Shown: positions 1 through 64,000 of the stretch, one piece after another
How positions within the stretch are numbered: the first letter of the stretch is position 1
Layout: every line of letters starts with the position of its first letter
Assembly (NCBI GenBank): GCA_022799035.1
Contig: JAAWNQ010000005.1
Location: forward strand, 32,126 to 96,125
Length of the DNA stretch: 64,000 bases
Origin: Oscillospiraceae bacterium
Lineage (GTDB): Bacteria; Bacillota; Clostridia; Oscillospirales; Oscillospiraceae
Direction: 5' to 3'
The notes under the pieces: generated by a model
Database searches by the model: none
What the model saw: the letters and a program-made list of their open reading frames with translations, nothing else
Told to the model about the DNA's origin: nothing
Translations under genes and position numbers: made by a program

Positions 1-964
1 GGACGATGCCCTTGGCCCGGAAGACCTCTCCATACTCCCCGCTGTCCAAAGCGGTCAGAATAGCTGCAATGTCCGGGCGGGAGAAAGGCTTGGGGGTCTC
101 CCGGCCCCAGCTTACAAACCGCTCGTCGGCGTCGTGGTGATGGTGGTCATGGTCGTGACAGCCGCAGGTGCAGTCAGGGCCGTGGTCGTGGTGGTGTTCC
201 CCGTGGTGGTGATGCTCCTCCCCCTCGTGGTGGCAGCACTCGTGGCCCTCCTCGTGGTGATGGTGCTCATGGTGGTGATCGTGATGTCCATGCTCGTGGT
301 GGTGTTCATGGTGATGGTGGTGCTCATGGGCCTCCTCCACCAATTCTTTAAGCTGGTCGGACATGGCGGTGCCCTCAATGGCGGAGAGGATGGTCTTTCC
401 CTCCAGGCTGTCCCAGGGGGTGGTGAGGATGGTGGCGGAAGGGTTCTGCTCCCGAATGAGGGCCACCACGCCCTCCAGCTTCTCCTGGCTCAGTTTCTGA
501 GTCCGGGACAGGATGATACTGCCGGCGGACTGGATCTGATTGTTATAAAATTCCGGGATATTTTTCATGTAGCTTTTGGCCTTGACGGCATCCACCACCG
601 TGACGAAGCTGTTCAGCGCCAGCTCGGGCACCGCCTCCACCGCATCTCCCACGGCGGCGATCACGTCGCTGAGTTTGGCCACTCCCGAGGGCTCAATGAG
701 GATCCGGGTGGGCTTGTACTGTTCATAGACCTTCCCCAACGCCTGGGTAAAATCCCCTACCAGGGTACAACAGATGCACCCCGAGGATAGCTCCGAGACC
801 TCCACACCGCTCTCCCGGAGGAACCCTCCGTCCACGCTGACCTCCCCGAACTCGTTCTCGATGAGGGCCAGCTTCTCCCCCGCAAAGGCTTCGGCCAGCA
901 GCTTTTTGATAAGGGTAGTCTTTCCGGCTCCCAGGAACCCGGAAACGATATCGACCTTGCACAT
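1..964 (-). CDS. CobW/YeiR-type G3E GTPase (metallochaperone-like), His-rich, 3' end cut by window edge
   Basis: Reverse strand from ATG at 962-964 reads MCKVDIVSGFLGAGKTTLIKKLLAEAFAGEKLALIENEFGEVSVDGGFL...SSGCICCTLVGDF...; GxxGxGKT Walker A and CxCC motif of G3E GTPases; long His/Glu/Asp-rich stretch at about 130-340. Not in ORF track because it runs off the edge. Confidence 0.93.
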   Translation of the reverse strand, partial: MCKVDIVSGFLGAGKTTLIKKLLAEAFAGEKLALIENEFGEVSVDGGFLRESGVEVSELSSGCICCTLVGDFTQALGKVYEQYKPTRILIEPSGVAKLSDVIAAVGDAVEAVPELALNSFVTVVDAVKAKSYMKNIPEFYNNQIQSAGSIILSRTQKLSQEKLEGVVALIREQNPSATILTTPWDSLEGKTILSAIEGTAMSDQLKELVEEAHEHHHHHEHHHEHGHHDHHHEHHHHEEGHECCHHEGEEHHHHGEHHHDHGPDCTCGCHDHDHHHHDADERFVSWGRETPKPFSRPDIAAILTALDSGEYGEVFRAKGIV

Positions 965-1225
965 AGCTTGTTCTCCTTTGTAAATTCAGACGTTCACTTT
1001 CTATATTACTACCTGCGTGCAAAAAATCAAGGGGAATTTACCAAATCATTCCGGGAAAAACCTCTGCATAGGAAAAAGGGACCTGCGGATAATAGAAATG
1101 TCAATGACGCGAAAAAACCGCAGGAGGAGAGAGAAATGAAAGCGACTGGAATCGTGCGGCGGATCGACGACCTGGGGCGGGTAGTGATCCCCAAGGAGAT
1201 CCGCCGGACCATGCGTATCCGAGAG

Positions 1226-1234
1226 GGCGACCCG
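1226..1234 (+). repeat. attL core copy GGCGACCCG
   Basis: Identical to 23660-23668; codons Gly-Asp-Pro of spoVT in both places. Confidence 0.88.
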
Positions 1235-1252
1235 TCACAGACAGCATTGACA
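1232..1252 (+). repeat. Right attP arm (element side of attL)
   Basis: ccgtcacagacagcattgaca; its reverse complement tgtcaatgctgtctgtgacgg matches 23641-23661 tgtcaaagttatcagtaacgg at 16/21. Confidence 0.7.
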
Positions 1253-1320
1253 CAGTGGGAACGATATTGCTTGGGGATGATGGATCTGTCCAGGCGGCAG
1301 GGGTGGGGGAGTACATAAGA

Positions 1321-1360
1321 AAACGCTGTAACCGTTTTCCTTGACGGTTACAGCGTTTTT
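1321..1360. terminator. Stem-loop terminator just inside the left end
   Basis: aaacgctgtaaccgt ttccttg acggttacagcgttt followed by TTT; 15-bp perfect stem. Confidence 0.85.
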
Positions 1361-1440
1361 GCAGTAATACCAGTGGGAGAGTACAAGGTAGATTTGCCTT
1401 ATGCCAATTTCCTAAGCATTGGAATATCTTACCATAATAT

Positions 1441-2382
1441 CTATATTTCCGCTTTGGCATTGTGTGCAATAGGGGTTATAAAATTATTCAAATCTGTTAC
1501 ATTTATTTCCCCTTTCCAATAACGGGTAAGTGCAGTTTCATAATCGGGCTGACTATATTTCGCTTTGATATGGCCCGCATAACCCAACTCCGAGCTAAAA
1601 AAATCAATCCCCTTATTGATTTGCTCTAAGCAATATGTTAAAAAACGAAAGAAAAGGGATTTATACTGCGCAGACCGATACAATAAGTAGCTTTCGCTCA
1701 AATGCTGATTGCTATAATTTCTTCCAAGCCAAAATATTTTTTTGGTAGATTTAAGCAACTCATAATCCATGCGTTTTTGGTGTTCCGTGAAATTGTAGAT
1801 TCCATTTAAATTGGGATCGTTAATTAGCCCGGAGGTGACCGCTGAACCAAGGGAACCGAGACGATTCATTAATCTCCTGAAATACTTCCGGTGAAAACCA
1901 AGATCTTTCAAATCAAATATAATAAGATATTGCTTCTCAATGCTAAACTTTTCTTTTTTTCCTTCGTATGTTTTACCAGAGAAACGGCAGGTATTGTTTC
2001 CTACCCAATAGCATACTGAATGGATTGGAACAAATTCCATTCCCTGCACAACGTTTTGCTTATCGCGCCATAAGACAATTTCTACATAGGCTTTCCCATT
2101 TAATAGCAGTTCATGCATAACACTACTTAGTAATTCGTCAAAAGAATACCCTAATGCAGAATAGTCGCAAAATAGTAAAAGCCGTTTCAAATGATCGTCA
2201 TGGGGGGACACATCATAAAAACGGTCATGGTCTCCGATAGGGGCAAGTTTGCTAGAAAAATGGTGGCAAAAATCCTCAAGAAACATACTCCCATACAGAC
2301 TTTGCTTATACTTTCGAGTTTGAGAGCACCACATCCGTGGTGATTGCTGGGAAGAAGTATAATTATGGAGGTCATTCCTCAT
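1441..2382 (-). CDS. Hypothetical protein (~313 aa)
   Basis: Start MRNDLHNYTSSQQSPRMWCS; start overlaps the stop of the upstream gene (2372). Contains SFDELLSSVMHELLLNGKAYVEIVLW. Confidence 0.75.
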   Translation of the reverse strand: MRNDLHNYTSSQQSPRMWCSQTRKYKQSLYGSMFLEDFCHHFSSKLAPIGDHDRFYDVSPHDDHLKRLLLFCDYSALGYSFDELLSSVMHELLLNGKAYVEIVLWRDKQNVVQGMEFVPIHSVCYWVGNNTCRFSGKTYEGKKEKFSIEKQYLIIFDLKDLGFHRKYFRRLMNRLGSLGSAVTSGLINDPNLNGIYNFTEHQKRMDYELLKSTKKIFWLGRNYSNQHLSESYLLYRSAQYKSLFFRFLTYCLEQINKGIDFFSSELGYAGHIKAKYSQPDYETALTRYWKGEINVTDLNNFITPIAHNAKAEI

Positions 2383-4837
2383 ATAGCTGTTCCTCCCATT
2401 TTCCATCGCTCTGATACTTTTCTTCGATATACTGATTAACACAACAAATAAAGTAGATGTCTTCTACCTCGTTAGTGAATCCGAGATCAGCAAAATTTGA
2501 TCCACAAAATGTTTTGAATAATTTACTTTCGGTTTTTATAATTTGTTGCCCAAATGGACCGTATTCAATCTCATAGAGTTCAGAACTTCGGATTGCATTT
2601 GCAATGCGAATTTTCCACCCGGTTTGTAAAATATCACGGTTGCCTATTCCGAAAAAAAGGTGCTGCCTTGCTTCGGCCATTTGTGAGATGTATTGTAGTT
2701 TTGCAACGCCATCAGGCATCTGCTTAACAAAACCAGTTAATTCATTCTGAACAAGTTCTTTCCAACAAGGCTTCTTGGAAAACTCTCCCCATAGAATAGC
2801 AAAGCCACTAATCATTGCGTATTCAACGATTGGAGCTGTAGCAACATGGAGAGTCGCTCGCTGAAGATGTGGCTCTTTGGTTTTGATTACATCAGTTCGT
2901 ATATACTCATCATACAAAAGCATGGTTGTTAAAAATCCTGAGTAAAGACTCTTAAATGTTTCAAAATCATCGTTCTCAATTGCTTCAACCAAAGATTCAC
3001 AAATATGATTATAGCAAAGTCCCAGAAGATCCGGATAATCGTTTCGATTTTCCCAGTGAGAGACTGAAAATATACTACTGCATTTTGCTAAATGCTGGGG
3101 GATCTCTTTATGCATATTTTTAAGACAATGCTTGGCATTTTCAACATTGCTTTCATCCCATAATATTGTCGGTTCAATATGGAACTCTTCTATGGTTGAC
3201 CAATGCTGCTCTATTAGTGAGACCGCCACTTCACTTTTGTGCTCAAATTCTAGGGAATGCGCAAATACCACTCCGGCAGGGAAAAACTTTTTGCCTTTGA
3301 GCAAGTCTTTCCCTGTAGCCATGATATTATCGGAAAGTACAACAATCGTTTCTGACATATCATTCAAGAAAGAAACGACTGCTTTGGCAGCAATTTGTTT
3401 TATATACCAATCGGGGGTTAGCCTTCTTCTTTCTAAGCGTAGCTCAATTGCAATCTTATGGAACAAGTTATCCATATACTGATTGTTAATTAAGGGATTT
3501 GATGTAATTGCTGCCTTATTTGGGAATTGTAATTTAGTTGCTTGATCTAATAACGATGGAATATTCATGGATCTCAAATAGGAATTAATGGCAACAATAA
3601 TGCTAATGTAGGCCCCGACAAATGAGTCAAAAACTGCAGCAGTCATTTCATCGCTATTTTCATTACTTGTTTGAATGTAACTGGATTTATACACTGATTG
3701 AAGCCTCTCCAGAGTATGAACCCATGAGAGAATATCCCCACATTCTAATGCATGAGTTGATAGGTTAATGATGTGATTGATGTATCCTAGGACTCGGTCT
3801 GCATCTCCATCTTTACATAGTTTTTCAAAACCAATTCTATTTACCTTTTCAATGTTATCTTCAAACCACCTGTAGTCCCGCGCTGTTTTAGTGTTGAGTG
3901 TGGTTCCTGTTTTAAGTGCAATTTCAATTTCGGTATCTGAAGCATAGTGCCATTGTGGATAGTTCACCTTGTCTTTGTACCAAAGCGAGTCGTAACGGAT
4001 ATGTCCCTTTTCTTGCCAATACAATTCCATTAGTAACAATGTATCTGACATAAATGATAGTGTAGCCGCATTTTGATTTGCGGGATTATCTGCATTGAAC
4101 TGTGAAATGGCCAATAAATCATTGAGGCCCCGAAAACACACCTTTTGGAAGTGATATTGAAAACTTGGATTTTGTGAATAGAAACCGCTTCCAGAAACCC
4201 GTTTCATGGCAATTATCATTTCCGGGTAAAGATTCTGTGAGAGGTAATAGGTGTTAGAAAGTTGATTTGTTCGATTTCCAACAATGCTGAACATAATAAT
4301 CGTGTAAACAGTCATAAGCAAAAAAACCAAGGTTGAAATATAGGAGATGTCTATCCCTACTACACATTCTCCAAGCAGAATGATGCAGAAAACAATATAG
4401 CTGATAATTTGGCGAACGCAACGGTTAGTAATAATATCACGCTGAAAGAGTTGCGATAAACGATTTGGAGCATTTGCATATTTAGCGGAAAATATTGACA
4501 CTATGTTTGAACAATACAATCCTAAAATCACACCGGCAATTCCAAGACCGCCAAGGAAAATATCAACTGCTATTGTTTGATTCATTGTAACAGTATCACA
4601 CCGAAGTATATGTGTATAGATAAATGGAAGTAGCCACTTATCTCCAATAAACAATATTCCGGCAAAAACCAAACTTTTTAAAGTTTGCCAAACCGTTGTG
4701 CGGATAATGAGGCTCTGAAAAGAAATTGCCTTTTTACCATTATCATATTTTTTTGTTATAGAATACCATACCTTCTGCATCCAAAATGCAATTTTGCTTA
4801 CCTGGTGCCGAAGAATCCAAAATGCCTTATGATTCAT
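2372..4837 (-). CDS. Large hypothetical protein with N-terminal membrane segments (821 aa)
   Basis: Long AT-rich ORF; hydrophobic stretches such as SLVFAGILFIGDKWLLPFIY, IAVDIFLGGLGIAGVILGLYCSNIVSI, IISYIVFCIILLGECVVG, ISTLVFLLMTVYTIIMFSIVG, then a long soluble region. Confidence 0.85.
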   Translation of the reverse strand: MNHKAFWILRHQVSKIAFWMQKVWYSITKKYDNGKKAISFQSLIIRTTVWQTLKSLVFAGILFIGDKWLLPFIYTHILRCDTVTMNQTIAVDIFLGGLGIAGVILGLYCSNIVSIFSAKYANAPNRLSQLFQRDIITNRCVRQIISYIVFCIILLGECVVGIDISYISTLVFLLMTVYTIIMFSIVGNRTNQLSNTYYLSQNLYPEMIIAMKRVSGSGFYSQNPSFQYHFQKVCFRGLNDLLAISQFNADNPANQNAATLSFMSDTLLLMELYWQEKGHIRYDSLWYKDKVNYPQWHYASDTEIEIALKTGTTLNTKTARDYRWFEDNIEKVNRIGFEKLCKDGDADRVLGYINHIINLSTHALECGDILSWVHTLERLQSVYKSSYIQTSNENSDEMTAAVFDSFVGAYISIIVAINSYLRSMNIPSLLDQATKLQFPNKAAITSNPLINNQYMDNLFHKIAIELRLERRRLTPDWYIKQIAAKAVVSFLNDMSETIVVLSDNIMATGKDLLKGKKFFPAGVVFAHSLEFEHKSEVAVSLIEQHWSTIEEFHIEPTILWDESNVENAKHCLKNMHKEIPQHLAKCSSIFSVSHWENRNDYPDLLGLCYNHICESLVEAIENDDFETFKSLYSGFLTTMLLYDEYIRTDVIKTKEPHLQRATLHVATAPIVEYAMISGFAILWGEFSKKPCWKELVQNELTGFVKQMPDGVAKLQYISQMAEARQHLFFGIGNRDILQTGWKIRIANAIRSSELYEIEYGPFGQQIIKTESKLFKTFCGSNFADLGFTNEVEDIYFICCVNQYIEEKYQSDGKWEEQLYEE

Positions 4838-5011
4838 AAACGCCTCCCGCCAACAGAAACTGTATCGGAAATACCGCTATGGTACGCTTTTATTTATTTT
4901 GGCTTAAAGCCTACTACTTTTTATTATACTACAGCTTTCGATCTATCTCAACGAGTTTTTATGCATTATTCTCTGCAAACTTGCATTTTGCATACCGATA
5001 AAAAGTGGACA

Positions 5012-5058
5012 ACAAGAGAGAAGGCTCCTCCAATTTTGGAGGAGCCTTCTCGTTGTTT
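5012..5058. terminator. Bidirectional terminator
   Basis: gagaaggctcctcc aattttg gaggagccttctc perfect stem (5018-5051) with flanking A/T tracts. Confidence 0.85.
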
Positions 5059-5156
5059 ATTTCTGCAATAGATGGAATGTAGCTTCGTATATTTTTATAT
5101 GTCCATCAATATTTTTGACTGATGGTATCCGAAAACTTGTTCGTCTTCTATTTCTA

Positions 5157-7706
5157 TCAGTACGATGTCCGATGATATGCATCGCCGTTCAGGTAGAGCG
5201 TGTCAACACTTTCACCGTAAGTACCTGCAGGGACAAGTTCAAGAGTATATTCAGCCCCATCATATCCATAAGAGGTGGATCCGGTTTCTGTTATGATATG
5301 GATTATGTTGTTCTGGACATCTTCTGCGGAAACCCAAAAATCGAGAATCAGGATTCCGGATCTTGACCCCGCATTTATGAGCAGTCCATTATCTTTGGCC
5401 TCAATTGTTATACTGATGCCATTTATATACTCATCGGAGTAGTGCCCAACAAAATTGCGGATATTGGTGGGCAGGGCTGCCGAAGCACTGATCCGATACA
5501 ACTGATCCATTTGATCAAAGATTTCCGAAAGAGGCTCTTCAATTCCAGATGAACCTTCAATGATTGCTGCCACCGTATCCCAAGCGGTTTCTCTATCAAC
5601 TGGGAAGTTGTCGCCCCAGCGTATAGACCAGTGAAATTGTCCTGCAATATTGTTATACAAAACATGGATTAAGGCATCCGTGCTGCCCAACTCAAAATCA
5701 TTCCACATAACATCTGGGATATCTTCCTCCTGCAGTGGACCCAGCCCACCGGGGTATTTTGTGCTGACGGCAATAATACTGCCATATTTTTCGTCCCACA
5801 GTTCATTGTAATATTTCAAGGTATCCAGTGTCCAGGAGTCAATAATATCTGCGCTGTCATTCACATAGTCCTCATAATTTTTGCTTGACCTTTGGGAGGT
5901 TTGAGTCGGAGTGACAGGCTCTGTGGTGTTAGTTCCTCCTGTCTTTCCTTGCAACACGCTCTCCGCAGCTGTTTTTCGTTGTGCGGTTCCCCATGCAATA
6001 TTACTTTTTCGCCGGAATGTGAGTGTTTCTCCATCTTCTGTATTGAAAACCAACATTCCAGAATCCAACTGGCCGATCATTTTTTCTTCCGTATGATCCA
6101 ACCAATAACTGAACTCCCCATTAGAGTATTTCCAAGTGGCAGTCACTTCGGTCCATAAGTTGGTTTCTGTATCAAACGCACCGATGACAACGGCATCCCC
6201 AGAGAAGACATCCATGCTGGTGGCTGCCAAAAGTCCAACTTCATCTGCCAGCCATGTATTTATGCCATCGGTCATACTGTAAAATTCCCAATGCCCGACA
6301 GCATCCCTGTCATCACCGTAGTACTTTCTGGAGTTCGTTGGGGCCGGATCATCCGAGAAAATATCATTGAAATACCAATCATTCGACCCAATCAGACCTT
6401 CGGCCGCAACCGCTCCAATGGCGCCGCCGACCAAAGACAGGCATAAGCCCAGCCCCAAAGCAAACAGGATAGCCTTGCCCATTGAGGTACCCTTTTTCTT
6501 CTCGCTGACATCTCCGCTTTCTGTCAGGAGAATACACCGCTTATAATACTCCGCATTGAAGCGCTTGCCCAGGCGGATGTTGCAAATAATCCCATAGATC
6601 CCTTGCAGCAGGGCCAGAGTAAGTATGACCCAAAGGCAAACGCTGATGTTGGTTTCAGGTTTAAAGAGCGAAGTCAGGGCAACGGACATACCTGCGATGG
6701 CCGCCACAGAGAGAAGCAGATAAGAGCGGTAGATCTGCCAGAATATTTTTCCGCTTTTGCGGTAGTAGCAGAACATTCCGGTGAAGAAAAAAGCGGCCCA
6801 GTTAAACTTGACCTTCTCTCCCCACTTTGCATTGGCAAACTGCTCCTGATAATAGCCAGTCTTTTTAACGATAAACTCGCTCAGGTCTCCGGTGTAGCTG
6901 CTGACAGCTTTCAGATTAACCCGGTCCTGCAAGTCCTTCCGCAGTGTCTCCATGACAGCTTTTTTCTGACCGGCAATATATTCTTGACTGCCATCTTTTT
7001 TTAAGATGATGATATTATAGCGAGAGCACATCCACCAAAAAAGAGCCGGAACTAAAATACATATCAACGCTTCTTGCAGTTCTATCGAAGATATGATTAA
7101 GCCTACAGCTACTATGATCGTCAATAACAGGCAGCAGATGAAAAAGAATGTTGACATGTACCACTTTAATTCTACGCAACGGATGTCAGCATAAGGGATC
7201 TCTTTGCCATTGAGAGGAATTGAACCATCCTCCTGATGATCACCGATGATTACTGTATCCTTTTGCAGAATGACATCATTTTTGATTCGACGAAGAGTGA
7301 GAAGATTGGGGTTTCGTGCGGTTAGTGCATAGCGCTTATCTTCTTCTGGCCCGCCCTCCTGTTCCTTAGGGAAAGTGTCTGCTGCAACAGTTTTTGGGCT
7401 CTCTTCTTTCATCCCTTCCGTTGCTGGAGTCGGTTCATAAATTGACTCAGGTTCAACCGTTCTCTTATGCTCTTCCCAAGTAGAAAACGGTTCTCCCTGT
7501 GGCTGGGGGGCTTCTGCCATGACAGTGACAGGCGGCTCCTCAATCAGCTTGGCTCCGCAGTACATACAGAAGTCCACCCCGAAGTCCACCTCCCTGCCGC
7601 AGACTGGACATTGGGGGATCTCGACCTTGGAGCCGCATTTGGGGCAGAAGCCTGCATGATCCGGCATTTCAGCTCCGCATGACATACAAAATTTACTCAT
7701 ATCCAT
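5157..7706 (-). CDS. Double zinc-ribbon multidomain membrane protein, hypothetical
   Basis: Starts MDMSKFCMSCGAEMPDHAGFCPKCGSKVEIPQCPVCGREVDFGVDFCMYCGAKL (paired CxxC), followed by several transmembrane segments and a long extracytoplasmic part. Confidence 0.82.
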   Translation of the reverse strand: MDMSKFCMSCGAEMPDHAGFCPKCGSKVEIPQCPVCGREVDFGVDFCMYCGAKLIEEPPVTVMAEAPQPQGEPFSTWEEHKRTVEPESIYEPTPATEGMKEESPKTVAADTFPKEQEGGPEEDKRYALTARNPNLLTLRRIKNDVILQKDTVIIGDHQEDGSIPLNGKEIPYADIRCVELKWYMSTFFFICCLLLTIIVAVGLIISSIELQEALICILVPALFWWMCSRYNIIILKKDGSQEYIAGQKKAVMETLRKDLQDRVNLKAVSSYTGDLSEFIVKKTGYYQEQFANAKWGEKVKFNWAAFFFTGMFCYYRKSGKIFWQIYRSYLLLSVAAIAGMSVALTSLFKPETNISVCLWVILTLALLQGIYGIICNIRLGKRFNAEYYKRCILLTESGDVSEKKKGTSMGKAILFALGLGLCLSLVGGAIGAVAAEGLIGSNDWYFNDIFSDDPAPTNSRKYYGDDRDAVGHWEFYSMTDGINTWLADEVGLLAATSMDVFSGDAVVIGAFDTETNLWTEVTATWKYSNGEFSYWLDHTEEKMIGQLDSGMLVFNTEDGETLTFRRKSNIAWGTAQRKTAAESVLQGKTGGTNTTEPVTPTQTSQRSSKNYEDYVNDSADIIDSWTLDTLKYYNELWDEKYGSIIAVSTKYPGGLGPLQEEDIPDVMWNDFELGSTDALIHVLYNNIAGQFHWSIRWGDNFPVDRETAWDTVAAIIEGSSGIEEPLSEIFDQMDQLYRISASAALPTNIRNFVGHYSDEYINGISITIEAKDNGLLINAGSRSGILILDFWVSAEDVQNNIIHIITETGSTSYGYDGAEYTLELVPAGTYGESVDTLYLNGDAYHRTSY

Positions 7707-7714
7707 ACCTCTCT

Positions 7715-8068
7715 TTATTTCAGTATTTGAATTATTTTCGATGTGACCATTAGAATAAGCTGCCCTGCCGCAAAGCCGCAGATAAACCCTGTCAACAGCC
7801 GCCGCAGGTTGGTGGATGGTTTTATCCCAAGTGCCTGGATCCCCCAGTCCAAAAGCATGATGCCGCACATCAGGACAATACACCAAACGGGAAGGCGCAC
7901 CCAGGCAAAGCTAAGCACTCCGACAGCCTCTCCCAAGAATACACCGGTGCATCTGGCGCAGACAGGGAATTGCTGTCCATGCCAGAAGAAGCTCCGTTCC
8001 GGCAGCTGATGGCAGCCTGACAGCCTGCCCAATGTCATGGCGGCCCTGTATGCCCGGCCTTTGCTCAT
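7715..8068 (-). CDS. DUF2085-like membrane protein
   Basis: GRLSGCHQLPERSFFWHGQQFPVCARCTGVFLGEAVG, Cys motif typical of DUF2085. Confidence 0.75.
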   Translation of the reverse strand: MSKGRAYRAAMTLGRLSGCHQLPERSFFWHGQQFPVCARCTGVFLGEAVGVLSFAWVRLPVWCIVLMCGIMLLDWGIQALGIKPSTNLRRLLTGFICGFAAGQLILMVTSKIIQILK

Positions 8069-8760
8069 GACGATAACCAGCTGTCTACAATGGAGCCACT
8101 GAACAGCAGCATCAGGACAACTACGACTGCCAGGCCAATGAGGACGGCTTTCTTCTGCTGCGGGTCAATAAGTTCCCCAAAGGGATAGCCCAACTCGTTG
8201 GAAAGGTCAACTTCGATCATCAGCCAAGCTCCCAACGGGATCCCGGCAAACAGCAAGACCCGTAGCAGGGTAAGGCTCCCATACAGGGCGCAGGCGGATA
8301 ACAGCAATGAACCTATTAAAGTAAGTACAAATGCGGTCAGCGCCATCGCCAAAGCTTTCTCCTTGGCATCCTTCTGGGAAAGATGTTCCTTGCCGCAGTC
8401 CTGACAGATCCATGCAGTCTCGTTCTTTACATCGACTCTGGTGCCAGTCCCACAAAGGCCGCACAGCAATCCGAATGGCCCCATCAGGCATAGCCCGCAA
8501 CAGCCGTTGGTCATGCTGTAGCTTGAGCCTTTGACCTTTGTAACATTTCTTGCCATCGGTTGGCAGTTGGAACTTCCGCAGTAGGGACAGGTGGTATCTG
8601 AATGGACACTCGGTTTAGGAACCGCCGATGGAGGTGATTCTTTTGCCTGTTCGGGGGGAGAAATCACTTTTGTTGGTACAGATTCCCGCAAAGCCACCCC
8701 ACATTTATGGCAAAACTTAGCCGCATCCGGATTTTCTGATTTACAATTTGGGCATCTCAC
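8065..8760 (-). CDS. Zinc-ribbon membrane protein
   Basis: MRCPNCKSENPDAAKFCHKCG...TTCPYCGSSNCQPMARN...; C-terminal hydrophobic helices; stop overlaps start of next gene. Confidence 0.8.
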   Translation of the reverse strand: MRCPNCKSENPDAAKFCHKCGVALRESVPTKVISPPEQAKESPPSAVPKPSVHSDTTCPYCGSSNCQPMARNVTKVKGSSYSMTNGCCGLCLMGPFGLLCGLCGTGTRVDVKNETAWICQDCGKEHLSQKDAKEKALAMALTAFVLTLIGSLLLSACALYGSLTLLRVLLFAGIPLGAWLMIEVDLSNELGYPFGELIDPQQKKAVLIGLAVVVVLMLLFSGSIVDSWLSS

Positions 8761-8864
8761 AGATATTGCCCCCTTCTTATAGATAACTATTTTCGGTATC
8801 TTATAACATATTTTACCACATCCTATTTCCGTTTACAATAACGAAAAAGGGGTGTTATAAAATA

Positions 8865-9200
8865 ATGGAGAAAAATCAGCTTGTCGATATTGGCCAGCGG
8901 CTGCGCCAGCGCAGGACCGAGCTGGGCCTGACCCGGGAGAAAATGTCTGAGCTGGCGGACATTGGAACCGGTTATTATGGGCAGTTGGAGGTAGGAACCT
9001 CTCAGATGTCGATTGACACCCTCATTAAACTCTCCCGCTCCATGCACCTGCCTATGGAATACATCCTTTTTGGCGAGGGCTATGAGCCGGGGGATCCATC
9101 CGCTGTTATAGATCTGCTGAGCCGATGCACCCCCAGAGAATTGAAACTGGCAGAGGAAATGCTGAAGCTCTTCCTGATGAAACAGGACAGCACCTTATAA
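8865..9200 (+). CDS. XRE-family HTH regulator
   Basis: IGQRLRQRRTELGLTREKMSELADIGTGYYGQLEVGTSQMSIDTLIKLSRSMHLPMEYILFGE; divergent from zinc-ribbon cluster. Confidence 0.9.
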   Translation: MEKNQLVDIGQRLRQRRTELGLTREKMSELADIGTGYYGQLEVGTSQMSIDTLIKLSRSMHLPMEYILFGEGYEPGDPSAVIDLLSRCTPRELKLAEEMLKLFLMKQDSTL

Positions 9201-9216
9201 TACCGTGAAATAAAAG

Positions 9217-9256
9217 CAGAAAGGTTAGCCACTGGCTAACCTTTCTGTGCTATAAT
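9217..9256 (+). promoter_or_regulatory. 31-bp perfect palindrome abutting a TATAAT -10 box; candidate operator/terminator
   Basis: cagaaaggttagcca c tggctaacctttctg (9217-9247), then tgctataat (TATAAT at 9251-9256). Confidence 0.7.
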
Positions 9257-9279
9257 AGGCTAAAATAGGAGGTGGGGTG

Positions 9280-9705
9280 ATGGATATGAAAACCACCAAC
9301 GAGTTGGTCAACGAGATCAAAGAGACCTCTGATATCCTGGACTATCTGGAGAAAAATAACAGAGAAATGCAGGTGGGCAGCCTGCCAGAGTATTTGAATA
9401 GTTGGCTGGAGAAAAAGGGCCGCTCAAAGGCCGATGTGATTCGGGGATCCAACCTGAACCGGGCCTATGTCTATCAAATCTTTTTGGGTTTGAAGTACCC
9501 CTCCAGAGATAAAATTATTGCTCTGGCCTTCGGCCTGGGATTGGATGCGGATGAAGTGCAGTCCTTACTCAAGCAGGCCGGTTACCGGGAGTTGTACCCC
9601 AGAGACCCCAGGGATGCTCTTCTCCTATACTCCTTCAGCCAAAGGAAAACGATTTTGGAGGCCAACGAACTGCTTTTTGACCATAATATCGAAGTTCTGG
9701 AATAG
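9280..9705 (+). CDS. HTH (XRE-like) regulator
   Basis: LEKKGRSKADVIRGSNLNRAYVYQIFLGLKYPSRDKIIALAFGLGLDADEVQSLLKQAGYRELYPRDPRDALL. Confidence 0.82.
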   Translation: MDMKTTNELVNEIKETSDILDYLEKNNREMQVGSLPEYLNSWLEKKGRSKADVIRGSNLNRAYVYQIFLGLKYPSRDKIIALAFGLGLDADEVQSLLKQAGYRELYPRDPRDALLLYSFSQRKTILEANELLFDHNIEVLE

Positions 9706-9743
9706 TAACTGCCGCCGGTCCGTAATGGATCGGCGGCAGTTTT

Positions 9744-10922
9744 TTAAAACAGGGGCGTATCAAAGATACTCATTTTATATACAGCTAAGATCGCCGGAGC
9801 GTACATACCCGGCTGGGCATCACATTCTTCTGGGGGGATCTCTTTCCAGGTTCCGTCTGCCCTGACCGCCCAAAGACCTTGAAATTGTCCATAGCTGTAT
9901 CGGCTCCCTGTGTACTCCCACTCGAAAAGCGCAAACAGTGGCCGACCGCTTTCATCTGCGTATCCCGAAAATACCGCAATACTGTCCGGGTATGCTTCTT
10001 TGAGCTGTGCGGCATAGGGCGCACTGTTCCCCTTTACGGGCGTGACAACGCTTTCCGCCGGGTCAGCCTTCTTCAGGGCTTCAATGTCCACCGTGCCAAA
10101 GACATAGTGCCGGTTGGTGAATCCAACCGTGTCAATGACCTCCCGCACCTCATCGCTGTGATAGTAGGCAAAAACGCCCACTCCGATCCAAAAGACCACA
10201 TACAACCCGGCCAGAGCCACCAGCGGCCGCAAAAGCCACCGCCGTACCCGGCCCAGGTAAACGGCCCGCTTGATTTGAGCGGTGGTATCATAACGGTCTT
10301 TAGGGTCCAGTGCGGTACACTTCCGCAAAATTCCTTTCCAGCGACTCCTTCGGGCCAACGGCCCCAACAATTGACGGAAAGTTACACCCAGTGCGTAGAT
10401 ATCCGCTCTCGCATCAGTCTGGGAGAAGCCATACTGCTCCGGGGGCGCATAGCCTCGGGTCCCCAGCAGGCGGGTATCCTTCCAGGCTTCCGGCTTCTCC
10501 TCCCGGGCAGCATCAAAGTCGATGAGTCGCAGGTGTCCGTCTGGGGCCAACATCAGATTGGAGGGCTTGATATCCCGGTGGAGGATGCCCTTGCTGTGGA
10601 GGAAGGACAGCACATCACACAGCTCCAGTAGCAGCCTTGTCAACTGCCGCTCGCTCAGGCTGACCGTTCCAAGGTCAGTCCCTTCGATATATTCCTCCAA
10701 CACAACGGTTCGGTCGCCTTCCCATTCCGCCTTCCATATCCGGGGCAGATAGGGGTGATGCAACTCCCTAAGCTGTTCATAGATGGGGTTCCAGTCCGAC
10801 ATTTCCTTGCAAACAAAGCGCTCTCCACTTTCGGTATCCCGAAGCAAGGTTACTTGATTGCGCTCTGAGGAATGTAAAATTTCTATCGTTTCCAGCAAGA
10901 CGGTCACCCCCTCTGCGCCCAT
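9744..10922 (-). CDS. Serine/threonine protein kinase with C-terminal TM segment
   Basis: GILHRDIKPSNLMLAPDGHLRLIDFDAAR...GTRGYAPPEQYGFSQTDARADIYALGVTF; TM LLRPLVALAGLYVVFWIGVGVFAYY. Confidence 0.93.
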   Translation of the reverse strand: MGAEGVTVLLETIEILHSSERNQVTLLRDTESGERFVCKEMSDWNPIYEQLRELHHPYLPRIWKAEWEGDRTVVLEEYIEGTDLGTVSLSERQLTRLLLELCDVLSFLHSKGILHRDIKPSNLMLAPDGHLRLIDFDAAREEKPEAWKDTRLLGTRGYAPPEQYGFSQTDARADIYALGVTFRQLLGPLARRSRWKGILRKCTALDPKDRYDTTAQIKRAVYLGRVRRWLLRPLVALAGLYVVFWIGVGVFAYYHSDEVREVIDTVGFTNRHYVFGTVDIEALKKADPAESVVTPVKGNSAPYAAQLKEAYPDSIAVFSGYADESGRPLFALFEWEYTGSRYSYGQFQGLWAVRADGTWKEIPPEECDAQPGMYAPAILAVYKMSIFDTPLF

Positions 10923-10977
10923 TCTACCACACTTGCCGTCCAGAAAAAAGAGCGGAGGGTATCCGCTCGCCATTATT

Positions 10978-11178
10978 TTAGATTTGTGGTTTCCACCCCA
11001 TAAGATCTGTCCGTTTCACCCTCCACTGTTTCCCAATCCGGAAGGCGGGGATTTTTCCTTCACTGGCAAGGACGTAGAATTGATTGCGACCGATAGCCAG
11101 CTCCTCCATGACCTCTTTTGGTGTCATAAACTCATATTCTCGCTGCTCCTCTTGTTCATCCTCGTTATAGGAATACAT
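10978..11178 (-). CDS. Excisionase-family (HTH_17-like) DNA-binding protein
   Basis: EFMTPKEVMEELAIGRNQFYVLASEGKIPAFRIGKQWRVKRTDLMGW is the typical excisionase-family winged-helix pattern. Confidence 0.82.
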   Translation of the reverse strand: MYSYNEDEQEEQREYEFMTPKEVMEELAIGRNQFYVLASEGKIPAFRIGKQWRVKRTDLMGWKPQI

Positions 11179-11291
11179 AGAAACACTCCTTTCCGGGTCT
11201 AATTAACCCTTACTAAAGTGTTTTGAGCTGGATAACAACTAAATAATAAAGTCAACGCATATACAAAAATTATCTCAAAGGAGGGGTTGAA

Positions 11292-11432
11292 ATGAAGAAT
11301 CAGCCTTTCAAAATCAATTATCTGGATTTCCTGATCCCTATGGGTTACGCACCTGGGCGTCAGACTGGAAGCAAAAAGTCAGATGCTTTGCCGGTAAAGG
11401 ATAAGCTGGCAAAGGAAAAGAACCATAAATAA
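11292..11432 (+). CDS. Small protein, 46 aa (below ORF-track cutoff)
   Basis: RBS aaaggagg then MKNQPFKINYLDFLIPMGYAPGRQTGSKKSDALPVKDKLAKEKNHK*. Confidence 0.6.
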   Translation: MKNQPFKINYLDFLIPMGYAPGRQTGSKKSDALPVKDKLAKEKNHK

Positions 11433-11848
11433 ATCTTATGTACAGGAAGGGATACAGCAACACGCTGTGTCCCTTCTCTTTTATGTTTTGCGGCATTTCC
11501 CTATTGCTCCCGCTATGCGTTGGTTTGTCCCGGCAGAGGTGTGTATTATTTCCATGGAAGCGCTCAGCCCCGTCATTGTAGGCGAATACGGGACTGAGTG
11601 CCTTTTTATATTCTCTGAAAATCAGTCAAACGGGAGGTGAAATGTTATGTTGGAGGCGGTTTTGTTCGCAATTCGAGCCCGAATCAGTTATGCAATTGCC
11701 CAGTTCCTCAATCACGAATGGAAGGAGATGACCTGAATGTTTATCCGAACGCACCGCAAAATGCTCAATACCCTGTTAGCCGCCATCGTTGCCGCAGCTG
11801 CGGCCTTTCTCTGCTCTGCCATCGACTCTCTGACCGAGGAGGATCATC

Positions 11849-12109
11849 ATGGAACCAATGATTACCCGGCTGATGAATTCTGAGTTTCCCTATGGTGACC
11901 CGGAGTTTACCGAGCTTCAGAGAGAAGCGGATGCCATTCAGAAGCAGCTGGAGCCTACTCTTGGCCCCAAAGAAAATGAACTTGTCCAGCAGTTGGCAGA
12001 TATCCCCATCCGGCAGTTCGGCCCGGTGACCCGGGATGCCTTTATGGAGGGCTTCTGTGCCGCCTACACTCTGCTGGAGGAGATCAGATTCCACCAGGAA
12101 GGGAGCTGA
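11849..12109 (+). CDS. Hypothetical, DUF6809-like element protein
   Basis: MEPMITRLMNSEFPYGDPEFTELQREADAIQKQLEPTLGPKENELVQQLADI... Confidence 0.65.
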   Translation: MEPMITRLMNSEFPYGDPEFTELQREADAIQKQLEPTLGPKENELVQQLADIPIRQFGPVTRDAFMEGFCAAYTLLEEIRFHQEGS

Positions 12110-12118
12110 ATATTTCCC

Positions 12119-12340
12119 ATGAGTAAGATTGAGATTCAAGGCGACCGCCGAAAGGCCCAGCGTTTCGGTGAGTGGCTGGTCATCTGGGAAGTCTACAAGT
12201 GGGACATCACCGAAGAAAATGAGGATGTCAAGGAGTGCGTTGCCCGGTTCTACGATGCCAGGGAAGCCATGGCATGGACTATCGCTACCTTTGGCGTTGT
12301 GGAAACCAGCGTGGAGGCCAGCATGACCAAAGCATTCTAA
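12119..12340 (+). CDS. Hypothetical small protein
   Basis: MSKIEIQGDRRKAQRFGEWLVIWEVYKWDITEENEDVKECVARFYDAREAMAWTIATFGVVETSV; collinear with neighbours. Confidence 0.55.
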   Translation: MSKIEIQGDRRKAQRFGEWLVIWEVYKWDITEENEDVKECVARFYDAREAMAWTIATFGVVETSVEASMTKAF

Positions 12341-12369
12341 AAATTATCAAATCAAGGAGGAAATCTATT

Positions 12370-13305
12370 ATGTCCGCCAATGTTGAAACCATGTTCTATG
12401 CCCGGGAAGCCCCCTGGCACGGTTTGGGGGTTCGGGTAGAGGATGCCCTCAGCTCCAAGGAGGCGCTGGAAAAGTCCGGCCTGAACTGGAGAGTCCTTCA
12501 AAAACCTATTACGACCAGCCCCTTTGGGTCGCCCATTCCCGGCTATAAGGCAAATGTCCGGGATACCGACAGCAAGGTTTTGGGCATCGTCACTGACCGC
12601 TATCAGGTGGTCCAGAATGAGGAGGCCTTTGCCTTCACTGACGCTTTGCTGGGTGAGGGGGTCAAGTATGAGACTGCCGGCAGCCTTGCCGGAGGAAAGC
12701 GTATCTGGATCCTGGCAAAGCTACCCGAAAAGTACATTATGAGCGGCGACGCCATCAGTCCCTACATGGTCGTTACCAGCTCCCATGATGGCAATGGCTC
12801 CATCAAGGTAGCCATGACACCCATTCGGGTGGTCTGTCAGAACACCCTCAATCTGGCTCTGTCCACAGCAAAAAGAAGCTGGGCCACGGTCCATGTGGGG
12901 GATCTGGCCGCCAAGATGGATGAAGCCCACAACACCCTGCTGCTGGCCGAGCAGTACATGAACAAGCTGGGCGGTGAATTCAACAGGCTTTCCAAAATCA
13001 AGCTCTCCGACCAGACAGTGCTGGACTTTATTGATCTGCTCCTACCTATGGAGAACGAGGAAAGCAGTATTCACCGTAATAATGTGCGCCGCTCCAGGGA
13101 AGACATGAAGAGCCGCTACTTTGACGCTCCGGATCTGAAAGGGCTGGACAAGAATGGATACCGCTTTATCAACGCCGTGTCCGACTTTGCCACCCATGCC
13201 CAGCCTGCCCGCACCACGGCCAACTATAAGGAGAATGTCTTTGCCAAAACTTTGGACGGACACCCCTTGATTGACAAGGCTCATGAGCTGATTCTGGCAG
13301 CATAA
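12370..13305 (+). CDS. DUF932 phage/plasmid-like protein
   Basis: MSANVETMFYAREAPWHGLGVRVEDALSSKEALEKSGLNWRVLQKP...VVCQNTLNLAL; RBS caaggagg. Confidence 0.88.
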   Translation: MSANVETMFYAREAPWHGLGVRVEDALSSKEALEKSGLNWRVLQKPITTSPFGSPIPGYKANVRDTDSKVLGIVTDRYQVVQNEEAFAFTDALLGEGVKYETAGSLAGGKRIWILAKLPEKYIMSGDAISPYMVVTSSHDGNGSIKVAMTPIRVVCQNTLNLALSTAKRSWATVHVGDLAAKMDEAHNTLLLAEQYMNKLGGEFNRLSKIKLSDQTVLDFIDLLLPMENEESSIHRNNVRRSREDMKSRYFDAPDLKGLDKNGYRFINAVSDFATHAQPARTTANYKENVFAKTLDGHPLIDKAHELILAA

Positions 13306-13317
13306 AGGAGGGGCATC

Positions 13318-14259
13318 ATGGCAAATGTCCTTGTGTCCACCGAAAACTTGCCCTACGCCGACTGGCTGGAATGGCGAAAGAAAGGCATCGGCGGAAGTGA
13401 CGCCTCGGTGGTTTGCGGCATCAACCGCTACAAGTCCCCGGTGGAACTGTGGATGGAGAAGACCGACCAGCTCCAGCCCCAGGAAGCCGGGGAATCTGCT
13501 TATTGGGGAACGATCCTGGAAGCTGTTGTCCGGGAGGAGTTCACCAAGCGCACAGGCTTAGAGGTTTGTCTGGTAAAACAGCTCCTCCAGAGTGAGGAAC
13601 ACCCCTTCATGTTGGCCAATCTGGACGGTGTTTGCGACCACCCGGACTATGGCACCTGTATCTTCGAGGCCAAAACCGCTACCGCCTATAAAGCAGGGGA
13701 ATGGGAAGATTCCATCCCGGACGAGTACTACCTTCAGATCCAACACTACATGGCCGTGACGGGTTATCAGGGGGCCTATATCGCCGTTCTCATTGGGGGC
13801 AACACCTTCAAGTGGAGGTTCGTGGAACGGGATGAGGAATTGATCGCTACCCTTATCCGGTTGGAAGCCGACTTCTGGCATCATGTGGAGGATCTGACCC
13901 CACCGCCCCTGGACGGCTCCGATGCCTCGGCGAAATTCCTTGCCGAGCAGTTCCCCACCAGTGTCCCACAGAGCCATATTGATCTACCAGCCAATGCCGC
14001 CGATCTGTTCCGACAGTATGATGCTGCCTGTGAACAGTTGGAGACCGCCACCGAGCAAAAGCAGCAGGTGGAAAACCTGTTGAAGCAAATGATGGGAGAC
14101 AATGAGGTGGGCGTTGCCGGAGAGCGGATCATCACCTGGAAGAGTGTGACCCAAGAGCGGTTGGATACCAAAACTCTGAAAAGTGAACACCCTACCCTAT
14201 ACCAGAAATACGCCAACAAAACATCGTACCGCCGCTTCTCCATTAAGGTGGCGGGATAA
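13318..14259 (+). CDS. YqaJ-type viral recombinase/exonuclease
   Basis: WLEWRKKGIGGSDASVVCGINRYKSPVELWMEKTDQ...VREEFTKRTG...HPFMLANLDG...FEAKTA...YYLQIQHYMAVTG. Confidence 0.92.
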   Translation: MANVLVSTENLPYADWLEWRKKGIGGSDASVVCGINRYKSPVELWMEKTDQLQPQEAGESAYWGTILEAVVREEFTKRTGLEVCLVKQLLQSEEHPFMLANLDGVCDHPDYGTCIFEAKTATAYKAGEWEDSIPDEYYLQIQHYMAVTGYQGAYIAVLIGGNTFKWRFVERDEELIATLIRLEADFWHHVEDLTPPPLDGSDASAKFLAEQFPTSVPQSHIDLPANAADLFRQYDAACEQLETATEQKQQVENLLKQMMGDNEVGVAGERIITWKSVTQERLDTKTLKSEHPTLYQKYANKTSYRRFSIKVAG

Positions 14260-14271
14260 GGAGGTCAAAAC

Positions 14272-15039
14272 ATGAACACCGCAGCGCTGAAAACCAAGCT
14301 GGATACCAAAGCCCAGGCTATCGCTGAATCCGTGGAGGAAGAGACTGCCGCTGCCCTTGCCCCAGTTGATTCCAATTACCTGGCTCTGTCCGGTAATGCC
14401 ATTGACATCATCCGGGCCAACCTGAAAAGCCAGCCTCTGACCATGCAATTCTTCGATGTGGTCAAGTCCCCCTCTGGAGGATCCACCGTATTCTCTGTTC
14501 CTGGCCTGGCTGGGGATGAGGCTGAGAAGGAGCTGACGGGCATTATTCTGGACTACACCACCCCTCGGGCCTACTGGGATACTCCTGACCCAGTGGAGGG
14601 TACGCCCCCGGTGTGCTACAGCCCGGACAGTCTTATTTCCGCTGATGGAAAGGCCTGCGCCCACTGCCCCTATAACACCTTTGGCTCCAAGGATGGGGAA
14701 AGTAACGCCAAGGCTTGCAAGGAGTCTGTAGCTCTGTTCCTGCTCAGGCCGGATAACATCATGCCCATCATCGTTCGGGTACCTGTGACAAGCAAACTGA
14801 TCTTCCAACGGTACATGGCCCGGCTGATCGGCAAGATGATGCCCCTGTCTGGGGTGGTGACCAGAATCACTTTGGAAAAGGCCACCAGTAAGGGAGGCAA
14901 GCCCTACGCCCTGTATCACTTCGAGGCGGTCAGTGCCCTCAGCCCAGAAGAAGCTGCCAAGGCCAGAGAGTATGCCGGCCAGTTCATGGACATTATGGCT
15001 GCGGCCGAGCTGGAGCCAGAGTTGTCCGCTGCAAGCTAA
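14272..15039 (+). CDS. Hypothetical element protein downstream of yqaJ
   Basis: Collinear with yqaJ, RBS aaggagg; CAHCPYN..KACK Cys cluster; possible ssDNA-binding role from context only. Confidence 0.65.
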   Translation: MNTAALKTKLDTKAQAIAESVEEETAAALAPVDSNYLALSGNAIDIIRANLKSQPLTMQFFDVVKSPSGGSTVFSVPGLAGDEAEKELTGIILDYTTPRAYWDTPDPVEGTPPVCYSPDSLISADGKACAHCPYNTFGSKDGESNAKACKESVALFLLRPDNIMPIIVRVPVTSKLIFQRYMARLIGKMMPLSGVVTRITLEKATSKGGKPYALYHFEAVSALSPEEAAKAREYAGQFMDIMAAAELEPELSAAS

Positions 15040-15103
15040 AGTAATCCCGGTGCCTCCCTCTTTTGGGGGAGACACCGGGCTAATTATAAGAAGGAGTGAA
15101 ATC

Positions 15104-15394
15104 ATGACACCGATTCCCTATGAATCAAAACATATGGTCCCTGTAATCCTGACTGCCGAGGATGGCACAGAATACTGTGGGGAGTATGTGGATATGCGGA
15201 TCGACCGTAAGACCATCCCGGAGGGTAAATATGCCTATTCCTGCCGCCATGATGATAGTGGAGACTGGGTCACCCCTGCAACCATTGAAAGATGGGCCTG
15301 GGTCAACTTCGCCGGAACCTTCGTTACCGAAACCCCTATTGACCTTTCTGACAAGAGACCCTTCATCTCGCTGAAGGAATGTTGCTTTGTGTGA
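15104..15394 (+). CDS. Hypothetical small protein
   Basis: MTPIPYESKHMVPVILTAEDGTEYCGEYVDMRIDRKTIPEGKYAYSCRHDDSGDWVTPATIER...; RBS agaaggag. Confidence 0.65.
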   Translation: MTPIPYESKHMVPVILTAEDGTEYCGEYVDMRIDRKTIPEGKYAYSCRHDDSGDWVTPATIERWAWVNFAGTFVTETPIDLSDKRPFISLKECCFV

Positions 15395-15458
15395 AAGGCG
15401 GGCCGACTGGATACCATTTGAAAGAGAGGTGTCGACTTTTGCACCATTAGTACAAAAA

Positions 15459-15496
15459 ACAAAAAGGAACGGTTAAACACAGTTCCTTTTTGTTTT
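15459..15496. terminator. Terminator hairpin
   Basis: aaacaaaaaggaac ggttaaacaca gttcctttttgtttt. Confidence 0.8.
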
Positions 15497-15507
15497 GCAA
15501 ATTTTAA

Positions 15508-15536
15508 TTGATTTCCCACTTTGTTCGTGCTATATT
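15508..15536 (+). promoter_or_regulatory. Sigma-A-like promoter with ~230-nt leader
   Basis: TTGATT (15508) - 17 nt - TATATT (15531); no coding signal before the 15774 start. Confidence 0.55.
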
Positions 15537-15773
15537 GCGGACAAGAGAGTGTGTATGAAAACCTGCCGTACCAGAATGGCCGATGCAACCTCGTAGCGCA
15601 AGCTGACTGGAGGGAAAGAAAGCCGTCCTCATTGAAGAGCAGGTTGGAGTGGGGGTGATAAGGTTTTCCTTTTTTCTCATGGCCCTTACTGGGGAGAGGG
15701 GTTACACCTGCCACCGGAAGGATGAGGGACATAGGGTGCCGGGGAGACACCTGAAGAATTGGAGGAGGAGATT

Positions 15774-16964
15774 ATGAGTGAAGACACGAAAGGAAAAAGT
15801 CTCTCTCGGGAAGATATAGAGCGTCCGCTGAGGGCAGATCACGGTCAACGTCATAAGTCAAGCAGGAAATTCCCGGGATTTGATGAGGTTCTGAACGAGG
15901 CTTTTTCGACTTATGATACCTTGCCGGATATTAAAGATTGGCAGGACCAATTTGAGGACTTCTTATATAAACTTGGGGTCGATTCTATGATTCTGCGAAT
16001 CAAGCAAAAAAACGCTGAAGATACCTCCGGAAGAGGATTTGTATATGAATTTCCACCATCTGTAGCAGTATTGTTAAAAGACTTCATGCAAAATTCTAAG
16101 AGGCCATATAAGGGAAGGCGTCCATGCGACAACAAAAAGTATCAACTATATCATAATATAGCGCTTGGTCGCTTCTCAGTCACTTATTGTGACGATTATC
16201 GCATTATATTAAATCAGGTAATTGACGGTGTAAAGGAACTGCATACAGCTTATGGAATACCCCCTCGCAAAACCGAAAAGGTTGTTGATCAAACGGTCAT
16301 TAACTTCTGGACCTCCATAGAACAGGGGACACAAGAGTATCGCAGAGAATATATCTCTCCGCTGGTTGAATACCTCTTGGGATTGCAAGCGGTCTTTCCC
16401 TTCAGGAAGTTGAAAATGGTTTCGCAATATGCATTTGAAAATGTGCTTTCACGAGAAATATTGATTCTGCTTGATTATGCCATAAGTCAAGACTTTTATA
16501 CCTGTTTTCATATGGCCCTGACGACAAAAGTACAAGAAAAAGACATCGTGTTCAACAGACTCTGTGTATTTAGGAAAAAATGGGCACGAGTTGTCAAAAA
16601 GGTTTTTGTCATTCATCAACATGATAGAGATTATGCATTAGGTTTGCCGGATAACGTGTTGAAGAGTGATTACTATAGCTTAGCGGAAAAATTGGTACTC
16701 TATTCGGGGACAGCGTGTAGCCGAAGTGATAAGCGGTCTCATTTTCGTGAAAATGCGCCCAAAATACGAAAAGACCGGGATACATACCGAAAGATGTATA
16801 AAGCTTTGCTACGTGATGTAGAACTTATACCCGAAGATCCGATTAAAATGCAAGGGAAAAAAAGATTGCATCCATCGACATGGTTGTTTTTGGATATGGC
16901 GTCAAAAGAGCAAAAAAAACTTGTTCGAGCAAGGAAACGCCGCAATATCCGACGTTTCCGTTAA
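15774..16964 (+). CDS. Hypothetical protein (~396 aa), AT-rich orphan
   Basis: MSEDTKGKSLSREDIERPLRADHGQRHKSSRKFPGFDEV...; RBS ggaggaggag; lower GC than adjacent genes. Confidence 0.78.
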   Translation: MSEDTKGKSLSREDIERPLRADHGQRHKSSRKFPGFDEVLNEAFSTYDTLPDIKDWQDQFEDFLYKLGVDSMILRIKQKNAEDTSGRGFVYEFPPSVAVLLKDFMQNSKRPYKGRRPCDNKKYQLYHNIALGRFSVTYCDDYRIILNQVIDGVKELHTAYGIPPRKTEKVVDQTVINFWTSIEQGTQEYRREYISPLVEYLLGLQAVFPFRKLKMVSQYAFENVLSREILILLDYAISQDFYTCFHMALTTKVQEKDIVFNRLCVFRKKWARVVKKVFVIHQHDRDYALGLPDNVLKSDYYSLAEKLVLYSGTACSRSDKRSHFRENAPKIRKDRDTYRKMYKALLRDVELIPEDPIKMQGKKRLHPSTWLFLDMASKEQKKLVRARKRRNIRRFR

Positions 16965-17068
16965 GAGCTTGGATAATCGTAGCAAGCATAGAAGGGCAAA
17001 ACTTTATTGGGAAGGGAATTATCCTTTTATAATTTTTCTATTTACCCATAACTTTATCTTTTCACATA

Positions 17069-17110
17069 AGGCATAATGCAGGTGTTCCTCTCCAAAGAGG
17101 GACACCTGCT
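17069..17110. terminator. Terminator
   Basis: gcaggtgttcctc tccaaa gagggacacctgc tttttcg. Confidence 0.8.
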
Positions 17111-17209
17111 TTTTCGCAACTTGGTGGATCAAAGCGGTCTGCACCTTGAAAACAGAATATTCAGTCTACCGTTCTTTCAGAGCCTCCCCCAAATAAGGAG
17201 GTTTTGAAA

Positions 17210-19141
17210 ATGAAGAAGGGTATTAAAAAAGTGGTTGGAATTGTAGCCATGGGAGCTGGGCTCTACCTTTTGTATCGGATTATTATTGGTAAGGGCGATA
17301 GGCAACTGGATCGCAGGGATAACCTGGTGCCATCCACTCCGATCCCCGAACTGTTAATGTCCTCAACCGAAGGTGGGGTGTGGTTTGGAATTACCCCTGC
17401 TTCCTGTGAAGGCAATAAGGGTTCCAATAAGGTTGTTAACAGAGCTTACGGCAAGCCGACAAGTAAAGATGGCAATGTCCTGATTATCGGCGGCCCGGGC
17501 TCTGGGAAAACCACCGGTCCCATCAACCATACCCTAAAAACATGGAATGGCAGCCTTGTAGCCTTCGACTGCAAGGGAGGTATGGAAAACCTTTGGTATG
17601 ATCTCCACGCCGACGATGGGAAGGCTCCCATCGTTTTCGCTCCATGCCGCAAGCGAGGCGGCCCTTCCGCATATGATCCGTTTGCCATAATGCGGTTGGA
17701 TCCAAACCATGCAAAGGAATATGCCTGTGATTTGGCAGACGCACTTATCCCCATCAGTGTGTCCGAGCGAGAACCGGTCTGGAAAGAAAATGCCCAAAAT
17801 ATCCTAACAGGAATGTTTCTGTATCATTTCGATGTTGGTAACACCTTTATGGATGCCATAAAGTCTATAGAGGTTTTGTCAATCCCGGATATGATAGAGG
17901 TTCTTGGGAACAGCGGAAATGAACGGGCGTGGGCGTTTGTCAGCAAATTGGCAGGGGCCTCGGTGAAAACATTGGCAAGTGTTGGAGCAGAACTCAGTCA
18001 AGTCTCACGGTTGCTTTTGACCGAGGAGATTGAGGCAGCTCTTACCCCTGTATTGGGCCAACCGCTTCTTGACTGGAGCGACCTAAATACCAGCCGCACC
18101 TCACATGGTGTCATCCTCGACATTCCTTTGGGAAAGTTGAGGCAATGTGCCCCGTTAGTCAGACTGGTTTTGTCCCAGCTATTGAAGACCCTTGCCTTAC
18201 GGAGGGAAAAGACCTATTCCGGATGTGACTTGCCGGATGTGGCCCTCTTGTTAGATGAGGTGGCTCAGTTGGGACGCATGGAAGTCATCACAGATTCCCT
18301 TGCTACCTTACGCAGCAAAGGGGTCACTATGGTACTTGCCATACAGTCCCTTGCTCAGCTGGAAGAAAGCTACGGAAAGGCGGCAGCTCGTATCGTTGCC
18401 GATCTGTGCAGCTACAAGGTAGTGTTCAATGCGACTGATGTAGAAAGTCAGGTTTATCTGTCAGCGCTCATTGGGACCACTGATGTGCTTGCTGATACCG
18501 TCTCTTTCAACCCCAAAGGCCGCCACTTATTAAAACAAGTGGTGCCGGTGCCAAATGTGGGGGTAACGGCCGGGCGAACCAACCGGCCATTGATCTATCC
18601 GGAGACTCTGGCTTATTTGAGCCAGCCCATCGTGATTAGCCCCTTTGGGGTAAATACAGTGCAGAAAGCTCCCCTATACCTTCGGCAGGTCAAAGCAACC
18701 CCTCTTTCGCTATGTGTGGAGGGTCACGATGACTCTATCTATGAGATAAAAAAGCAACTCAACGAGATAGGAAAACAGTTTTTGGCTCTTACCCAGCCGG
18801 AGGCTTGTGATTGCCCTCGTAGTGGCGATTACAAACTGGCAGTGGATAATACAACGAAAGAGAGGTTGCCGGACAAGATATGTGACTTCTGCCAAACGGA
18901 GCCGCGAAGTGCCAGGGAGATCCGGGAGCAATTTGACATAGAGAAAACACTATGTCAAGAAGTGTATATCAAACCGCTACTCAATCAAGGGCGGTTAATG
19001 ATGTTGTACCCAGACACTCCAAGGCATCCTCAGCAGAAATATTATTCATCCAACTCACCCGAACTTACTGAAAACTCCTTTGCGCAGTTAAACAAAACCA
19101 GCGGAAAGGAAGGGGAGGAAGGTGAGAATGATGATGATTAA
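17210..19141 (+). CDS. VirD4/TraG-type coupling protein (T4CP)
   Basis: NVLIIGGPGSGKTTGPINHTLKTWNGSLVAFDCKGG (Walker A), LPDVALLLDEVAQLG (Walker B), SKGVTMVLAIQSLAQLEESYG. Confidence 0.95.
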   Translation: MKKGIKKVVGIVAMGAGLYLLYRIIIGKGDRQLDRRDNLVPSTPIPELLMSSTEGGVWFGITPASCEGNKGSNKVVNRAYGKPTSKDGNVLIIGGPGSGKTTGPINHTLKTWNGSLVAFDCKGGMENLWYDLHADDGKAPIVFAPCRKRGGPSAYDPFAIMRLDPNHAKEYACDLADALIPISVSEREPVWKENAQNILTGMFLYHFDVGNTFMDAIKSIEVLSIPDMIEVLGNSGNERAWAFVSKLAGASVKTLASVGAELSQVSRLLLTEEIEAALTPVLGQPLLDWSDLNTSRTSHGVILDIPLGKLRQCAPLVRLVLSQLLKTLALRREKTYSGCDLPDVALLLDEVAQLGRMEVITDSLATLRSKGVTMVLAIQSLAQLEESYGKAAARIVADLCSYKVVFNATDVESQVYLSALIGTTDVLADTVSFNPKGRHLLKQVVPVPNVGVTAGRTNRPLIYPETLAYLSQPIVISPFGVNTVQKAPLYLRQVKATPLSLCVEGHDDSIYEIKKQLNEIGKQFLALTQPEACDCPRSGDYKLAVDNTTKERLPDKICDFCQTEPRSAREIREQFDIEKTLCQEVYIKPLLNQGRLMMLYPDTPRHPQQKYYSSNSPELTENSFAQLNKTSGKEGEEGENDDD

Positions 19142-19973
19142 GACGAACATCGTTCGTGCTGATGGTATTAGCCGTGGTGCGGGGCAGTCAGTGGCTGGGC
19201 ATCTGGCCTACTGTACCGGGAGAGCTTACCGGGATTCATACTACGGCAAAAAGGCATATGGGGAAAAGCGGGCAGACCTCGTGTTTGACGAACTGCTTCT
19301 TCCGTCCCAGGCTCCTGCGGCACTTCGGGAGTATCAAGCGTTTTTGGATGCCTGGAATGCCAGTGAGAAGCATCCCAGGGCGCTTATGGCCCACAAGTAC
19401 ATTCTGGCTTTACCCAACGAACTGGATGCGGCGGAATGGATCGGGTTGGCCCGTTCCTATGCGCAAGAGATGTTTGTGAGCCGGGGCTTTCCCGTGTTCT
19501 ACGCCATCCACCGTGGGCTTGCCAGTGAACATCCCAAGCCGGAAAGTATTCAGGCAGTAGGTACTCGGGAAGATAACCCCCATGTACACCTGCTTGCCGC
19601 ATTCCGACAAGTGGGGGAAAATGGCTTTTTGGACACGAAATACGCCGGAAGGACCACATACGGAAAGGACTTTCTCCGACAGGTACGCCAAAACTGGTGT
19701 GCCTGTGTGAATCGTAGCTATGAGCGGCAGGGAGTCGATGTTCGGTTTGTGGAAGGGGCGTATCGAAACGGGTTGATGGCTGGACTGCCAACAAAGCACA
19801 TTGGCCCTTATGCTATGCGGCTGGAAGCAGCCGGAATAAAAACCGAGGCGGGAGACCGCTACCGGTCGATCTTATCCCAAAACAGAGTCCGCAAGCAGGA
19901 ATGTGATCATGAGTTCCTACTTGTGGACAGCCAAGACAAAGAACATGAATATTGCGCAGATCGTGAGGAATAA
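19128..19973 (+). CDS. MobA/MobL-family relaxase
   Basis: GQSVAGHLAYCTGRAYRDSYYGKKAYGEKR...YILALPNELDAAEWIGLARSYAQEMFVSRGFPVFYAIHRG...DNPHVHLLAAFRQVGENGF (HxH relaxase motif); overlaps T4CP 3' end. Confidence 0.9.
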   Translation: MMMIKTNIVRADGISRGAGQSVAGHLAYCTGRAYRDSYYGKKAYGEKRADLVFDELLLPSQAPAALREYQAFLDAWNASEKHPRALMAHKYILALPNELDAAEWIGLARSYAQEMFVSRGFPVFYAIHRGLASEHPKPESIQAVGTREDNPHVHLLAAFRQVGENGFLDTKYAGRTTYGKDFLRQVRQNWCACVNRSYERQGVDVRFVEGAYRNGLMAGLPTKHIGPYAMRLEAAGIKTEAGDRYRSILSQNRVRKQECDHEFLLVDSQDKEHEYCADREE

Positions 19974-20062
19974 CATTCAATCTGCAAGATGCTGGGAGGC
20001 TCTGCAAGAGCGGTAGAATCCTTATCCATGCTATCTGGGAACATGACCAAAGGAGGTAGATC

Positions 20063-20248
20063 ATGAAAAAGTTGAAACGGCAAGAATCAATTCCGGGGCA
20101 GTTGACTCTGTCTGACTTACTCCCGAAAGAGATTCTTTATCCCTCAATCTGGAACAGTCAGCCGAAGGGAGCGGAGACCCATTGTGTATGCGGAAAGGAA
20201 GAGACGCAGAGCGTACAGTCGCAGGCGAAGAGTACCCTGAACCCATGA
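20063..20248 (+). CDS. Small hypothetical protein (61 aa)
   Basis: Strong RBS aaaggaggtagatc before ATG; MKKLKRQESIPGQLTLSDLLPKEILYPSIWN... Confidence 0.55.
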   Translation: MKKLKRQESIPGQLTLSDLLPKEILYPSIWNSQPKGAETHCVCGKEETQSVQSQAKSTLNP

Positions 20249-20261
20249 AGGAACCCGATGA

Positions 20262-20302
20262 GGCACCTTGCCCAGACGGAGGGGCTGTCTGGACAAGGTG
20301 CC
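20262..20302. repeat. Long hairpin downstream of relaxase; candidate oriT-like or regulatory structure
   Basis: ggcaccttg c ccagac ...ggaggggct... gtctgg a caaggtgcc; 15 paired positions with one internal mismatch and no T-run afterwards. Confidence 0.5.
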
Positions 20303-20543
20303 CATTAATAAATCGGAAAGGAGGGGCATCGGCACTTTGATCGTCCTCAGCAGCGCTATTTCTGCCGTTTGTGTTGGTGAATTATTTGAAGGAAGAGATG
20401 CCACATAGCGCTCACCAGCGCAAAACTTTACGGAAGGAAGATCACTATGAGTACAATCAGCGCCGGAATGGGAGGACCAGGTGTGCGGAATGGGAAGGCT
20501 TTTTGTTGGCAAGAATAGGAAAAGGACGGTGAGTTCTTTGACT

Positions 20544-20750
20544 ATGAATGTGAACGAAGAGAGCCATATCGTGGAAATATGGCTGACCAACGCAGAGAAA
20601 ACGAGCGAGACTGTTTGTCAGCGCTTGAAGCCTATATTCTCTGTGTATAAGAAGCAGGGTTATCTGGTGGCGGTATTTGAATCAGGGGATCAAGACCTGG
20701 CAGGGCTCACCAGCGCTCTGCTGTGTGAAAATCGCACACGCCTGGCGTGA
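20544..20750 (+). CDS. Small hypothetical protein
   Basis: MNVNEESHIVEIWLTNAEKTSETVCQRLKPIFSVYKKQGYLVAVFESGDQDLAGLTSALLCENRTRLA; followed by a terminator. Confidence 0.6.
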   Translation: MNVNEESHIVEIWLTNAEKTSETVCQRLKPIFSVYKKQGYLVAVFESGDQDLAGLTSALLCENRTRLA

Positions 20751-20754
20751 GAAG

Positions 20755-20790
20755 TGGAGCCACAGGGATTTCCCTGTGGCTCCATTTTCC
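20755..20790. terminator. Terminator
   Basis: tggagccacaggga tt tccctgtggctcca ttttcc. Confidence 0.8.
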
Positions 20791-20856
20791 TATTGTCATT
20801 TTTTGATTTTTCTGTTACAATGTTATCGGGAAATAATATGCCGGAGGGTAATCGTT

Positions 20857-21891
20857 ATGGATAATAAAAATGACGAACTGATGAAGGCTGGCGAGGTGCT
20901 GCTGTACAGCGATAACAATGGCAAAGAGTTTGTGAGTGTGGTTTTTCAGGAGGAGAATTTCTGGCTGACACAGAGCGGGATGGCACAGCTCTTTGACTGT
21001 ACCCCGGAAAATGTGCTTCAGCACTTGAAGAACATCTATGCCGAGGAGGAATTGGAACAAGAGGCAACTACTAAGAAATTCTTAGTAGTTCGTCAGGAGG
21101 GGTCCAGGCAGGTCCAGCGCAATCTGGACCACTATAACCTGGACGCCATCATTGCCGTGGGCTACCGAGTGAATTCCAAAAAAGCAACCCGGTTCCGCCA
21201 GTGGGCCACCAAAACCCTGAAGGAGTATATCCAAAAGGGTTTCGTCCTCAACGATGAACTGATGAAGAATGGCCGACCCTTCGGGAAGGACTACTTCGAC
21301 GAGCTTCTGGAGCGCATCCGGGAGATCCGAGCCAGCGAGCGCCGGGCCTACCAGAAGATCGCCGACATCTTCGAGCAGTGCAGCTATGACTACGACAAAG
21401 ACAGCGAGACAACCAAGGCATTCTATGCCTTTGTACAGAACAAGCTCCATTTCGCTGTCACCGGCAAGACGGCGGCAGAGCTGATCAGCGAGCGGGCCAC
21501 CTTGGACAGCCCCACCATGGGCCTTACCACCTGGAAGGCAGGTCCCGGAGGGAAGATTTTGAAAAGTGATACCCTGGTGGCCAAGAATTACCTGAATGAG
21601 AAGGAGATCTCCCGCCTCAACCGTCTGGTCACCATGTTCATCGACTATGCCGAGCTGATGGCCGAGGATGAAGTGCCTATGTCCATGGAGGACTGGCTTG
21701 CAGAGACCGACCAGTTTCTGACCAACAATCGCCGAAAGGTGCTGGCCGGAAAGGGGAAGGTCTCCCGGGAAGAGGCAGAGAGAAAGGTCTCCGCCATTTA
21801 TGAGGAGTTCCGCAAAAAGCAGGATGCCGCCTACATCTCGGAATTTGACCGCCAGACGGCGAAATACCTGAAGGGTGAAACCGATGATTGA
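20857..21891 (+). CDS. RhuM-family protein
   Basis: ENFWLTQSGMAQLFDCTPENVLQHLKNIYAEEELEQEATTKKFLVVRQEGSRQVQRNLDHYNLDAIIAVGYRVNSKKATRFRQWATKTLKEYIQKGFVLNDELMKNG. Confidence 0.95.
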   Translation: MDNKNDELMKAGEVLLYSDNNGKEFVSVVFQEENFWLTQSGMAQLFDCTPENVLQHLKNIYAEEELEQEATTKKFLVVRQEGSRQVQRNLDHYNLDAIIAVGYRVNSKKATRFRQWATKTLKEYIQKGFVLNDELMKNGRPFGKDYFDELLERIREIRASERRAYQKIADIFEQCSYDYDKDSETTKAFYAFVQNKLHFAVTGKTAAELISERATLDSPTMGLTTWKAGPGGKILKSDTLVAKNYLNEKEISRLNRLVTMFIDYAELMAEDEVPMSMEDWLAETDQFLTNNRRKVLAGKGKVSREEAERKVSAIYEEFRKKQDAAYISEFDRQTAKYLKGETDD

Positions 21892-24112
21892 AAAATTTGA
21901 TATAGCAGGTTACTGCCGAATCTCGGTGGACGAGGAGCTGGACCGGGACAACACCTCCATCGAGAACCAGAAGGCCATCATCGAGGATTTTGTAAAGCAC
22001 AGGTTCCCTGGATCAACTCTGACCTTCTACGAAGACCGGGACAAGTCGGGTTACACCTTTGACCAGCGGCCCGGCTATCAGGTCATGCGCCGGGAGCTGG
22101 TGACACATCAAAAGGACATCCTCATTGTTAAGGACTTTTCCCGGTTTTCACGGCGGAACAGTCGGGGACTGGTGGAACTGGAGGACCTGCGTGATGCCGG
22201 TGTCCGCATTATCTCCATCGGGGACAACATCGACTTTCCCAACGATGACGACTGGCTTAAAATTCAATTCCAGTTCCTTATCAACGAAATGCCCGTCACC
22301 GATGCCAGCAAGAAGGTCAAGTCAGTCATCCGCCGCCGACAGGAGGATGGCCGCTGGCTCTGTGCCGCCCCCTATGGATATATCATCAATTCCCGGCAGG
22401 AGTTTGAGGTGGTTCCCACCGAAGCCGACATTGTGCGGAAAATTTTTACCCGCTACATTGATGGATGGGGATATAAGAAAATTGCGGGCTACCTCACGGA
22501 CCAGAACATTCCGACTCCCCGTATGTGTGAGGAGACCCGGAGAGAAGCGGCGGGGAAGGAGGTCAAGCGCCGGGCTAAAAGCGCATGGTCCATCGTATCC
22601 GTCCAGGGCATCATCGACAATGACTTTTATATCGGCACCTTCCGCCAGCGGAAATATACCCGTGTGAAGATCAATGGGAAAGACCGTAAGCTGGACGAGA
22701 GTGAGAATGTGGTCATTGAAAACCACCATCAGGCTATTCTCGACTACCGCACCTTCGCCACGGCCAAGGCCCTGCGGGAAAGCCGCTCTACCGCCAACTA
22801 CCGGGGGGTAAAGAAGTACGACAATGTGTATTCCGGCTTTCTGGAGTGCGGCGACTGCGGCAGCCCCATGTTTGCCATGAGCCGGGCAGATCTGAAGCCG
22901 GCCTACCGCTGCGGGACTTATCATAATCGAGGGTTAAAGGGCTGCACCAGCCACCATATCCGGGTGGACAAGCTGGACGAGGTGCTGAAGGCCTACCTCC
23001 GCAAGGTGAGGGACAACTCGGCGGAGATGTTGGACCGGCTCAACGCCGACCTTGCCAGGGAGCAGGAGGACATTGGGGCGACACAGCAGGCCGCCGAGAA
23101 TCTGGAGACTGTTCTTGCTGATTTGCAGGAGGAGTTGAAGGCCACCAAGCGCCAGCGTATCCGGGATGTGATGAAGCACCCGGAACAGGAGGAGACTCTG
23201 GAGGCCACCTACGACGAGCTGGAGAACGACCTCCTGCGTCGTATTGACGGCATTCAGAACCAGATTGCCATGACAAACGACCGTCGGAACACCATCATTC
23301 GGGTGAATCGGGCGGCCAAGACGGCTATGGAGGTTTTTGAGGACATTCTGAATAAGCCCAAGCTGGATCGAAACGACCTCCAGCTCATCATTGAAAAAAT
23401 CAAGGTCTACGAGGATCATATCGAGGTGCAGCTGAAAGCTGATATTGACAGCATCCTCCGCAGCGGCGAATTGCCGGAGGATCTGACAGGGGAGAATGTA
23501 GGGGAGGATAGTGTCCACCCGGATTCAGTTGCCGCCATGGCTCCGGCCAACATTCCATTGGAGCGGCAGGCGGCTGACAGCCGTCCCTATGAGATTCAAA
23601 TCATCCAAGAAAGTGATAAGCACAGCGATAAGGTTTTCTCTGTCAAAGTTATCAGTAACGGCGACCCGCTGGAGATCTACACCGACAAGGATGGCGAGGT
23701 CATCTTCAAAAAGTATTCCCTTATGGGTGGCCTTTCCGACTTCGCCGCCCAGATGTGCGAGACCCTGAACAAGACCACCGGCCACGTCACCGTCATCACC
23801 GACCGGGACAGCTGTATCGCCGTGGCGGGAGCTCCCCGCCGGGACCTGATGGACAAGCGGCTGGGGGAGCGGATGGAGGCTGTGCTGGAGGGTCGAAAGA
23901 TCTATCAGGCCCAGCCCGGAGAGACCCCTATGCCCGTCAGTGACGAATCCGGCAAGTTTTTCGTCACCTGCGCCGCTCCCATCCTGGCCGAGGGGGACGT
24001 GCTGGGGTGCGTTCTCTTTGCCGGTGAGGAGGGGGACCTTCAGACCGGGGATACCGAGTACAAGCTGCTGCAATCCATGTCCGGCTTCCTTGGTCGCCAC
24101 ATGGAGGGGTGA
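21884..24112 (+). CDS. Large serine recombinase; C-terminus currently fused in frame to the SpoVT C-terminal part
   Basis: AGYCRISVDEELDRDNTSIENQKAIIEDF (catalytic Ser region), KDFSRFSRRNSRGLVELEDLRDAGVRIISIGDNIDF, CGDCGSPMF...YRCGTYHNRGLKGCTSHHIR zinc ribbon, coiled coil. Recombinase part ends about 23659; the remainder is SpoVT. Confidence 0.95.
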   Translation: MIEKFDIAGYCRISVDEELDRDNTSIENQKAIIEDFVKHRFPGSTLTFYEDRDKSGYTFDQRPGYQVMRRELVTHQKDILIVKDFSRFSRRNSRGLVELEDLRDAGVRIISIGDNIDFPNDDDWLKIQFQFLINEMPVTDASKKVKSVIRRRQEDGRWLCAAPYGYIINSRQEFEVVPTEADIVRKIFTRYIDGWGYKKIAGYLTDQNIPTPRMCEETRREAAGKEVKRRAKSAWSIVSVQGIIDNDFYIGTFRQRKYTRVKINGKDRKLDESENVVIENHHQAILDYRTFATAKALRESRSTANYRGVKKYDNVYSGFLECGDCGSPMFAMSRADLKPAYRCGTYHNRGLKGCTSHHIRVDKLDEVLKAYLRKVRDNSAEMLDRLNADLAREQEDIGATQQAAENLETVLADLQEELKATKRQRIRDVMKHPEQEETLEATYDELENDLLRRIDGIQNQIAMTNDRRNTIIRVNRAAKTAMEVFEDILNKPKLDRNDLQLIIEKIKVYEDHIEVQLKADIDSILRSGELPEDLTGENVGEDSVHPDSVAAMAPANIPLERQAADSRPYEIQIIQESDKHSDKVFSVKVISNGDPLEIYTDKDGEVIFKKYSLMGGLSDFAAQMCETLNKTTGHVTVITDRDSCIAVAGAPRRDLMDKRLGERMEAVLEGRKIYQAQPGETPMPVSDESGKFFVTCAAPILAEGDVLGCVLFAGEEGDLQTGDTEYKLLQSMSGFLGRHMEG
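23641..23661 (+). repeat. Left attP arm (element side of attR)
   Basis: tgtcaaagttatcagtaacgg; inverted partner of 1232-1252. Confidence 0.7.
23660..23668 (+). repeat. attR core copy GGCGACCCG
   Basis: Identical to 1226-1234 and in the same frame. Confidence 0.88.
23660..24112 (+). pseudogene. spoVT: spoVT 3' part (C-terminal GAF-like domain), separated from its start by the element
   Basis: GDPLEIYTDKDGEVIFKKYSLMGGLSDFAAQMCETLNKTTGHVTVITDRDSCIAVAG...MSGFLGRHMEG continues the SpoVT pattern from 1136-1234. Confidence 0.92.
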
Positions 24113-24152
24113 AAAAATGTCCGTCCCCGATTTGGGGGGCGGACATTTTTTC
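24112..24152. terminator. spoVT terminator
   Basis: aaaaaatgtccgtcccc gatttg gggggcggacatttttt. Confidence 0.88.
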
Positions 24153-24356
24153 ATTTACCCAAAGGTCTGAAACAGCAGGATCAGGGTAACATTTACCCCA
24201 AATACCGCCGCCAATTCCCCCCAAAGCCGTGCCTGGTCCATCCACATACCCCCCGAAGGACATTCTACGCCGGAGGAAAAGAACCTATGCCGGGTATATT
24301 TTTCCCCCCTCGGGCCATACTGGAAAAAGAAACCGTAAATATAGGAGGAAACGCCC

Positions 24357-24623
24357 ATGCTCAAAGGGATCAGCAGGCGGGTCATCGTGGTCAAGTCCCC
24401 GGACCGCCGTTTTTTTGAGGAAGCCATCTTCATTGTCCGGGAGGGAGTCCTGGGTACCGGCGGGGTCACTGCCGACCAGGTGGTGGAGGAGGCCCGAAGG
24501 GTGGCCGACGGCTACATCAAAAAGCGGAAAAACCGCTGGTGGCAGCGGCTTCCCGCCCCCGCCTACGCCGCCCTGGGCGCCGCGGTGGCCACCGCCGCCT
24601 CCTGTGCCGCCTTCCTCCTGTGA
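24357..24623 (+). CDS. Hypothetical small membrane-anchored protein
   Basis: MLKGISRRVIVVKSPDRRFFEEAIFIVREGVLGTGGVTADQVVEEARRVADGYIKKRK... with C-terminal TM; RBS ataggagg. Confidence 0.75.
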   Translation: MLKGISRRVIVVKSPDRRFFEEAIFIVREGVLGTGGVTADQVVEEARRVADGYIKKRKNRWWQRLPAPAYAALGAAVATAASCAAFLL

Positions 24624-24746
24624 CTCCACCCCTCTGCGGGGCGTGATACCCCACCCCGCCATACCCCCTGCGGGGCGCGACACCCCGCCCCACCCCCGTA
24701 GGGCGGGGGCTTGCCCCCGTCGCCCGAGACCCCCCACCCACCCATA

Positions 24747-24783
24747 AAAAAGGGCCACGCGGTACAAAATACCGCGTGGCCCT
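24747..24783. terminator. Terminator
   Basis: aaaaagggccacgcggta caaaa taccgcgtggccct. Confidence 0.8.
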
Positions 24784-24809
24784 AAGCTTTTCCCTTTTGA
24801 CCCTTCATT

Positions 24810-27800
24810 TCACCCCGTATACAGCCCCCCACAATGCCAATACCCATCCTTCAGATACATTTCCCCCGTTCTCCAATACTGAAGGGCCCCCTCCGGAACC
24901 TCGGGGTCAGAGCCCTCATAGGCCCCGGTGTTCCCCGCCATCAGGTTGTTCAGGGCCTCCCCGTTCTCGGGCACGAAGATGAGAGAGTAGGAAAACCGGA
25001 ACCGGCTCCTGTCATCTGGATCAGGATACTCACACTCCAGATCGGCAATCTTGGCGAAGGTGCAGGTGTACCGGCCGCCCGGGGCGGCCAGGGTCTTGGC
25101 CGCCGTCTCGGCGTAGGTCAGGTAGGCCATGGCCGTCTCGTAGGCCCCCTCCCCGTGATCCCCCAGGGCCGCCCCGGCCCTCTCCCTCATCTCCACCTCA
25201 TCGAACCAGCCCCGGGCCAGGGTGAAGATACTGCCCTGGGACGGCCCCTCCGTCTCCAAGGCCTCCGCCCGGTACCACACCGGCTCCTCATTGTCCCCCT
25301 TCCGCATCACCAGCTCGCTGCCCTCCCAGAACCGGAGGATCAGGCTCCAATCCTCCCGGGCCAGGGTGAGGCAGGTCTCCGCGGGGATCTGGGGGGCCGC
25401 CTCCAGCCGCGTCCAGCGGTACTGCTCCGGGTCGGAAAAGGACGCCCGGAGGTAGGGGCCGTAGCCCTCCTTCGGATCTGCGGAGTAGGCCGCCCTCCAG
25501 CCTCCCGCCCCGCTGAGGGGGGCAAGCTCCAGGCCCACCCCCCCGTCCCCGGGGTGATCCAGGATCTGATCCAGGTCGTAGGCGAGCTCCAAAAGGTCGT
25601 AGGAGTACCCAGGCTCCAGTTTCACGCCCTCTTCCCGCATCATCCCCAGCACGGCGCGCCTCACAAAGTCCGAATCCTGATACTCCTGGAACATCCCGCT
25701 GGAAAGAAGCCGGTAGCTCCCATCGCCTCCCACCTCAAAGAACAGGGCGTCACAACCGGGATAGCCGGGGGAGACCCAGTTATCCTCAGTAATGTATTTG
25801 CCCCCGGCCAGCACGACCTTTTCCGGGGTGGCAGTGTGCATCTCATAGTTGAACCACCAGCCCTCCACCACCGCCCCGCCGTAGGGGTAGCGGTAGGGCC
25901 CGTCAAAATAGTCGATCCTCCAGTCGTCATACTTCGGGGGCAGCTCCCCCTCCGGGGCCTCTTCCGCCCCCGTCTGGTAGGCCTTCTCCCGGAGCTCCGC
26001 CTCCAGCCGTTCCACCTCCGCGGTGACATATACCCCATCCACAAACTCCCGGGCTGCCTCCACCACGGGGTTGGGTACCCCCTCATCCGCCCCGTCCACC
26101 ATATGGTCGGTGGTGGGCTTCTCATTTTTGTAGATGAGCAGACTTTCCCCGTCGAAGTAGACATACCGCTCCCAGGTGGCCTCGCCGGAAAGGCCCCTGA
26201 CATAGAGGCGTTTGCTGTATTTGTCCCACAGGCTGTACTCCCAGTAGGTCAGCTCCGGGCAGGCCTCTTTTATCAGCTCCTCCAGCCGGGCCTCGTAGAC
26301 TGTGCCTTCCTGTTCGAAGAAGAGCTGCCAGGGGGTGGCCAGCTCATCCCGCCCGTCCCCGTCCAGATCCAGGGCCAGGCACTCCTCGTGGCCCCGGGCC
26401 AGCAGGACGGGTGTCCCCGCTTCATCGAAATAGTAATAGTCGCTGTCGGTGGGATAACGCTGGGCGTCTGCCTCGGGGCGGTAGGTGAGGGTAAAGCCGT
26501 TGTGGCCCAGGAGATCGCTGTAGGGGAACAGGGAGAAGTCGTCGTCGGAGAGGGGGAAGAACACATCCATGACCCCCTCCTCCCGGCGGACGGCGGCGTA
26601 GATCTTCCCGTCCGTGGCCCGGTAGACCACCACGTTGCGGCCCTCAAAGTCCCAGTTTTCCAAACGGTTCTCATAGCTGTTGTCAAAGTCCCCCACATGG
26701 GTCTCCACCGTGACGGCGGGGGGAGCGTAGGGCTCCAGACCGGCAAGGGAGACGGTTTTCTCCGGCTCCCAGGCGGGCAGGGGAGTGGGGATAAGGGGCC
26801 TGTCGCAGGCCACATTGGACACAAACCAATAGGGACTCTCCTCCCCCTCCTCCGTGGGGCGCGCCGGGTCGTCGCGCCCTTCCTCTAACGTCACACAATA
26901 CCACCCGCCCCCGGCAAAATCACTGCGGTGGTAGAGCTTTACCCTATCCCCCTCCCGGGTGCCCGCGGTGAAGTCCAGATACCCGCAGTAGTTGGTATCC
27001 CCGTGCATGTTGAAGTAGGCGTCCACCGCCTCCACATATTCATACCCCAGGCCTTCCAGGTCAACCTCCTCCAGGGAGAGCCCGGTATACTCCTCCAGGA
27101 GCGCCTCCATCTCCCCGGCGGTGATCACATACACCGGGCAGACCAGGTCGGATTCCTCCTCCACGCCGTAGGCCCGCAGCTCCTTGGGGGTGGGGGTGCG
27201 CCCCTCCAGATAGAATAGCTCATAGAGGTTGATATCCTCCGGCCTCTCATAAAGGTTTATGGGGCTGGCGAACTGGTTGCGGATGTTGTAGGAATAGGAG
27301 GCCGGGGAGCTAAAATGGTTGAAAAACTCCTCGTTGAACCACCGCAGCTCCTCACCGGAGAGAGCTCGGATGGTATCCTCAGAAGGGCCTTGGGAAGGAC
27401 TGGGGGCGGGGCTCTCCTTGCCCCCAGTGAAGGTGCAGGCCGACACGATCCCCGCCAGCATCGCAACGGCCAGGGCCGCCGCCCAAAATTGCCGGGGTCT
27501 TTGGGCGATGCGCTTCACCCGGTCAGCAAGCTGCTTTTTCCCGGCGGTCATGGTGGTGGCGGCGATCAGGGGATTGCTCCCCCTCTTCACCGGGATGAGG
27601 GAGACCAGGGTCTGGCCGTAGGGGATCCGCTCCCCCTCTCCCAAAACCGCCAGCGCCCCCTCGTCACAGGCCAGCTCGCAGTCGATTCGGGCGCACCGGG
27701 CGGCGATCCACACCAGGGGGTCGAACCAGTAGACGGTCAGGCACACGCACCGCAGCAGGGCCCACACCGGGTCCCCGTGTTTGGCGTGGGTTGCCTCGTG

Positions 27801-28487
27801 GCAGAGGACGTGGCGGAGCTTGCTCTCATCCGCCGCCACCGCCGGGGTGATGTAGATGGACCGCCCAAACAGGCAGGGGGAGGGGATGACCTCCTGGGGG
27901 ACTACATAGATCTTGCGGGAAAAATGGCCTGTCGGGTCGTCAGGACCCACAAGGGGCTGTGTCCCGCCCGACTGAGGGGTGGCGGAAATTGTGGGGCGCG
28001 ACCACCGGGCGCGCCATTCCTTCCGGTTTTTCCGCAGCCGCAGATAGAACCCCAGGTTGCCGAGAAGGAAAAAGCTACCCATCAGGGCCATGCCTGCCTT
28101 CCAGACCAGAGCCATGATCCCCCCGGCGGTCATTCTGGGGGCTGCTCCCGGCTCAGCAGTCTGGGGCAGAGGCTCCTCCGGCGCCCCATGGTTCAAAACC
28201 GGAGGAGGATCCAACGGGGCTTCGGGGGTTTGGATGTGTTCAGGCCGGACAGGGGTGAAGGTGATCCGGTCCAGTTGGGTAGATACCGCCTGCTCCACAG
28301 GCCGGGCGGCGGAGAGCACCGAGAAATCCGCCGCGGGGAGAAGGCTCACCGGGACCAGCAGCCGCACCAGCGCCAGGCCCCACAAAGCGTACTGGAACCG
28401 CCGGGACAGCACTCCCTGGAACACCCGGCGGATGAGGAGCAGCGCCAGGATCAGGGCGGAAGAGGCAATGAGGATATCCTTCATCAT
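24810..28487 (-). CDS. BlaR1/M56-family peptidase sensor with very large extracytoplasmic C-terminus
   Basis: N-terminal TM bundle, VLCHEATHAKHGDPVWALLRCVCLTVYWFDPLVWIAARCARIDCELACDEGAL (HExxH); adjacent to BlaI-like gene. Confidence 0.9.
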   Translation of the reverse strand: MMKDILIASSALILALLLIRRVFQGVLSRRFQYALWGLALVRLLVPVSLLPAADFSVLSAARPVEQAVSTQLDRITFTPVRPEHIQTPEAPLDPPPVLNHGAPEEPLPQTAEPGAAPRMTAGGIMALVWKAGMALMGSFFLLGNLGFYLRLRKNRKEWRARWSRPTISATPQSGGTQPLVGPDDPTGHFSRKIYVVPQEVIPSPCLFGRSIYITPAVAADESKLRHVLCHEATHAKHGDPVWALLRCVCLTVYWFDPLVWIAARCARIDCELACDEGALAVLGEGERIPYGQTLVSLIPVKRGSNPLIAATTMTAGKKQLADRVKRIAQRPRQFWAAALAVAMLAGIVSACTFTGGKESPAPSPSQGPSEDTIRALSGEELRWFNEEFFNHFSSPASYSYNIRNQFASPINLYERPEDINLYELFYLEGRTPTPKELRAYGVEEESDLVCPVYVITAGEMEALLEEYTGLSLEEVDLEGLGYEYVEAVDAYFNMHGDTNYCGYLDFTAGTREGDRVKLYHRSDFAGGGWYCVTLEEGRDDPARPTEEGEESPYWFVSNVACDRPLIPTPLPAWEPEKTVSLAGLEPYAPPAVTVETHVGDFDNSYENRLENWDFEGRNVVVYRATDGKIYAAVRREEGVMDVFFPLSDDDFSLFPYSDLLGHNGFTLTYRPEADAQRYPTDSDYYYFDEAGTPVLLARGHEECLALDLDGDGRDELATPWQLFFEQEGTVYEARLEELIKEACPELTYWEYSLWDKYSKRLYVRGLSGEATWERYVYFDGESLLIYKNEKPTTDHMVDGADEGVPNPVVEAAREFVDGVYVTAEVERLEAELREKAYQTGAEEAPEGELPPKYDDWRIDYFDGPYRYPYGGAVVEGWWFNYEMHTATPEKVVLAGGKYITEDNWVSPGYPGCDALFFEVGGDGSYRLLSSGMFQEYQDSDFVRRAVLGMMREEGVKLEPGYSYDLLELAYDLDQILDHPGDGGVGLELAPLSGAGGWRAAYSADPKEGYGPYLRASFSDPEQYRWTRLEAAPQIPAETCLTLAREDWSLILRFWEGSELVMRKGDNEEPVWYRAEALETEGPSQGSIFTLARGWFDEVEMRERAGAALGDHGEGAYETAMAYLTYAETAAKTLAAPGGRYTCTFAKIADLECEYPDPDDRSRFRFSYSLIFVPENGEALNNLMAGNTGAYEGSDPEVPEGALQYWRTGEMYLKDGYWHCGGLYTG

Positions 28488-28488
28488 G

Positions 28489-28863
28489 TCAGTATTCCTC
28501 CTTTGCGCTCTCCAGAATGGCGGTGAGCTCGTCAATGTCCTCCTCCGTCAGGGCCCGGGAGTCCACCATGGCCGACATCATCAGCCCCAGCCGGCCCCCG
28601 TAGACCCGCTCCAGAAACCGCCCGGTCTCCTCCTGGGCGGCCTCCTCCTTCTCCAGCAGGGGAAAATACCGCTTGGCCTGGGTGGTCTCGTCATGGCCCA
28701 CCGCCCCCTTGGCCTCCAGCCGGGAGAGCATGGAGATCACCGTGTGCTTGCCCCACCCGGTCTCCTCCTTTAGCGCCGCGGTAAGCTGGGTGATGGTGAG
28801 CCGCCCCTTCTCCCACAGCCGGTTCATCAGCTTCCATTCTCCGTCGGACAGATTGGGTCTCAT
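28489..28863 (-). CDS. BlaI/MecI/CopY-family repressor
   Basis: LSDGEWKLMNRLWEKGRLTITQLTAALKEETGWGKHTVISMLSRLEAKGAVGHDE. Confidence 0.93.
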   Translation of the reverse strand: MRPNLSDGEWKLMNRLWEKGRLTITQLTAALKEETGWGKHTVISMLSRLEAKGAVGHDETTQAKRYFPLLEKEEAAQEETGRFLERVYGGRLGLMMSAMVDSRALTEEDIDELTAILESAKEEY

Positions 28864-28891
28864 ATCCGCACCCTCCTTTTTTGGTATACAG

Positions 28892-28932
28892 TTGTCTACC
28901 TTTCGATTTCAGCATATCACAGAGGTAGACAA
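28892..28932. promoter_or_regulatory. Candidate BlaI operator dyad
   Basis: ttgtctacct (28892-28901) ... aggtagacaa (28923-28932), perfect 10-bp inverted repeat upstream of the blaI-like gene. Confidence 0.75.
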
Positions 28933-29047
28933 ATGTCAACCTACAAACTGGGAACAAATTGATTACAAATTGTTATAAAAAAGGGGAGGGGAGAGGAATT
29001 GGGACAAACTGGAAAAACCAAGTTCCGGAAAAAGGGGGATTGCAACC

Positions 29048-29090
29048 AAAAAACCCGCCGTTTTTTTCAAAAACGGCGGGTTTTGAACGG
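29048..29090. terminator. Terminator
   Basis: aaaaaacccgccgttttt..aaaaacggcgggtttt. Confidence 0.8.
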
Positions 29091-29169
29091 TTTTGAGGGG
29101 GTTCTGTATGGGTGATTACAGGGACTTTTCCCGGTTTGGAAGAATTTTGGAATCTTCCCGGCCCCTTTC

Positions 29170-31050
29170 TCAGTGGCTCCGGGCCACCACCACCCGGATC
29201 TGGCCCCCATCGGCCACGCTCTTATCGTAGTACCCGGTGAGGGTATATCCGGCCCGGACCCTCTCCAGGCTGGAGAGCCGGTAAGCGCTGCCCTGGAGTT
29301 CATACACGGCCACCGACTGGGATACGGGGAAGGACCGGCCGTCCTGGCTGACGGCGGTGAGGGCCTCCAGGCTGGAGAGCTTTACAGAGTCCAGCTTGGC
29401 GATCTTAGAGGGGGCCATCAGAGACCCTTCTATCCTCACAGGCCCAACGGATAGATTGAGAATACTGTTCTGGGTGGGGTAGGTGTAGCTCACCCCGCTC
29501 ACATCGTACTCATAGACCCCCATCAGCATCCCCGCCTGAGACAGGTCGGTTTCCTCCACGGAGGTGAGGATCCCGTAAGCGTACAGGTCTCCGGTGACGT
29601 CGTTGAGGATCAGCCGGTCGATCTCTCCGGCGGTGTTTTTCCGGACATATTTCACCTGTCCGCCGTTCAGCTCCAGCCCGGCCAGACGGCTGGGGTAGAC
29701 CCGCAGGGCCAGACCGTCGCCGTTCATGTCCAGGATCTGGATATCCTCGGCAAAATCAGTGGTGCCAAGCTTTGTGGCCGCGGCGTTCACCTTGCCGGAG
29801 ACCGAGCTCTGGCTCAGCCGGGTGAGCTGGGCGTCCCCACCGGAGGTGAGGGACACCTGGACCAGGTTCCCCGCCTTGAAGGAGGAGTTGGCCTCCACGG
29901 GGTAGGAGTATACGCTGCCGTCGGTGGCGGTGAGGGTGACGGTCTTGGCGGTGTATGTGTTGCCGCTGGAGTCGGTGTAGGAGCTGTCCGCCACCTGAGA
30001 GACCACGCCCGCAAGGGTCCCGGCGGTCTGGCCGGCCTTGGCCACGGCGGCCACGCCCCCGTCCCGGCCCAGGAGCAGGGTCACAGTGTCCCCGGTCTTA
30101 TACTGGCCCAGATTGGACAGGTCGTAGGCGGCGGAGGTGGTCTCAATGGGGTAGGTCTTGCCCGCCACGGTCACCGACTGGGGGCTGGAGGCGCTGGGGG
30201 AGACGGCCTGGTAGAGGCCGGTGACCTTGTTGGAGTAGGCCCACAGGGTCCGCATGGACTTGGACCAATAGATCACATCATTGCTCTGAAGGGCCTGGAG
30301 GGAGGTCAGGGAGCCGCCCCGGTAGACCGTGGCGGTGGACACGTCGAAATTGACCCGGCTCTCCCAGCCCGGGCCCATGACCACGGGCCCCTCCATGGCG
30401 GAGTTGATGAGGGCCACCCGGTCGATCTCCCCGGCGGCGTTGAGGAGAGGGAGGGAGGGCTTCAGGGCGGTGAGATAGGTCTGGCCCTGCTTGGTCTTGG
30501 CGGTGAGGAGGTTATAGAACAGGTACATGGCGTCCTGCCTTGTCATGGGACTGTCCTGGCCGGCGGCGATCCCCTCGTCCAGGTCCAGGTTGTGGTAGAG
30601 GGTCATCTGTCCCGCGGGCCAGGCCCCGGAGAAGTCATTGTCGGCGTAGCCCAGCAGCCGCACCGCCATGGTGACTCCCATGGCCAGGGTGATCTCCTCG
30701 TCGGGGTGGAAGGTGCCGTCCAGGTAGCCGTTGACGTAGCCGGCGGCCACGGCGGCCTCCACGTAAGGGGCGCACCAGTGGGAGGAGGGGACGTCGGGGT
30801 AGGGGGAGACCGAGGTGGTGGCCCCCACGTTCTCCCCCAGGGGGGAGGCGGCGATGACCAGCTTGGTGAACTCCGCCCGGGTCACCCGGCGGGAGAGCAT
30901 CAGATCCCCGTTCTCGTTGCCCGTCATAATGTCAAGGGCGGAGAGGACCTGGGCCATATCCTCCACCGGAGCGGGGGCGGCAAAGGCCGACGGCAGGACG
31001 GGGATCAACAGGGCCAGGGAGAGGAGGAGGGGCAAGATTCGTTTTTTCAT
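29170..31050 (-). CDS. SLH-domain secreted protein
   Basis: Signal peptide MKKRILPLLLSLALLIPVLPSAFAAP; SLH motifs VTRAEFTKLVIAAS, YPDVPSSHWCAPYVEAAVAAGYVNGYLDGTFHPDEEITLAMGVTMAVRLLGY. Confidence 0.88.
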   Translation of the reverse strand: MKKRILPLLLSLALLIPVLPSAFAAPAPVEDMAQVLSALDIMTGNENGDLMLSRRVTRAEFTKLVIAASPLGENVGATTSVSPYPDVPSSHWCAPYVEAAVAAGYVNGYLDGTFHPDEEITLAMGVTMAVRLLGYADNDFSGAWPAGQMTLYHNLDLDEGIAAGQDSPMTRQDAMYLFYNLLTAKTKQGQTYLTALKPSLPLLNAAGEIDRVALINSAMEGPVVMGPGWESRVNFDVSTATVYRGGSLTSLQALQSNDVIYWSKSMRTLWAYSNKVTGLYQAVSPSASSPQSVTVAGKTYPIETTSAAYDLSNLGQYKTGDTVTLLLGRDGGVAAVAKAGQTAGTLAGVVSQVADSSYTDSSGNTYTAKTVTLTATDGSVYSYPVEANSSFKAGNLVQVSLTSGGDAQLTRLSQSSVSGKVNAAATKLGTTDFAEDIQILDMNGDGLALRVYPSRLAGLELNGGQVKYVRKNTAGEIDRLILNDVTGDLYAYGILTSVEETDLSQAGMLMGVYEYDVSGVSYTYPTQNSILNLSVGPVRIEGSLMAPSKIAKLDSVKLSSLEALTAVSQDGRSFPVSQSVAVYELQGSAYRLSSLERVRAGYTLTGYYDKSVADGGQIRVVVARSH

Positions 31051-31071
31051 GGAAGGCACTCCTTATTTGTG

Positions 31072-31194
31072 AGATAAAAGATAAAAGAGTAAAGATAAAA
31101 GATTTGGGCCGGCGGAGCCGGACTATTTTCAATAGCGGCCTTTGGCTGCAACAGATCAAAATCTTTTCTCTTTTATCTTTTCACTTTTCTCTTC
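31072..31194. repeat. Intergenic double-hairpin repeat element, copy A
   Basis: Left arm gataaaagataaaagagtaaagataaaagatttgg, core ggccggcggagccggactattttcaatagcggcctttggctgcaaca, right arm aaaatcttttctcttttatcttttcacttttctc complementary to left arm; core matches copy B. Confidence 0.75.
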
Positions 31195-31195
31195 A

Positions 31196-32416
31196 TCAGT
31201 CGTATCTCAGCGCGTCGATGGGGTTCAGTTTGGCGGCTTTTTTGGCGGGGAAGTAGCCGAAGGAGACGCCGATGGCTACGCTGACGCCGAAGGCTACCCC
31301 GATGCCCTGGAGGGTGGGGACGGCCACAAAGCCGTCGTTGCCGGTACCCAGGGCGAAGGCGATGACGTTGGTGATGATGTTTGCCATGAGGATCCCCAGG
31401 AGAATACCCATGGTGCCGCCGATGGCGGAGGTGGTACCCGCCTCGATAATAAACTGACTGCGGATATCCCGGCCCTTGGCGCCCAGGGATTTGCGGATGC
31501 CGATTTCCCGCGTCCGCTCGGTGACCGATACCAGCATGATGTTCATGATGCCGATGCCGCCCACCAGCAGGGAGATGGCGGCGATGAGGGTGAGGATGGC
31601 CATGAGCAGGTTCACCATGGAGTCCATGGCGTCCATCATCTCCGCGGAGGTCATGGCCATATAGTAATCAGAGCTCTGGTAGGCTTTATAGAGCCGGTTT
31701 TCCACAATGCCCTTGGCCGCGGCGGCGGTGGAACGGTCGGTGGAGGTGAACAGGTACATGTCCATGTAGCTCCCCGAGGTCAGCCGCTCGGCCTGGGTAT
31801 AGGGAAGGTAGAGGGTGTCGTCCACGCTGCCCTCGGTGTTGTCGCCGCTCTTGTCCAGGACCCCCACTATGGTGAAGGGGGCGCCGTTGACGGTGAGGGT
31901 CTTGCCCAGGGCGTCGCCGCCAAAGGCCTCCTTCTCCAGGTAGGAGCCGACGATACACACCGCCTGGGCCCGCTCCACATCCACATAGGAGAGGAAGCGG
32001 CCCTTGCCCACGTTGGCGCCCTGCATGGTGACCCCTTTGTCCTGGTTATAGAAGGTCTCGCTCACGCCGTAGATACTGGTGCGCTTGAATTCATCGCTGC
32101 CCTGGCGGACGGTGCCGGAGACGTTGATATAGGGCGTCACTCCGGTAAGGTATTTGGGATACTTGCTTACCAGGGCGAACATATCGTCGGCCGTCACGTC
32201 CATGGAGCTGCCTGAGGGGTAAACATAGACCTGGACCAGGTTGGAGCCCATCTCCTCAAACTGGTCGTTCATGTAGTTCTGCATGCCGTTGCCCAGGGAG
32301 GTGATGATGATGACGGCGGCCACGCCGATGATGATGCCCAGCATGGTCAGAAGGGAGCGCATCTTGCTGGTCAGGAGGCTTTTCACCGCCAGCTTGAAGG
32401 ATTGACTTAGGTTCAT
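31196..32416 (-). CDS. MacB-like ABC transporter permease
   Basis: MNLSQSFKLAVKSLLTSKMRSLLTMLGIIIGVAAVIIITSLGNGMQ...GGIGIMNIMLVSVTERTREIGIRKSLGAKG. Confidence 0.95.
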   Translation of the reverse strand: MNLSQSFKLAVKSLLTSKMRSLLTMLGIIIGVAAVIIITSLGNGMQNYMNDQFEEMGSNLVQVYVYPSGSSMDVTADDMFALVSKYPKYLTGVTPYINVSGTVRQGSDEFKRTSIYGVSETFYNQDKGVTMQGANVGKGRFLSYVDVERAQAVCIVGSYLEKEAFGGDALGKTLTVNGAPFTIVGVLDKSGDNTEGSVDDTLYLPYTQAERLTSGSYMDMYLFTSTDRSTAAAAKGIVENRLYKAYQSSDYYMAMTSAEMMDAMDSMVNLLMAILTLIAAISLLVGGIGIMNIMLVSVTERTREIGIRKSLGAKGRDIRSQFIIEAGTTSAIGGTMGILLGILMANIITNVIAFALGTGNDGFVAVPTLQGIGVAFGVSVAIGVSFGYFPAKKAAKLNPIDALRYD

Positions 32417-33183
32417 GCCTTGGCCTCCTCTCCCAGCAGCTCAGAGAAGCCGTCGTCGGGCAGGGCCTCCTCCTGGGGCTGGACCACGGCCTGGGGATCC
32501 TGGGAGTCCCCGTCGTAGATGATCTTTCCGTCCTGAAGGCGGATGATCCGCTTGGCCTTCACGGCGATGGAGTTGTCGTGGGTGATAAGGACCACCGTGT
32601 CCCCTTCGTTGTTCAGCTTTTGGAGGAAGGCCAGCACCTCCCGGCCCGTGCGGGAGTCCAGAGCTCCCGTGGGCTCGTCGGCCAGGATCACCGAGGGGTT
32701 GCCCGCCAGGGCCCGGGCGATGGAGACCCGCTGCTGCTGGCCGCCGGAGAGCTGGGAGGGCAGGTTCTTGGTCTTATCCGCCAGCCCCACCCGTTCCAGG
32801 GAGTGGATGGCCCGCCGGCGGCGTTCTTCGGCAGAGATCCCGGCGTAGAGGAGGGGCAGCTCCACATTCTCCAGCACATTGAGCTTGGGAATGAGGTTAT
32901 ACTGCTGGAAGATGAAGCCCAGCATCTTATTGCGGACCTCGGCCTGCTGGTCGTCCTCCATGGTGGAGACGTCCACACCCCCCAGATGGTAGGTGCCCGA
33001 GGTGGGCACGTCCAGACAGCCGATGATGTTCATGGCGGTGGATTTGCCCGAGCCGGACTGTCCCACGATAGCCACAAACTCCCCGGGATCGATGGTCATG
33101 CTCACCCCGTCCAGGGCGTGGACGGATTCGTTTCCCATCTGGTAGATCTTATAGATGTCCTTAAATTCGATGAGGTGTTCCAT
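32413..33183 (-). CDS. MacB/LolD-type ABC ATP-binding protein
   Basis: VGQSGSGKSTAMNIIGCLDVPTSG...LSGGQQQRVSIARALAGNPSVILADEPTGALDS. Confidence 0.96.
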   Translation of the reverse strand: MEHLIEFKDIYKIYQMGNESVHALDGVSMTIDPGEFVAIVGQSGSGKSTAMNIIGCLDVPTSGTYHLGGVDVSTMEDDQQAEVRNKMLGFIFQQYNLIPKLNVLENVELPLLYAGISAEERRRRAIHSLERVGLADKTKNLPSQLSGGQQQRVSIARALAGNPSVILADEPTGALDSRTGREVLAFLQKLNNEGDTVVLITHDNSIAVKAKRIIRLQDGKIIYDGDSQDPQAVVQPQEEALPDDGFSELLGEEAKA

Positions 33184-33186
33184 GGC

Positions 33187-34890
33187 TTACATCCCCATCA
33201 TGGTGTTCATAAAGCTGGAGGAGGCGTTGGGGATAAAGACGGTGTCCCCCTCCTCCAGGCCGCCGGTGACCTCGATCAGCTCGTCGCTGTTCCGGCCCAG
33301 CTCCACGGTCCGCTGTTCCAGCTTGGTGAAATCGATGAGGTTGCCGTTTTCGTCCATAGCGCCGGCCCCCGCCACCAGGACGAAGGGGGTCTGGCCCCGT
33401 TGGATGGCGTCCACGGGGACGCAGAGGGCGGAGTTGACCTCCTCCACGATGATGGAGGCCGAGACGCTCATGCCGGGGAGGAGGCCCTCTGCGGCCAGAT
33501 CCTGGCCGTTGCCGTCCACCGCCACGGTGACGGGGTAGGAGGTGTTGCCGTTCTGGGTGGTGCCGTTGATATTCACCTTCTCCACCACCCCGGTGAACTC
33601 CCGGCCGTCCAGGGCGTCGGCGGTGAAGGTCACCTTCTGGCCCACCTGGACCCGGACCACATCCATCTCGGCCACGTTGATATCAAAGGTGAGGCGGGAC
33701 ATGTCGTAGATCACCGCCAGGAAGGCGTTGGCCCCGGTGGAGGAGGCGGTGGATGGATCGTAGTTGTCCCCCTGCTTATAATTTTTCTCAATGACGGTAC
33801 CGGTGATGGGGGAGGTGATGGTATAGTCCTCCAGGCTGTCCTGGGTCCGCTCCAGGTTGTCCTGGGCGTTGCGGAGGGACAGGCGGGCGTTGGAGAGCTG
33901 GATGGCGGCGGCGTCGATCTGATCCTGCATCTTGGACTCTTTGAACTCTCCCACAAGCTGGTCCTTGGTCACCCGGTCTCCCTCGTGGAGGGTCAGGGTC
34001 TCCAGCTCCCCGGAGTATTTGGCGATGAGCTGCTTGCGCTCGCCGTACTGGAAGGTTCCGGAGGCGGAGGAGGTGAACTCCCCCACCGCGGCGGAGCCCA
34101 TGGAGGTATCGGACAGGGCACCGGGGTTGGAGACGGTGATGGTCACATTCCGCACCAGGGTGCCGCCGGGGCCCACGGAGTCGGTGGCGGAGATCTCGGT
34201 GATGGTTCCGTAAAGGACCTCGGCGGTGCCGGAGACGGTGACCGAGGCGCTTTGCCCTACATAGAAGGAGGCGGCGTTTACACTGTGGAAGGGGACCTCC
34301 AGCTTCATGTTGTCCCGGTCCAGAATGTCGGCGATGGGGGTGCCGGCGGCCAGGGTGTCGCCGGGATCCACATAGACCTTGGTGATGACGCCGCTGGCGT
34401 TGGCCTTCACCTGCCGGTCCTTGGTGTTGTCGTTCTGGGTGCGGATCAGGCTGTCGTAGTTGAGCTGGGCGGACTGGACGGAGAGCTGGGCCTGCTCCAC
34501 GCCGGTGCGAGCCTGCTTGATGGCGTTCTCCACGTCGGAGGCGTCGATGGTGAACAGCACGTCGTCCTTCTCCACCGTGTCCCCCTCCTCAAAGGGGGCG
34601 GTGAGGATCTCCCCCTTGATGAGGGTGGTGGCCTTGTAGGAGTCGTTGGACTTGATGGTGCCCGGGCCGGTGACGGCCACGGTCAGGTCCTGCACGGCCG
34701 CTGCGGCGGGGAGGTAGGAGCCGGACACGCTCTGGACCCCGCCGGACATACAGCGGGACAGGGCAAAGATGATGAGGGCTGCGATCACGGCCAGGATAAC
34801 GAGCCGTTTGACCCACTTTTTCTTTTTCTTGGGCGCTTTGAATTTGGGGGCCTCCTTGGCGGGGGCCTGGAGGGTGCTTTGTTCAGCCAT
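33187..34890 (-). CDS. HlyD/MacA-like membrane fusion (adaptor) protein
   Basis: N-terminal TM; KGEILTAPFEEGDTVEKDDVLFTID, VKANASGVITKVYVDPGDTLAAGTPIADI; same strand and spacing as MacB genes. Confidence 0.9.
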   Translation of the reverse strand: MAEQSTLQAPAKEAPKFKAPKKKKKWVKRLVILAVIAALIIFALSRCMSGGVQSVSGSYLPAAAAVQDLTVAVTGPGTIKSNDSYKATTLIKGEILTAPFEEGDTVEKDDVLFTIDASDVENAIKQARTGVEQAQLSVQSAQLNYDSLIRTQNDNTKDRQVKANASGVITKVYVDPGDTLAAGTPIADILDRDNMKLEVPFHSVNAASFYVGQSASVTVSGTAEVLYGTITEISATDSVGPGGTLVRNVTITVSNPGALSDTSMGSAAVGEFTSSASGTFQYGERKQLIAKYSGELETLTLHEGDRVTKDQLVGEFKESKMQDQIDAAAIQLSNARLSLRNAQDNLERTQDSLEDYTITSPITGTVIEKNYKQGDNYDPSTASSTGANAFLAVIYDMSRLTFDINVAEMDVVRVQVGQKVTFTADALDGREFTGVVEKVNINGTTQNGNTSYPVTVAVDGNGQDLAAEGLLPGMSVSASIIVEEVNSALCVPVDAIQRGQTPFVLVAGAGAMDENGNLIDFTKLEQRTVELGRNSDELIEVTGGLEEGDTVFIPNASSSFMNTMMGM

Positions 34891-34984
34891 AAGTAGGTTC
34901 TCCTTCCAAATCTGGGTTGCTGCTGCAAGTCCACAATATAGCATAGGGAAAAGAAAAAATTATAAACAAGAGATTAAAAATCGC

Positions 34985-35230
34985 TTAAGATGGATCCTCC
35001 GAAGGAAAGGCCAGGGAGAAGGCCTGGGAGAACAGGGCCGTCATCTCCTGACGCCGGGAGTGGGGGATGAGGGCGACCCCGCGGTCCTGGTCGGCCAGCA
35101 GCAGAAAGCTGTCCCCCGGCCGGATGTTGTAGAGCTGGCGGACCTCCTTGGGAATGACGATCTGTCCCTTTGGCCCTATTTTCACGGTGGACATATATTT
35201 TCCGGCAAGGCTGTCGGACTGCACGGCCAT
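34985..35230 (-). CDS. AbrB/MazE-family DNA-binding protein
   Basis: STVKIGPKGQIVIPKEVRQLYNIRPGDSFLLLADQDRGVALIP. Confidence 0.9.
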   Translation of the reverse strand: MAVQSDSLAGKYMSTVKIGPKGQIVIPKEVRQLYNIRPGDSFLLLADQDRGVALIPHSRRQEMTALFSQAFSLAFPSEDPS

Positions 35231-35468
35231 ATTTGGGCCTCCTTTCCAACAAGTAATACTTTTCTTACCTATCCGCTCCTGGTATGATACGGCGGAGGAG
35301 GAGAAAAGTCAAATGAATTTTTTGTGAACGGTGGGCAGCCTGTCCATTATAAATCTTAAAAAATAAGAAGTCAATAAATAATATCTTAAATATAAGGAAA
35401 AATGAACGAAAGAGGGCGGGGGCCGCTATGATGTATCTAATATTAAAGAAGAAAAGGTCGGGGAGGGA

Positions 35469-35807
35469 ATGCGCATGGAGGAATTTGGATTTGCCCTGCG
35501 GCTGGCCCGGGAGAAGCGGGGCCTGACCCAAAAGCAGGTGATGGCCATGACCGGGATCAACAACAAGACCCTGTCGGGCTATGAAAATGGGGTGGCGGAG
35601 CCGGATCTGCAGACCCTTTCCGCGCTGCTGAAGCTCTATGGCCTATCGGCCAACCGGCTGTTCGGACAGCAGGAGGGGACGCGGGAGGAGCTGTCCGCCC
35701 AGGAGGAGCAGCTTCTCAAGCTGTTCCGGGCCATGTCCGGACGGGAGCGGGAGGAGCTGCTGGCGGCTTTGCGGGCGGTGCTGCACTGCCGGGAGAAGCA
35801 GGGATAA
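35469..35807 (+). CDS. XRE-family regulator
   Basis: FALRLAREKRGLTQKQVMAMTGINNKTLSGYENGVAEPDLQTLSALLKLYGLSANRLFG. Confidence 0.9.
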   Translation: MRMEEFGFALRLAREKRGLTQKQVMAMTGINNKTLSGYENGVAEPDLQTLSALLKLYGLSANRLFGQQEGTREELSAQEEQLLKLFRAMSGREREELLAALRAVLHCREKQG

Positions 35808-35830
35808 TTTTTCTTTTTTCGGGTATAAAG

Positions 35831-35864
35831 ACCTCTGGGGCTGGCAACACTTAGCCTCGGAGGT
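35831..35864 (+). promoter_or_regulatory. Hairpin sequestering the SD of the M23 gene
   Basis: acctctggggct ggcaacactt agcctcggaggt pairs across 12 positions including G-T pairs; GGAGGT SD (35859-35864) lies in the 3' arm, ATG at 35874. Confidence 0.5.
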
Positions 35865-35873
35865 GCAAAACAA

Positions 35874-36596
35874 ATGAAGAGAACGATACAGGACCGTGTC
35901 AGCGACTTCATGGCGGGAAAGGGTTTCTACATCGTCCTTCTCCTGTGCGTGACGGCGCTGGGAGTTTCAGGCTACTATCTCTTTTCCGGGTTCCGGGAGG
36001 AGCCTGCCCGGCCCGTGACGGGGCAGGCCACCGTGGTGGTGACCCCCGCTCCCGCTACCCCCCAGCCCACGGCGGCGGTGGCTCCCCCCTCTGTGGCCAC
36101 CCCAAGACCCACCCCCTCGGCCCCCCCGGTGCCGGCGGTGACCCCTCAGGTACTGACCACTCCGGAGCCCACCACGGCCACCGCCTCGGTCTACACCTGG
36201 CCGGTGAAGGGGGAGGTGCTCCGGAGTTGGTCGGTGGAGACCCTGAGCTACGATAGGACCATGGGGGACTGGCGGACCCACGACGGGGTGGACATCGCCG
36301 CCTCGGCGGGGACCACCGTGATGGCCCCGGCTGGGGGAACGGTCAGCGATCTATACACCGATGATCTCATGGGGACCACGGTGGTGATCCTTCACGCTGA
36401 CGGAGTTATGTCAACCTGTTCCAACCTGGCGGCGGTCCCCACGGTGGAGATCGGGGATACGGTGCGGACCGGGGACGTGATCGGCTCGGTGGGCACCAGC
36501 GCCATCGCCGAGAGCGAGGAGGCCGCCCACCTGCACCTGTCCATGACCAGGAACGGAGTCAGCGTGGATCCTCTGGAGTATCTGCCCATGAAGTGA
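35874..36596 (+). CDS. M23 peptidase, SpoIIQ-like membrane protein
   Basis: N-terminal TM, Pro/Thr-rich linker, LytM domain WRTHDGVDIAASAGTTVMAPAGGTVSDLYTDDLMGTTVVILHADG...HLHLSMTRNG. Confidence 0.85.
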   Translation: MKRTIQDRVSDFMAGKGFYIVLLLCVTALGVSGYYLFSGFREEPARPVTGQATVVVTPAPATPQPTAAVAPPSVATPRPTPSAPPVPAVTPQVLTTPEPTTATASVYTWPVKGEVLRSWSVETLSYDRTMGDWRTHDGVDIAASAGTTVMAPAGGTVSDLYTDDLMGTTVVILHADGVMSTCSNLAAVPTVEIGDTVRTGDVIGSVGTSAIAESEEAAHLHLSMTRNGVSVDPLEYLPMK

Positions 36597-36650
36597 GCTA
36601 TCATTTAGATAATCATCTAAATGATAGGATACAGCAAAGGATCATAAAAG

Positions 36651-36690
36651 TCAAGGCCCGGGGAGGAGAGCTCCCCGGGCCTTGATTTTT
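36651..36690. terminator. Terminator
   Basis: tcaaggcccggggagg agag ctccccgggccttgattttt. Confidence 0.85.
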
Positions 36691-36716
36691 GGATGGGGTA
36701 TGGTATAATGGCTTTG

Positions 36717-36860
36717 ACTGGATCCCCCGTCCAGTCTAACGGTCGGAGAGAATGCCGTCGGTCCGCCTTGCGCCGTGCGGACCGGGAAAGGGACCTCCGA
36801 CCCTGTATGGGGCGCGCATACTGTGGGGCCGCGAGGCCCCGAATCAAAAAACGGAGGTTT
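36717..36860 (+). promoter_or_regulatory. Probable translational riboswitch in queT leader (candidate preQ1-III type)
   Basis: TATAAT near 36704-36709; ggtcggag (36741-36748) pairs perfectly with ctccgacc (36795-36802), while acctccg (36793-36799) also pairs with the SD cggaggt (36852-36858); inner hairpin ggtccgc/gcggacc. Confidence 0.6.
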
Positions 36861-36867
36861 TTTTGTT

Positions 36868-37395
36868 ATGGGAAAATTCAGCACCAAAGATCTGACCCTG
36901 GCGGCCATGGTGGCCGCCCTCTACGCCGTGATGGGCTATTTCGGAAACGTGTTCGGACTGACCTTCGGGCCGGTCCAGTTTCGGTTTGCCGAGGCCCTCA
37001 CCGTGCTGCCCTTTCTGTTTCCCTCCACCGTATCGGGGCTCTTTGTGGGGTGCGTCATCGTGAACCTGCTGTCCCCCTATGGGCCGCTGGATATTGTGGT
37101 GGGCTCGGCGGCCACCCTGATCGCCGCGGTGTGGACCAGCCGGGTGAGGAATAAATGGCTGGCTCCCTTGCCCCCGGTGATCTGCAACACGGCGCTGGTG
37201 GGCTTCACCATCGCTCTGGCGGAGGCCAACGGCTTTACCGCCGCCTTCCCCATGGCCTGGCTGGTCAACGGCCTGAGCGTGGGGATCGGAGAATTGGGCG
37301 TATGCTATGCGCTGGGGATGCTTCTGCTGGGGCTTATGCCCAGGGTCGGCTATTTCCGCTCCATCATTCCGGAAAAGCGGCTTTCCGCGCTGTAA
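36868..37395 (+). CDS. queT: QueT-family transporter
   Basis: MGKFSTKDLTLAAMVAALYAVMGYFGNVFGLTFGPVQFRFAEALTVLPFLFPSTVSGLFVGCVIVNLLSPYGPLDIVVGSAATL. Confidence 0.9.
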   Translation: MGKFSTKDLTLAAMVAALYAVMGYFGNVFGLTFGPVQFRFAEALTVLPFLFPSTVSGLFVGCVIVNLLSPYGPLDIVVGSAATLIAAVWTSRVRNKWLAPLPPVICNTALVGFTIALAEANGFTAAFPMAWLVNGLSVGIGELGVCYALGMLLLGLMPRVGYFRSIIPEKRLSAL

Positions 37396-37436
37396 ATACA
37401 GGATCTGATCAAATATAGATTTAAGGAGGATGTCCT

Positions 37437-38306
37437 ATGAAGGTCCGCAAAGCAGTCATACCCGCCGCCGGGCTGGGGACCCGGATGCTGCCCGCCACCA
37501 AGACGGTGCCCAAGGAGATGCTGCCCCTGGTGGACAAGCCCGCCCTTCAGTATATCATTGAGGAGGCCGCCGCCGCGGGCATTGAGGACATCCTGGTGGT
37601 TACCAACCGGGCCAAATCGGCCATGGACGACTACTTTGACTATTACCCGGAGCTGGAGACCCGGCTTCTCCAGGCGGGGAAGGACCGGGAGCTCCACGAG
37701 GTCCGCCACGCCGCCGACCTTGCCAACATCTTCTACGTCCGGCAGAAGGAGACCAAGGGTCTGGGTCACGCCATCTGGCGGGCCAAGCGGTTCGTGGGGG
37801 ACGAGCCCTTCGCGGTACTGCTGGGGGACGATATCATGCGCTCCCGGACCCCCGTCATCGGCCAGCTCATGGCGGCGGCGGAAAAGTATGACGCCTCCGC
37901 CGTGGGGGTGCAGCAGGTCCCGCTGAGCGCCATATCCAAGTACTGCTCCCTGAAGGTAGAGCCCCTGGAGGAGCGGATCTTCCGCACCACCGACATGGTG
38001 GAGAAGCCCCGGCCGGAGCAGGTCTTCTCCAACTACGCCATCCTGGGTCGGTATGTGCTGAAGCCCGGCATCTTCGATATCCTGGAGAATCAGGCCCCGG
38101 GCTACGGCGGGGAGATCCAGCTCACCGACGGCTTGGGCGAACTGTGCAAGCGGGAGCGGATGGTGGCGGTGGACTTTGAGGGCCGTCGGTATGACACGGG
38201 CAACCTGAAAGGATTTTTGGAGGCCACCATCGACTTTTCCCTGGAGCACCCGGAGACGGGGGAGTGGCTGAAGGAGTTCTTAAAGGAGAAAGCGGCTGCG
38301 CTGTAA
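37437..38306 (+). CDS. galU: UTP-glucose-1-phosphate uridylyltransferase
   Basis: MKVRKAVIPAAGLGTRMLPATKTVPKEMLPLVDKPALQYIIEEAAAAGIEDILVVTNR... Confidence 0.97.
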   Translation: MKVRKAVIPAAGLGTRMLPATKTVPKEMLPLVDKPALQYIIEEAAAAGIEDILVVTNRAKSAMDDYFDYYPELETRLLQAGKDRELHEVRHAADLANIFYVRQKETKGLGHAIWRAKRFVGDEPFAVLLGDDIMRSRTPVIGQLMAAAEKYDASAVGVQQVPLSAISKYCSLKVEPLEERIFRTTDMVEKPRPEQVFSNYAILGRYVLKPGIFDILENQAPGYGGEIQLTDGLGELCKRERMVAVDFEGRRYDTGNLKGFLEATIDFSLEHPETGEWLKEFLKEKAAAL

Positions 38307-38310
38307 AAGA

Positions 38311-38346
38311 AAAAGGACCGCCCTGTGAATCAGGGCGGTCCTTTTT
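38311..38346. terminator. Terminator
   Basis: aaaaggaccgccctg tgaat cagggcggtccttttt. Confidence 0.9.
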
Positions 38347-38355
38347 GCCTTTTTA

Positions 38356-39138
38356 TTAGTCGTAGTCCACTTCCCACTTGAGGATGACCCCGGTGACGGC
38401 GTTCACATCGCACTCGTACTCGGTACGGCCCTCCCGGAGCTCCACCTCGTAGACATAGCGGCCGTCGTCCCGGTCCAGCTCGCACTTGACCACCCGGGCG
38501 CCCGAGGGGGCCCGGTCCAGAGCGATCTGCTGGGCCTGGGCGGAGGTGATCAGATCCTCCTGGGCGGTTTGGCCGGAGGAGGGGCGGTGGATGGAGTAGT
38601 TGTCCAGGTCGTGGTCAAAGGAGAGCACCGCGCCGGTGAGGGCGTCGATGTCGTAGTCATACTCCGTGCTGCCGGAGTAGAATTCCACGTCGTAGCAGAC
38701 GACCCCATCCTCCCGGTCCAGCTTGGTCTGGAGAAACACGGCCTCGGCGGAACTCACCCCGGCGTGCTGGAGGGCCAGCTCCCTGGCCCGGTCGGCGGTG
38801 ATGTAGCTGGAGGCGTTGGGGTCGGCGGCCAGGGCCATATCCTCCGTGGTGATCCTGGCGGTGCGGCTGGCGCTGTCGTAGCTGACGGTCATGCCCGCCG
38901 CCTCGCACAGAGCGCGGACGGGGGCGTAGGTGGTGCCGTCGTAGGAGAAGAGAGGGACCTGCTCGCCCTTGACATTTCGGGGGGAAAAGCGGGCGCCGTT
39001 GATGGTGACGGTGATGCCGTCCTCGATCTGGATGGAGCGGCCCGCGGCAAGGGCGGCGGAGCCAAGACCCAGGGCAAGGGCGGTGGTGAGAATGCCGGCC
39101 AGGAAGCCCTGGAGGCGGTCACGGCTGTGTTTCATCAT
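38356..39138 (-). CDS. Secreted PepSY-domain protein with copper-amine-oxidase-N-like (stalk) domain
   Basis: Signal peptide; VTINGARFSPRNVKGEQVPLFSYDGTTYAPVRALCEAAGMTVSYDSASRTARI; two PepSY repeats (YDVEFYSGSTEYDYDIDALTGAVLS; YEVELREGRTEYECDVNAVTGVILK). Confidence 0.88.
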   Translation of the reverse strand: MMKHSRDRLQGFLAGILTTALALGLGSAALAAGRSIQIEDGITVTINGARFSPRNVKGEQVPLFSYDGTTYAPVRALCEAAGMTVSYDSASRTARITTEDMALAADPNASSYITADRARELALQHAGVSSAEAVFLQTKLDREDGVVCYDVEFYSGSTEYDYDIDALTGAVLSFDHDLDNYSIHRPSSGQTAQEDLITSAQAQQIALDRAPSGARVVKCELDRDDGRYVYEVELREGRTEYECDVNAVTGVILKWEVDYD

Positions 39139-39389
39139 AATAATAGGACTCCTTTCGATGTGAAATAAATGTGAGTGGTTTACTGGGAAATCCATCCATA
39201 TGATAGCAAAAAAGTAGGAATTAGTCAAGAAGAAAAAATCGGCCCCCATGGACGGTAGGTAACACCATACCTGACGGTGCGCCGAGTCGTCGCACCCCAC
39301 ACTATCCCATCCATCCCAACTCATCTCACCTTACATTACCTCGCCCACAAACAAAGGGATGTGGCGCCATGTATGACGGATCTTCTGTA

Positions 39390-39460
39390 GGGGCGGGTTC
39401 CAAACCCGCCCGCCCGTGACCCTTGCCCTTCGTAGGGGCGCATATCATGCGCTCGTTCCC
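39390..39460. repeat. Short tandem hairpin repeats with TAGGGGCG heads
   Basis: gtaggggcgggttccaaacccgcccgcccgtg...gtaggggcgcatatcatgcgctc; related gtagggcgggggcttgcccccg near 24700. Confidence 0.6.
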
Positions 39461-39512
39461 TATCAGATAACATCCCACTCAGGCCATGTGAGGGGTAAAG
39501 AGGAAAAAATCC

Positions 39513-39540
39513 TTGACATTCCACAAAATTCCGTTATAAT
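39513..39540 (+). promoter_or_regulatory. Sigma-A promoter of rpsF operon
   Basis: TTGACA (39513) - 16 nt - TATAAT (39535-39540). Confidence 0.85.
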
Positions 39541-39620
39541 AATATAGCCTGTCAAAAGACAGAGCTCCTTGCTCCCGGTAAGAGCCGGGGGCCACAAGAC
39601 CATAAGGAGGTGCACAAAAA

Positions 39621-39917
39621 ATGGCAAAGCTCAATGCGAACTACGAGGCCGTGTTCATCATCGACCCCCGCAAGAACGAGGAGGACACCGCCGCCCTGGT
39701 AGAGAAGTTCAAGACCCTGGCTGAGACCAACGCCACTTCTGTGGAGGTGGACGAGTGGGGCAAGCGCCGTCTGGCCTACCCCATCCAGGATCAGACCGAC
39801 GGGCATTACGTCCGGCTGACCTTCTCCGCCGCTCCCGCTTTCCCCGCCGAGCTGGACCGTATCTTCCGTATTACCGACGGCGTGATGCGTTCCATGATCG
39901 TCTGCCTGGACGAGTAA
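39621..39917 (+). CDS. rpsF: 30S ribosomal protein S6
   Basis: YEAVFIIDPRKNEEDTAALVEKFKTL...VDEWGKRRLAYPIQDQTDGHYVRLTFSA; followed by ssb and rpsR. Confidence 0.97.
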   Translation: MAKLNANYEAVFIIDPRKNEEDTAALVEKFKTLAETNATSVEVDEWGKRRLAYPIQDQTDGHYVRLTFSAAPAFPAELDRIFRITDGVMRSMIVCLDE

Positions 39918-39929
39918 GGAGGAGCCGGG

Positions 39930-40409
39930 ATGCTCAATCGTATCATTATCATGGGTCGGCTGGTGGCCGACCCGGAGCTGCGGACCACCCCCACCGGGAC
40001 CCCGGTGGCCACGGTGCGTCTGGCGGTAGACCGGGATTTTAAGAACAAGCAGACCGGCGAGCGGGAGACCGACTTTATCAATGTGGTCGCCTGGCGCCAG
40101 ACCGCCGAGTTCATCAGCCGCTACTTCACCAAGGGCCGCATGGCCGTGGTGGAGGGCCGGCTCCAGATTCGTCCCTACACCGACCGGGACGGCAACAAGC
40201 GTACCGCCGCCGAGGTGGTGGCGGAGAACTTCTATTTCGGCGATTCCCGCCGGGATGGAGACGGCGGCGGAAGCTACGGCGGCCAGTCTTATGGCCAGCC
40301 CTATTCCGCCCCTGCCGCCTCCCAGCAGCCCCCTATGGGGTACTCCGCTCCCGAGGGAGACGACCAGTTCACCGAGTTGGTCGGCGACGAGAGCGATCTG
40401 CCGTTCTGA
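39930..40409 (+). CDS. ssb: Single-stranded DNA-binding protein
   Basis: MLNRIIIMGRLVADPELRTTPTGTPVATVRLAVDRDF...; acidic tail DESDLPF. Confidence 0.97.
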   Translation: MLNRIIIMGRLVADPELRTTPTGTPVATVRLAVDRDFKNKQTGERETDFINVVAWRQTAEFISRYFTKGRMAVVEGRLQIRPYTDRDGNKRTAAEVVAENFYFGDSRRDGDGGGSYGGQSYGQPYSAPAASQQPPMGYSAPEGDDQFTELVGDESDLPF

Positions 40410-40445
40410 GGACGGCGTTAATTTGAAATAAGGGAGGTTAACCTC

Positions 40446-40694
40446 ATGCCTATGGAGAACGGAAAAGAGATGCGGCCCCGTGGACGGAAGCGCCGTAAGG
40501 TCTGCACCTTCTGCGCCGACAAGGTGGAGCACATCGACTACAAGGACGCAGCCAAGCTCAAGCGGTTCCTGTCCGAGCGGAGCAAGATCCTGCCCCGCCG
40601 TACCACCGGCACCTGCGCCATGCATCAGCGCCAGCTGACCACCGCTGTGAAGCGGGCCCGTCAGATCGCCCTGCTGCCCTACGTGACCGACTGA
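40446..40694 (+). CDS. rpsR: 30S ribosomal protein S18
   Basis: [65 protein letters not shown]. Confidence 0.97.
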
Positions 40695-40953
40695 TCGCGT
40701 AAAGTTCAGAGCCGTGGACCGATTTGGTCCGCGGCTCTTTTTATTTTCTATACAAAGAAAACTGGAAAAGCCTGTCTTGCAAGGGAAATGACAAAATGCA
40801 CAAAAAAGCGGCAATGGAAATGGCGAAAATAACAATTTCAACCAAAGAGAATTTCTGTTACAATAGACAAAACGCTTCAGGCCGCCCCAGACCTGGGGCG
40901 GCCTTCTCTTTCCTGGGAGGAAAGAGAAGGGAAATTAAAGGAGGGTATATGTA

Positions 40954-42072
40954 ATGAAAAGAATCACAAGTGTTCTTCTGGCCGGTAGTCTGATCCTGAC
41001 CCTGGCCGCCTGCGGCGGCAAGCCCGCTGAGACCCCTGCTCCCGAGAGCAAGGCCCCCACTGCTGAGAGCCAGGCGCCCGCTCCCGCCGAGCCCAGCGGC
41101 AAGCTGGTCATCTATTCCCCCAACTCCGACACCCAGATCAACTCCAGCCTGGAGGCCTTCAAGGCCGCCTATCCCAAGATCGACGTGGAGCTACAGTCCA
41201 TGGGTACCGGTGACGTGCTGGCTCGGATCGAGGCTGAGAAGGCCAACCCCCAGGCCGACATCAACTGGGGCGCCATCAACTACAACTTCTATGAGCAGCA
41301 TCCCGACCTGTGGGAGGAGTATGTCTCCCCCAACGATGAGCTGCTGGACGAGAACTACCGCAACCACGCCGGCTGCGTCAGCTTCGGCAACCTGTCCGGC
41401 TCCGGTGCCTTCATCCTCAACGACGACCTGCTGGCGGAGCTGGGCGTGGAGGTCAAGGGCTACGCCGACCTGCTGAATCCCGCCCTGAAGGGCAAGATCG
41501 CCATGGGCGATCCCACCGCCTCCTCCTCTGCTTTCGCTGAGCTGACCAACATGCTGCTGGTCATGGGCGAGGGCGCCACCGCCGACGAGTGCTATCACAG
41601 CGACAAGGCGTGGAAGTACATTGAGGACTTTGTGGCCAACCTGGACGGCATCATCCTCAGCAGCTCCTCCGCCGTGTATAAGAACGTGGTGGCCGGCGAG
41701 TACGCCGTGGGCGTGTCCTACGAGGATCCCGTGGTCCAGGCCGTTCTGGACAACAAGGAGAATCCCGACGCCAACATCTCCATGGTCTATCCCGCCGAGG
41801 GCGCCGTGTGGCTTCCTGCCGGTGTGGCCATCGTGAAGAACGCCCCCAACATGGACAACGCCAAGCTGTTTGTGGACTTTATGCTGTCTGAGGAGTGCCA
41901 GAAGGAGCTGGCCAAGACCACCATCCGGGGCACCATCACCACCATCCCCCAGGACTGCGAGGGCATGCTGCCCTTCAGCGAGATTAAGGTGGCTTACGAG
42001 GATCAGGCCGCCGTTGCCGCTTATCAGACTGAGATGCTGGAGAAGTGGACCAACATCGTGACCGGCGGCTGA
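40954..42072 (+). CDS. ABC transporter substrate-binding lipoprotein (FbpA/AfuA-like)
   Basis: Lipobox LTLAACGG; KLVIYSPNSDTQINSSLEAFKAAYPKIDVELQSMGTGDVLARIEAEKANPQADINWGA; followed by ATPase and two-part permease. Confidence 0.9.
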   Translation: MKRITSVLLAGSLILTLAACGGKPAETPAPESKAPTAESQAPAPAEPSGKLVIYSPNSDTQINSSLEAFKAAYPKIDVELQSMGTGDVLARIEAEKANPQADINWGAINYNFYEQHPDLWEEYVSPNDELLDENYRNHAGCVSFGNLSGSGAFILNDDLLAELGVEVKGYADLLNPALKGKIAMGDPTASSSAFAELTNMLLVMGEGATADECYHSDKAWKYIEDFVANLDGIILSSSSAVYKNVVAGEYAVGVSYEDPVVQAVLDNKENPDANISMVYPAEGAVWLPAGVAIVKNAPNMDNAKLFVDFMLSEECQKELAKTTIRGTITTIPQDCEGMLPFSEIKVAYEDQAAVAAYQTEMLEKWTNIVTGG

Positions 42073-42111
42073 GACTGAGGACTTAGAATCGAATATAGAG
42101 GGAGAACGACC

Positions 42112-43227
42112 ATGAGTGTTTGTATTAGTATCAAGGACGCTGTAAAAAAGTACGGTAATAATACAATCATCTCGGACTTGTCCCTGGAGATCAAGGAGGG
42201 TGAATTTTTCACCCTCCTTGGTCCATCCGGGTGTGGAAAGACAACGCTTCTGAGAATGATTGCCGGCTTTAACAGCATTGAGGGTGGAGACTTCTACTTC
42301 AACGACAAGCGGATCAACGACATGGATCCTGCCCAGCGGAACATCGGCATGGTGTTCCAGAATTACGCCATCTTCCCCCATCTCTCGGTGCGGGACAACG
42401 TGGCCTTTGGCCTGAAAAACCGGAAGGCCTCCAAGGAGGTCATCCAGACAGAGACCGACAAGTTCATGGAGCTGATGCACATCAAGGAGTACGCCGACCG
42501 GATGCCCGACCGGCTCTCCGGCGGCCAGCAGCAGCGGGTGGCCCTGGCCCGGGCTCTGGTCATCAAGCCCGATGTGCTCCTGATGGACGAGCCTCTTTCC
42601 AACCTGGACGCCAAGCTCCGGGTGGAGATGCGGACGGTCATCAAGGAGATCCAGCACACCGTTGGCATCACCAACGTATACGTGACCCACGATCAGGAGG
42701 AGGCCATGGCGGTCTCCGACCGGATCGCCGTTATGAATCAAGGGGACATCCAGCAGGTGGGCACCCCCAAGGATATTTACCAGCGGCCCGCCAACCTGTT
42801 TGTAGCCACCTTCATCGGACGGTCCAACATTCTGCCCGGAAAGCTGAAAGCGGCAGGGGGCAAGGCGGTGCTCTCCTTTGACGAGGGGTTCCAGGTGGAG
42901 CTTCCCAACGTGCTGGAGCAGTACTGCAAGGATCAGGATGTGAAGATCTCGGTCCGTCCGGAGGAATTCATTCTGAATGCTTCCCCCGACGCCAAGGGCT
43001 TGAAGGCCACCATCGACTCCAGCGTATTCCTGGGCCTGAACACCCACTATTTCGCCCACACCGATTCCGGGGAGCGTATTGAGGTGGTCCAGGAGTCCCA
43101 GATCGACAGCATTATTCCCGACGGCACCGTGATCCACCTGGGGGTCAAAACCGAAAAGATCAATGTCTTTGAGGCGGAGGGCAGGTACAACCTGCTGGAA
43201 GGCGTACGCAATGACAATGTCGGTTAA
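42112..43227 (+). CDS. ABC transporter ATP-binding protein (PotA/FbpC/AfuC-like)
   Basis: LGPSGCGKTTLLRMIAGF...LSGGQQQRVALARALVIKPDVLLMDEPLSNLDAKLR... Confidence 0.95.
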   Translation: MSVCISIKDAVKKYGNNTIISDLSLEIKEGEFFTLLGPSGCGKTTLLRMIAGFNSIEGGDFYFNDKRINDMDPAQRNIGMVFQNYAIFPHLSVRDNVAFGLKNRKASKEVIQTETDKFMELMHIKEYADRMPDRLSGGQQQRVALARALVIKPDVLLMDEPLSNLDAKLRVEMRTVIKEIQHTVGITNVYVTHDQEEAMAVSDRIAVMNQGDIQQVGTPKDIYQRPANLFVATFIGRSNILPGKLKAAGGKAVLSFDEGFQVELPNVLEQYCKDQDVKISVRPEEFILNASPDAKGLKATIDSSVFLGLNTHYFAHTDSGERIEVVQESQIDSIIPDGTVIHLGVKTEKINVFEAEGRYNLLEGVRNDNVG

Positions 43228-43245
43228 GGGATCGAGGGACGAATT

Positions 43246-44898
43246 ATGAAGAAAACAAAAAAGATGGATATGTGGGTGATGGTGTCCATCGCCATCCTCT
43301 GCGCGTACCTTCTGTTCCTCATCTACCCCATGTTCAACCTGCTGCGTCAGTCGGTGCTGACCAAGGGTGGGGAGTTCACCCTGGAGTACTTCCAGAAGTT
43401 CTTTGGGAAGGCCTACTATTTCTCCACCCTTTGGAATTCCCTCAAGGTGTCGGTGCTGGCCACTATAGTCACCCTGGTCATTGGCGTTCCCCTGGCCTAT
43501 GTGTATAACCTCTATGAGATCAAGGGCAAGACCTTCCTGCAGATGATCATTATCCTGTGCAGTATGTCCGCCCCCTTCATCGGGGCCTACTCCTGGATCC
43601 TGCTGCTGGGCAACAACGGCATCGTCCGCAAGACCATCCGGTCCCTGCTGGGCATCAAGCTGCCCAGTATCTATGGGTTCAACGGCATTCTGCTGGTGCT
43701 GTCCTTACAGCTTTTCCCCCTGGTGTTCCTCTATGTATCGGGAGCGTTGAAAAACATCGACAACTCCCTGCTGGAAGCCTCGGAGAACATGGGCTGCAAG
43801 GGTGTGAAGCGGTTTTTCAAGGTCATCGTGCCCCTGTGTATGCCCACCATCCTGGCGGCCACCCTGCTGGTGTTCATGCGGGCCTTCGCCGACTTCGGCA
43901 CTCCGCTGCTTATCGGCCAGGGCTACCGGACCTTCCCGGTGGAGATCTATAATGCCTTCTTCTCTGAGACCACCGGCGGCGACTATGGCTTTGCCTGCGC
44001 CACCTCGGTCATCGCCATCGTGATCACCACGGTGGTGTTCCTCATCCAGAAGTGGACCTCCAACCGGTTCTCCTTCACCATGAACGCTTTGCACCCCATT
44101 GAGCGGAAGAAGGCCAAGGGTCTGTTCAATGTGCTGATCCACCTGTTCTGCTACGGCATCGTGGGCATCGCCTTTATGCCCCAGATCTATGTTTTCTATG
44201 AGTCCTTCCGGAAGACTTCGGGCAAGGCCTTCGTGCCGGGCTATTCTCTCAACAGCTACCGGGAAGCCTTCAAGGTGGCAGGCAACGCCATCAAGAACAC
44301 CTTCGTCATCGGTCTTGGGGCGCTGGTCCTCATCGTCCTGTTGGCGGTGCTGGTGGCCTATCTGGTCATCCGCCGGCGGAACGTGGCCAACGGCGTCATT
44401 GATGTGATGAGTATGCTGCCCTACATCATTCCCGGCAGCGTGGTGGGCATCGCCCTGATCATGGCCTTCAATAAGAAGCCTCTGATCCTTACCGGCACCA
44501 TGATCATCATGATCATCGCTCTGGTGATCCGGCGTCTGCCCTACACCATCCGGAGTTCGGTGGCTACCCTCCAACAGATCCCCATCACTGTGGAGGAGGC
44601 GGCCATCTCCCTGGGCTCCTCCAAGGCCAAGACCTTCTTCACCATCACGGTGCCCATGATGTCCAACGGCATCATCTCGGGCGCCATCCTGAGCTGGGTC
44701 ACCATCATCACGGAGCTGAGTACCGCCATCTGTCTCTATACAGTGCGGACCCAGACCCTGACTTTGGCCATCTACACCTTTGTCTCCCGGGGTAACGACG
44801 GCATTGCGGCCGCCTTGGCCACCATCCTGTCCCTCACGACGGTGGTGTCTCTGGGCGTGTTCATGAAGGTGTCCAAGTCCAAGGATGTGACCCTGTAA
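43246..44898 (+). CDS. ABC transporter permease, FbpB/AfuB-like fused two-part protein
   Basis: Two BPD permease halves, each with an EAA-type loop (LLEASENMGCKGVKRFFKVIVPLCMP; TVEEAAISLGSSKAKTFFTITVPMM). Confidence 0.93.
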   Translation: MKKTKKMDMWVMVSIAILCAYLLFLIYPMFNLLRQSVLTKGGEFTLEYFQKFFGKAYYFSTLWNSLKVSVLATIVTLVIGVPLAYVYNLYEIKGKTFLQMIIILCSMSAPFIGAYSWILLLGNNGIVRKTIRSLLGIKLPSIYGFNGILLVLSLQLFPLVFLYVSGALKNIDNSLLEASENMGCKGVKRFFKVIVPLCMPTILAATLLVFMRAFADFGTPLLIGQGYRTFPVEIYNAFFSETTGGDYGFACATSVIAIVITTVVFLIQKWTSNRFSFTMNALHPIERKKAKGLFNVLIHLFCYGIVGIAFMPQIYVFYESFRKTSGKAFVPGYSLNSYREAFKVAGNAIKNTFVIGLGALVLIVLLAVLVAYLVIRRRNVANGVIDVMSMLPYIIPGSVVGIALIMAFNKKPLILTGTMIIMIIALVIRRLPYTIRSSVATLQQIPITVEEAAISLGSSKAKTFFTITVPMMSNGIISGAILSWVTIITELSTAICLYTVRTQTLTLAIYTFVSRGNDGIAAALATILSLTTVVSLGVFMKVSKSKDVTL

Positions 44899-44911
44899 GG
44901 GAGGTTGTCCC

Positions 44912-45628
44912 ATGAAACCTGTGGTAGAAAAGCTGCTGGGCAAGACCATCATCAGCGTCCAGGCCTACGAGGATACCCCTCTCTACGGCCCGGAGAACAT
45001 GCGCACCATGGCCCAAAGCGTCCTTATGGGCGGGGCCGACGGCCTTCGGGCCTGCTGGCCCCAGGATATCCGGGCCATCCGGGAGATCACCGACAAGCCC
45101 ATTGTGGGGATCTTTAAGGATTTCGGAGAGGGAGATCCCCTGGACACCGTTTTTATCACCCCCACCGTGGACCAGGCCTGTGAGGTCATTGAGGCTGGAG
45201 CCGATATCCTGGGGGTGGACTGCACCATCCGTCCCACCCGGGGGTTGGAGGAGCTGAAACGGCTGCTGGGAGGTATCCGGGAACGGTATCCGGACGTGGC
45301 CATCATGGCCGACCTTGCCACCCTGGAGGAGGGGGTCGCCGTAGCCGGAACAGGGCTGGTGGACATCATCTCCTCCACCCTCAGCGGCTATACCCGCCAA
45401 AGCCTCAGCCGGAAAAGCGACCGGCCCGACGTGGAGCTGGTACGGCGGCTGAAGCAGGAGGTGGACCTGCCCGTGAACGGGGAGGGTCGGATCTGGGAGC
45501 TTTCAGACCTGGAGGCTGTGCTGGAGGCGGGAGCCGACATGGTGACCATCGGCAGCGCGGTGACCCGCCCCCACGAGATCGCCAAGCGGTTCGTGCAGTG
45601 TCAGCGCCGCTGGCGGGAGAAAAACTGA
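44912..45628 (+). CDS. nanE: N-acetylmannosamine-6-phosphate 2-epimerase-like
   Basis: LGKTIISVQAYEDTPLYGPENMRTMAQSVLMGGADGLRACWPQDIRAIREITDKPIVGIFK...; NanE-type TIM barrel. Confidence 0.85.
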   Translation: MKPVVEKLLGKTIISVQAYEDTPLYGPENMRTMAQSVLMGGADGLRACWPQDIRAIREITDKPIVGIFKDFGEGDPLDTVFITPTVDQACEVIEAGADILGVDCTIRPTRGLEELKRLLGGIRERYPDVAIMADLATLEEGVAVAGTGLVDIISSTLSGYTRQSLSRKSDRPDVELVRRLKQEVDLPVNGEGRIWELSDLEAVLEAGADMVTIGSAVTRPHEIAKRFVQCQRRWREKN

Positions 45629-45786
45629 AGCAGAGTTAAAAAGGACCCAAAGCCTGCTTGGCTTTGGGTCCTTTTGCACAGATTCCCCCTTCGGTTTTTT
45701 TTAAAAGCTGGCTTTCCCCCTCTTGAAACTTTCCGTGGATTGACCTATAATCTACGTTATAACAAAGATAGAAAGGGGAGAAGGAC

Positions 45787-46440
45787 GTGGGAAAAAAATT
45801 GCTGTGTCCCTCCATGATGTGCGCGGACTTTGGCGATCTGTCCGGGGAGGTGTCCCGGCTGGAGAAGGCGGGGGCCGATATCTTTCACCTGGACCTGATG
45901 GACGGGCACTTTGTTCCCAACTTTGGACTGGGGCTTCAGGATATGGAGTATGTCTGTACCCACTCCTCAGTACCCTGTGATGTGCATATGATGTGTGTGG
46001 ATCCGGACAGCTACGTGGAGAAATTCGCAAAAATGGGGATCCGGATCATCTATGTCCACGCGGAGTCCGGCCTTAACATTGCCAGGACCCTCCAGCGTAT
46101 CCGGGACGCCGGAGCCCAGGTGGGGGTAGCCATCAGTCCGGCCACTGCGGGGTGTACGGTGGAGCCCCTGCTGAATCTGGCGGACTATGTGCTGGTGATG
46201 ACGGTGAACCCCGGCTTTGCCGGTCAGAAATATCTGCCCTTTGTGGACGACAAGATCCACTGGCTTTTGGAACGGAAAGAGCGCTATGGCTATCAACTGG
46301 TCATTGACGGGGCCTGCTCCCCGCAGGTCATCAAGGATCTGAGTGCCAAAGGGGTGGACGGCTTTGTTCTTGGGACCAGCGCCCTGTTCGGCAAGGGGCG
46401 GCCCTATGAGGAGATCATGCCTGAACTTCGGGCATTGTAA
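45787..46440 (+). CDS. Ribulose-phosphate/allulose-6-phosphate 3-epimerase family
   Basis: LCPSMMCADFGDLSGEVSRLEKAGADIFHLDLMDGHFVPNFGLG...VMTVNPGFAGQKYLP...VDGACSPQVI. Confidence 0.9.
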   Translation: MGKKLLCPSMMCADFGDLSGEVSRLEKAGADIFHLDLMDGHFVPNFGLGLQDMEYVCTHSSVPCDVHMMCVDPDSYVEKFAKMGIRIIYVHAESGLNIARTLQRIRDAGAQVGVAISPATAGCTVEPLLNLADYVLVMTVNPGFAGQKYLPFVDDKIHWLLERKERYGYQLVIDGACSPQVIKDLSAKGVDGFVLGTSALFGKGRPYEEIMPELRAL

Positions 46441-46478
46441 GAGGGAATACAACAAAACAAAAACAGGAGGGACCTACC

Positions 46479-46946
46479 ATGAAGTTGGCGATTGGAAACG
46501 ATCATGTGGCGGTGGAGATGAAGAAGGAGATCATAGCCCATCTGGAGCAGAAGGGCATTGAGATGGTGGATGTGGGCACCGGCTCCCCCGAGAGCTTCCA
46601 CTATCCCATCAGCGGCTACAAGGTAGCCCGCATGGTTGCCGATGGGGAGGTGGACGGGGGCATCCTCATCTGCGGCACCGGAGTGGGGATCTCCCTGGCG
46701 GCCAATAAGGTGAAGGGGGTCCGGGCCTGCGTGTGCAGTGAGCCCTACACCGCCAAGCTCTCCAAAATGCACAACAACTCCAACATCATCGCTTTCGGCG
46801 CCCGGGTCATCGGTATCGAGACCGCCAAGATGATCGTGGACGAGTGGGTGGGCGCTGAATTCGAGGGCGGCCGCCATGGGACGAGGGTGGATATGCTCAC
46901 CGAGATCGAACAGACCCAGGACCTGAAAGCGGCCCACGAGGGCTGA
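46479..46946 (+). CDS. rpiB: RpiB/LacAB-family sugar-phosphate isomerase
   Basis: MKLAIGNDHVAVEMKKEIIAHLEQKGIEMVDVGTGSPESFHYPISGYKVARMVADGEVDGGILICGTGVGISLAANKVKGVRACVC. Confidence 0.92.
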   Translation: MKLAIGNDHVAVEMKKEIIAHLEQKGIEMVDVGTGSPESFHYPISGYKVARMVADGEVDGGILICGTGVGISLAANKVKGVRACVCSEPYTAKLSKMHNNSNIIAFGARVIGIETAKMIVDEWVGAEFEGGRHGTRVDMLTEIEQTQDLKAAHEG

Positions 46947-46964
46947 CCCCGAGGAGGTTTTATT

Positions 46965-48047
46965 ATGGACAGAGTATACAACTTTTCCGCCGGCCCCTCC
47001 ATGCTGCCCCTGGAGGCCCTGGAGCGGGCGGGGGCCGAGATCACCAACTATCAGGGCTCCGGCATGTCCGTCATGGAGATGAGCCACCGCTCCAAGGTGT
47101 TCCAGAAGATTTTTGACGACACCCAGGCCAAGTTTCGCAAGGCCCTGAATGTTCCCGAGGGCTACAAGGTGCTGTTCCTCCAGGGGGGCGCCTCCACCCA
47201 GTTTTCCGCCGTGCCCCTGAACCTCATCGGGGCTACGGGCAGGGCGGATTACGCCGTCACGGGCAACTTCTCCAAGCTGGCCTATAAGGAGGCCCTGAAG
47301 TACGGCGAGATCAGCGTGGCCGCCACCAGCGAGGACGAGAACCACACCTACATTCCCGCCCAGTCGGCGCTGAAGCTGGACCCCAAGGCCAGCTACTTCT
47401 ACTACTGCGCCAACAACACCATCTACGGCACCGAGTGGCAGTATGTCCCCGAGACGGGGGAGGTGCCTTTGGTGTGCGATATGTCCTCCAACATCCTCTC
47501 CCGGCCGGTGGACGTGAGCAAGTACGGGGTCATTTTCGCCGGAGCCCAGAAGAACATGGCCCCCGCGGGGCTTACGGTGGTCATCGTGAAGGAGGACCTG
47601 GCGGGGAAGGAGCTTCCCTACACCCCCCTGATGCTGGGCTACAAGACCATGATCGACAAAGATTCCATGTATAACACGCCCCCCTGCTGGTGTATCTACA
47701 TGCTGGGCCTGACGCTGGACTGGCTGGAGAGCCAGGGGGGAGTAGAGGGCATGGAGAAGATCAAGCACGGCAAGGCCAAGCTCCTCTACGACGTGCTGGA
47801 CGATTCCCGGCTCTTTACCTGCGCGGCCAAGCCGGGGAGCCGCTCCGACATGAACGTGACCTTCCGCTCGGTGAGCGAGGAGCTGGACGCCAAGTTCGTG
47901 GCCCAGGCCACCGCCGCCGGCTTTACCAACCTGAAGGGCCACCGCAACGTGGGCGGTATGCGGGCTTCCATCTACAACGCCATGCCTGTGGAGGGCGTGG
48001 AGAAGCTGGCGGAGTTTATTCGGAAGTTCGACAAGGAAAACAGGTAA
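46965..48047 (+). CDS. serC: Phosphoserine aminotransferase
   Basis: MDRVYNFSAGPSMLPLEALERAGAEITNYQGSGMSVMEMSHRSKVFQKIFDDTQAKFRKALNVPEGYKVLFLQGGASTQFSAVPLNL. Confidence 0.97.
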   Translation: MDRVYNFSAGPSMLPLEALERAGAEITNYQGSGMSVMEMSHRSKVFQKIFDDTQAKFRKALNVPEGYKVLFLQGGASTQFSAVPLNLIGATGRADYAVTGNFSKLAYKEALKYGEISVAATSEDENHTYIPAQSALKLDPKASYFYYCANNTIYGTEWQYVPETGEVPLVCDMSSNILSRPVDVSKYGVIFAGAQKNMAPAGLTVVIVKEDLAGKELPYTPLMLGYKTMIDKDSMYNTPPCWCIYMLGLTLDWLESQGGVEGMEKIKHGKAKLLYDVLDDSRLFTCAAKPGSRSDMNVTFRSVSEELDAKFVAQATAAGFTNLKGHRNVGGMRASIYNAMPVEGVEKLAEFIRKFDKENR

Positions 48048-48175
48048 GTTAAAAGTTAAAAATTAAAAGTTAAAAAGCTAAAAGTACGGTTGTCCGGCGG
48101 AGCCGGACAAATTGAAATAGCCGCCTTTGGCGGCAACAAGACAATAGCTTTTTCGCTTTTCATTTTTAACTTTTG
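48046..48175. repeat. Intergenic double-hairpin repeat element, copy B
   Basis: Left arm (ttaaaagt)n-like, core gtccggcggagccggacaaattgaaatagccgcctttggcggcaaca, right arm agctttttcgcttttcatttttaactttt; core matches copy A. Confidence 0.75.
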
Positions 48176-48187
48176 GAGGTATGTCTA

Positions 48188-49357
48188 ATGTTTAGAATCA
48201 AAACCTTGAACAAGATCTCCCCCGCTGGTCTTTCCCAGTTGGATAAGGCCCGGTATGCCGTCTCCGACAGCGAGGAGAACGAGGACGGCATCCTGGTCCG
48301 GTCGGCGGATATGCAGGAGTATCCATTCCCCGACACCCTTCGGGCCATTGCCCGGGCGGGGGCGGGTGTGAACAATATCCCCGTGGACCGCTGCTCCCAG
48401 GCGGGCATCGTGGTCTTCAACACCCCCGGGGCCAATGCCAACGCGGTGAAGGAGCTGGCGGTCTGCGCTCTCATGCTGGCTTCCCGGAACATCGTGGGGG
48501 GCAGTAAGTGGGTGGACGGCCAGGTCACCGCCGGGGTGGATGTGACCACCGTGGTGGAGAAGGGGAAGAGCCAGTTCGTAGGTCCCGAGGTCATGGGGAA
48601 GACCCTGGGCGTCATCGGTCTGGGGGCCATCGGGGTCCAGGTGGCCAATATCGCCACCAAGCTGGGGATGAACGTCTACGGCTACGATCCCTTCCTGTCG
48701 GTGAACGCCGCCCTGAACCTGTCCCGGATGGTCCATGTGGCCACCGACCTGGACACCATCTATAAAAACAGCGACTACATCACCATCCATGTGCCCATGG
48801 GCAAGGAGACCAAGGGGATGCTCAACGAGGACGCCTTCCACATGATGAAGGGGGGCGTCCGGATCATCAACCTGGCCCGGGGGGGGCTGGTGAACGAGCC
48901 TGATATGATCGCCGCTCTCCAGAGCGGCAAGGTGGCCGCCTATGTCACAGATTTCCCCACCAACCCCTTGGCCGGGTGTAAGAACGTGACCCTGATCCCC
49001 CACTTGGGGGCCTCCACCCCCGAGAGCGAGGAGAACTGCGCCGTCATGGCGGCCCAGCAGCTCCGGGACTACCTGGAGAATGGCAACATCCGCAACAGCG
49101 TGAACCTGCCCACCCTGGAGCAGCCCTGGTCGGGCATCGCCCGGATCTGCCTGATCCACAAAAACAGCCCCGGTATGCTGGCCCAGATCACCGCCCTTCT
49201 CAGCGACGAGGGGGTCAACGTGGAGAACATGACCAACAAGTCCAAGGGGGAGTATGCCTACACCGTGGTGGACATCGCCAGCCGGATCACGGATAAGGAG
49301 ATCGAGGAGCTGCGCGCCATCGAGGGGATGCTGCGGGTGCGGTATCTGACCCATTAA
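48188..49357 (+). CDS. serA: D-3-phosphoglycerate dehydrogenase
   Basis: IARAGAGVNNIPVDRCSQAGIVVFNTPGANANAVKELAVCALMLASRN...GKTLGVIGLGAIGVQVANIATKLGMNVYGYDP...; C-terminal ACT domain. Confidence 0.96.
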   Translation: MFRIKTLNKISPAGLSQLDKARYAVSDSEENEDGILVRSADMQEYPFPDTLRAIARAGAGVNNIPVDRCSQAGIVVFNTPGANANAVKELAVCALMLASRNIVGGSKWVDGQVTAGVDVTTVVEKGKSQFVGPEVMGKTLGVIGLGAIGVQVANIATKLGMNVYGYDPFLSVNAALNLSRMVHVATDLDTIYKNSDYITIHVPMGKETKGMLNEDAFHMMKGGVRIINLARGGLVNEPDMIAALQSGKVAAYVTDFPTNPLAGCKNVTLIPHLGASTPESEENCAVMAAQQLRDYLENGNIRNSVNLPTLEQPWSGIARICLIHKNSPGMLAQITALLSDEGVNVENMTNKSKGEYAYTVVDIASRITDKEIEELRAIEGMLRVRYLTH

Positions 49358-49374
49358 GAGAAGGAAAGACAGAA

Positions 49375-49415
49375 AAAAGCGGCCGGCGATCTGATCGCCG
49401 GCCGCTTCTCTTTTT
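49375..49415. terminator. Terminator
   Basis: aaaagcggccggcgatc tg atcgccggccgctt ctcttttt. Confidence 0.9.
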
Positions 49416-49421
49416 CAAGGG

Positions 49422-50993
49422 TCATGGGGTCTGGATATAAATGCCTGTTTCCGCCGACCAGTCCACGGTGAAGCCCAAGGCGGCTCCCAGATCCCGAAGC
49501 CTGAAATAGGTGCTCCCGCCCCCATGCGTGTCGGTGATCACAAAGGAATCCAAGACCACCTCTTGGCCGTTTACCTTTACCGGATCGGTTTGGACGGTGT
49601 AGTATGCCATGCCCGAGCGGGAGCCGGACAGCTCAGAACCGTTGGGGGAGTATCGTTTTCCGGGGGCGAGGGAGATGGAACCATCCCACTCCACCTCAAA
49701 TTGCGCGGCGGTGCCGTTTAGGATGATAGCCAGATCCCGCAGCTTGATATAGTTGGTGTCGTTTCCATTCTCATCCTTCAAAGCGTAGCAGGGGAATTGA
49801 ACGGCCGAACCGTCCACCAGCACAGCTTGGGAGGAGGCGTAGGCCATGTCGGGGGCGGCGTTGGGCGGGATGGTGAAGAGCTGAACGGGAAGGGGCTGGT
49901 ACGGGCTGGTACGGTCGTCGGAGACCGTTCCGGCAAAGCCGTTTCCAAGCTGTCCTTTGTCATTGAGTCCCCATACCCACAGGGAGGAGTCTATTTTGCG
50001 GGCGATGGCGAAAAATTCTCCGGCAGTCACCTCGTCCACATCGGCCATGATCTGGGTGGGGAGAGGAACATAGTCCTCTCCGCCGGTCCCGGCCTCTCCG
50101 AAGATATTGGAGCCGCAGACCCAAAGGCTGTTGTCCTCCTTGATGATATAGCTGGTGGAGTTGGCCGCCGCCACGTCCCGGACCCCCTCCATGACCTGCG
50201 CGGGGCGGGAGCAGTAGCCTTGGTCGAAGCAGTCCACCTTGTCGTAATGCTCCTCAAAGAGAAGCCCGCCCGCGATCCCCCAAGCCCACAGGGTGCCGTC
50301 CTCCCGCACCGCCAGAGCGTGGATATTGCCCAGAGCCATTTTGGTTACTTTGTCCAGTACCCAAACAGGCTCCTCCCGGTAAATGTCGAGCCACCCTGAG
50401 TCGGGGCTTTCCCGGCCGTTTCCCAGCACGCTGAACGCGTCGTCTCCCCAAGCCCAGAGGCTTCCGTCCTTCCGGAGAGCGAAGACTGTGGAGGAGTCCG
50501 CGAGAAAATCGGCGACCTCATCAAACAGGGGGACCATTTGAAGGGTCTCCCTGTCAATGGGGACTCCGCCGGGGGAGAGGGTCCCTGAATGGTTGCTTCC
50601 CCAGCCGTAAAGGACGCCATCCTCGGTAAGCACATAGCCGCAGTCCGCAAGGTAGTCATACTCCGCCTTTACGGCCCCGGTCATCCATTCTATTCCCTCT
50701 CCGGAAAATCCCTCGGAGAAAAAGAGAAGGGTCCCGTCGGTGCGGACCAGCATAGAGGGAACACCGGAGGTGGCTTGGGCGGTACAGCCGTTTCCCTCTA
50801 CGACCCGGTGGGGAAGCCCATCCTCATATCCAAAATCCCAGACAGAGCCGCTGTCGTCAATGTAGGTGGTCCAGTTAAAATTGGCGTTGAGGCGGGGAGA
50901 ACCGTTTCCCGCCCCCAGAGCTGCCGGAGAAAAGAGGCTGAACATGACCAAGGTCAAAAATAACGCCGGAACAGACTTTTTCACGGGGATCAT
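49422..50993 (-). CDS. Secreted RCC1-repeat protein with C-terminal stalk/copper-amine-oxidase-N-like domain
   Basis: Repeats such as VFALRKDGSLWAWGDDAFSVLGNGRES, HALAVREDGTLWAWGIAGGLL, YIIKEDNSLWVCGSNIFGEAG, FAIARKIDSSLWVWGLNDKGQLGNG; signal peptide. Confidence 0.88.
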   Translation of the reverse strand: MIPVKKSVPALFLTLVMFSLFSPAALGAGNGSPRLNANFNWTTYIDDSGSVWDFGYEDGLPHRVVEGNGCTAQATSGVPSMLVRTDGTLLFFSEGFSGEGIEWMTGAVKAEYDYLADCGYVLTEDGVLYGWGSNHSGTLSPGGVPIDRETLQMVPLFDEVADFLADSSTVFALRKDGSLWAWGDDAFSVLGNGRESPDSGWLDIYREEPVWVLDKVTKMALGNIHALAVREDGTLWAWGIAGGLLFEEHYDKVDCFDQGYCSRPAQVMEGVRDVAAANSTSYIIKEDNSLWVCGSNIFGEAGTGGEDYVPLPTQIMADVDEVTAGEFFAIARKIDSSLWVWGLNDKGQLGNGFAGTVSDDRTSPYQPLPVQLFTIPPNAAPDMAYASSQAVLVDGSAVQFPCYALKDENGNDTNYIKLRDLAIILNGTAAQFEVEWDGSISLAPGKRYSPNGSELSGSRSGMAYYTVQTDPVKVNGQEVVLDSFVITDTHGGGSTYFRLRDLGAALGFTVDWSAETGIYIQTP

Positions 50994-51124
50994 CCCTTCC
51001 TTATTCCTATAAAGGGCGGTTTTCTATATTATATCAGGAAGATCCTTTGCCTACAAGGGGTCTGCCTCACAAAAATTCCCTCTTGACAACTGTATGTATC
51101 ACATATATACTGTATATGTTCGAT

Positions 51125-51137
51125 AGATACAGTATCT
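51125..51137. promoter_or_regulatory. Candidate GntR operator
   Basis: agatacagtatct, 13-nt palindrome upstream of gntR; a second atatactgtatat half-site pattern just upstream. Confidence 0.6.
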
Positions 51138-51162
51138 ACAAAGAGCAGATGGGAGTGACCAC

Positions 51163-51537
51163 ATGGATATCATCATCCGAAATACGGGGGAGACCCCCAT
51201 CTACGACCAGATCACCCGGCAGGTCAAGACGTTGATCCTCACCGGGGTCCTGGGGGAGGGGGAGGCGCTGCCCTCCATGCGGGCTCTGGCCCGGGATCTG
51301 CGGATCAGCGTGATCACCACCAAGCGGGCCTACGAGGAGCTGGAGCGGGAGGGCTTTATCACCACCGTCCCCGGCAAGGGCTGCTTCGTGGCCCCCCGGA
51401 ACCTGGAGCTGGTCCGGGAGAACGCCCTTCGCCAGGTGGAGGAGCACCTTCAGCGGGCGGTGGAAGCCGCCAAGCTGGGCGGGATCGCCGCCGCCGAGGT
51501 CAGGGAAACCTTAGACATTCTCTATGGGGAGGAATAA
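51163..51537 (+). CDS. GntR (YtrA-type) regulator
   Basis: GETPIYDQITRQVKTLILTGVLGEGEALPSMRALARDLRISVITTKRAYEELEREGFITTVPGKGCFVA. Confidence 0.95.
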   Translation: MDIIIRNTGETPIYDQITRQVKTLILTGVLGEGEALPSMRALARDLRISVITTKRAYEELEREGFITTVPGKGCFVAPRNLELVRENALRQVEEHLQRAVEAAKLGGIAAAEVRETLDILYGEE

Positions 51538-51540
51538 ACC

Positions 51541-52380
51541 ATGGAATACGCTATGAAACTGGACCATCTCACCAAGGACTTCGGGTCCTTCAAACTGGAC
51601 GACGTCTCCTTCGCCATCCCCGGGGGCACCATCCTGGGGCTCATCGGGGAGAACGGGGCGGGCAAGTCCACCGCCATCAAGTGCCTGCTGGGCGTCCTGC
51701 ACCCCACCTCCGGCGGTGTGGAGCTGCTGGAGGGGGAGGGCCTTGCCGGGGTGGGCTATGTCCCCGACGAGTGTCCCTTTTCCGACCAGCTGAAGGTACG
51801 GCAGGTGGGGAAGTTCTGCGCCGGGCTTTTCCCCGGCTGGGAGGACAGTCTCTTTGCCCACTACCTCCAAAAATTCGAACTGCCCGGGGATAGGAAGGTG
51901 AAGGAGCTCTCCCGGGGCATGAAGATGAAGCTGTCCATCGCCGTGGCCCTGAGCCACCGGCCCAAGCTGCTGGTGCTGGACGAGGCCACCTCCGGCCTGG
52001 ACCCGGTGGTGCGGGACGAGATCCTGGACGAGTTTCTGGCCTTTATCCAGGACGAGGACCACGCCATCCTCATCTCCAGTCACATCACCAGCGACCTGGA
52101 GAAGATCTGCGACTATGTGGTCTACCTCCATAAGGGGAGAGTCACCATCTCGGGGGCCAAGGATGAGCTGCTGGAGACTTACGGCAGGCTGAACTGCTCC
52201 AAGGCCGACCTTTCCCGGGTGGACCCCGGGCTCATCGTGGGCAAGCGGGAGGGGGACTACGGCTGCCAGGCCCTCATCAACGATAGGGCGGCCTTCCAAA
52301 AGGCCTGTCCCGACCTGCCCCTGGATCCGCCCACCCTGGAGGACCTGATGATCTTCACCACAAGGGGCGACCGGGGATGA
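51541..52380 (+). CDS. ABC-2 type transporter ATP-binding protein
   Basis: LGLIGENGAGKSTAIKCLLGVLHPTSGGVELLEGE...LSRGMKMKLSIAVALSHRPKLLVLDEATSGLDP. Confidence 0.96.
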   Translation: MEYAMKLDHLTKDFGSFKLDDVSFAIPGGTILGLIGENGAGKSTAIKCLLGVLHPTSGGVELLEGEGLAGVGYVPDECPFSDQLKVRQVGKFCAGLFPGWEDSLFAHYLQKFELPGDRKVKELSRGMKMKLSIAVALSHRPKLLVLDEATSGLDPVVRDEILDEFLAFIQDEDHAILISSHITSDLEKICDYVVYLHKGRVTISGAKDELLETYGRLNCSKADLSRVDPGLIVGKREGDYGCQALINDRAAFQKACPDLPLDPPTLEDLMIFTTRGDRG

Positions 52381-53030
52381 GGGGCTTTCTGCGGCGTGAC
52401 CTCTGCCTGCTCCGGTTGGGCGCCTGGTTTTATCCGGTAATAGTAGCGGTGGCCTTTGTGGTGAGTATGATATTCTCCAAGTCGGGGGTGGCCGACTATA
52501 CGGTTTATTTCCTCCTGGTTTTCGGAATGGAGAGTCTTTACACGCTCATGACCTACGACGGCATGAACGGCTGGCTCCCCTATGCCGCCGCCATCCCCGA
52601 CGGGAGAAAGAAGATGGTGGACGCCCGCTACTTCCTGGCCCTCTGTACCGCCCTGCTCCTGGCGGTCCTGCTCGGGCTCTACACCCTTGTGCGGGGGGAG
52701 AGGCTGGTCCTCTGGGCGATGGGTTTCTATACCGGCGCCTTTCTTCTCGTTCACTCGGTGACCCAGCCCATCGGCTTCTGCTTGGGCTATGTGGGGACCA
52801 AGGGGCGGCTGACTGTCACCATGGTCACCTTTGTGATGCTGGGGGTGCTGGGCGGTCTTTTCTCCGGGGTGCTGAAAAACGCCAGGGAGGATCTGGCCCG
52901 GGGTGCCCTCCGGGGGGACGTAGGGGGCTTTTTCGCCGCCCTGGCGGGGGCCCTCCCCCTTCTGGGCCTGGGGACCTTGGCCCTGTCCTGGCGGCTCAGC
53001 CGCCAAATCATGGAAAAAAAGGAGTTTTGA
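52377..53030 (+). CDS. ABC-2 transporter permease 1
   Basis: MRGFLRRDLCLLRLGAWFYPVIVAVAFVV...MVDARYFLALCTALLLAVLLGLY; multi-TM. Confidence 0.88.
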   Translation: MRGFLRRDLCLLRLGAWFYPVIVAVAFVVSMIFSKSGVADYTVYFLLVFGMESLYTLMTYDGMNGWLPYAAAIPDGRKKMVDARYFLALCTALLLAVLLGLYTLVRGERLVLWAMGFYTGAFLLVHSVTQPIGFCLGYVGTKGRLTVTMVTFVMLGVLGGLFSGVLKNAREDLARGALRGDVGGFFAALAGALPLLGLGTLALSWRLSRQIMEKKEF

Positions 53031-53033
53031 GCC

Positions 53034-53645
53034 ATGACCGGTTTTCTGAAACGGGACTTTTATCTCATGGAAACAAACCTGAGATTTTACCTCCTGTTTA
53101 TCGTGGCCTTTGCCATCCTGGCGGCCTTTACCGACTTCAGCGTAGCCTTTCTGTCCATCTATGTGGTGATCTTTGCCATGTCCAGCGTCATGGGCCTTTT
53201 CAGCTACGACGACATGAGCCGCTGGACCGCCTACGGCGCCGCCGCCCCGGCGGGACGGATGGCTATGGTGGACGCCCGGTATCTCCTGACTCTCCTGATC
53301 TCGGTGGGGATCTCGCTGTTCCAGATGCTGATCAGCCTGCTGGGAGGGGAGGCGGGGGATCTTCCCATGGCCGCCCTCTATGGCGGGGGATTTCTTCTCT
53401 ACGCCGCGGTGACCCTCCCCGTCTGTTATCACTTCGGCGGCACCAAGGCCCGGACAGTGATGATCCTGATCGTGGCGGTGATGGGCGCCCTTATCGGTAT
53501 GGGGGCCACCACCCTGCAGCTCAGCAGCGGCTTCGGAAGGGTATCCCTGCCCTCCCCGTTCCTCCTTCTCCCCCTGGCGGGGATCGCCGCCCTGGCCATC
53601 TCCTGGCGCGTCTCCCTGGGGATCATGGGGAGGAAGGAGCTGTAA
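53034..53645 (+). CDS. ABC-2 transporter permease 2 (paralog of previous gene)
   Basis: MTGFLKRDFYLMETNLRFYLLFIVAFAIL...MVDARYLLTLLISVGISLFQML; same layout as 52377-53030. Confidence 0.88.
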   Translation: MTGFLKRDFYLMETNLRFYLLFIVAFAILAAFTDFSVAFLSIYVVIFAMSSVMGLFSYDDMSRWTAYGAAAPAGRMAMVDARYLLTLLISVGISLFQMLISLLGGEAGDLPMAALYGGGFLLYAAVTLPVCYHFGGTKARTVMILIVAVMGALIGMGATTLQLSSGFGRVSLPSPFLLLPLAGIAALAISWRVSLGIMGRKEL

Positions 53646-53666
53646 GGAAAAGGGGCCAAAAAGCAC

Positions 53667-53710
53667 AAACAGAGCCGCGCTGTACCGGGTACAGCGCGGC
53701 TCTGTTTGCC
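53667..53710. terminator. Terminator
   Basis: acagagccgcgctgtacc g ggtacagcgcggctctgttt. Confidence 0.88.
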
Positions 53711-53712
53711 GT

Positions 53713-54940
53713 TCACCGTTCATTTTCCCTGTATTCCGTGGGCGTGACCCCGGTGTGCCGCTTAAAGACGGCGTTGAAATACCGGGGATCGTTCAGCCCT
53801 ACGTGCTGGGCGATCCGGGCGATCTTCCAGTCGGTCTCCTTCAGCAGATGCTGGGCTTGCTCGATGCGGATGCGGGTGATGTACTGGGTCAGCCCGATCC
53901 CCATCTCCCGTTTGAACAGGTGGCTCAGGTAGCTGGGGTTGACGTGAAGATGGCCGGCGATGGTGGTCAGGTCGATGGGGTTATAATACTGCTTGCGGAT
54001 AAAGCGGGCTGTGCGGATGGAAAGCCCGTCGGGATGGAGGGGCGGCAGCTTGCATTCGGAGAGCAGCCGCAGGATCAGGATATGGACCGACCCATACAGC
54101 TCCTCAATGAACAAAAACCGGTCCATATCCAGAGCCTCCGCGATCTCCAGGGTGCCGGACAGCCCCAGGATGAGGCACAGGTCGTCCATCCGCTTTTTGA
54201 GGAGGACCATCACTTCGGCGCAAAGCCGTTTGTCCTGGGCGTGTTTGAGCTGTTCCAGCAGCAAAGTGCGCAGCAGCGCCTCCGACCCCTGGACATCCCG
54301 CAGGAACATCCGGTCTGAAAGCTCCGCCAGCTCCCGCTCCACCTCCACCATGCTGGTGGGGACCAGATCCCGCTGGGCCTGCTGGGCGCCAAACACGGAG
54401 GAAAAAGGCTCGCTCATACAGGGCCTGGGTCTGGGCGAAGGCCCGCTGATAAGCCTCGTAGCTGTCGATCCGGTGGGAGAAGACGGTGATGTTGCCGATC
54501 GGAGGTCCCTTATGGACCCCAAACCGGATGTAATAGGTCTCCAGAAAGGCCCCCAGATGCTCCGCCAGAGATTGAATATCCACCTCCCCCCTGGGGGAGA
54601 CCACCACCAGGATACGCTTGGAATAGTCGTAGTTCAGCACGGTCATCTCGCTTGAAAATCCCAGGGAGTCTGCCAGGCGCGCCGCCTCGGCCTGAAGCTG
54701 GTCCACCTGCTCGATCAGGTCGGACCGGCGCATCCCCAGCCGCTCCATATAAAAGCGCCTGGGAAGTCCCGTAAGGATCAGGTAGCAGTGGGAGAAGTCG
54801 ATGTTCAGCTTGATCCCCATCTCCTGCTCCATATTTTGGAGTTGGCTGTAACTCTGCCCGAAGAGGGACTCGTTCATGGCGTAAAAAATACAGTTTCGCT
54901 CCCGGTTTTTCTCCGGCTGATGGGTCTCCGTTGGGTTCAT
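53713..54940 (-). pseudogene. AraC-family regulator split by a frameshift near 54402-54406
   Basis: N-terminal part (MNPTETHQPEKNRERNCIFYAMNESLFGQSYSQ...QALYERAFF) in one frame; C-terminal AraC HTH (NPSYLSHLFKREMGIGLTQYITRIRIEQAQHLLKETDWKIARIAQHVGLNDPRYFNAVFKRHTGVTPTEYRE) in another; frames cross at an A5/T5 run. Confidence 0.8.
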
Positions 54941-55014
54941 AGGCTCCCTCCCGAATCATGAGCCAAAGTCCTCCCGTGGAAAGCGGGAGGACTTTGGGGG
55001 TATCAGGCTTGATT

Positions 55015-56727
55015 TTATTTCGCCAGAATAGTCTGGGCGATCTGGCTGCCCTCGAAGACGTTGATGGTGGTGGGGGCGCAGCCGAACAGGCCGTCGCCGG
55101 CCAGCTCGCCGATGGCGTAGAGGTTATCGCACACGGTTCCGTCGGTCTTGACCACCTGCAGAGCCTCATTGACCTTCACGCCGCCCAGAGTCACCTGGAT
55201 GCCCGGCTGAGTCTGCACCGCGTAGTAGGGGGCGGTCTCCAGGGCGGTGTTCATATACATGGTCCGGCCGAAGTCCTCATCCTTCTCATTCTTCACATAG
55301 CCGCCGTAGGTCTCCACCGTGGCCTTCAGGTTGTCCGCCGGCACGCCGATCATGCCGGCCAGCTCCTCGATGGTGTCGGCCTTCACGATGTAGCCGGACT
55401 CGAGGAAGCCCTGGAGCCGCTTGGAGGAATCCAGGCTGACCTGGTCCATGATCAGGTAGCAGTAGTCGCCCTCCTGCTCCATCATGTGACCGGAGAGGGT
55501 GGTGTAATCGGTGATGTACTCATCGCAGAAACGCTGGCCGTTCATGTTGACCATGATGGCTCCGGCGGTGCGGGCCGCGCTCAGGGAGACGCTCACGCTG
55601 CCGTCGGCGTAAACGGAGGGGTTGAGTCGAACGTTGTCGATCTCCTCAAAGGCAGCGCCGATGGCCTCCGCCATGGCGTGTCCGTCACCGGTGCTGCCCT
55701 TGGCGGTGGTGCTGGGAAGGCCGGCCCAGTCGGGGCTGTACTTGGCGATGGCCTCCGGACTGGCGGCGTAGCCGCCGGTGGCCAGGACCACGTTGTCGGC
55801 AAAAATGTTGTACTGGCCGCCCTCGTCCTCGGCCACAACGCCTTTGATCACGCCGTTTTCTTCAATGAGGGAGACCGCCTTGGTGTTCAGGCGGAGGTTG
55901 ACCCCGGCGTTCTCCAGCTCGGCCTTCATCACCCGCACCATCTCCACGCCCAGGGAGCTGCCGTCGGAGGTGCCGATCTGGTAGTAGGACATGGGCCGGG
56001 TAAAGTCCGCGCCGATCTCCAGGAACCAGTCCAGAATGTTCTGGGAGTCCTGGAACATGGCGGTCATACGGTCCGCGTCAAAGGCGGGGTTGAGCTTCTG
56101 CTGCTTGGCCACATAGTCCTCAATGGTGACGGTGTCCACCCCTGCGTCTTTCTGCATCTGGGTGCCCATGACCACCAGATAGGTGGCGGACAGGGTGGTG
56201 GCGCCGCCCACCATGGGCTGCTTTTCGATGAGCAGCACGTCGTGACCCGCCTTGGTCAGGTCGATGGCGGTCTTCATGCCTGCGCCGCCCGCGCCCACCA
56301 CCAGGGTGGACACGGTCACGTCCTCGGTCTTGCCGGCGGCGGGGGACTGCCCGTCCTCCTTGGTCTGCCAGGCATTCACGTCCAGTCCCGCCTCGGTGAG
56401 GGCGGCGGCGGTGGCCTCCAGAATGGCCTTGCTGGTGTTGGTGGCGCCGGAGACGGCCTCCACATTGAGGGTCTGCCCGGCCACAATGGCCGCCGGGATG
56501 GTCTCGATAGCGGCGTCACAGATCCCCGGGGTCTCCCCGTGCTCGGTGACGGTGACAGCGTTCACCCCGCCGTTCTCCACCACCACCTCGACCTTCACCG
56601 GCCCGTTGTTGCCCTGGGCGCTGCCGGTGTAAGTCTTGGCCCCTTCGCTCTCCGTCTGCTTGGGTCCGCAGCCGGCCAGCGCCATGCTGACCACCAGCGC
56701 CAGAGACAAAAGACGATCCTTTTTCAT
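55015..56727 (-). CDS. Lipoprotein FMN-binding/FAD-dependent flavocytochrome-c-like reductase
   Basis: Lipobox SMALAGCGP; FMN-binding domain with LNVEAVSGATNTSKAILEA; FAD domain VSTLVVGAGGAGMKTAIDLTKAGHDVLLIEKQPMVGGATTLS... Confidence 0.93.
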   Translation of the reverse strand: MKKDRLLSLALVVSMALAGCGPKQTESEGAKTYTGSAQGNNGPVKVEVVVENGGVNAVTVTEHGETPGICDAAIETIPAAIVAGQTLNVEAVSGATNTSKAILEATAAALTEAGLDVNAWQTKEDGQSPAAGKTEDVTVSTLVVGAGGAGMKTAIDLTKAGHDVLLIEKQPMVGGATTLSATYLVVMGTQMQKDAGVDTVTIEDYVAKQQKLNPAFDADRMTAMFQDSQNILDWFLEIGADFTRPMSYYQIGTSDGSSLGVEMVRVMKAELENAGVNLRLNTKAVSLIEENGVIKGVVAEDEGGQYNIFADNVVLATGGYAASPEAIAKYSPDWAGLPSTTAKGSTGDGHAMAEAIGAAFEEIDNVRLNPSVYADGSVSVSLSAARTAGAIMVNMNGQRFCDEYITDYTTLSGHMMEQEGDYCYLIMDQVSLDSSKRLQGFLESGYIVKADTIEELAGMIGVPADNLKATVETYGGYVKNEKDEDFGRTMYMNTALETAPYYAVQTQPGIQVTLGGVKVNEALQVVKTDGTVCDNLYAIGELAGDGLFGCAPTTINVFEGSQIAQTILAK

Positions 56728-56885
56728 TGTTGAGTCCTCCTATTTATCCTTTTATCCGGGATCCCTCTCCGGGGACCCTTGACAAAAGAATAACATTTTC
56801 GACCTGCTTTTCCTATTCGAAATTCTTTGGGTTTGGGGAAAAATTTTGTGAATTTCCTTTGGTATGACCGCAGGCCAAAAAACAG

Positions 56886-56925
56886 CGGGCCCTGCCGGAA
56901 CCTCTCCGGCAGGGCCCGTTTCAGC
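56886..56925. terminator. Terminator
   Basis: cgggccctgccgga acctc tccggcagggcccg tttc. Confidence 0.85.
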
Positions 56926-56943
56926 GGCGAAGGGAAAGGGACC

Positions 56944-58203
56944 TTAGCCTCCCATGGTCATCCCAGACCCCAGTCCGTCCTTGTCCAGCATCCGCTCCAG
57001 CACCTCCACGTCGGTGGCGATGTCCATGGCCTCGGTGCGGAAGAGCTGGTCCAGCTGCTTCTCAAAGCCCTCCACCACCTTGTCCATCATCCCCTCGATC
57101 CGCTCCTTGGCGGCGGAGATATTCTCCCCCTCCACCCCCTGGGACTCCAACTGGGCGTATGTCCGCAGGAGCTTCAGGGTGGTGGGCAGGTAATAGTTGA
57201 GGAACTGGCGCAGCTCGGCGGCCTTGGCCGGGTTCTGCCGCTGGTAGTCCAGGATCTTGCCGGTGATCTCTCCGATCCGGTCGATCTTCCGGCTCATCTC
57301 GTCATCGGGGATGGCGTCGTTCACCGCCTTGATCTGCCGGAGGATGGCGTCGTCCTCATCCTCCTTGGGCTGGGCCTTGGGCTTTTCCGCCTCCCGGGCG
57401 GGGGCCTCCTCCCGGCGGGGGGCCTCATAGCCCTGGTCGGTGAGCACCAGCCGCCCCGAGGCCCTGTCTATGTACCCCATGGGCAGGGTCCCGTCGGAGA
57501 GCATTTTCTGGAGGTCGGAGAGGACCTTTTTCTCGCTGACCCCGGCGGAGCCTGCCAGGTCGGAGAGAAACACGGAGTTCCGGTTGCCGATGACCCCCAT
57601 ATAAAGCCGCTGCCGCCGGCCAAACCGGGTGCGGGACAGGCCGGTCCAGGCCATGGCCAGCCCCGCGCAGAAGAAGCCGAAAAGGGGAAACCAGGTGTCC
57701 CAGAAGGCAAGGCCGTAGCTGCTGAGCTCATCCACCAGGGGGATGAGGGTGCAAAAGCTGATCAGGCCGCCCAGGAAGGTGAGGCTTTTCCCGCTCTTGG
57801 GCTTACGGAAACGCCATCTCTTTCCGGCCCCGCTCTGGGGCTGGGCCCTCTGCGGTCCGGCGGGCGCGCCGCCGTAGGAGTAGGGCCGCTGGGCGGTTCC
57901 CTGCCCAGCCTTAGCCGCCCCTGCCGGGGCGGCTCCGAAGGAGGCGGGACCCTGGGTCGTTCCCTGGCCTTGATATCCGCTCTGGGCGGCATGGGGAGGG
58001 GGAGTCTGCCGCCGCCGCTGCTGCTGGTCCTGGGAGAACCGGTCGTAGCCCTGCCGCAGGTCCTGCTGGATCCTGTCGGTAGGGATGACCACCCCGCCCA
58101 GATTCAAAAACAAAAGGATCATACCGATGGGCCAGAAAAAGATAAACCCCAGCACGATGGCCCACCAGGGGATATTGGATTCCGGTTTGTTGGACATAAG
58201 CAC
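56944..58203 (-). CDS. XpaC-like (5-bromo-4-chloroindolyl phosphate hydrolysis family) protein
   Basis: Two TMs then ILRQIKAVNDAIPDDEMSRKIDRIGEITGKILDYQRQNPAKAAELRQFLNYYLPTTLKLLRTYAQLESQGVEGENISAAKERIEGMMDKVVEGFEKQLDQLF. Confidence 0.87.
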   Translation of the reverse strand: MLMSNKPESNIPWWAIVLGFIFFWPIGMILLFLNLGGVVIPTDRIQQDLRQGYDRFSQDQQQRRRQTPPPHAAQSGYQGQGTTQGPASFGAAPAGAAKAGQGTAQRPYSYGGAPAGPQRAQPQSGAGKRWRFRKPKSGKSLTFLGGLISFCTLIPLVDELSSYGLAFWDTWFPLFGFFCAGLAMAWTGLSRTRFGRRQRLYMGVIGNRNSVFLSDLAGSAGVSEKKVLSDLQKMLSDGTLPMGYIDRASGRLVLTDQGYEAPRREEAPAREAEKPKAQPKEDEDDAILRQIKAVNDAIPDDEMSRKIDRIGEITGKILDYQRQNPAKAAELRQFLNYYLPTTLKLLRTYAQLESQGVEGENISAAKERIEGMMDKVVEGFEKQLDQLFRTEAMDIATDVEVLERMLDKDGLGSGMTMGG

Positions 58204-58412
58204 CTCCTGCGGCTATGAATGAAACCAGGATAAAATCATAGGCTAAGATACACCAAAAACTATCATACAACGATTTTGCCCCGTTGTAAAGAAAAAACCT
58301 GGATAGAAAAAAGTGCCTGTAACCGTTCTGTTATTGCTTTTTGTGGTGGAAACTCGTATAATGACTCTATATCTTGTGTTATCTGCGTGGCAGATCAATG
58401 GAGTGATCGAAT

Positions 58413-60335
58413 ATGGAAGGAAAAAACGGCGGCAAGCGTCTTGCCACGGAATCAAATAGCGGAGGAAAAAAACGGCTCCTCCTGGCGGCCGCGGTCCTGG
58501 CGCTCACCCTTCTCCTGGGGGGCTATACCGCCCTGTGCGCCTATGCCGGGGGGGATGGGGGCCGTCTGGCTCCCAACGCCCGGATCGGCGGGGTGAAGGT
58601 GGGGGGCCTCTCCGCGGGGGAGGCGGTCTCCGTCCTGGACGCCGCCCTCCAGCAGCGGCTGGCCGGGCTGGAGGTCCCCTTCTCCTGCCAGGGGACCCTT
58701 TACAGCGTTCCCGGCACAGAGTTCTCCTATGACGCCCAAAGCCTGGTGGACGGCCTGTCTCCCGCCGGCGTTCCCTTCCCGGCCCGGGGCTTCAAGTTCC
58801 TCGCCGGGATGCTGTCCCGGGACGGGGAGCCCGTGGCCCTGACCCTGGACCACACCCCCGCCGCGGTGGAGCGGGCCGTCCGGGAGCGGGGAGACGCCGA
58901 CACCCAGACCACCTGGGATCTTCGGGATACCGCCCTGGTCTTCACCAAGGGCCGCACCGGACGGACGGTGGATGTGGCGGAGCTGTTGTCCAAGCTCACC
59001 CAGCGGGCCACTGAGGAGCTGGAGGGGGAAGCCCATACCGGCCAGCCGGCCCCTGTGGAGGCGGCGGTCATCGTGGCCCCTCCCCTGGAGCCTGACTTCG
59101 AGGCCATCCGCAAGGAGATATATACAGAGGTCTCCGACGCCTACCTGGACCGGGAGACCGAGGAGATCGTCCCCTCGGTCACCGGCAGGGACCTGGATAC
59201 GCAGGCCGCCCGGGCCGCCCTGAACGCCGCCCAGGACGGACAGACCATCCGGGTGGAGCTGCTTATCACCCAGCCCCAGGTCTCCACCGAGACCCTGAAC
59301 GAAAGCCTGTTCCGGGACGTGCTGGGGGAGGCCACTACCCGGGTCACCGGCACCTCCATCCGCCGGGAGAACGTGAGTGTGGCCGCCTCCCATGTGAACG
59401 GCACCCTTCTCTTCCCTGGGGAGGAGTTTTCCTTCAACCAGACCTGCAGTCCCTACGCCGTCTCCAACGGCTACGGCAAAGCCACCGCCTACGTCAACGG
59501 CCTTTCCAAGGATACGGTGGCCGGAGGGGTTTGTCAGGCCTCCTCCACCCTCTACTGGGCGGTGCTGAAGGCCAACCTGGAGGTGCTGGACCGCCGGCCC
59601 CACCGCTACGAGCCCTCCTATGTGAAGGGGGGACTGGACGCCACCGTCTACGGCAACTACGGGGACGAGGGCAGCACCGACTTCCGCTTCAAAAACAATA
59701 CCGACCACCCCGTCCGCCTCACCGCCGAGATGGACGGCAAAAGCTACCTGAAGGTGACCATCCTGGGCACCGACACCACCGGCATCCACGGGGAGCCTTA
59801 CTCCACCAACCGGGTGGTGACCCAGGCCTACCAGACCGTTTACGAGGCCAGCGCCAACGTGCCCCAGGGCACCACCCAAAAGGACCCCGAGCGCACCGGC
59901 TATAACGGGGTCACCATCGACACCTACCAGAAGCTGGTGGACAAGGACGGCAACACCGTCTCCGAAACCAAGTTGTACAGCACCAAATACTACCACCGGA
60001 ACGAGACCATCCTCTTTAACCCGGCGGACCTGGCCCTCTGGGGCATCGACCCGGTGACCGGCATCCGCACCGAGCCTCCCGCCACCCCGGAGCCCACCCC
60101 GGGCGGGGAGGGGACCCCTCCCCCCCAGGAGAGCGAGGCCCTTCCTCCCCCCGAGGACACAGGGGTGGCCCCGCCGCCGGAGATGGTGGCGACCCCGTCA
60201 CCGGCGGAGAGCCAGGACCCCGGCCTGCCCCAGCTGACTCCGCCCCCGGAGATAGAGAACCCCCTTCCCACGCCGGAGCCCCCTCCCCCGGAGACCCAGC
60301 CCATGCTGCCCCCGGGCACCATCCTGGGAATGTAG
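58413..60335 (+). CDS. VanW-family protein with Pro-rich tail
   Basis: HVNGTLLFPGEEFSFNQTCSPYAVSNGYGKATAYVNGLSKDTVAGGVCQASSTLYWAVLKANLEVLDRRPHRYEPSYVKGGLDATV. Confidence 0.93.
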   Translation: MEGKNGGKRLATESNSGGKKRLLLAAAVLALTLLLGGYTALCAYAGGDGGRLAPNARIGGVKVGGLSAGEAVSVLDAALQQRLAGLEVPFSCQGTLYSVPGTEFSYDAQSLVDGLSPAGVPFPARGFKFLAGMLSRDGEPVALTLDHTPAAVERAVRERGDADTQTTWDLRDTALVFTKGRTGRTVDVAELLSKLTQRATEELEGEAHTGQPAPVEAAVIVAPPLEPDFEAIRKEIYTEVSDAYLDRETEEIVPSVTGRDLDTQAARAALNAAQDGQTIRVELLITQPQVSTETLNESLFRDVLGEATTRVTGTSIRRENVSVAASHVNGTLLFPGEEFSFNQTCSPYAVSNGYGKATAYVNGLSKDTVAGGVCQASSTLYWAVLKANLEVLDRRPHRYEPSYVKGGLDATVYGNYGDEGSTDFRFKNNTDHPVRLTAEMDGKSYLKVTILGTDTTGIHGEPYSTNRVVTQAYQTVYEASANVPQGTTQKDPERTGYNGVTIDTYQKLVDKDGNTVSETKLYSTKYYHRNETILFNPADLALWGIDPVTGIRTEPPATPEPTPGGEGTPPPQESEALPPPEDTGVAPPPEMVATPSPAESQDPGLPQLTPPPEIENPLPTPEPPPPETQPMLPPGTILGM

Positions 60336-60377
60336 GTCCGGCCCGCCGGGATCCCCCTGAAGAAGGAGAAAGAGACA

Positions 60378-61061
60378 ATGAGCTTTCAAGGTTTTGACCC
60401 CGCGGTGGTGGACTTTATGTGGGGCCTTCGCTTCAACAACTCCCGGGAGTGGTTTGAGCCCCGGAAGGCGGAGTACAAGGCGGTGTTTGAGACCCCTATG
60501 AAGGAGCTGAGCCGGGACCTCTACGCCGCCTTCTCGGACAAGCATCAGGACCTGACCCTGGTGAGCCGGGTCAGCCGGATCTACCGGGACGCCAGAAGGC
60601 TTTTTGGCCGCGGGCCGTACAAGGATCACCTGTGGCTCACCGTCTCGGCCCCCGCCGAGCGGTGGTCCTGCCAGCCCACCTTTTGGTTTGAGCTGACCCC
60701 CGAGGGATACAGCTACGGCCTGGGCTACTGGATGGCCCAGGCTCTTACCATGGCAAAGCTCCGTGCCCGGATGGACCGGGACCCCAAGCCTATGGAGAAG
60801 CTGGCCCGCCAACTGGAAAAGCAGGATATCTTTCACTTGGAGGGGGAGGAGTTCAAAAAGCTCCGCCCCGCTCCCAGCAAGCTCCTGGATCCCTGGTATA
60901 ACAAGAAGGGGGGCTTCTCCCTGTCCTGCCAGCGGGAACACGACGACCTGCTGTGGTCTCCGGCGCTGACCGGCCACATCCTCTCCGGCTGGGAGACCTT
61001 GGTACCCCTGTACCGGTATCTCTCCACCCTGGACGGGGATCCCGACCCCCGGGAGCAATAA
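60378..61061 (+). CDS. DUF2461-family protein
   Basis: DFMWGLRFNNSREWFEPRKAEYKAVFETPMKELSRDLYAAF...VSRIYRDARRLFGRGPYKDHLWLTVS. Confidence 0.9.
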   Translation: MSFQGFDPAVVDFMWGLRFNNSREWFEPRKAEYKAVFETPMKELSRDLYAAFSDKHQDLTLVSRVSRIYRDARRLFGRGPYKDHLWLTVSAPAERWSCQPTFWFELTPEGYSYGLGYWMAQALTMAKLRARMDRDPKPMEKLARQLEKQDIFHLEGEEFKKLRPAPSKLLDPWYNKKGGFSLSCQREHDDLLWSPALTGHILSGWETLVPLYRYLSTLDGDPDPREQ

Positions 61062-61181
61062 AAGAGGGAAAAAGACCGGCGAAGGCTTCGCCGGTCTTTT
61101 TTGTCCACATTTTCCCAACAAAAAACCCTTCCTCCGGGACATACTACCCACGAGAACGAAAAAAGGAAGGGAAGTGGGAGC

Positions 61182-61901
61182 GTGACAAAGAGAAAAGGAT
61201 CCGTTTTGCTCATGCTCCTTCTGTCCCTGCTGCTGGGCCGGACCATCCGGGCCTTTCCTGCCCCGGCCCTCCCCGCCAACGGTCCCGCGGAGGTGGACCG
61301 CCCCCTCATCGCCCTCACCTTTGACGACGGTCCCCGCCGCTCCACCACCGGAGATCTGCTGGAGGGCCTGGCCCAGCGGGGGGCCAAGGCCACCTTCTTC
61401 CTGGTGGGGGAGATGATCCCCGGCAACGAGGACCTGATCCGCCGCATGGACGAGGAGGGCCACCAGATCGGCACCCACTCCTACGACCACGTGTACCTCA
61501 CCGGCCTCAACGCCGCCGACTTCTCCCGCCAGGTGGACCGGACCGAGGCTCTCCTCCGGGACATTCTGGGCCATGGCGGCTTTCTCCTCCGCCCGCCCTA
61601 CGGTATGATCGACGCCGCCGTGGAGAAGCGGACGACAAGCCCCCTCATCCTCTGGTCCATCGACCCGGAGGACTGGGACGACAAAAATACCGACCGGATC
61701 GTTGACCATATCGTCTCCCAGGCAAAGGATGGGGATGTGATCCTCCTCCATGACATCTATCCCACCTCGGTGGAGGCCGCCCTCCGGGTGGTGGACGAGC
61801 TTCACAGCCGGGGGTTTCTCTTTGTGACGGTGGAGGAACTGGCCGGCCAGCGGCACCGGGAGCTGACGCCGGGGGAGACCTTCCGCTGCTTCTACCCCTG
61901 A
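61182..61901 (+). CDS. Polysaccharide deacetylase
   Basis: LIALTFDDGPRRSTTGDLLEGLAQRGAKATFFLVGEMI...EEGHQIGTHSYDHVYLTGLN...LLRPPYGMID; GTG start after an RBS. Confidence 0.95.
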   Translation: MTKRKGSVLLMLLLSLLLGRTIRAFPAPALPANGPAEVDRPLIALTFDDGPRRSTTGDLLEGLAQRGAKATFFLVGEMIPGNEDLIRRMDEEGHQIGTHSYDHVYLTGLNAADFSRQVDRTEALLRDILGHGGFLLRPPYGMIDAAVEKRTTSPLILWSIDPEDWDDKNTDRIVDHIVSQAKDGDVILLHDIYPTSVEAALRVVDELHSRGFLFVTVEELAGQRHRELTPGETFRCFYP

Positions 61902-62053
61902 CCGGGTCCGGAAGGGCGGCCATCCCCCGGTCCTCTCCCGCAGGGTATGGATTCCCAATGATTACAATTTGATAAAACTTCCCTAAATCAAGTTGACGAT
62001 AAGGGGGGAAGCGTGTAAAATAAAGGAGAAAAATACAGTGGGAGGGAACGCCT

Positions 62054-63052
62054 ATGCCACGACAGACCAGGAATGAACTTATCAAATGTGAATACTGCGG
62101 CGAGATGTACGCCGCCAGCTATAAACACTGTCCCTTCTGCAACGAGGACGGCACCGGTCGCTGGGACGATCCGGACAGCATGGAGGAGGAGTACTACGAC
62201 GACGAGCTCCCCGTCCGGGGAGGCCGCCGTCTGGCGGGGGGCCGTGACCGCCGCCCGGGAGGGGAGGGCCCCTCGGTAGGCCGGATCATCAGTTGGGTGC
62301 TGTCCCTGGCCCTCATCATCGCCGCGGCGGGCATCCTCTTCTCCATCGCCAGATCCTTCCTGGGGGTTGGGAAAAAGGACCCGAAGCCTGTGGAAAGCCA
62401 GCCCCCGGTGGAGGTCCAGACCCCCAACATCCCCATGCCCACCCTGCCCCCTGTAGAGCCCACGCCGGAACCCTCCCAGCCCCCGGCCCCCGGTCCCGAC
62501 ATACCGGCGGTGGACCTGACCGCCCCCACCGACTTCAAGCTGAAGAAGGATGACATCTCCTTCTTCACCGTGGGAGAGAAATACCAGATGCCGGTGACCG
62601 TCACCCCGGCGGACGCCCACGCCGTCATTACATGGACCTCCAGCAATCCCGCGGTGGCTACCGTGGACGCCAACGGCCTCATCACCGCCGTCAGCCGGGG
62701 CACCGTGGATATCACCGCCTCCATTGAGGGGCTGGGGGAGCGGAAATGCATCGTCCGCTGCAACCTCCAGGAGGGGGGAGGGACCACCGCCCCCACAGAG
62801 AATACATCCGCTCCCGCCAACCCCGGCTCCCTGACCCTCAGCCGGGAGGACTTCACCCTCAGCAGCGTGGGGGAGAGCTGGGTCCTGAAGGTCTCGGGCT
62901 CCACCTCCCCGGTGACCTGGGCCTCCTCCAACACCTCGGTGGCCACCGTGGATGCCAACGGCAAGGTCACCGCCGTGAGCAAGGGCGTGTGCAACGTCAC
63001 CGCCACAGTGGACGGGGTGACCCTGAAGTGTATCGTCCGCTGTACGTTCTGA
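62054..63052 (+). CDS. Zinc-ribbon, membrane-anchored protein with two Big2 (Ig-like) repeats
   Basis: IKCEYCGEMYAASYKHCPFCNEDG; TM; VTPADAHAVITWTSSNPAVATVDANGLITAVSRGTVDITASIEG and WASSNTSVATVDANGKVTAVSKGVCNVTATVDG. Confidence 0.9.
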   Translation: MPRQTRNELIKCEYCGEMYAASYKHCPFCNEDGTGRWDDPDSMEEEYYDDELPVRGGRRLAGGRDRRPGGEGPSVGRIISWVLSLALIIAAAGILFSIARSFLGVGKKDPKPVESQPPVEVQTPNIPMPTLPPVEPTPEPSQPPAPGPDIPAVDLTAPTDFKLKKDDISFFTVGEKYQMPVTVTPADAHAVITWTSSNPAVATVDANGLITAVSRGTVDITASIEGLGERKCIVRCNLQEGGGTTAPTENTSAPANPGSLTLSREDFTLSSVGESWVLKVSGSTSPVTWASSNTSVATVDANGKVTAVSKGVCNVTATVDGVTLKCIVRCTF

Positions 63053-63064
63053 AAAAACCAACCC

Positions 63065-63097
63065 AAAAGAGCGGCCCTCCGGGGCCGCTCTTTTCCG
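63065..63097. terminator. Terminator
   Basis: aaaagagcggccc tccg gggccgctctttt. Confidence 0.88.
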
Positions 63098-63316
63098 TCC
63101 CTCTGGGGGAGGGTTGTGGTCAAAATAGCTCACAGGACCGGGGTATGGTTGACATAGTTCTATATAAACTGCCTAAAAAATGGAAATATCACAAATAACC
63201 GCAGAATTGTCCAGTAGAAATCCGGCCTACTCTTTTGTAAAATATGTGTATATCAAGCGTTGTATCATCTCTTGCTTTGGTGAAAACCACAATAAACAGA
63301 AGGAGGAAACTGAATC

Positions 63317-64000
63317 ATGAAAAAGCGCGTACTGGCTCTGACCCTGTCCCTGTCCATGGTGGCCGGCCTGCTGGCGGGCTGCGGCGGCCAGAAGGACCCC
63401 GATCCCACCCAGGTCGCCGGCAACGATCCCACCCCCGCCCCCGCGGAGAGCAAGGCCCCTCCCGCCCCCGTGGAGAACCTGACCGAGGTCCAGAAGATCA
63501 TCAAAGAGGCCGAGGGCATGTCCATGGAGGACCTGGCCAAGAAGGCCATCGAGGAGTCCAACGGCAAGACCTTCTTCGGCGTGGGCAACTCCAGCCGGGG
63601 CAAGAGCGCCCTTCCCCTGTTCATCGAGTACCTGCAGTCCATCGACCCCAGCTACACCATGGAGTTCGAGTGGCAGCAGCCCAAGAACAACAAGATCTTT
63701 GACCAGCTCACCGCCGACTCCCTGAAGCCCCAGGGCACCTTCGCCATGACCCTCATCCAGGACGGCAACCAGATCGAGTCCAAGATGGTTCAGACCGGCA
63801 TCTTGGATACATACATCCCCAAGGAGTGGGCCGAGGCCAACGGCACCACCGCCGACGCCCATGAGGGCTATCTGGCCCTCCAGACCCTGAACAAGGTCTT
63901 CATGTACAACAACACCGGCTCCAAGACCTACGACAACTGCTGGGACTTCGTGGCCGAGGGCGAGCACGGCCTGTACATGGACATCGACTCCGAGATCGTG
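63317..64000 (+). CDS. ABC substrate-binding lipoprotein, 3' end cut by window edge
   Basis: RBS aggagg; MKKRVLALTLSLSMVAGLLAGCGGQKDPDPTQVAGNDPTPAPAESKAPP...; open to position 64000. Confidence 0.8.
   Translation, partial: MKKRVLALTLSLSMVAGLLAGCGGQKDPDPTQVAGNDPTPAPAESKAPPAPVENLTEVQKIIKEAEGMSMEDLAKKAIEESNGKTFFGVGNSSRGKSALPLFIEYLQSIDPSYTMEFEWQQPKNNKIFDQLTADSLKPQGTFAMTLIQDGNQIESKMVQTGILDTYIPKEWAEANGTTADAHEGYLALQTLNKVFMYNNTGSKTYDNCWDFVAEGEHGLYMDIDSEIV

Follow-up and report, generated by a model that had tools for sequence, protein, structure and literature searches.

The 64,000-nt window analysed here (assembly GCA_022799035.1, contig JAAWNQ010000005.1, positions 32,126-96,125 of the forward strand; coordinates below without a locus label refer to the window) contains a cassette of two minus-strand genes. 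One encodes an 821-aa membrane protein (2372-4837; described from its ORF, hydropathy, an AlphaFold model and homologues in eight lineages) and the other a 313-aa soluble partner with a predicted phage-portal-like fold (1441-2382; ORF, AlphaFold, Foldseek and a profile test). A preliminary description of this DNA had reported that the two genes overlap on the minus strand, and both ORFs are indeed present and share 11 bp (2372-2382). Overlap or near-contact of the two genes is also kept in the homologous loci, and the 11-bp overlap probably reflects translational coupling. A strong Shine-Dalgarno sequence, GGGAGG, lies 5' of both start codons. A predicted promoter-like site, TTGAGA-17-TATAAT, matching 11 of 12 consensus positions, is located 86 bp upstream of the start of the 821-aa protein gene (4923-4951, minus strand), in a region that is not enriched in such sites overall. 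The cassette is oriented towards attL and, judged from these sequence signals, looks like a self-contained single transcription unit. Its AT-richness relative to the host, also reported previously, is evident from a GC content of 37.4%, compared with 48% for the entire element in which it resides and 61% for the chromosome outside the element.

The cassette is enclosed, as had been described, by two perfect stem-loops with fully complementary 16-bp stems: one downstream of the cassette (1320-1335/1344-1359) and one between the cassette and the upstream gene (5018-5033/5036-5051). Both appear terminator-like by complementarity and folding energy (z-scores of -7.1 to -9.2 against dinucleotide shuffles on both strands, with none of 200 shuffles as low). 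For genes on the minus strand, the right stem-loop is situated where termination of the upstream gene (5157-7886) is expected, and the left one where that of the cassette is expected. Since an obvious terminal T-run accompanies only the left stem-loop, on the plus strand, the assignment of the two structures as terminators is a prediction.

The carrier of the cassette is a 22.4-kb mobilizable element in a gut bacterium, inserted in spoVT, with the cassette at its attL end. The attL core, GGCGACCCG (1226-1234), lies inside the interrupted spoVT gene and recurs as a 9-bp direct repeat in attR (GGCGACCCG, 23660-23668); outside the two copies lie the 5' and the 3' portion of spoVT, respectively, which confirms the earlier placement of attL beside the cassette. 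The 5' fragment left by the integration, MKATGIVRRIDDLGRVVIPKEIRRTMRIRE, occupies 1136-1225 on the plus strand, and the 3' part (SpoVT_C) is found at the other end of the element. Because the element encodes, all on the plus strand, a large serine recombinase (21875-24112, with Resolvase, Recombinase, Zn_ribbon_recom and SpoVT_C domains), a VirD4-like coupling protein (17204-19141) and a MobQ/TraA-like relaxase (19122-19973), and also replication and recombination genes, we classified it as an integrative mobilizable element and not a prophage. The recombinase ORF continues in frame across attR and through the C-terminal half of SpoVT, and the resulting 745-aa fusion includes the complete SpoVT_C domain (E 4e-36); integration therefore both disrupts spoVT and adds a SpoVT tail to the recombinase. 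Elsewhere in the element, another AT-rich orphan gene of the cargo lies in a 40% GC stretch (15759-16964) and encodes a 401-aa protein without a Pfam match. The segment 5157-10973 encodes proteins of 909 and 231 aa with zinc-ribbon N-termini and membrane segments and a DUF2085 membrane protein, followed by two HTH regulators and then a Ser/Thr kinase-like membrane protein (9744-10973); it is possibly a signalling block of the element.

Neither cassette protein passed a family cut-off in Pfam, NCBIfam, PHROGs or PADLOC, in line with the preliminary description, which had recognised no family in either; nor was homology to a housekeeping or conjugation function, which that description had named as evidence against its interpretation, found for either protein. 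Searches of the family libraries with several homologues returned nothing significant, the matches to URGCP, DUF2254, DUF3444 and PDC-S06 being sub-threshold and limited to single members. Among the PADLOC models no convincing match was obtained for any member (the PDC-S06 match covers 39 residues with an E-value of 0.0025 in one homologue only), and a sequence search of the PDB with the proteins gave no match.

The 821-aa protein has about four N-terminal TM segments (approximately residues 55-189) followed by a long all-helical soluble domain. This layout had been noted from the single sequence, and hydropathy agrees with it for most of the eight homologues, some of which show fewer clear peaks. 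The AlphaFold model (pLDDT 63.8, four input sequences) is all-alpha, with low confidence in the TM part. These predictions support a protein that crosses the inner membrane with about four TM helices and has a large helical domain in the cytoplasm. A fold search with the model matched nothing but designed toroids and helical repeat proteins of a generic kind, and we therefore make no claim about its fold. With one N-terminally short copy left out of the count, residues 87-190, which make up one eighth of the protein, contain 11 of the 39 invariant residues; the TM region therefore probably has a function beyond anchoring.

The two genes are adjacent, on the same strand and in the same order, in the window, in Flavonifractor An10, P. 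gallinarum, Pseudoflavonifractor sp. Marseille-P3106 (of the same genus as the window genome) and the metagenome-assembled genome SIG424, and also on two Paenibacillus plasmids, on a Burkholderia glumae plasmid and in the Bacillota genomes G503 and G595. Close relatives of the pair are found in Oscillospiraceae, and distant full-length relatives of the 821-aa protein are located on plasmids of Paenibacillus lautus, Paenibacillus sp. Cedars and B. glumae; in all three plasmids the next downstream gene encodes a relative of the 313-aa protein, with an overlap of a few bases. The annotated start of the B. glumae partner (L013:11487-12422, NZ_CP021077.1) is about 100 bp late; its reading frame is open from an ATGA that overlaps the membrane-protein gene. 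Profiles of the two proteins matched the same 3 of 398 Bacillota genomes. A fourth match of the membrane-protein profile, in genome G854 (E 4e-4, 64 positions), was discounted as spurious, since that genome gave no match to the partner. Between lineages, identity drops to 15-20% in either protein, and the two diverge in a correlated manner (Mantel r = 0.94, none of 10,080 permutations as high). Computation thus shows that the two genes are linked and co-evolve as a pair in two phyla, and we hold it to be almost certain that they constitute a conserved functional pair. Whether the genes co-occur elsewhere had been raised previously as a check, and they do, always next to each other. The pair is absent from most related genomes; it is rare, patchy and horizontally spread, yet always together. 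As the genome collections were sampled or pattern-scanned, its true range is probably wider.

In most loci with visible context the pair resides on or near mobile DNA. In G595 it lies directly downstream of an integrase and of HsdM-like (with an HSDR_N domain) and HsdS genes, between these restriction-modification (RM) genes and a group II intron-type reverse transcriptase, and no transfer gene was recognised within 18 kb. Upstream of the RM genes of this locus, a 609-aa protein (L019:15156-16985) has no Pfam or PADLOC match and is possibly a further unknown member of the island. In B. glumae the pair adjoins a CopG/VapC pair on a MOBF/MPF_F plasmid, and in An10 it adjoins a serine recombinase, and a DUF4143 ATPase and a tyrosine integrase lie within about 4 kb. 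A DUF4143 ATPase is also found 3 kb from the pair in SIG424; the ATPases near these two loci correspond to PDC-S01/DUF4143. In Paenibacillus the carrier is a metal-resistance plasmid that also has TcpE-type transfer genes; the parts of this plasmid that were examined contain no annotated phage structural (head or tail) genes. Altogether, RM genes are adjacent in one locus, VapC in one and DUF4143 ATPases are near the pair in two. Contexts of this kind typify mobile cargo and would fit defence, and do not amount to statistical proof of an association with defence islands.

Two natural copies of the system carry damage at the 5' end of the membrane-protein gene. In Marseille-P3106 (L010, around position 10000) an internal deletion has removed the promoter region and the first ~160 codons, and in P. 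gallinarum (L008, around position 10000) the N-terminal part of the gene lies in a different frame; the partner gene is open in both despite the damage. Selection for the complete system is therefore not constant. The membrane part could be costly, or phase variation is possible, an indication that comes from two related copies only.

Profile comparison and structure prediction, which the preliminary description had proposed for both proteins, yielded a portal-like result for the partner and no specific fold for the 821-aa protein. The AlphaFold model of the 313-aa protein (pLDDT 67, pTM 0.70, five input sequences) was compared with the PDB using Foldseek, and its best match had an E-value of 1.4e-5 and a probability of 1.00. 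All of the best 50 matches listed were phage or gene transfer agent (GTA) head-neck structures, nearly all of them portals; the 22 listed entries with E<=0.001 were without exception portals or portal complexes. In BFVD, the named matches at E<=0.001 were portals, head-tail connectors and related phage proteins, mostly the first two. The alignments with the listed top matches cover most of both proteins. The TM-scores against portals are modest, about 0.4, which indicates that the arrangement of the domains differs or that the model is imperfect. As in phage portals (PF04860; G20C/P74-26, 80alpha, HK97, HTV1), the predicted fold comprises a helix and a beta 'wing' followed by long helices, and a glycine at a GNAY-like position is invariant: G96, in the region aligned to the portal 'GNAY' motif, is conserved in all eight sequences. 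Unlike portals, most of which have 400 residues or more, the partner has only about 310, and it is accompanied by a constant membrane partner and not by terminase, scaffold, capsid or tail genes, none of which was recognised around the cassette or in the homologous loci that were read.

At the sequence level, residues 82-127 of the 313-aa protein gave a weak match to Pfam Phage_portal (E 0.021; 14.5 bits, far under the gathering cut-off of 39.1 for PF04860), and this match was absent from the other partner homologues searched. HHalign comparison of a profile of the close homologues with a profile of 34 portal-region sequences from Clostridia genomes gave a score of 40.9 in the wing region, against 23.2 for the best of 300 column shuffles and 16-20 for unrelated families; in each of the four alignments tried, none of 300 shuffles reached the partner-portal score. 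With a portal profile of only five or six sequences no signal was obtained. Since the HHalign probability was only 56% with the close alignment and 3% once the most distant homologues were added, we designate the 313-aa protein as probably portal-like and do not file it under Phage_portal. By prediction, it has the tertiary fold of portals, and we consider a portal-like fold of the partner very likely. A partial similarity limited to the helix and beta wing, in a pair unrelated to phage and concerned, for example, with envelope stress or host interaction, appears rather unlikely. The moderate model quality and TM-scores and the loss of profile probability with distant homologues agree with it, whereas the near-exclusive presence of portals among the listed top Foldseek matches, with alignments over most of both proteins, and the failure of all shuffles to reach the profile score argue against it.

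Portal proteins are the DNA gate in the heads of tailed phages and herpesviruses and in gene transfer agents. From the context of the pair, an anti-phage role of any kind is somewhat more likely than not. The reading that we favour, with slightly less than even confidence, is that the cassette encodes a conserved system of two proteins, a portal-like protein and a membrane effector, which interferes with phage and has moved horizontally as cargo of integrative elements and plasmids. The RM, VapC and DUF4143/PDC-S01 neighbours and the scattered distribution on mobile elements suggest phage interference. Against defence, neighbours of that kind are present in some loci only, DUF4143 ATPases are common, and no known defence model was matched convincingly; against the portal fold, model quality is moderate, TM-scores are modest and sequence-only homology to portals is below standard significance. 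The preliminary description had proposed a phage defence or host-interaction module: the predicted fold of the partner now adds a link to phage, and defence itself, plausible from the context, is unproven.

How such a module might act can be outlined tentatively, in a sensor/effector scheme that may well prove wrong. The portal-like protein would be tethered to the membrane protein or in complex with it and would serve as the recognition part, recognising or co-assembling with a phage portal, terminase, scaffold or passing DNA. The membrane protein, in which a TM segment is among the most conserved parts, would be the effector, switched to membrane damage or to a block of DNA passage, so that the infection is aborted. 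In a more specific and similarly tentative form, a portal-fold protein would have gained a use outside viruses as one half of a dedicated two-protein immune module, whose portal-like ring, anchored in the membrane, would sense or jam the packaging or injection of the phage genome; on this same reading, the module would represent a class of phage interference not previously described. Avs proteins, which recognise phage large terminase and portal proteins, provide a precedent for immunity that targets these components (PMC12931631).

The same precedent, together with the predicted portal fold, fits superinfection exclusion or poisoning of assembly, in which the portal-like subunit alone would act as a decoy in portal rings or bind terminase and the membrane protein would merely position it (portal and terminase are proven immunity targets; PMC12931631). 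We regard this as quite unlikely: the very low sequence similarity to real portals argues against mixed rings, and the membrane protein is conserved as tightly as its partner, which makes a passive anchor unlikely. A further alternative follows from the nature of portals as DNA channels: a portal-fold ring at the membrane protein could serve the transfer, uptake or maintenance of the element's own DNA and not defence. Transfer genes are indeed present on elements that carry the pair (VirD4 and MobQ here, TcpE-type in Paenibacillus, MOBF/MPF_F in Burkholderia). However, these element types are unrelated and several already have standard coupling proteins and relaxases, the G595 pair lacks any recognised transfer gene in 18 kb, and most related genomes do without the pair; we therefore judge a DNA conduit to be improbable. 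That the cassette is a decayed prophage remnant, as a portal-like partner at the end of an integrated element might suggest, we reject as extremely improbable, since both ORFs are intact, the element is mobilizable and not a phage, no relative of the pair was found among 50,697 phage records or among the viral contigs that were scanned, the host genome contains no PF04860 portal, and the same pair recurs in two phyla.

Returning to phage interference by a portal-like protein and a membrane effector, RexAB and other abortive systems consist of a sensor and a membrane channel. The pair resembles RexAB in combining a soluble protein with a membrane protein of about four TM segments in a two-gene operon on a mobile element, and differs from it in that no sequence relation was found and the 821-aa protein is several times larger than RexB; to our knowledge, no RexAB-type abortive system has a portal-like component. 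The roughly four TM segments with their invariant residues are compatible with a RexAB-like channel and are not proof of one. T4 gp20/gp40 also join a portal-fold protein to a membrane protein, in a membrane-linked portal assembly that is a step of phage assembly; gp40 is small, and we know of no relationship between it and the 821-aa protein. With Avs (AVAST; PMC12931631) the pair shares a proposed tie to phage DNA packaging, but it has no STAND ATPase or nuclease domain, and here the host-side protein itself looks portal-like.

The composition of the pair appears to be new: our literature search yielded no description of a non-viral two-gene module with a portal-like protein, nor any paper that treats a defence protein of this kind or mentions these accessions, and the libraries searched contain neither of the two families. 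If true, a conserved non-viral pair that combines a portal-like protein with a large membrane protein would mean that a part of the virion has turned into a stable cellular module. If the module is immune, it would represent an unexpected way to target phage DNA packaging or injection. As the pair is compact and its hosts are related to tractable strains, the idea is directly testable.

Follow-up and report, generated by a model that had tools for sequence, protein, structure and literature searches.

In the Myxococcus phage Mx8, attP lies inside the integrase coding sequence, and integration supplies a new 3′ end that alters the protein and changes the specificity of the integrase (PMC6070905). 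In mycobacteriophage BPs, whose immunity depends on integration, attP is also located within a coding gene, and the C-terminus of the product depends on integration (PMC4557955). Among serine integrases, engineered fusions carrying an RDF at this end change direction and drive the reverse reaction, attL x attR (PMC5737554).

Several elements with serine recombinases (skin/sigK, SPbeta/spsM, gin/gerE, vfbin and vrin) split a sporulation gene, and their excision restores the frame. Serine recombinases excise such elements from sigK, spsM, and gerE in sporulation. SPbeta and skin are excised in the mother cell only and thereby persist in the spore (PMC4191935). Expression of spoVT in C. difficile is controlled by sigma F and sigma G, and an spoVT mutant yields no heat-resistant spores (PMC3789822).

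Here, we describe a mobile element of spore-forming bacteria from the gut that splits spoVT and whose large serine recombinase is fused in frame to the sensor domain of SpoVT when integrated. The window analyzed was the whole stretch of 64,000 nucleotides of Oscillospiraceae DNA. The swap of the C-terminus was well supported at the sequence level, and the architecture was solid; its regulatory meaning is a testable hypothesis.

Organization of the Element and the Split spoVT Gene

The element was 22,434 bp (22.4 kb) from repeat to repeat. It was bounded by the direct repeat GGCGACCCG, of which exactly two copies existed in the window, and it split spoVT after codon 33 (Table 1). The reconstructed attP showed inverted arms around GA with 13 of 20 symmetric positions, as in the attachment sites of large serine recombinases, and this symmetry made GA the probable crossover dinucleotide. 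The attP consensus across elements also supported inverted half-sites about a central dinucleotide. The center of attB was at approximately codon 32 of spoVT, in the codon phase common to the attP core.

When the outer flanks were joined in silico, an intact SpoVT of 180 aa was obtained, a restoration of the skin type, and the empty sites in related genomes contained intact spoVT genes of 180–181 aa. A second spoVT copy was not found in the source genome, which had only an AbrB-like paralogue. The element encoded a coupling protein as well as a relaxase of the MobA/MobL type, which together with the integrase make it a putative integrative mobilizable element. A serine/threonine protein kinase gene was observed in the cargo on the minus strand (9744–10973).

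Table 1. Positions of the features of the element and of the interrupted spoVT in the window.
Feature	Position	Strand	Basis or remark
spoVT 5′ part, codons 1–33 (MKATG...IREGDP), ends in core	1136..1234	+	Kept in fusion genomes examined
attL core GGCGACCCG	1226..1234	.	Repeat match in window
Element body between cores	1235..23659	+	Putative integrative mobilizable element
Recombinase native 3′ end, 27-codon tail SQTALTQWERYCLGMMDLSRRQGWGST plus stop	1235..1318	+	Protein conservation, 27 distinct elements
Intrinsic-terminator-like hairpin directly 3′ of tail stop	1319..1362	+	MFE -27.7 kcal/mol
VirD4/TraG-type coupling protein	17204..19141	+	Pfam T4SS-DNA_transf
MobA/MobL relaxase	19122..19973	+	Pfam
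RhuM-family gene, stop overlaps recombinase start (ATGATTGA)	20857..21891	+	Pfam and sequence
Large serine recombinase moiety up to GDP, 595 codons; attP P arm encodes ...VISNGDP	21884..23668	+	Pfam
attR core GGCGACCCG	23660..23668	.	Codon phase identical to that of spoVT
spoVT 3′ part, codons 34–180 plus stop (SpoVT_C, GAF-like), in frame from recombinase	23669..24112	+	Pfam PF15714, Foldseek 2w1r/2w1t, empty-site comparison
Terminator-like hairpin 3′ of spoVT	24113..24151	+	MFE -27.6 kcal/mol

The Recombinase–SpoVT Fusion Protein

The preliminary description placed the attachment core within the coding sequence of the recombinase and had the recombinase frame continue through it into spoVT codons 34–180 as an ORF of 745 aa. 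Both positional claims were borne out, as the direct repeat lay within the open frame 21884–24112 (plus strand) and no stop interrupted the frame through the 9-bp core. The length was 742 aa from the ATG at 21884; 745 aa was reached only via an upstream GTG at 21875.

Pfam assigned four domains to this single protein: Resolvase (7–158), Recombinase (178–301), Zn_ribbon_recom (316–373), and SpoVT_C (617–741). The first three together (resolvase, recombinase, and zinc ribbon) identify a large serine recombinase, and Foldseek agreed. Its matches for the fusion were serine integrase–DNA complexes (9y66, 9dxh, and 9rah) and B. subtilis SpoVT (2w1r/2w1t). The fusion was not a SpoVT regulator in the sense of an N-terminal AbrB/MazE DNA-binding domain plus a C-terminal GAF-like domain, because it contained SpoVT_C without residues 1–33 of the DNA-binding domain. 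In the AlphaFold model of the fusion, pLDDT was below 50 at residues 591–612, around the junction, and owing to this low confidence the model was left out of the mechanism.

When the inner ends were joined, a recombinase of 622 aa was produced, ending in ...VISNGDP-SQTALTQWERYCLGMMDLSRRQGWGST with the stop at 1316–1318, which agreed with the 27-residue tail and the stop at 1318 described earlier for the circle. The in silico joins of flanks and inner ends thus confirmed that the two states encode different C-termini, because the attachment core is within the recombinase coding region. As in Mx8, attP was inside the integrase CDS, and a new 3′ end arose on integration.

Distribution of the Fusion

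Among 300 genomes of the same family, the recombinase was present in 44, and 39 of these contained the in-frame SpoVT_C fusion. For 34 of the fusions the junction was followed through each residue, and for five others a single open frame of ~720–790 aa covered both halves. The remaining five of the 44 comprised G014 and G029, with the recombinase elsewhere and spoVT intact; G216, with the element inverted in spoVT; and G143 and G150, with distant relatives (47–49% identity) at the same site and a stop before the core. The recombinase relatives located outside the intact spoVT were loci L098 (G014) and L132 (G029), and the gene in G014 was frameshifted.

In the GTDB contig collection, 76 of 78 loci with a readable junction were fused identically, and they belonged to Oscillospiraceae, Butyricicoccus, Agathobaculum, Ruminococcaceae, and Chakrabartyella piscis (Lachnospirales), the last with the fusion on a complete chromosome. 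Named carriers included Flintibacter muris, Oscillibacter valericigenes An411, and Butyricicoccus pullicaecorum. The phage set yielded two faecal scaffolds, of which one contained a fusion (52% identical) and the other stopped short of the junction.

Fusions at the same residue had been proposed as something to look for in other genomes, and the junction was indeed at the identical SpoVT residue in all 91 distinct full-length fusions, with a stop-free connecting segment of 27 to 83 residues. This constancy, together with the intact spoVT at empty sites, indicated that the fusion did not arise by chance. The detached SpoVT 1–33 was present in most fusion genomes, 12–40 kb away where the two ends shared a contig.

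Some loci showed further arrangements. In contig C23 of G031 (L266–L267), which was not circular, the attR/attL order was incompatible with simple insertion, and 18.5 kb of chromosomal genes separated SpoVT_C from SpoVT_N. In Flintibacter muris (L259) and Flavonifractor sp. An306 (L260), other sequence took the place of spoVT codons 1–9, with the break immediately before DDLGR; this resembles a second insertion into the gene at codon ~10. In about a dozen elements, the spoVT B-arm sequence ACCATGCGTATCCGCGAGGG had a match of 15–19 of 20 positions inside the left end, at a fixed distance of about +110 bp from the attL core (for example L079 in G095, L088 in G223, L075 in G281, and L072 in G197), and shuffled sequences mostly reached 10–12. 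This match, which was absent from the element of the window, is possibly an extra recombinase half-site.

Conservation of the Native Tail

The consensus of the tail following the SpoVT 1–33 fragment was roughly SQTTLTxWERFCFGMLDLAKRxGW, then a stop. In 27 distinct tails, codons 7–21 had a pS of 0.81 vs. a pN of 0.30, with most variation at third positions (p = 0.002, permutation within codons). The first six codons, which form the P′ arm, displayed low silent variation (pS 0.37) and were constrained as DNA, as expected of an att arm. The codon analysis thus disfavored a pure att-site DNA constraint as the cause of tail conservation. This protein-level conservation in different elements, the hairpin after the stop, and the retention of the tail in an inverted element mark it as the native C-terminus of the recombinase; being conserved, it matters to the circular-form enzyme.

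In G216 (L096/L097), the element was in the opposite orientation in spoVT, and the core was apparently flipped. The recombinase read into antisense spoVT, and the tail adjoined SpoVT_C in antisense, not SpoVT N. The reconstructed circle ended in ...NIISVRS-PPLITLTPKQEFISNMLHLAKRICGE followed by a stop, with the tail still recognizable and in frame with the recombinase. In this one inverted case the tail was kept away from SpoVT N, and therefore it follows the recombinase, not SpoVT. The tail was absent in G143 and G150, both of which had an earlier recombinase stop. Second copies of the tail motif, unattached to SpoVT N, were observed 9–11 kb from the first in G092 (L226) and G369 (L228), which suggests stacked or decayed elements.

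The hairpin behind the tail stop would be predicted to end the recombinase gene in the circle and the truncated spoVT transcript when integrated, and similar hairpins were found after the tail in some other elements. A conserved terminator after every tail found no support in a strict scan, which recovered 8 of 29 and missed the obvious hairpin of the window. An unusually amphipathic tail found no support either; the hydrophobic moment was no better than that of shuffles, and thus no helix is claimed. A degradation-tag motif in the style of BPs was not recognized in the tail.

Proposed Mechanism and Alternative Explanations

As the best explanation, we propose, with a fair degree of probability, an element with attP in int and a state-dependent C-terminus, whose fused form is altered. 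As read from the sequence, the circular form would encode Int(595)-tail(27), closed by a native stop and followed by its own terminator. Integration exchanges the 3′ ends of int and spoVT and creates two forms of each protein, leaving the tail on SpoVT 1–33 at one end and producing Int-SpoVT(34–180) at the other; excision would restore both genes. The tail form may be the integration-proficient enzyme, and the fused form may be weaker, be held in place, or require a directionality factor. The C-terminus would then report the chromosomal state of the element and help prevent immediate re-excision. The precedents of Mx8 and of the RDF fusions make an altered fused form reasonable, and, as the preliminary description suggested, the two forms might differ in activity or in ligand response.

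The recurrent same-residue fusion, the protein-level constraint on the tail, its retention in G216, the identity break at the junction, the full-length SpoVT_C under purifying selection, and SpoIVA in the hosts favored this explanation, as did the unfused relatives in G143 and G150, which had no tail. Against it, the joined attP was not found in 400 family genomes, none of which contained a contiguous Int-tail (the circular or unjoined form), or in the viral contigs searched, and no circular form was detected in the plasmids searched. Moreover, G143, G150, and G216 showed integration without SpoVT fusion. Selection on the tail, combined with the shared core and codon phase, would keep the fusion in frame automatically, and so the conserved fusion is no independent evidence for a role of SpoVT_C in the recombinase.

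Compatible with the state-dependent C-terminus, and holding with or without a functional swap, is the quite possible explanation that the element is skin-like, is excised in spore formation to rebuild spoVT, and bears the fusion only incidentally. SpoIVA was detected in 41 of 41 genomes tested, so these hosts carry the sporulation program. Both halves of spoVT were intact, and SpoVT_C was full length in all 91 fusions and under purifying selection. Its dN/dS was about 0.35–0.44 in fusions vs. 0.24–0.35 in uninterrupted genes, values for qualitative use only, as they came from non-independent pairs (pairwise Nei-Gojobori) with near-saturated dS in two groups that differ in diversity. On these sequences a slight relaxation on the fused SpoVT_C is possible, and decay of spoVT in the fusions is excluded. 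Given sporulating hosts and an spoVT free of decay, the best explanation would likewise have the element vacate this gene at least whenever its product is required, or else persist only briefly in any lineage. The need for SpoVT in heat-resistant C. difficile spores (PMC3789822) and the excisions from sigK, spsM, and gerE at sporulation are in line with a skin-like element. However, C. difficile expresses spoVT in the forespore, whereas the described cases of SPbeta and skin show excision in the mother cell only. Excision in the forespore would strip the element from the spore chromosome unless it reintegrated, and no sporulation-timed RDF was identified.

A serious rival, in our judgment possible though rather doubtful, is that attP overlaps the 3′ end of int for compactness only, that the circular enzyme just requires the tail to fold or to be active, and that SpoVT_C is tolerated without a regulatory role. 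Many integrases have attP adjoining int. Tail selection and the common codon phase already explain the persistence of the frame, G216 possesses the tail without a SpoVT fusion, and the relatives in G143 and G150 occupy the same place unfused. However, integration still costs the enzyme a conserved segment, and the two forms should therefore differ to some extent; Mx8, BPs, and the Int-RDF fusions are precedents that such changes matter.

An extended version of the state-dependent C-terminus was considered unlikely, namely that the recombinase senses both the integration state and a host signal. The fused form would excise the element in response to the ligand of SpoVT or to the state of sporulation, and would do so even within the forespore, and the native-tail form would reinsert after germination. 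If true, the element could occupy an essential forespore gene and not be lost from the spore line. It is more improbable still that the tail is conserved as part of a useful small SpoVT(1–33)-tail protein, such as an interfering SpoVT fragment. The integrated tail is in frame with SpoVT 1–33 under the spoVT start, as this would require, but the tail in G216 is antisense by SpoVT_C and still in the recombinase frame (one case), and the elements that lack the tail are precisely those whose recombinase stops earlier.

Renewed Formation of the Fusion in Different Hosts

The recombinases of O. valericigenes An411 (L148) and L152 shared 96% amino acid identity, vs. 53% for SpoVT_C; those of L183 and L186 likewise shared 96%, vs. 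42%. In several pairs, the nucleotide identity dropped at the core or shortly behind it, as in a fall from 0.95 to 0.83 and 0.72 in successive 25-codon bins. This break indicated that the recombinase moves between hosts and acquires whatever spoVT is there. It is the trace expected from site-specific integration, and the fusion is thus formed anew in every host from the resident spoVT.

Inheritance of an ancient, fixed fusion gene as one unit, suggested by the recurrence of the two-domain ORF in many genera, was rejected as practically incredible, since the two halves have different histories that break at the core, and attL with SpoVT 1–33 is found elsewhere in the same genomes. An assembly or binning artefact deserves as little credit, for many loci came from metagenome-assembled genomes but cultured isolates as well as complete chromosomes showed the identical structure (G078, G128, and Chakrabartyella piscis BP5G).

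Significance and Comparison with Known Systems

No description of spoVT with a serine recombinase or an intervening element was found in the open-access literature, and the acquisition of a host sensor domain by a serine recombinase appears to be unreported. To our knowledge, this would be the first described serine recombinase that is recoded by its own reaction, through a host sensor domain borrowed at each landing. The two protein forms are natural test pieces for how the C-terminus of a large serine integrase sets direction. The location also poses a puzzle. The described sporulation elements avoid loss through excision in the mother cell only, but members of this widespread family occupy spoVT, which in C. 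difficile is expressed in the forespore and required for heat-resistant spores. As cultured carriers exist, both questions are directly testable.

The recombinase moiety resembled the integrases of SPbeta (YokA) and phiC31 in domain order and fold, according to the same Foldseek matches to integrase–DNA complexes. In YokA and phiC31 integrases, attP is outside the coding sequence. Compared with the skin-type elements, the target here was the forespore regulator spoVT instead of a mother-cell gene, and the recombinase was fused to its target. The integrase-RDF fusions differ in being engineered, and they carry their cognate RDF as the extra domain, a role not known for SpoVT_C. In BPs, the gene encodes a repressor, which integration only shortens by a tail that serves as a degradation tag. 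The closest precedent, Mx8, has a tyrosine integrase, whereas the enzyme described here was a large serine recombinase of a putatively mobilizable element distributed in many genera, and its integration removed a conserved tail of 27 aa and added a host sensor domain of 147 residues. Thus, the Mx8-like position of attP inside the integrase gene was already known, and the serine recombinase, the host sensor domain, and the sporulation-gene target are new here.
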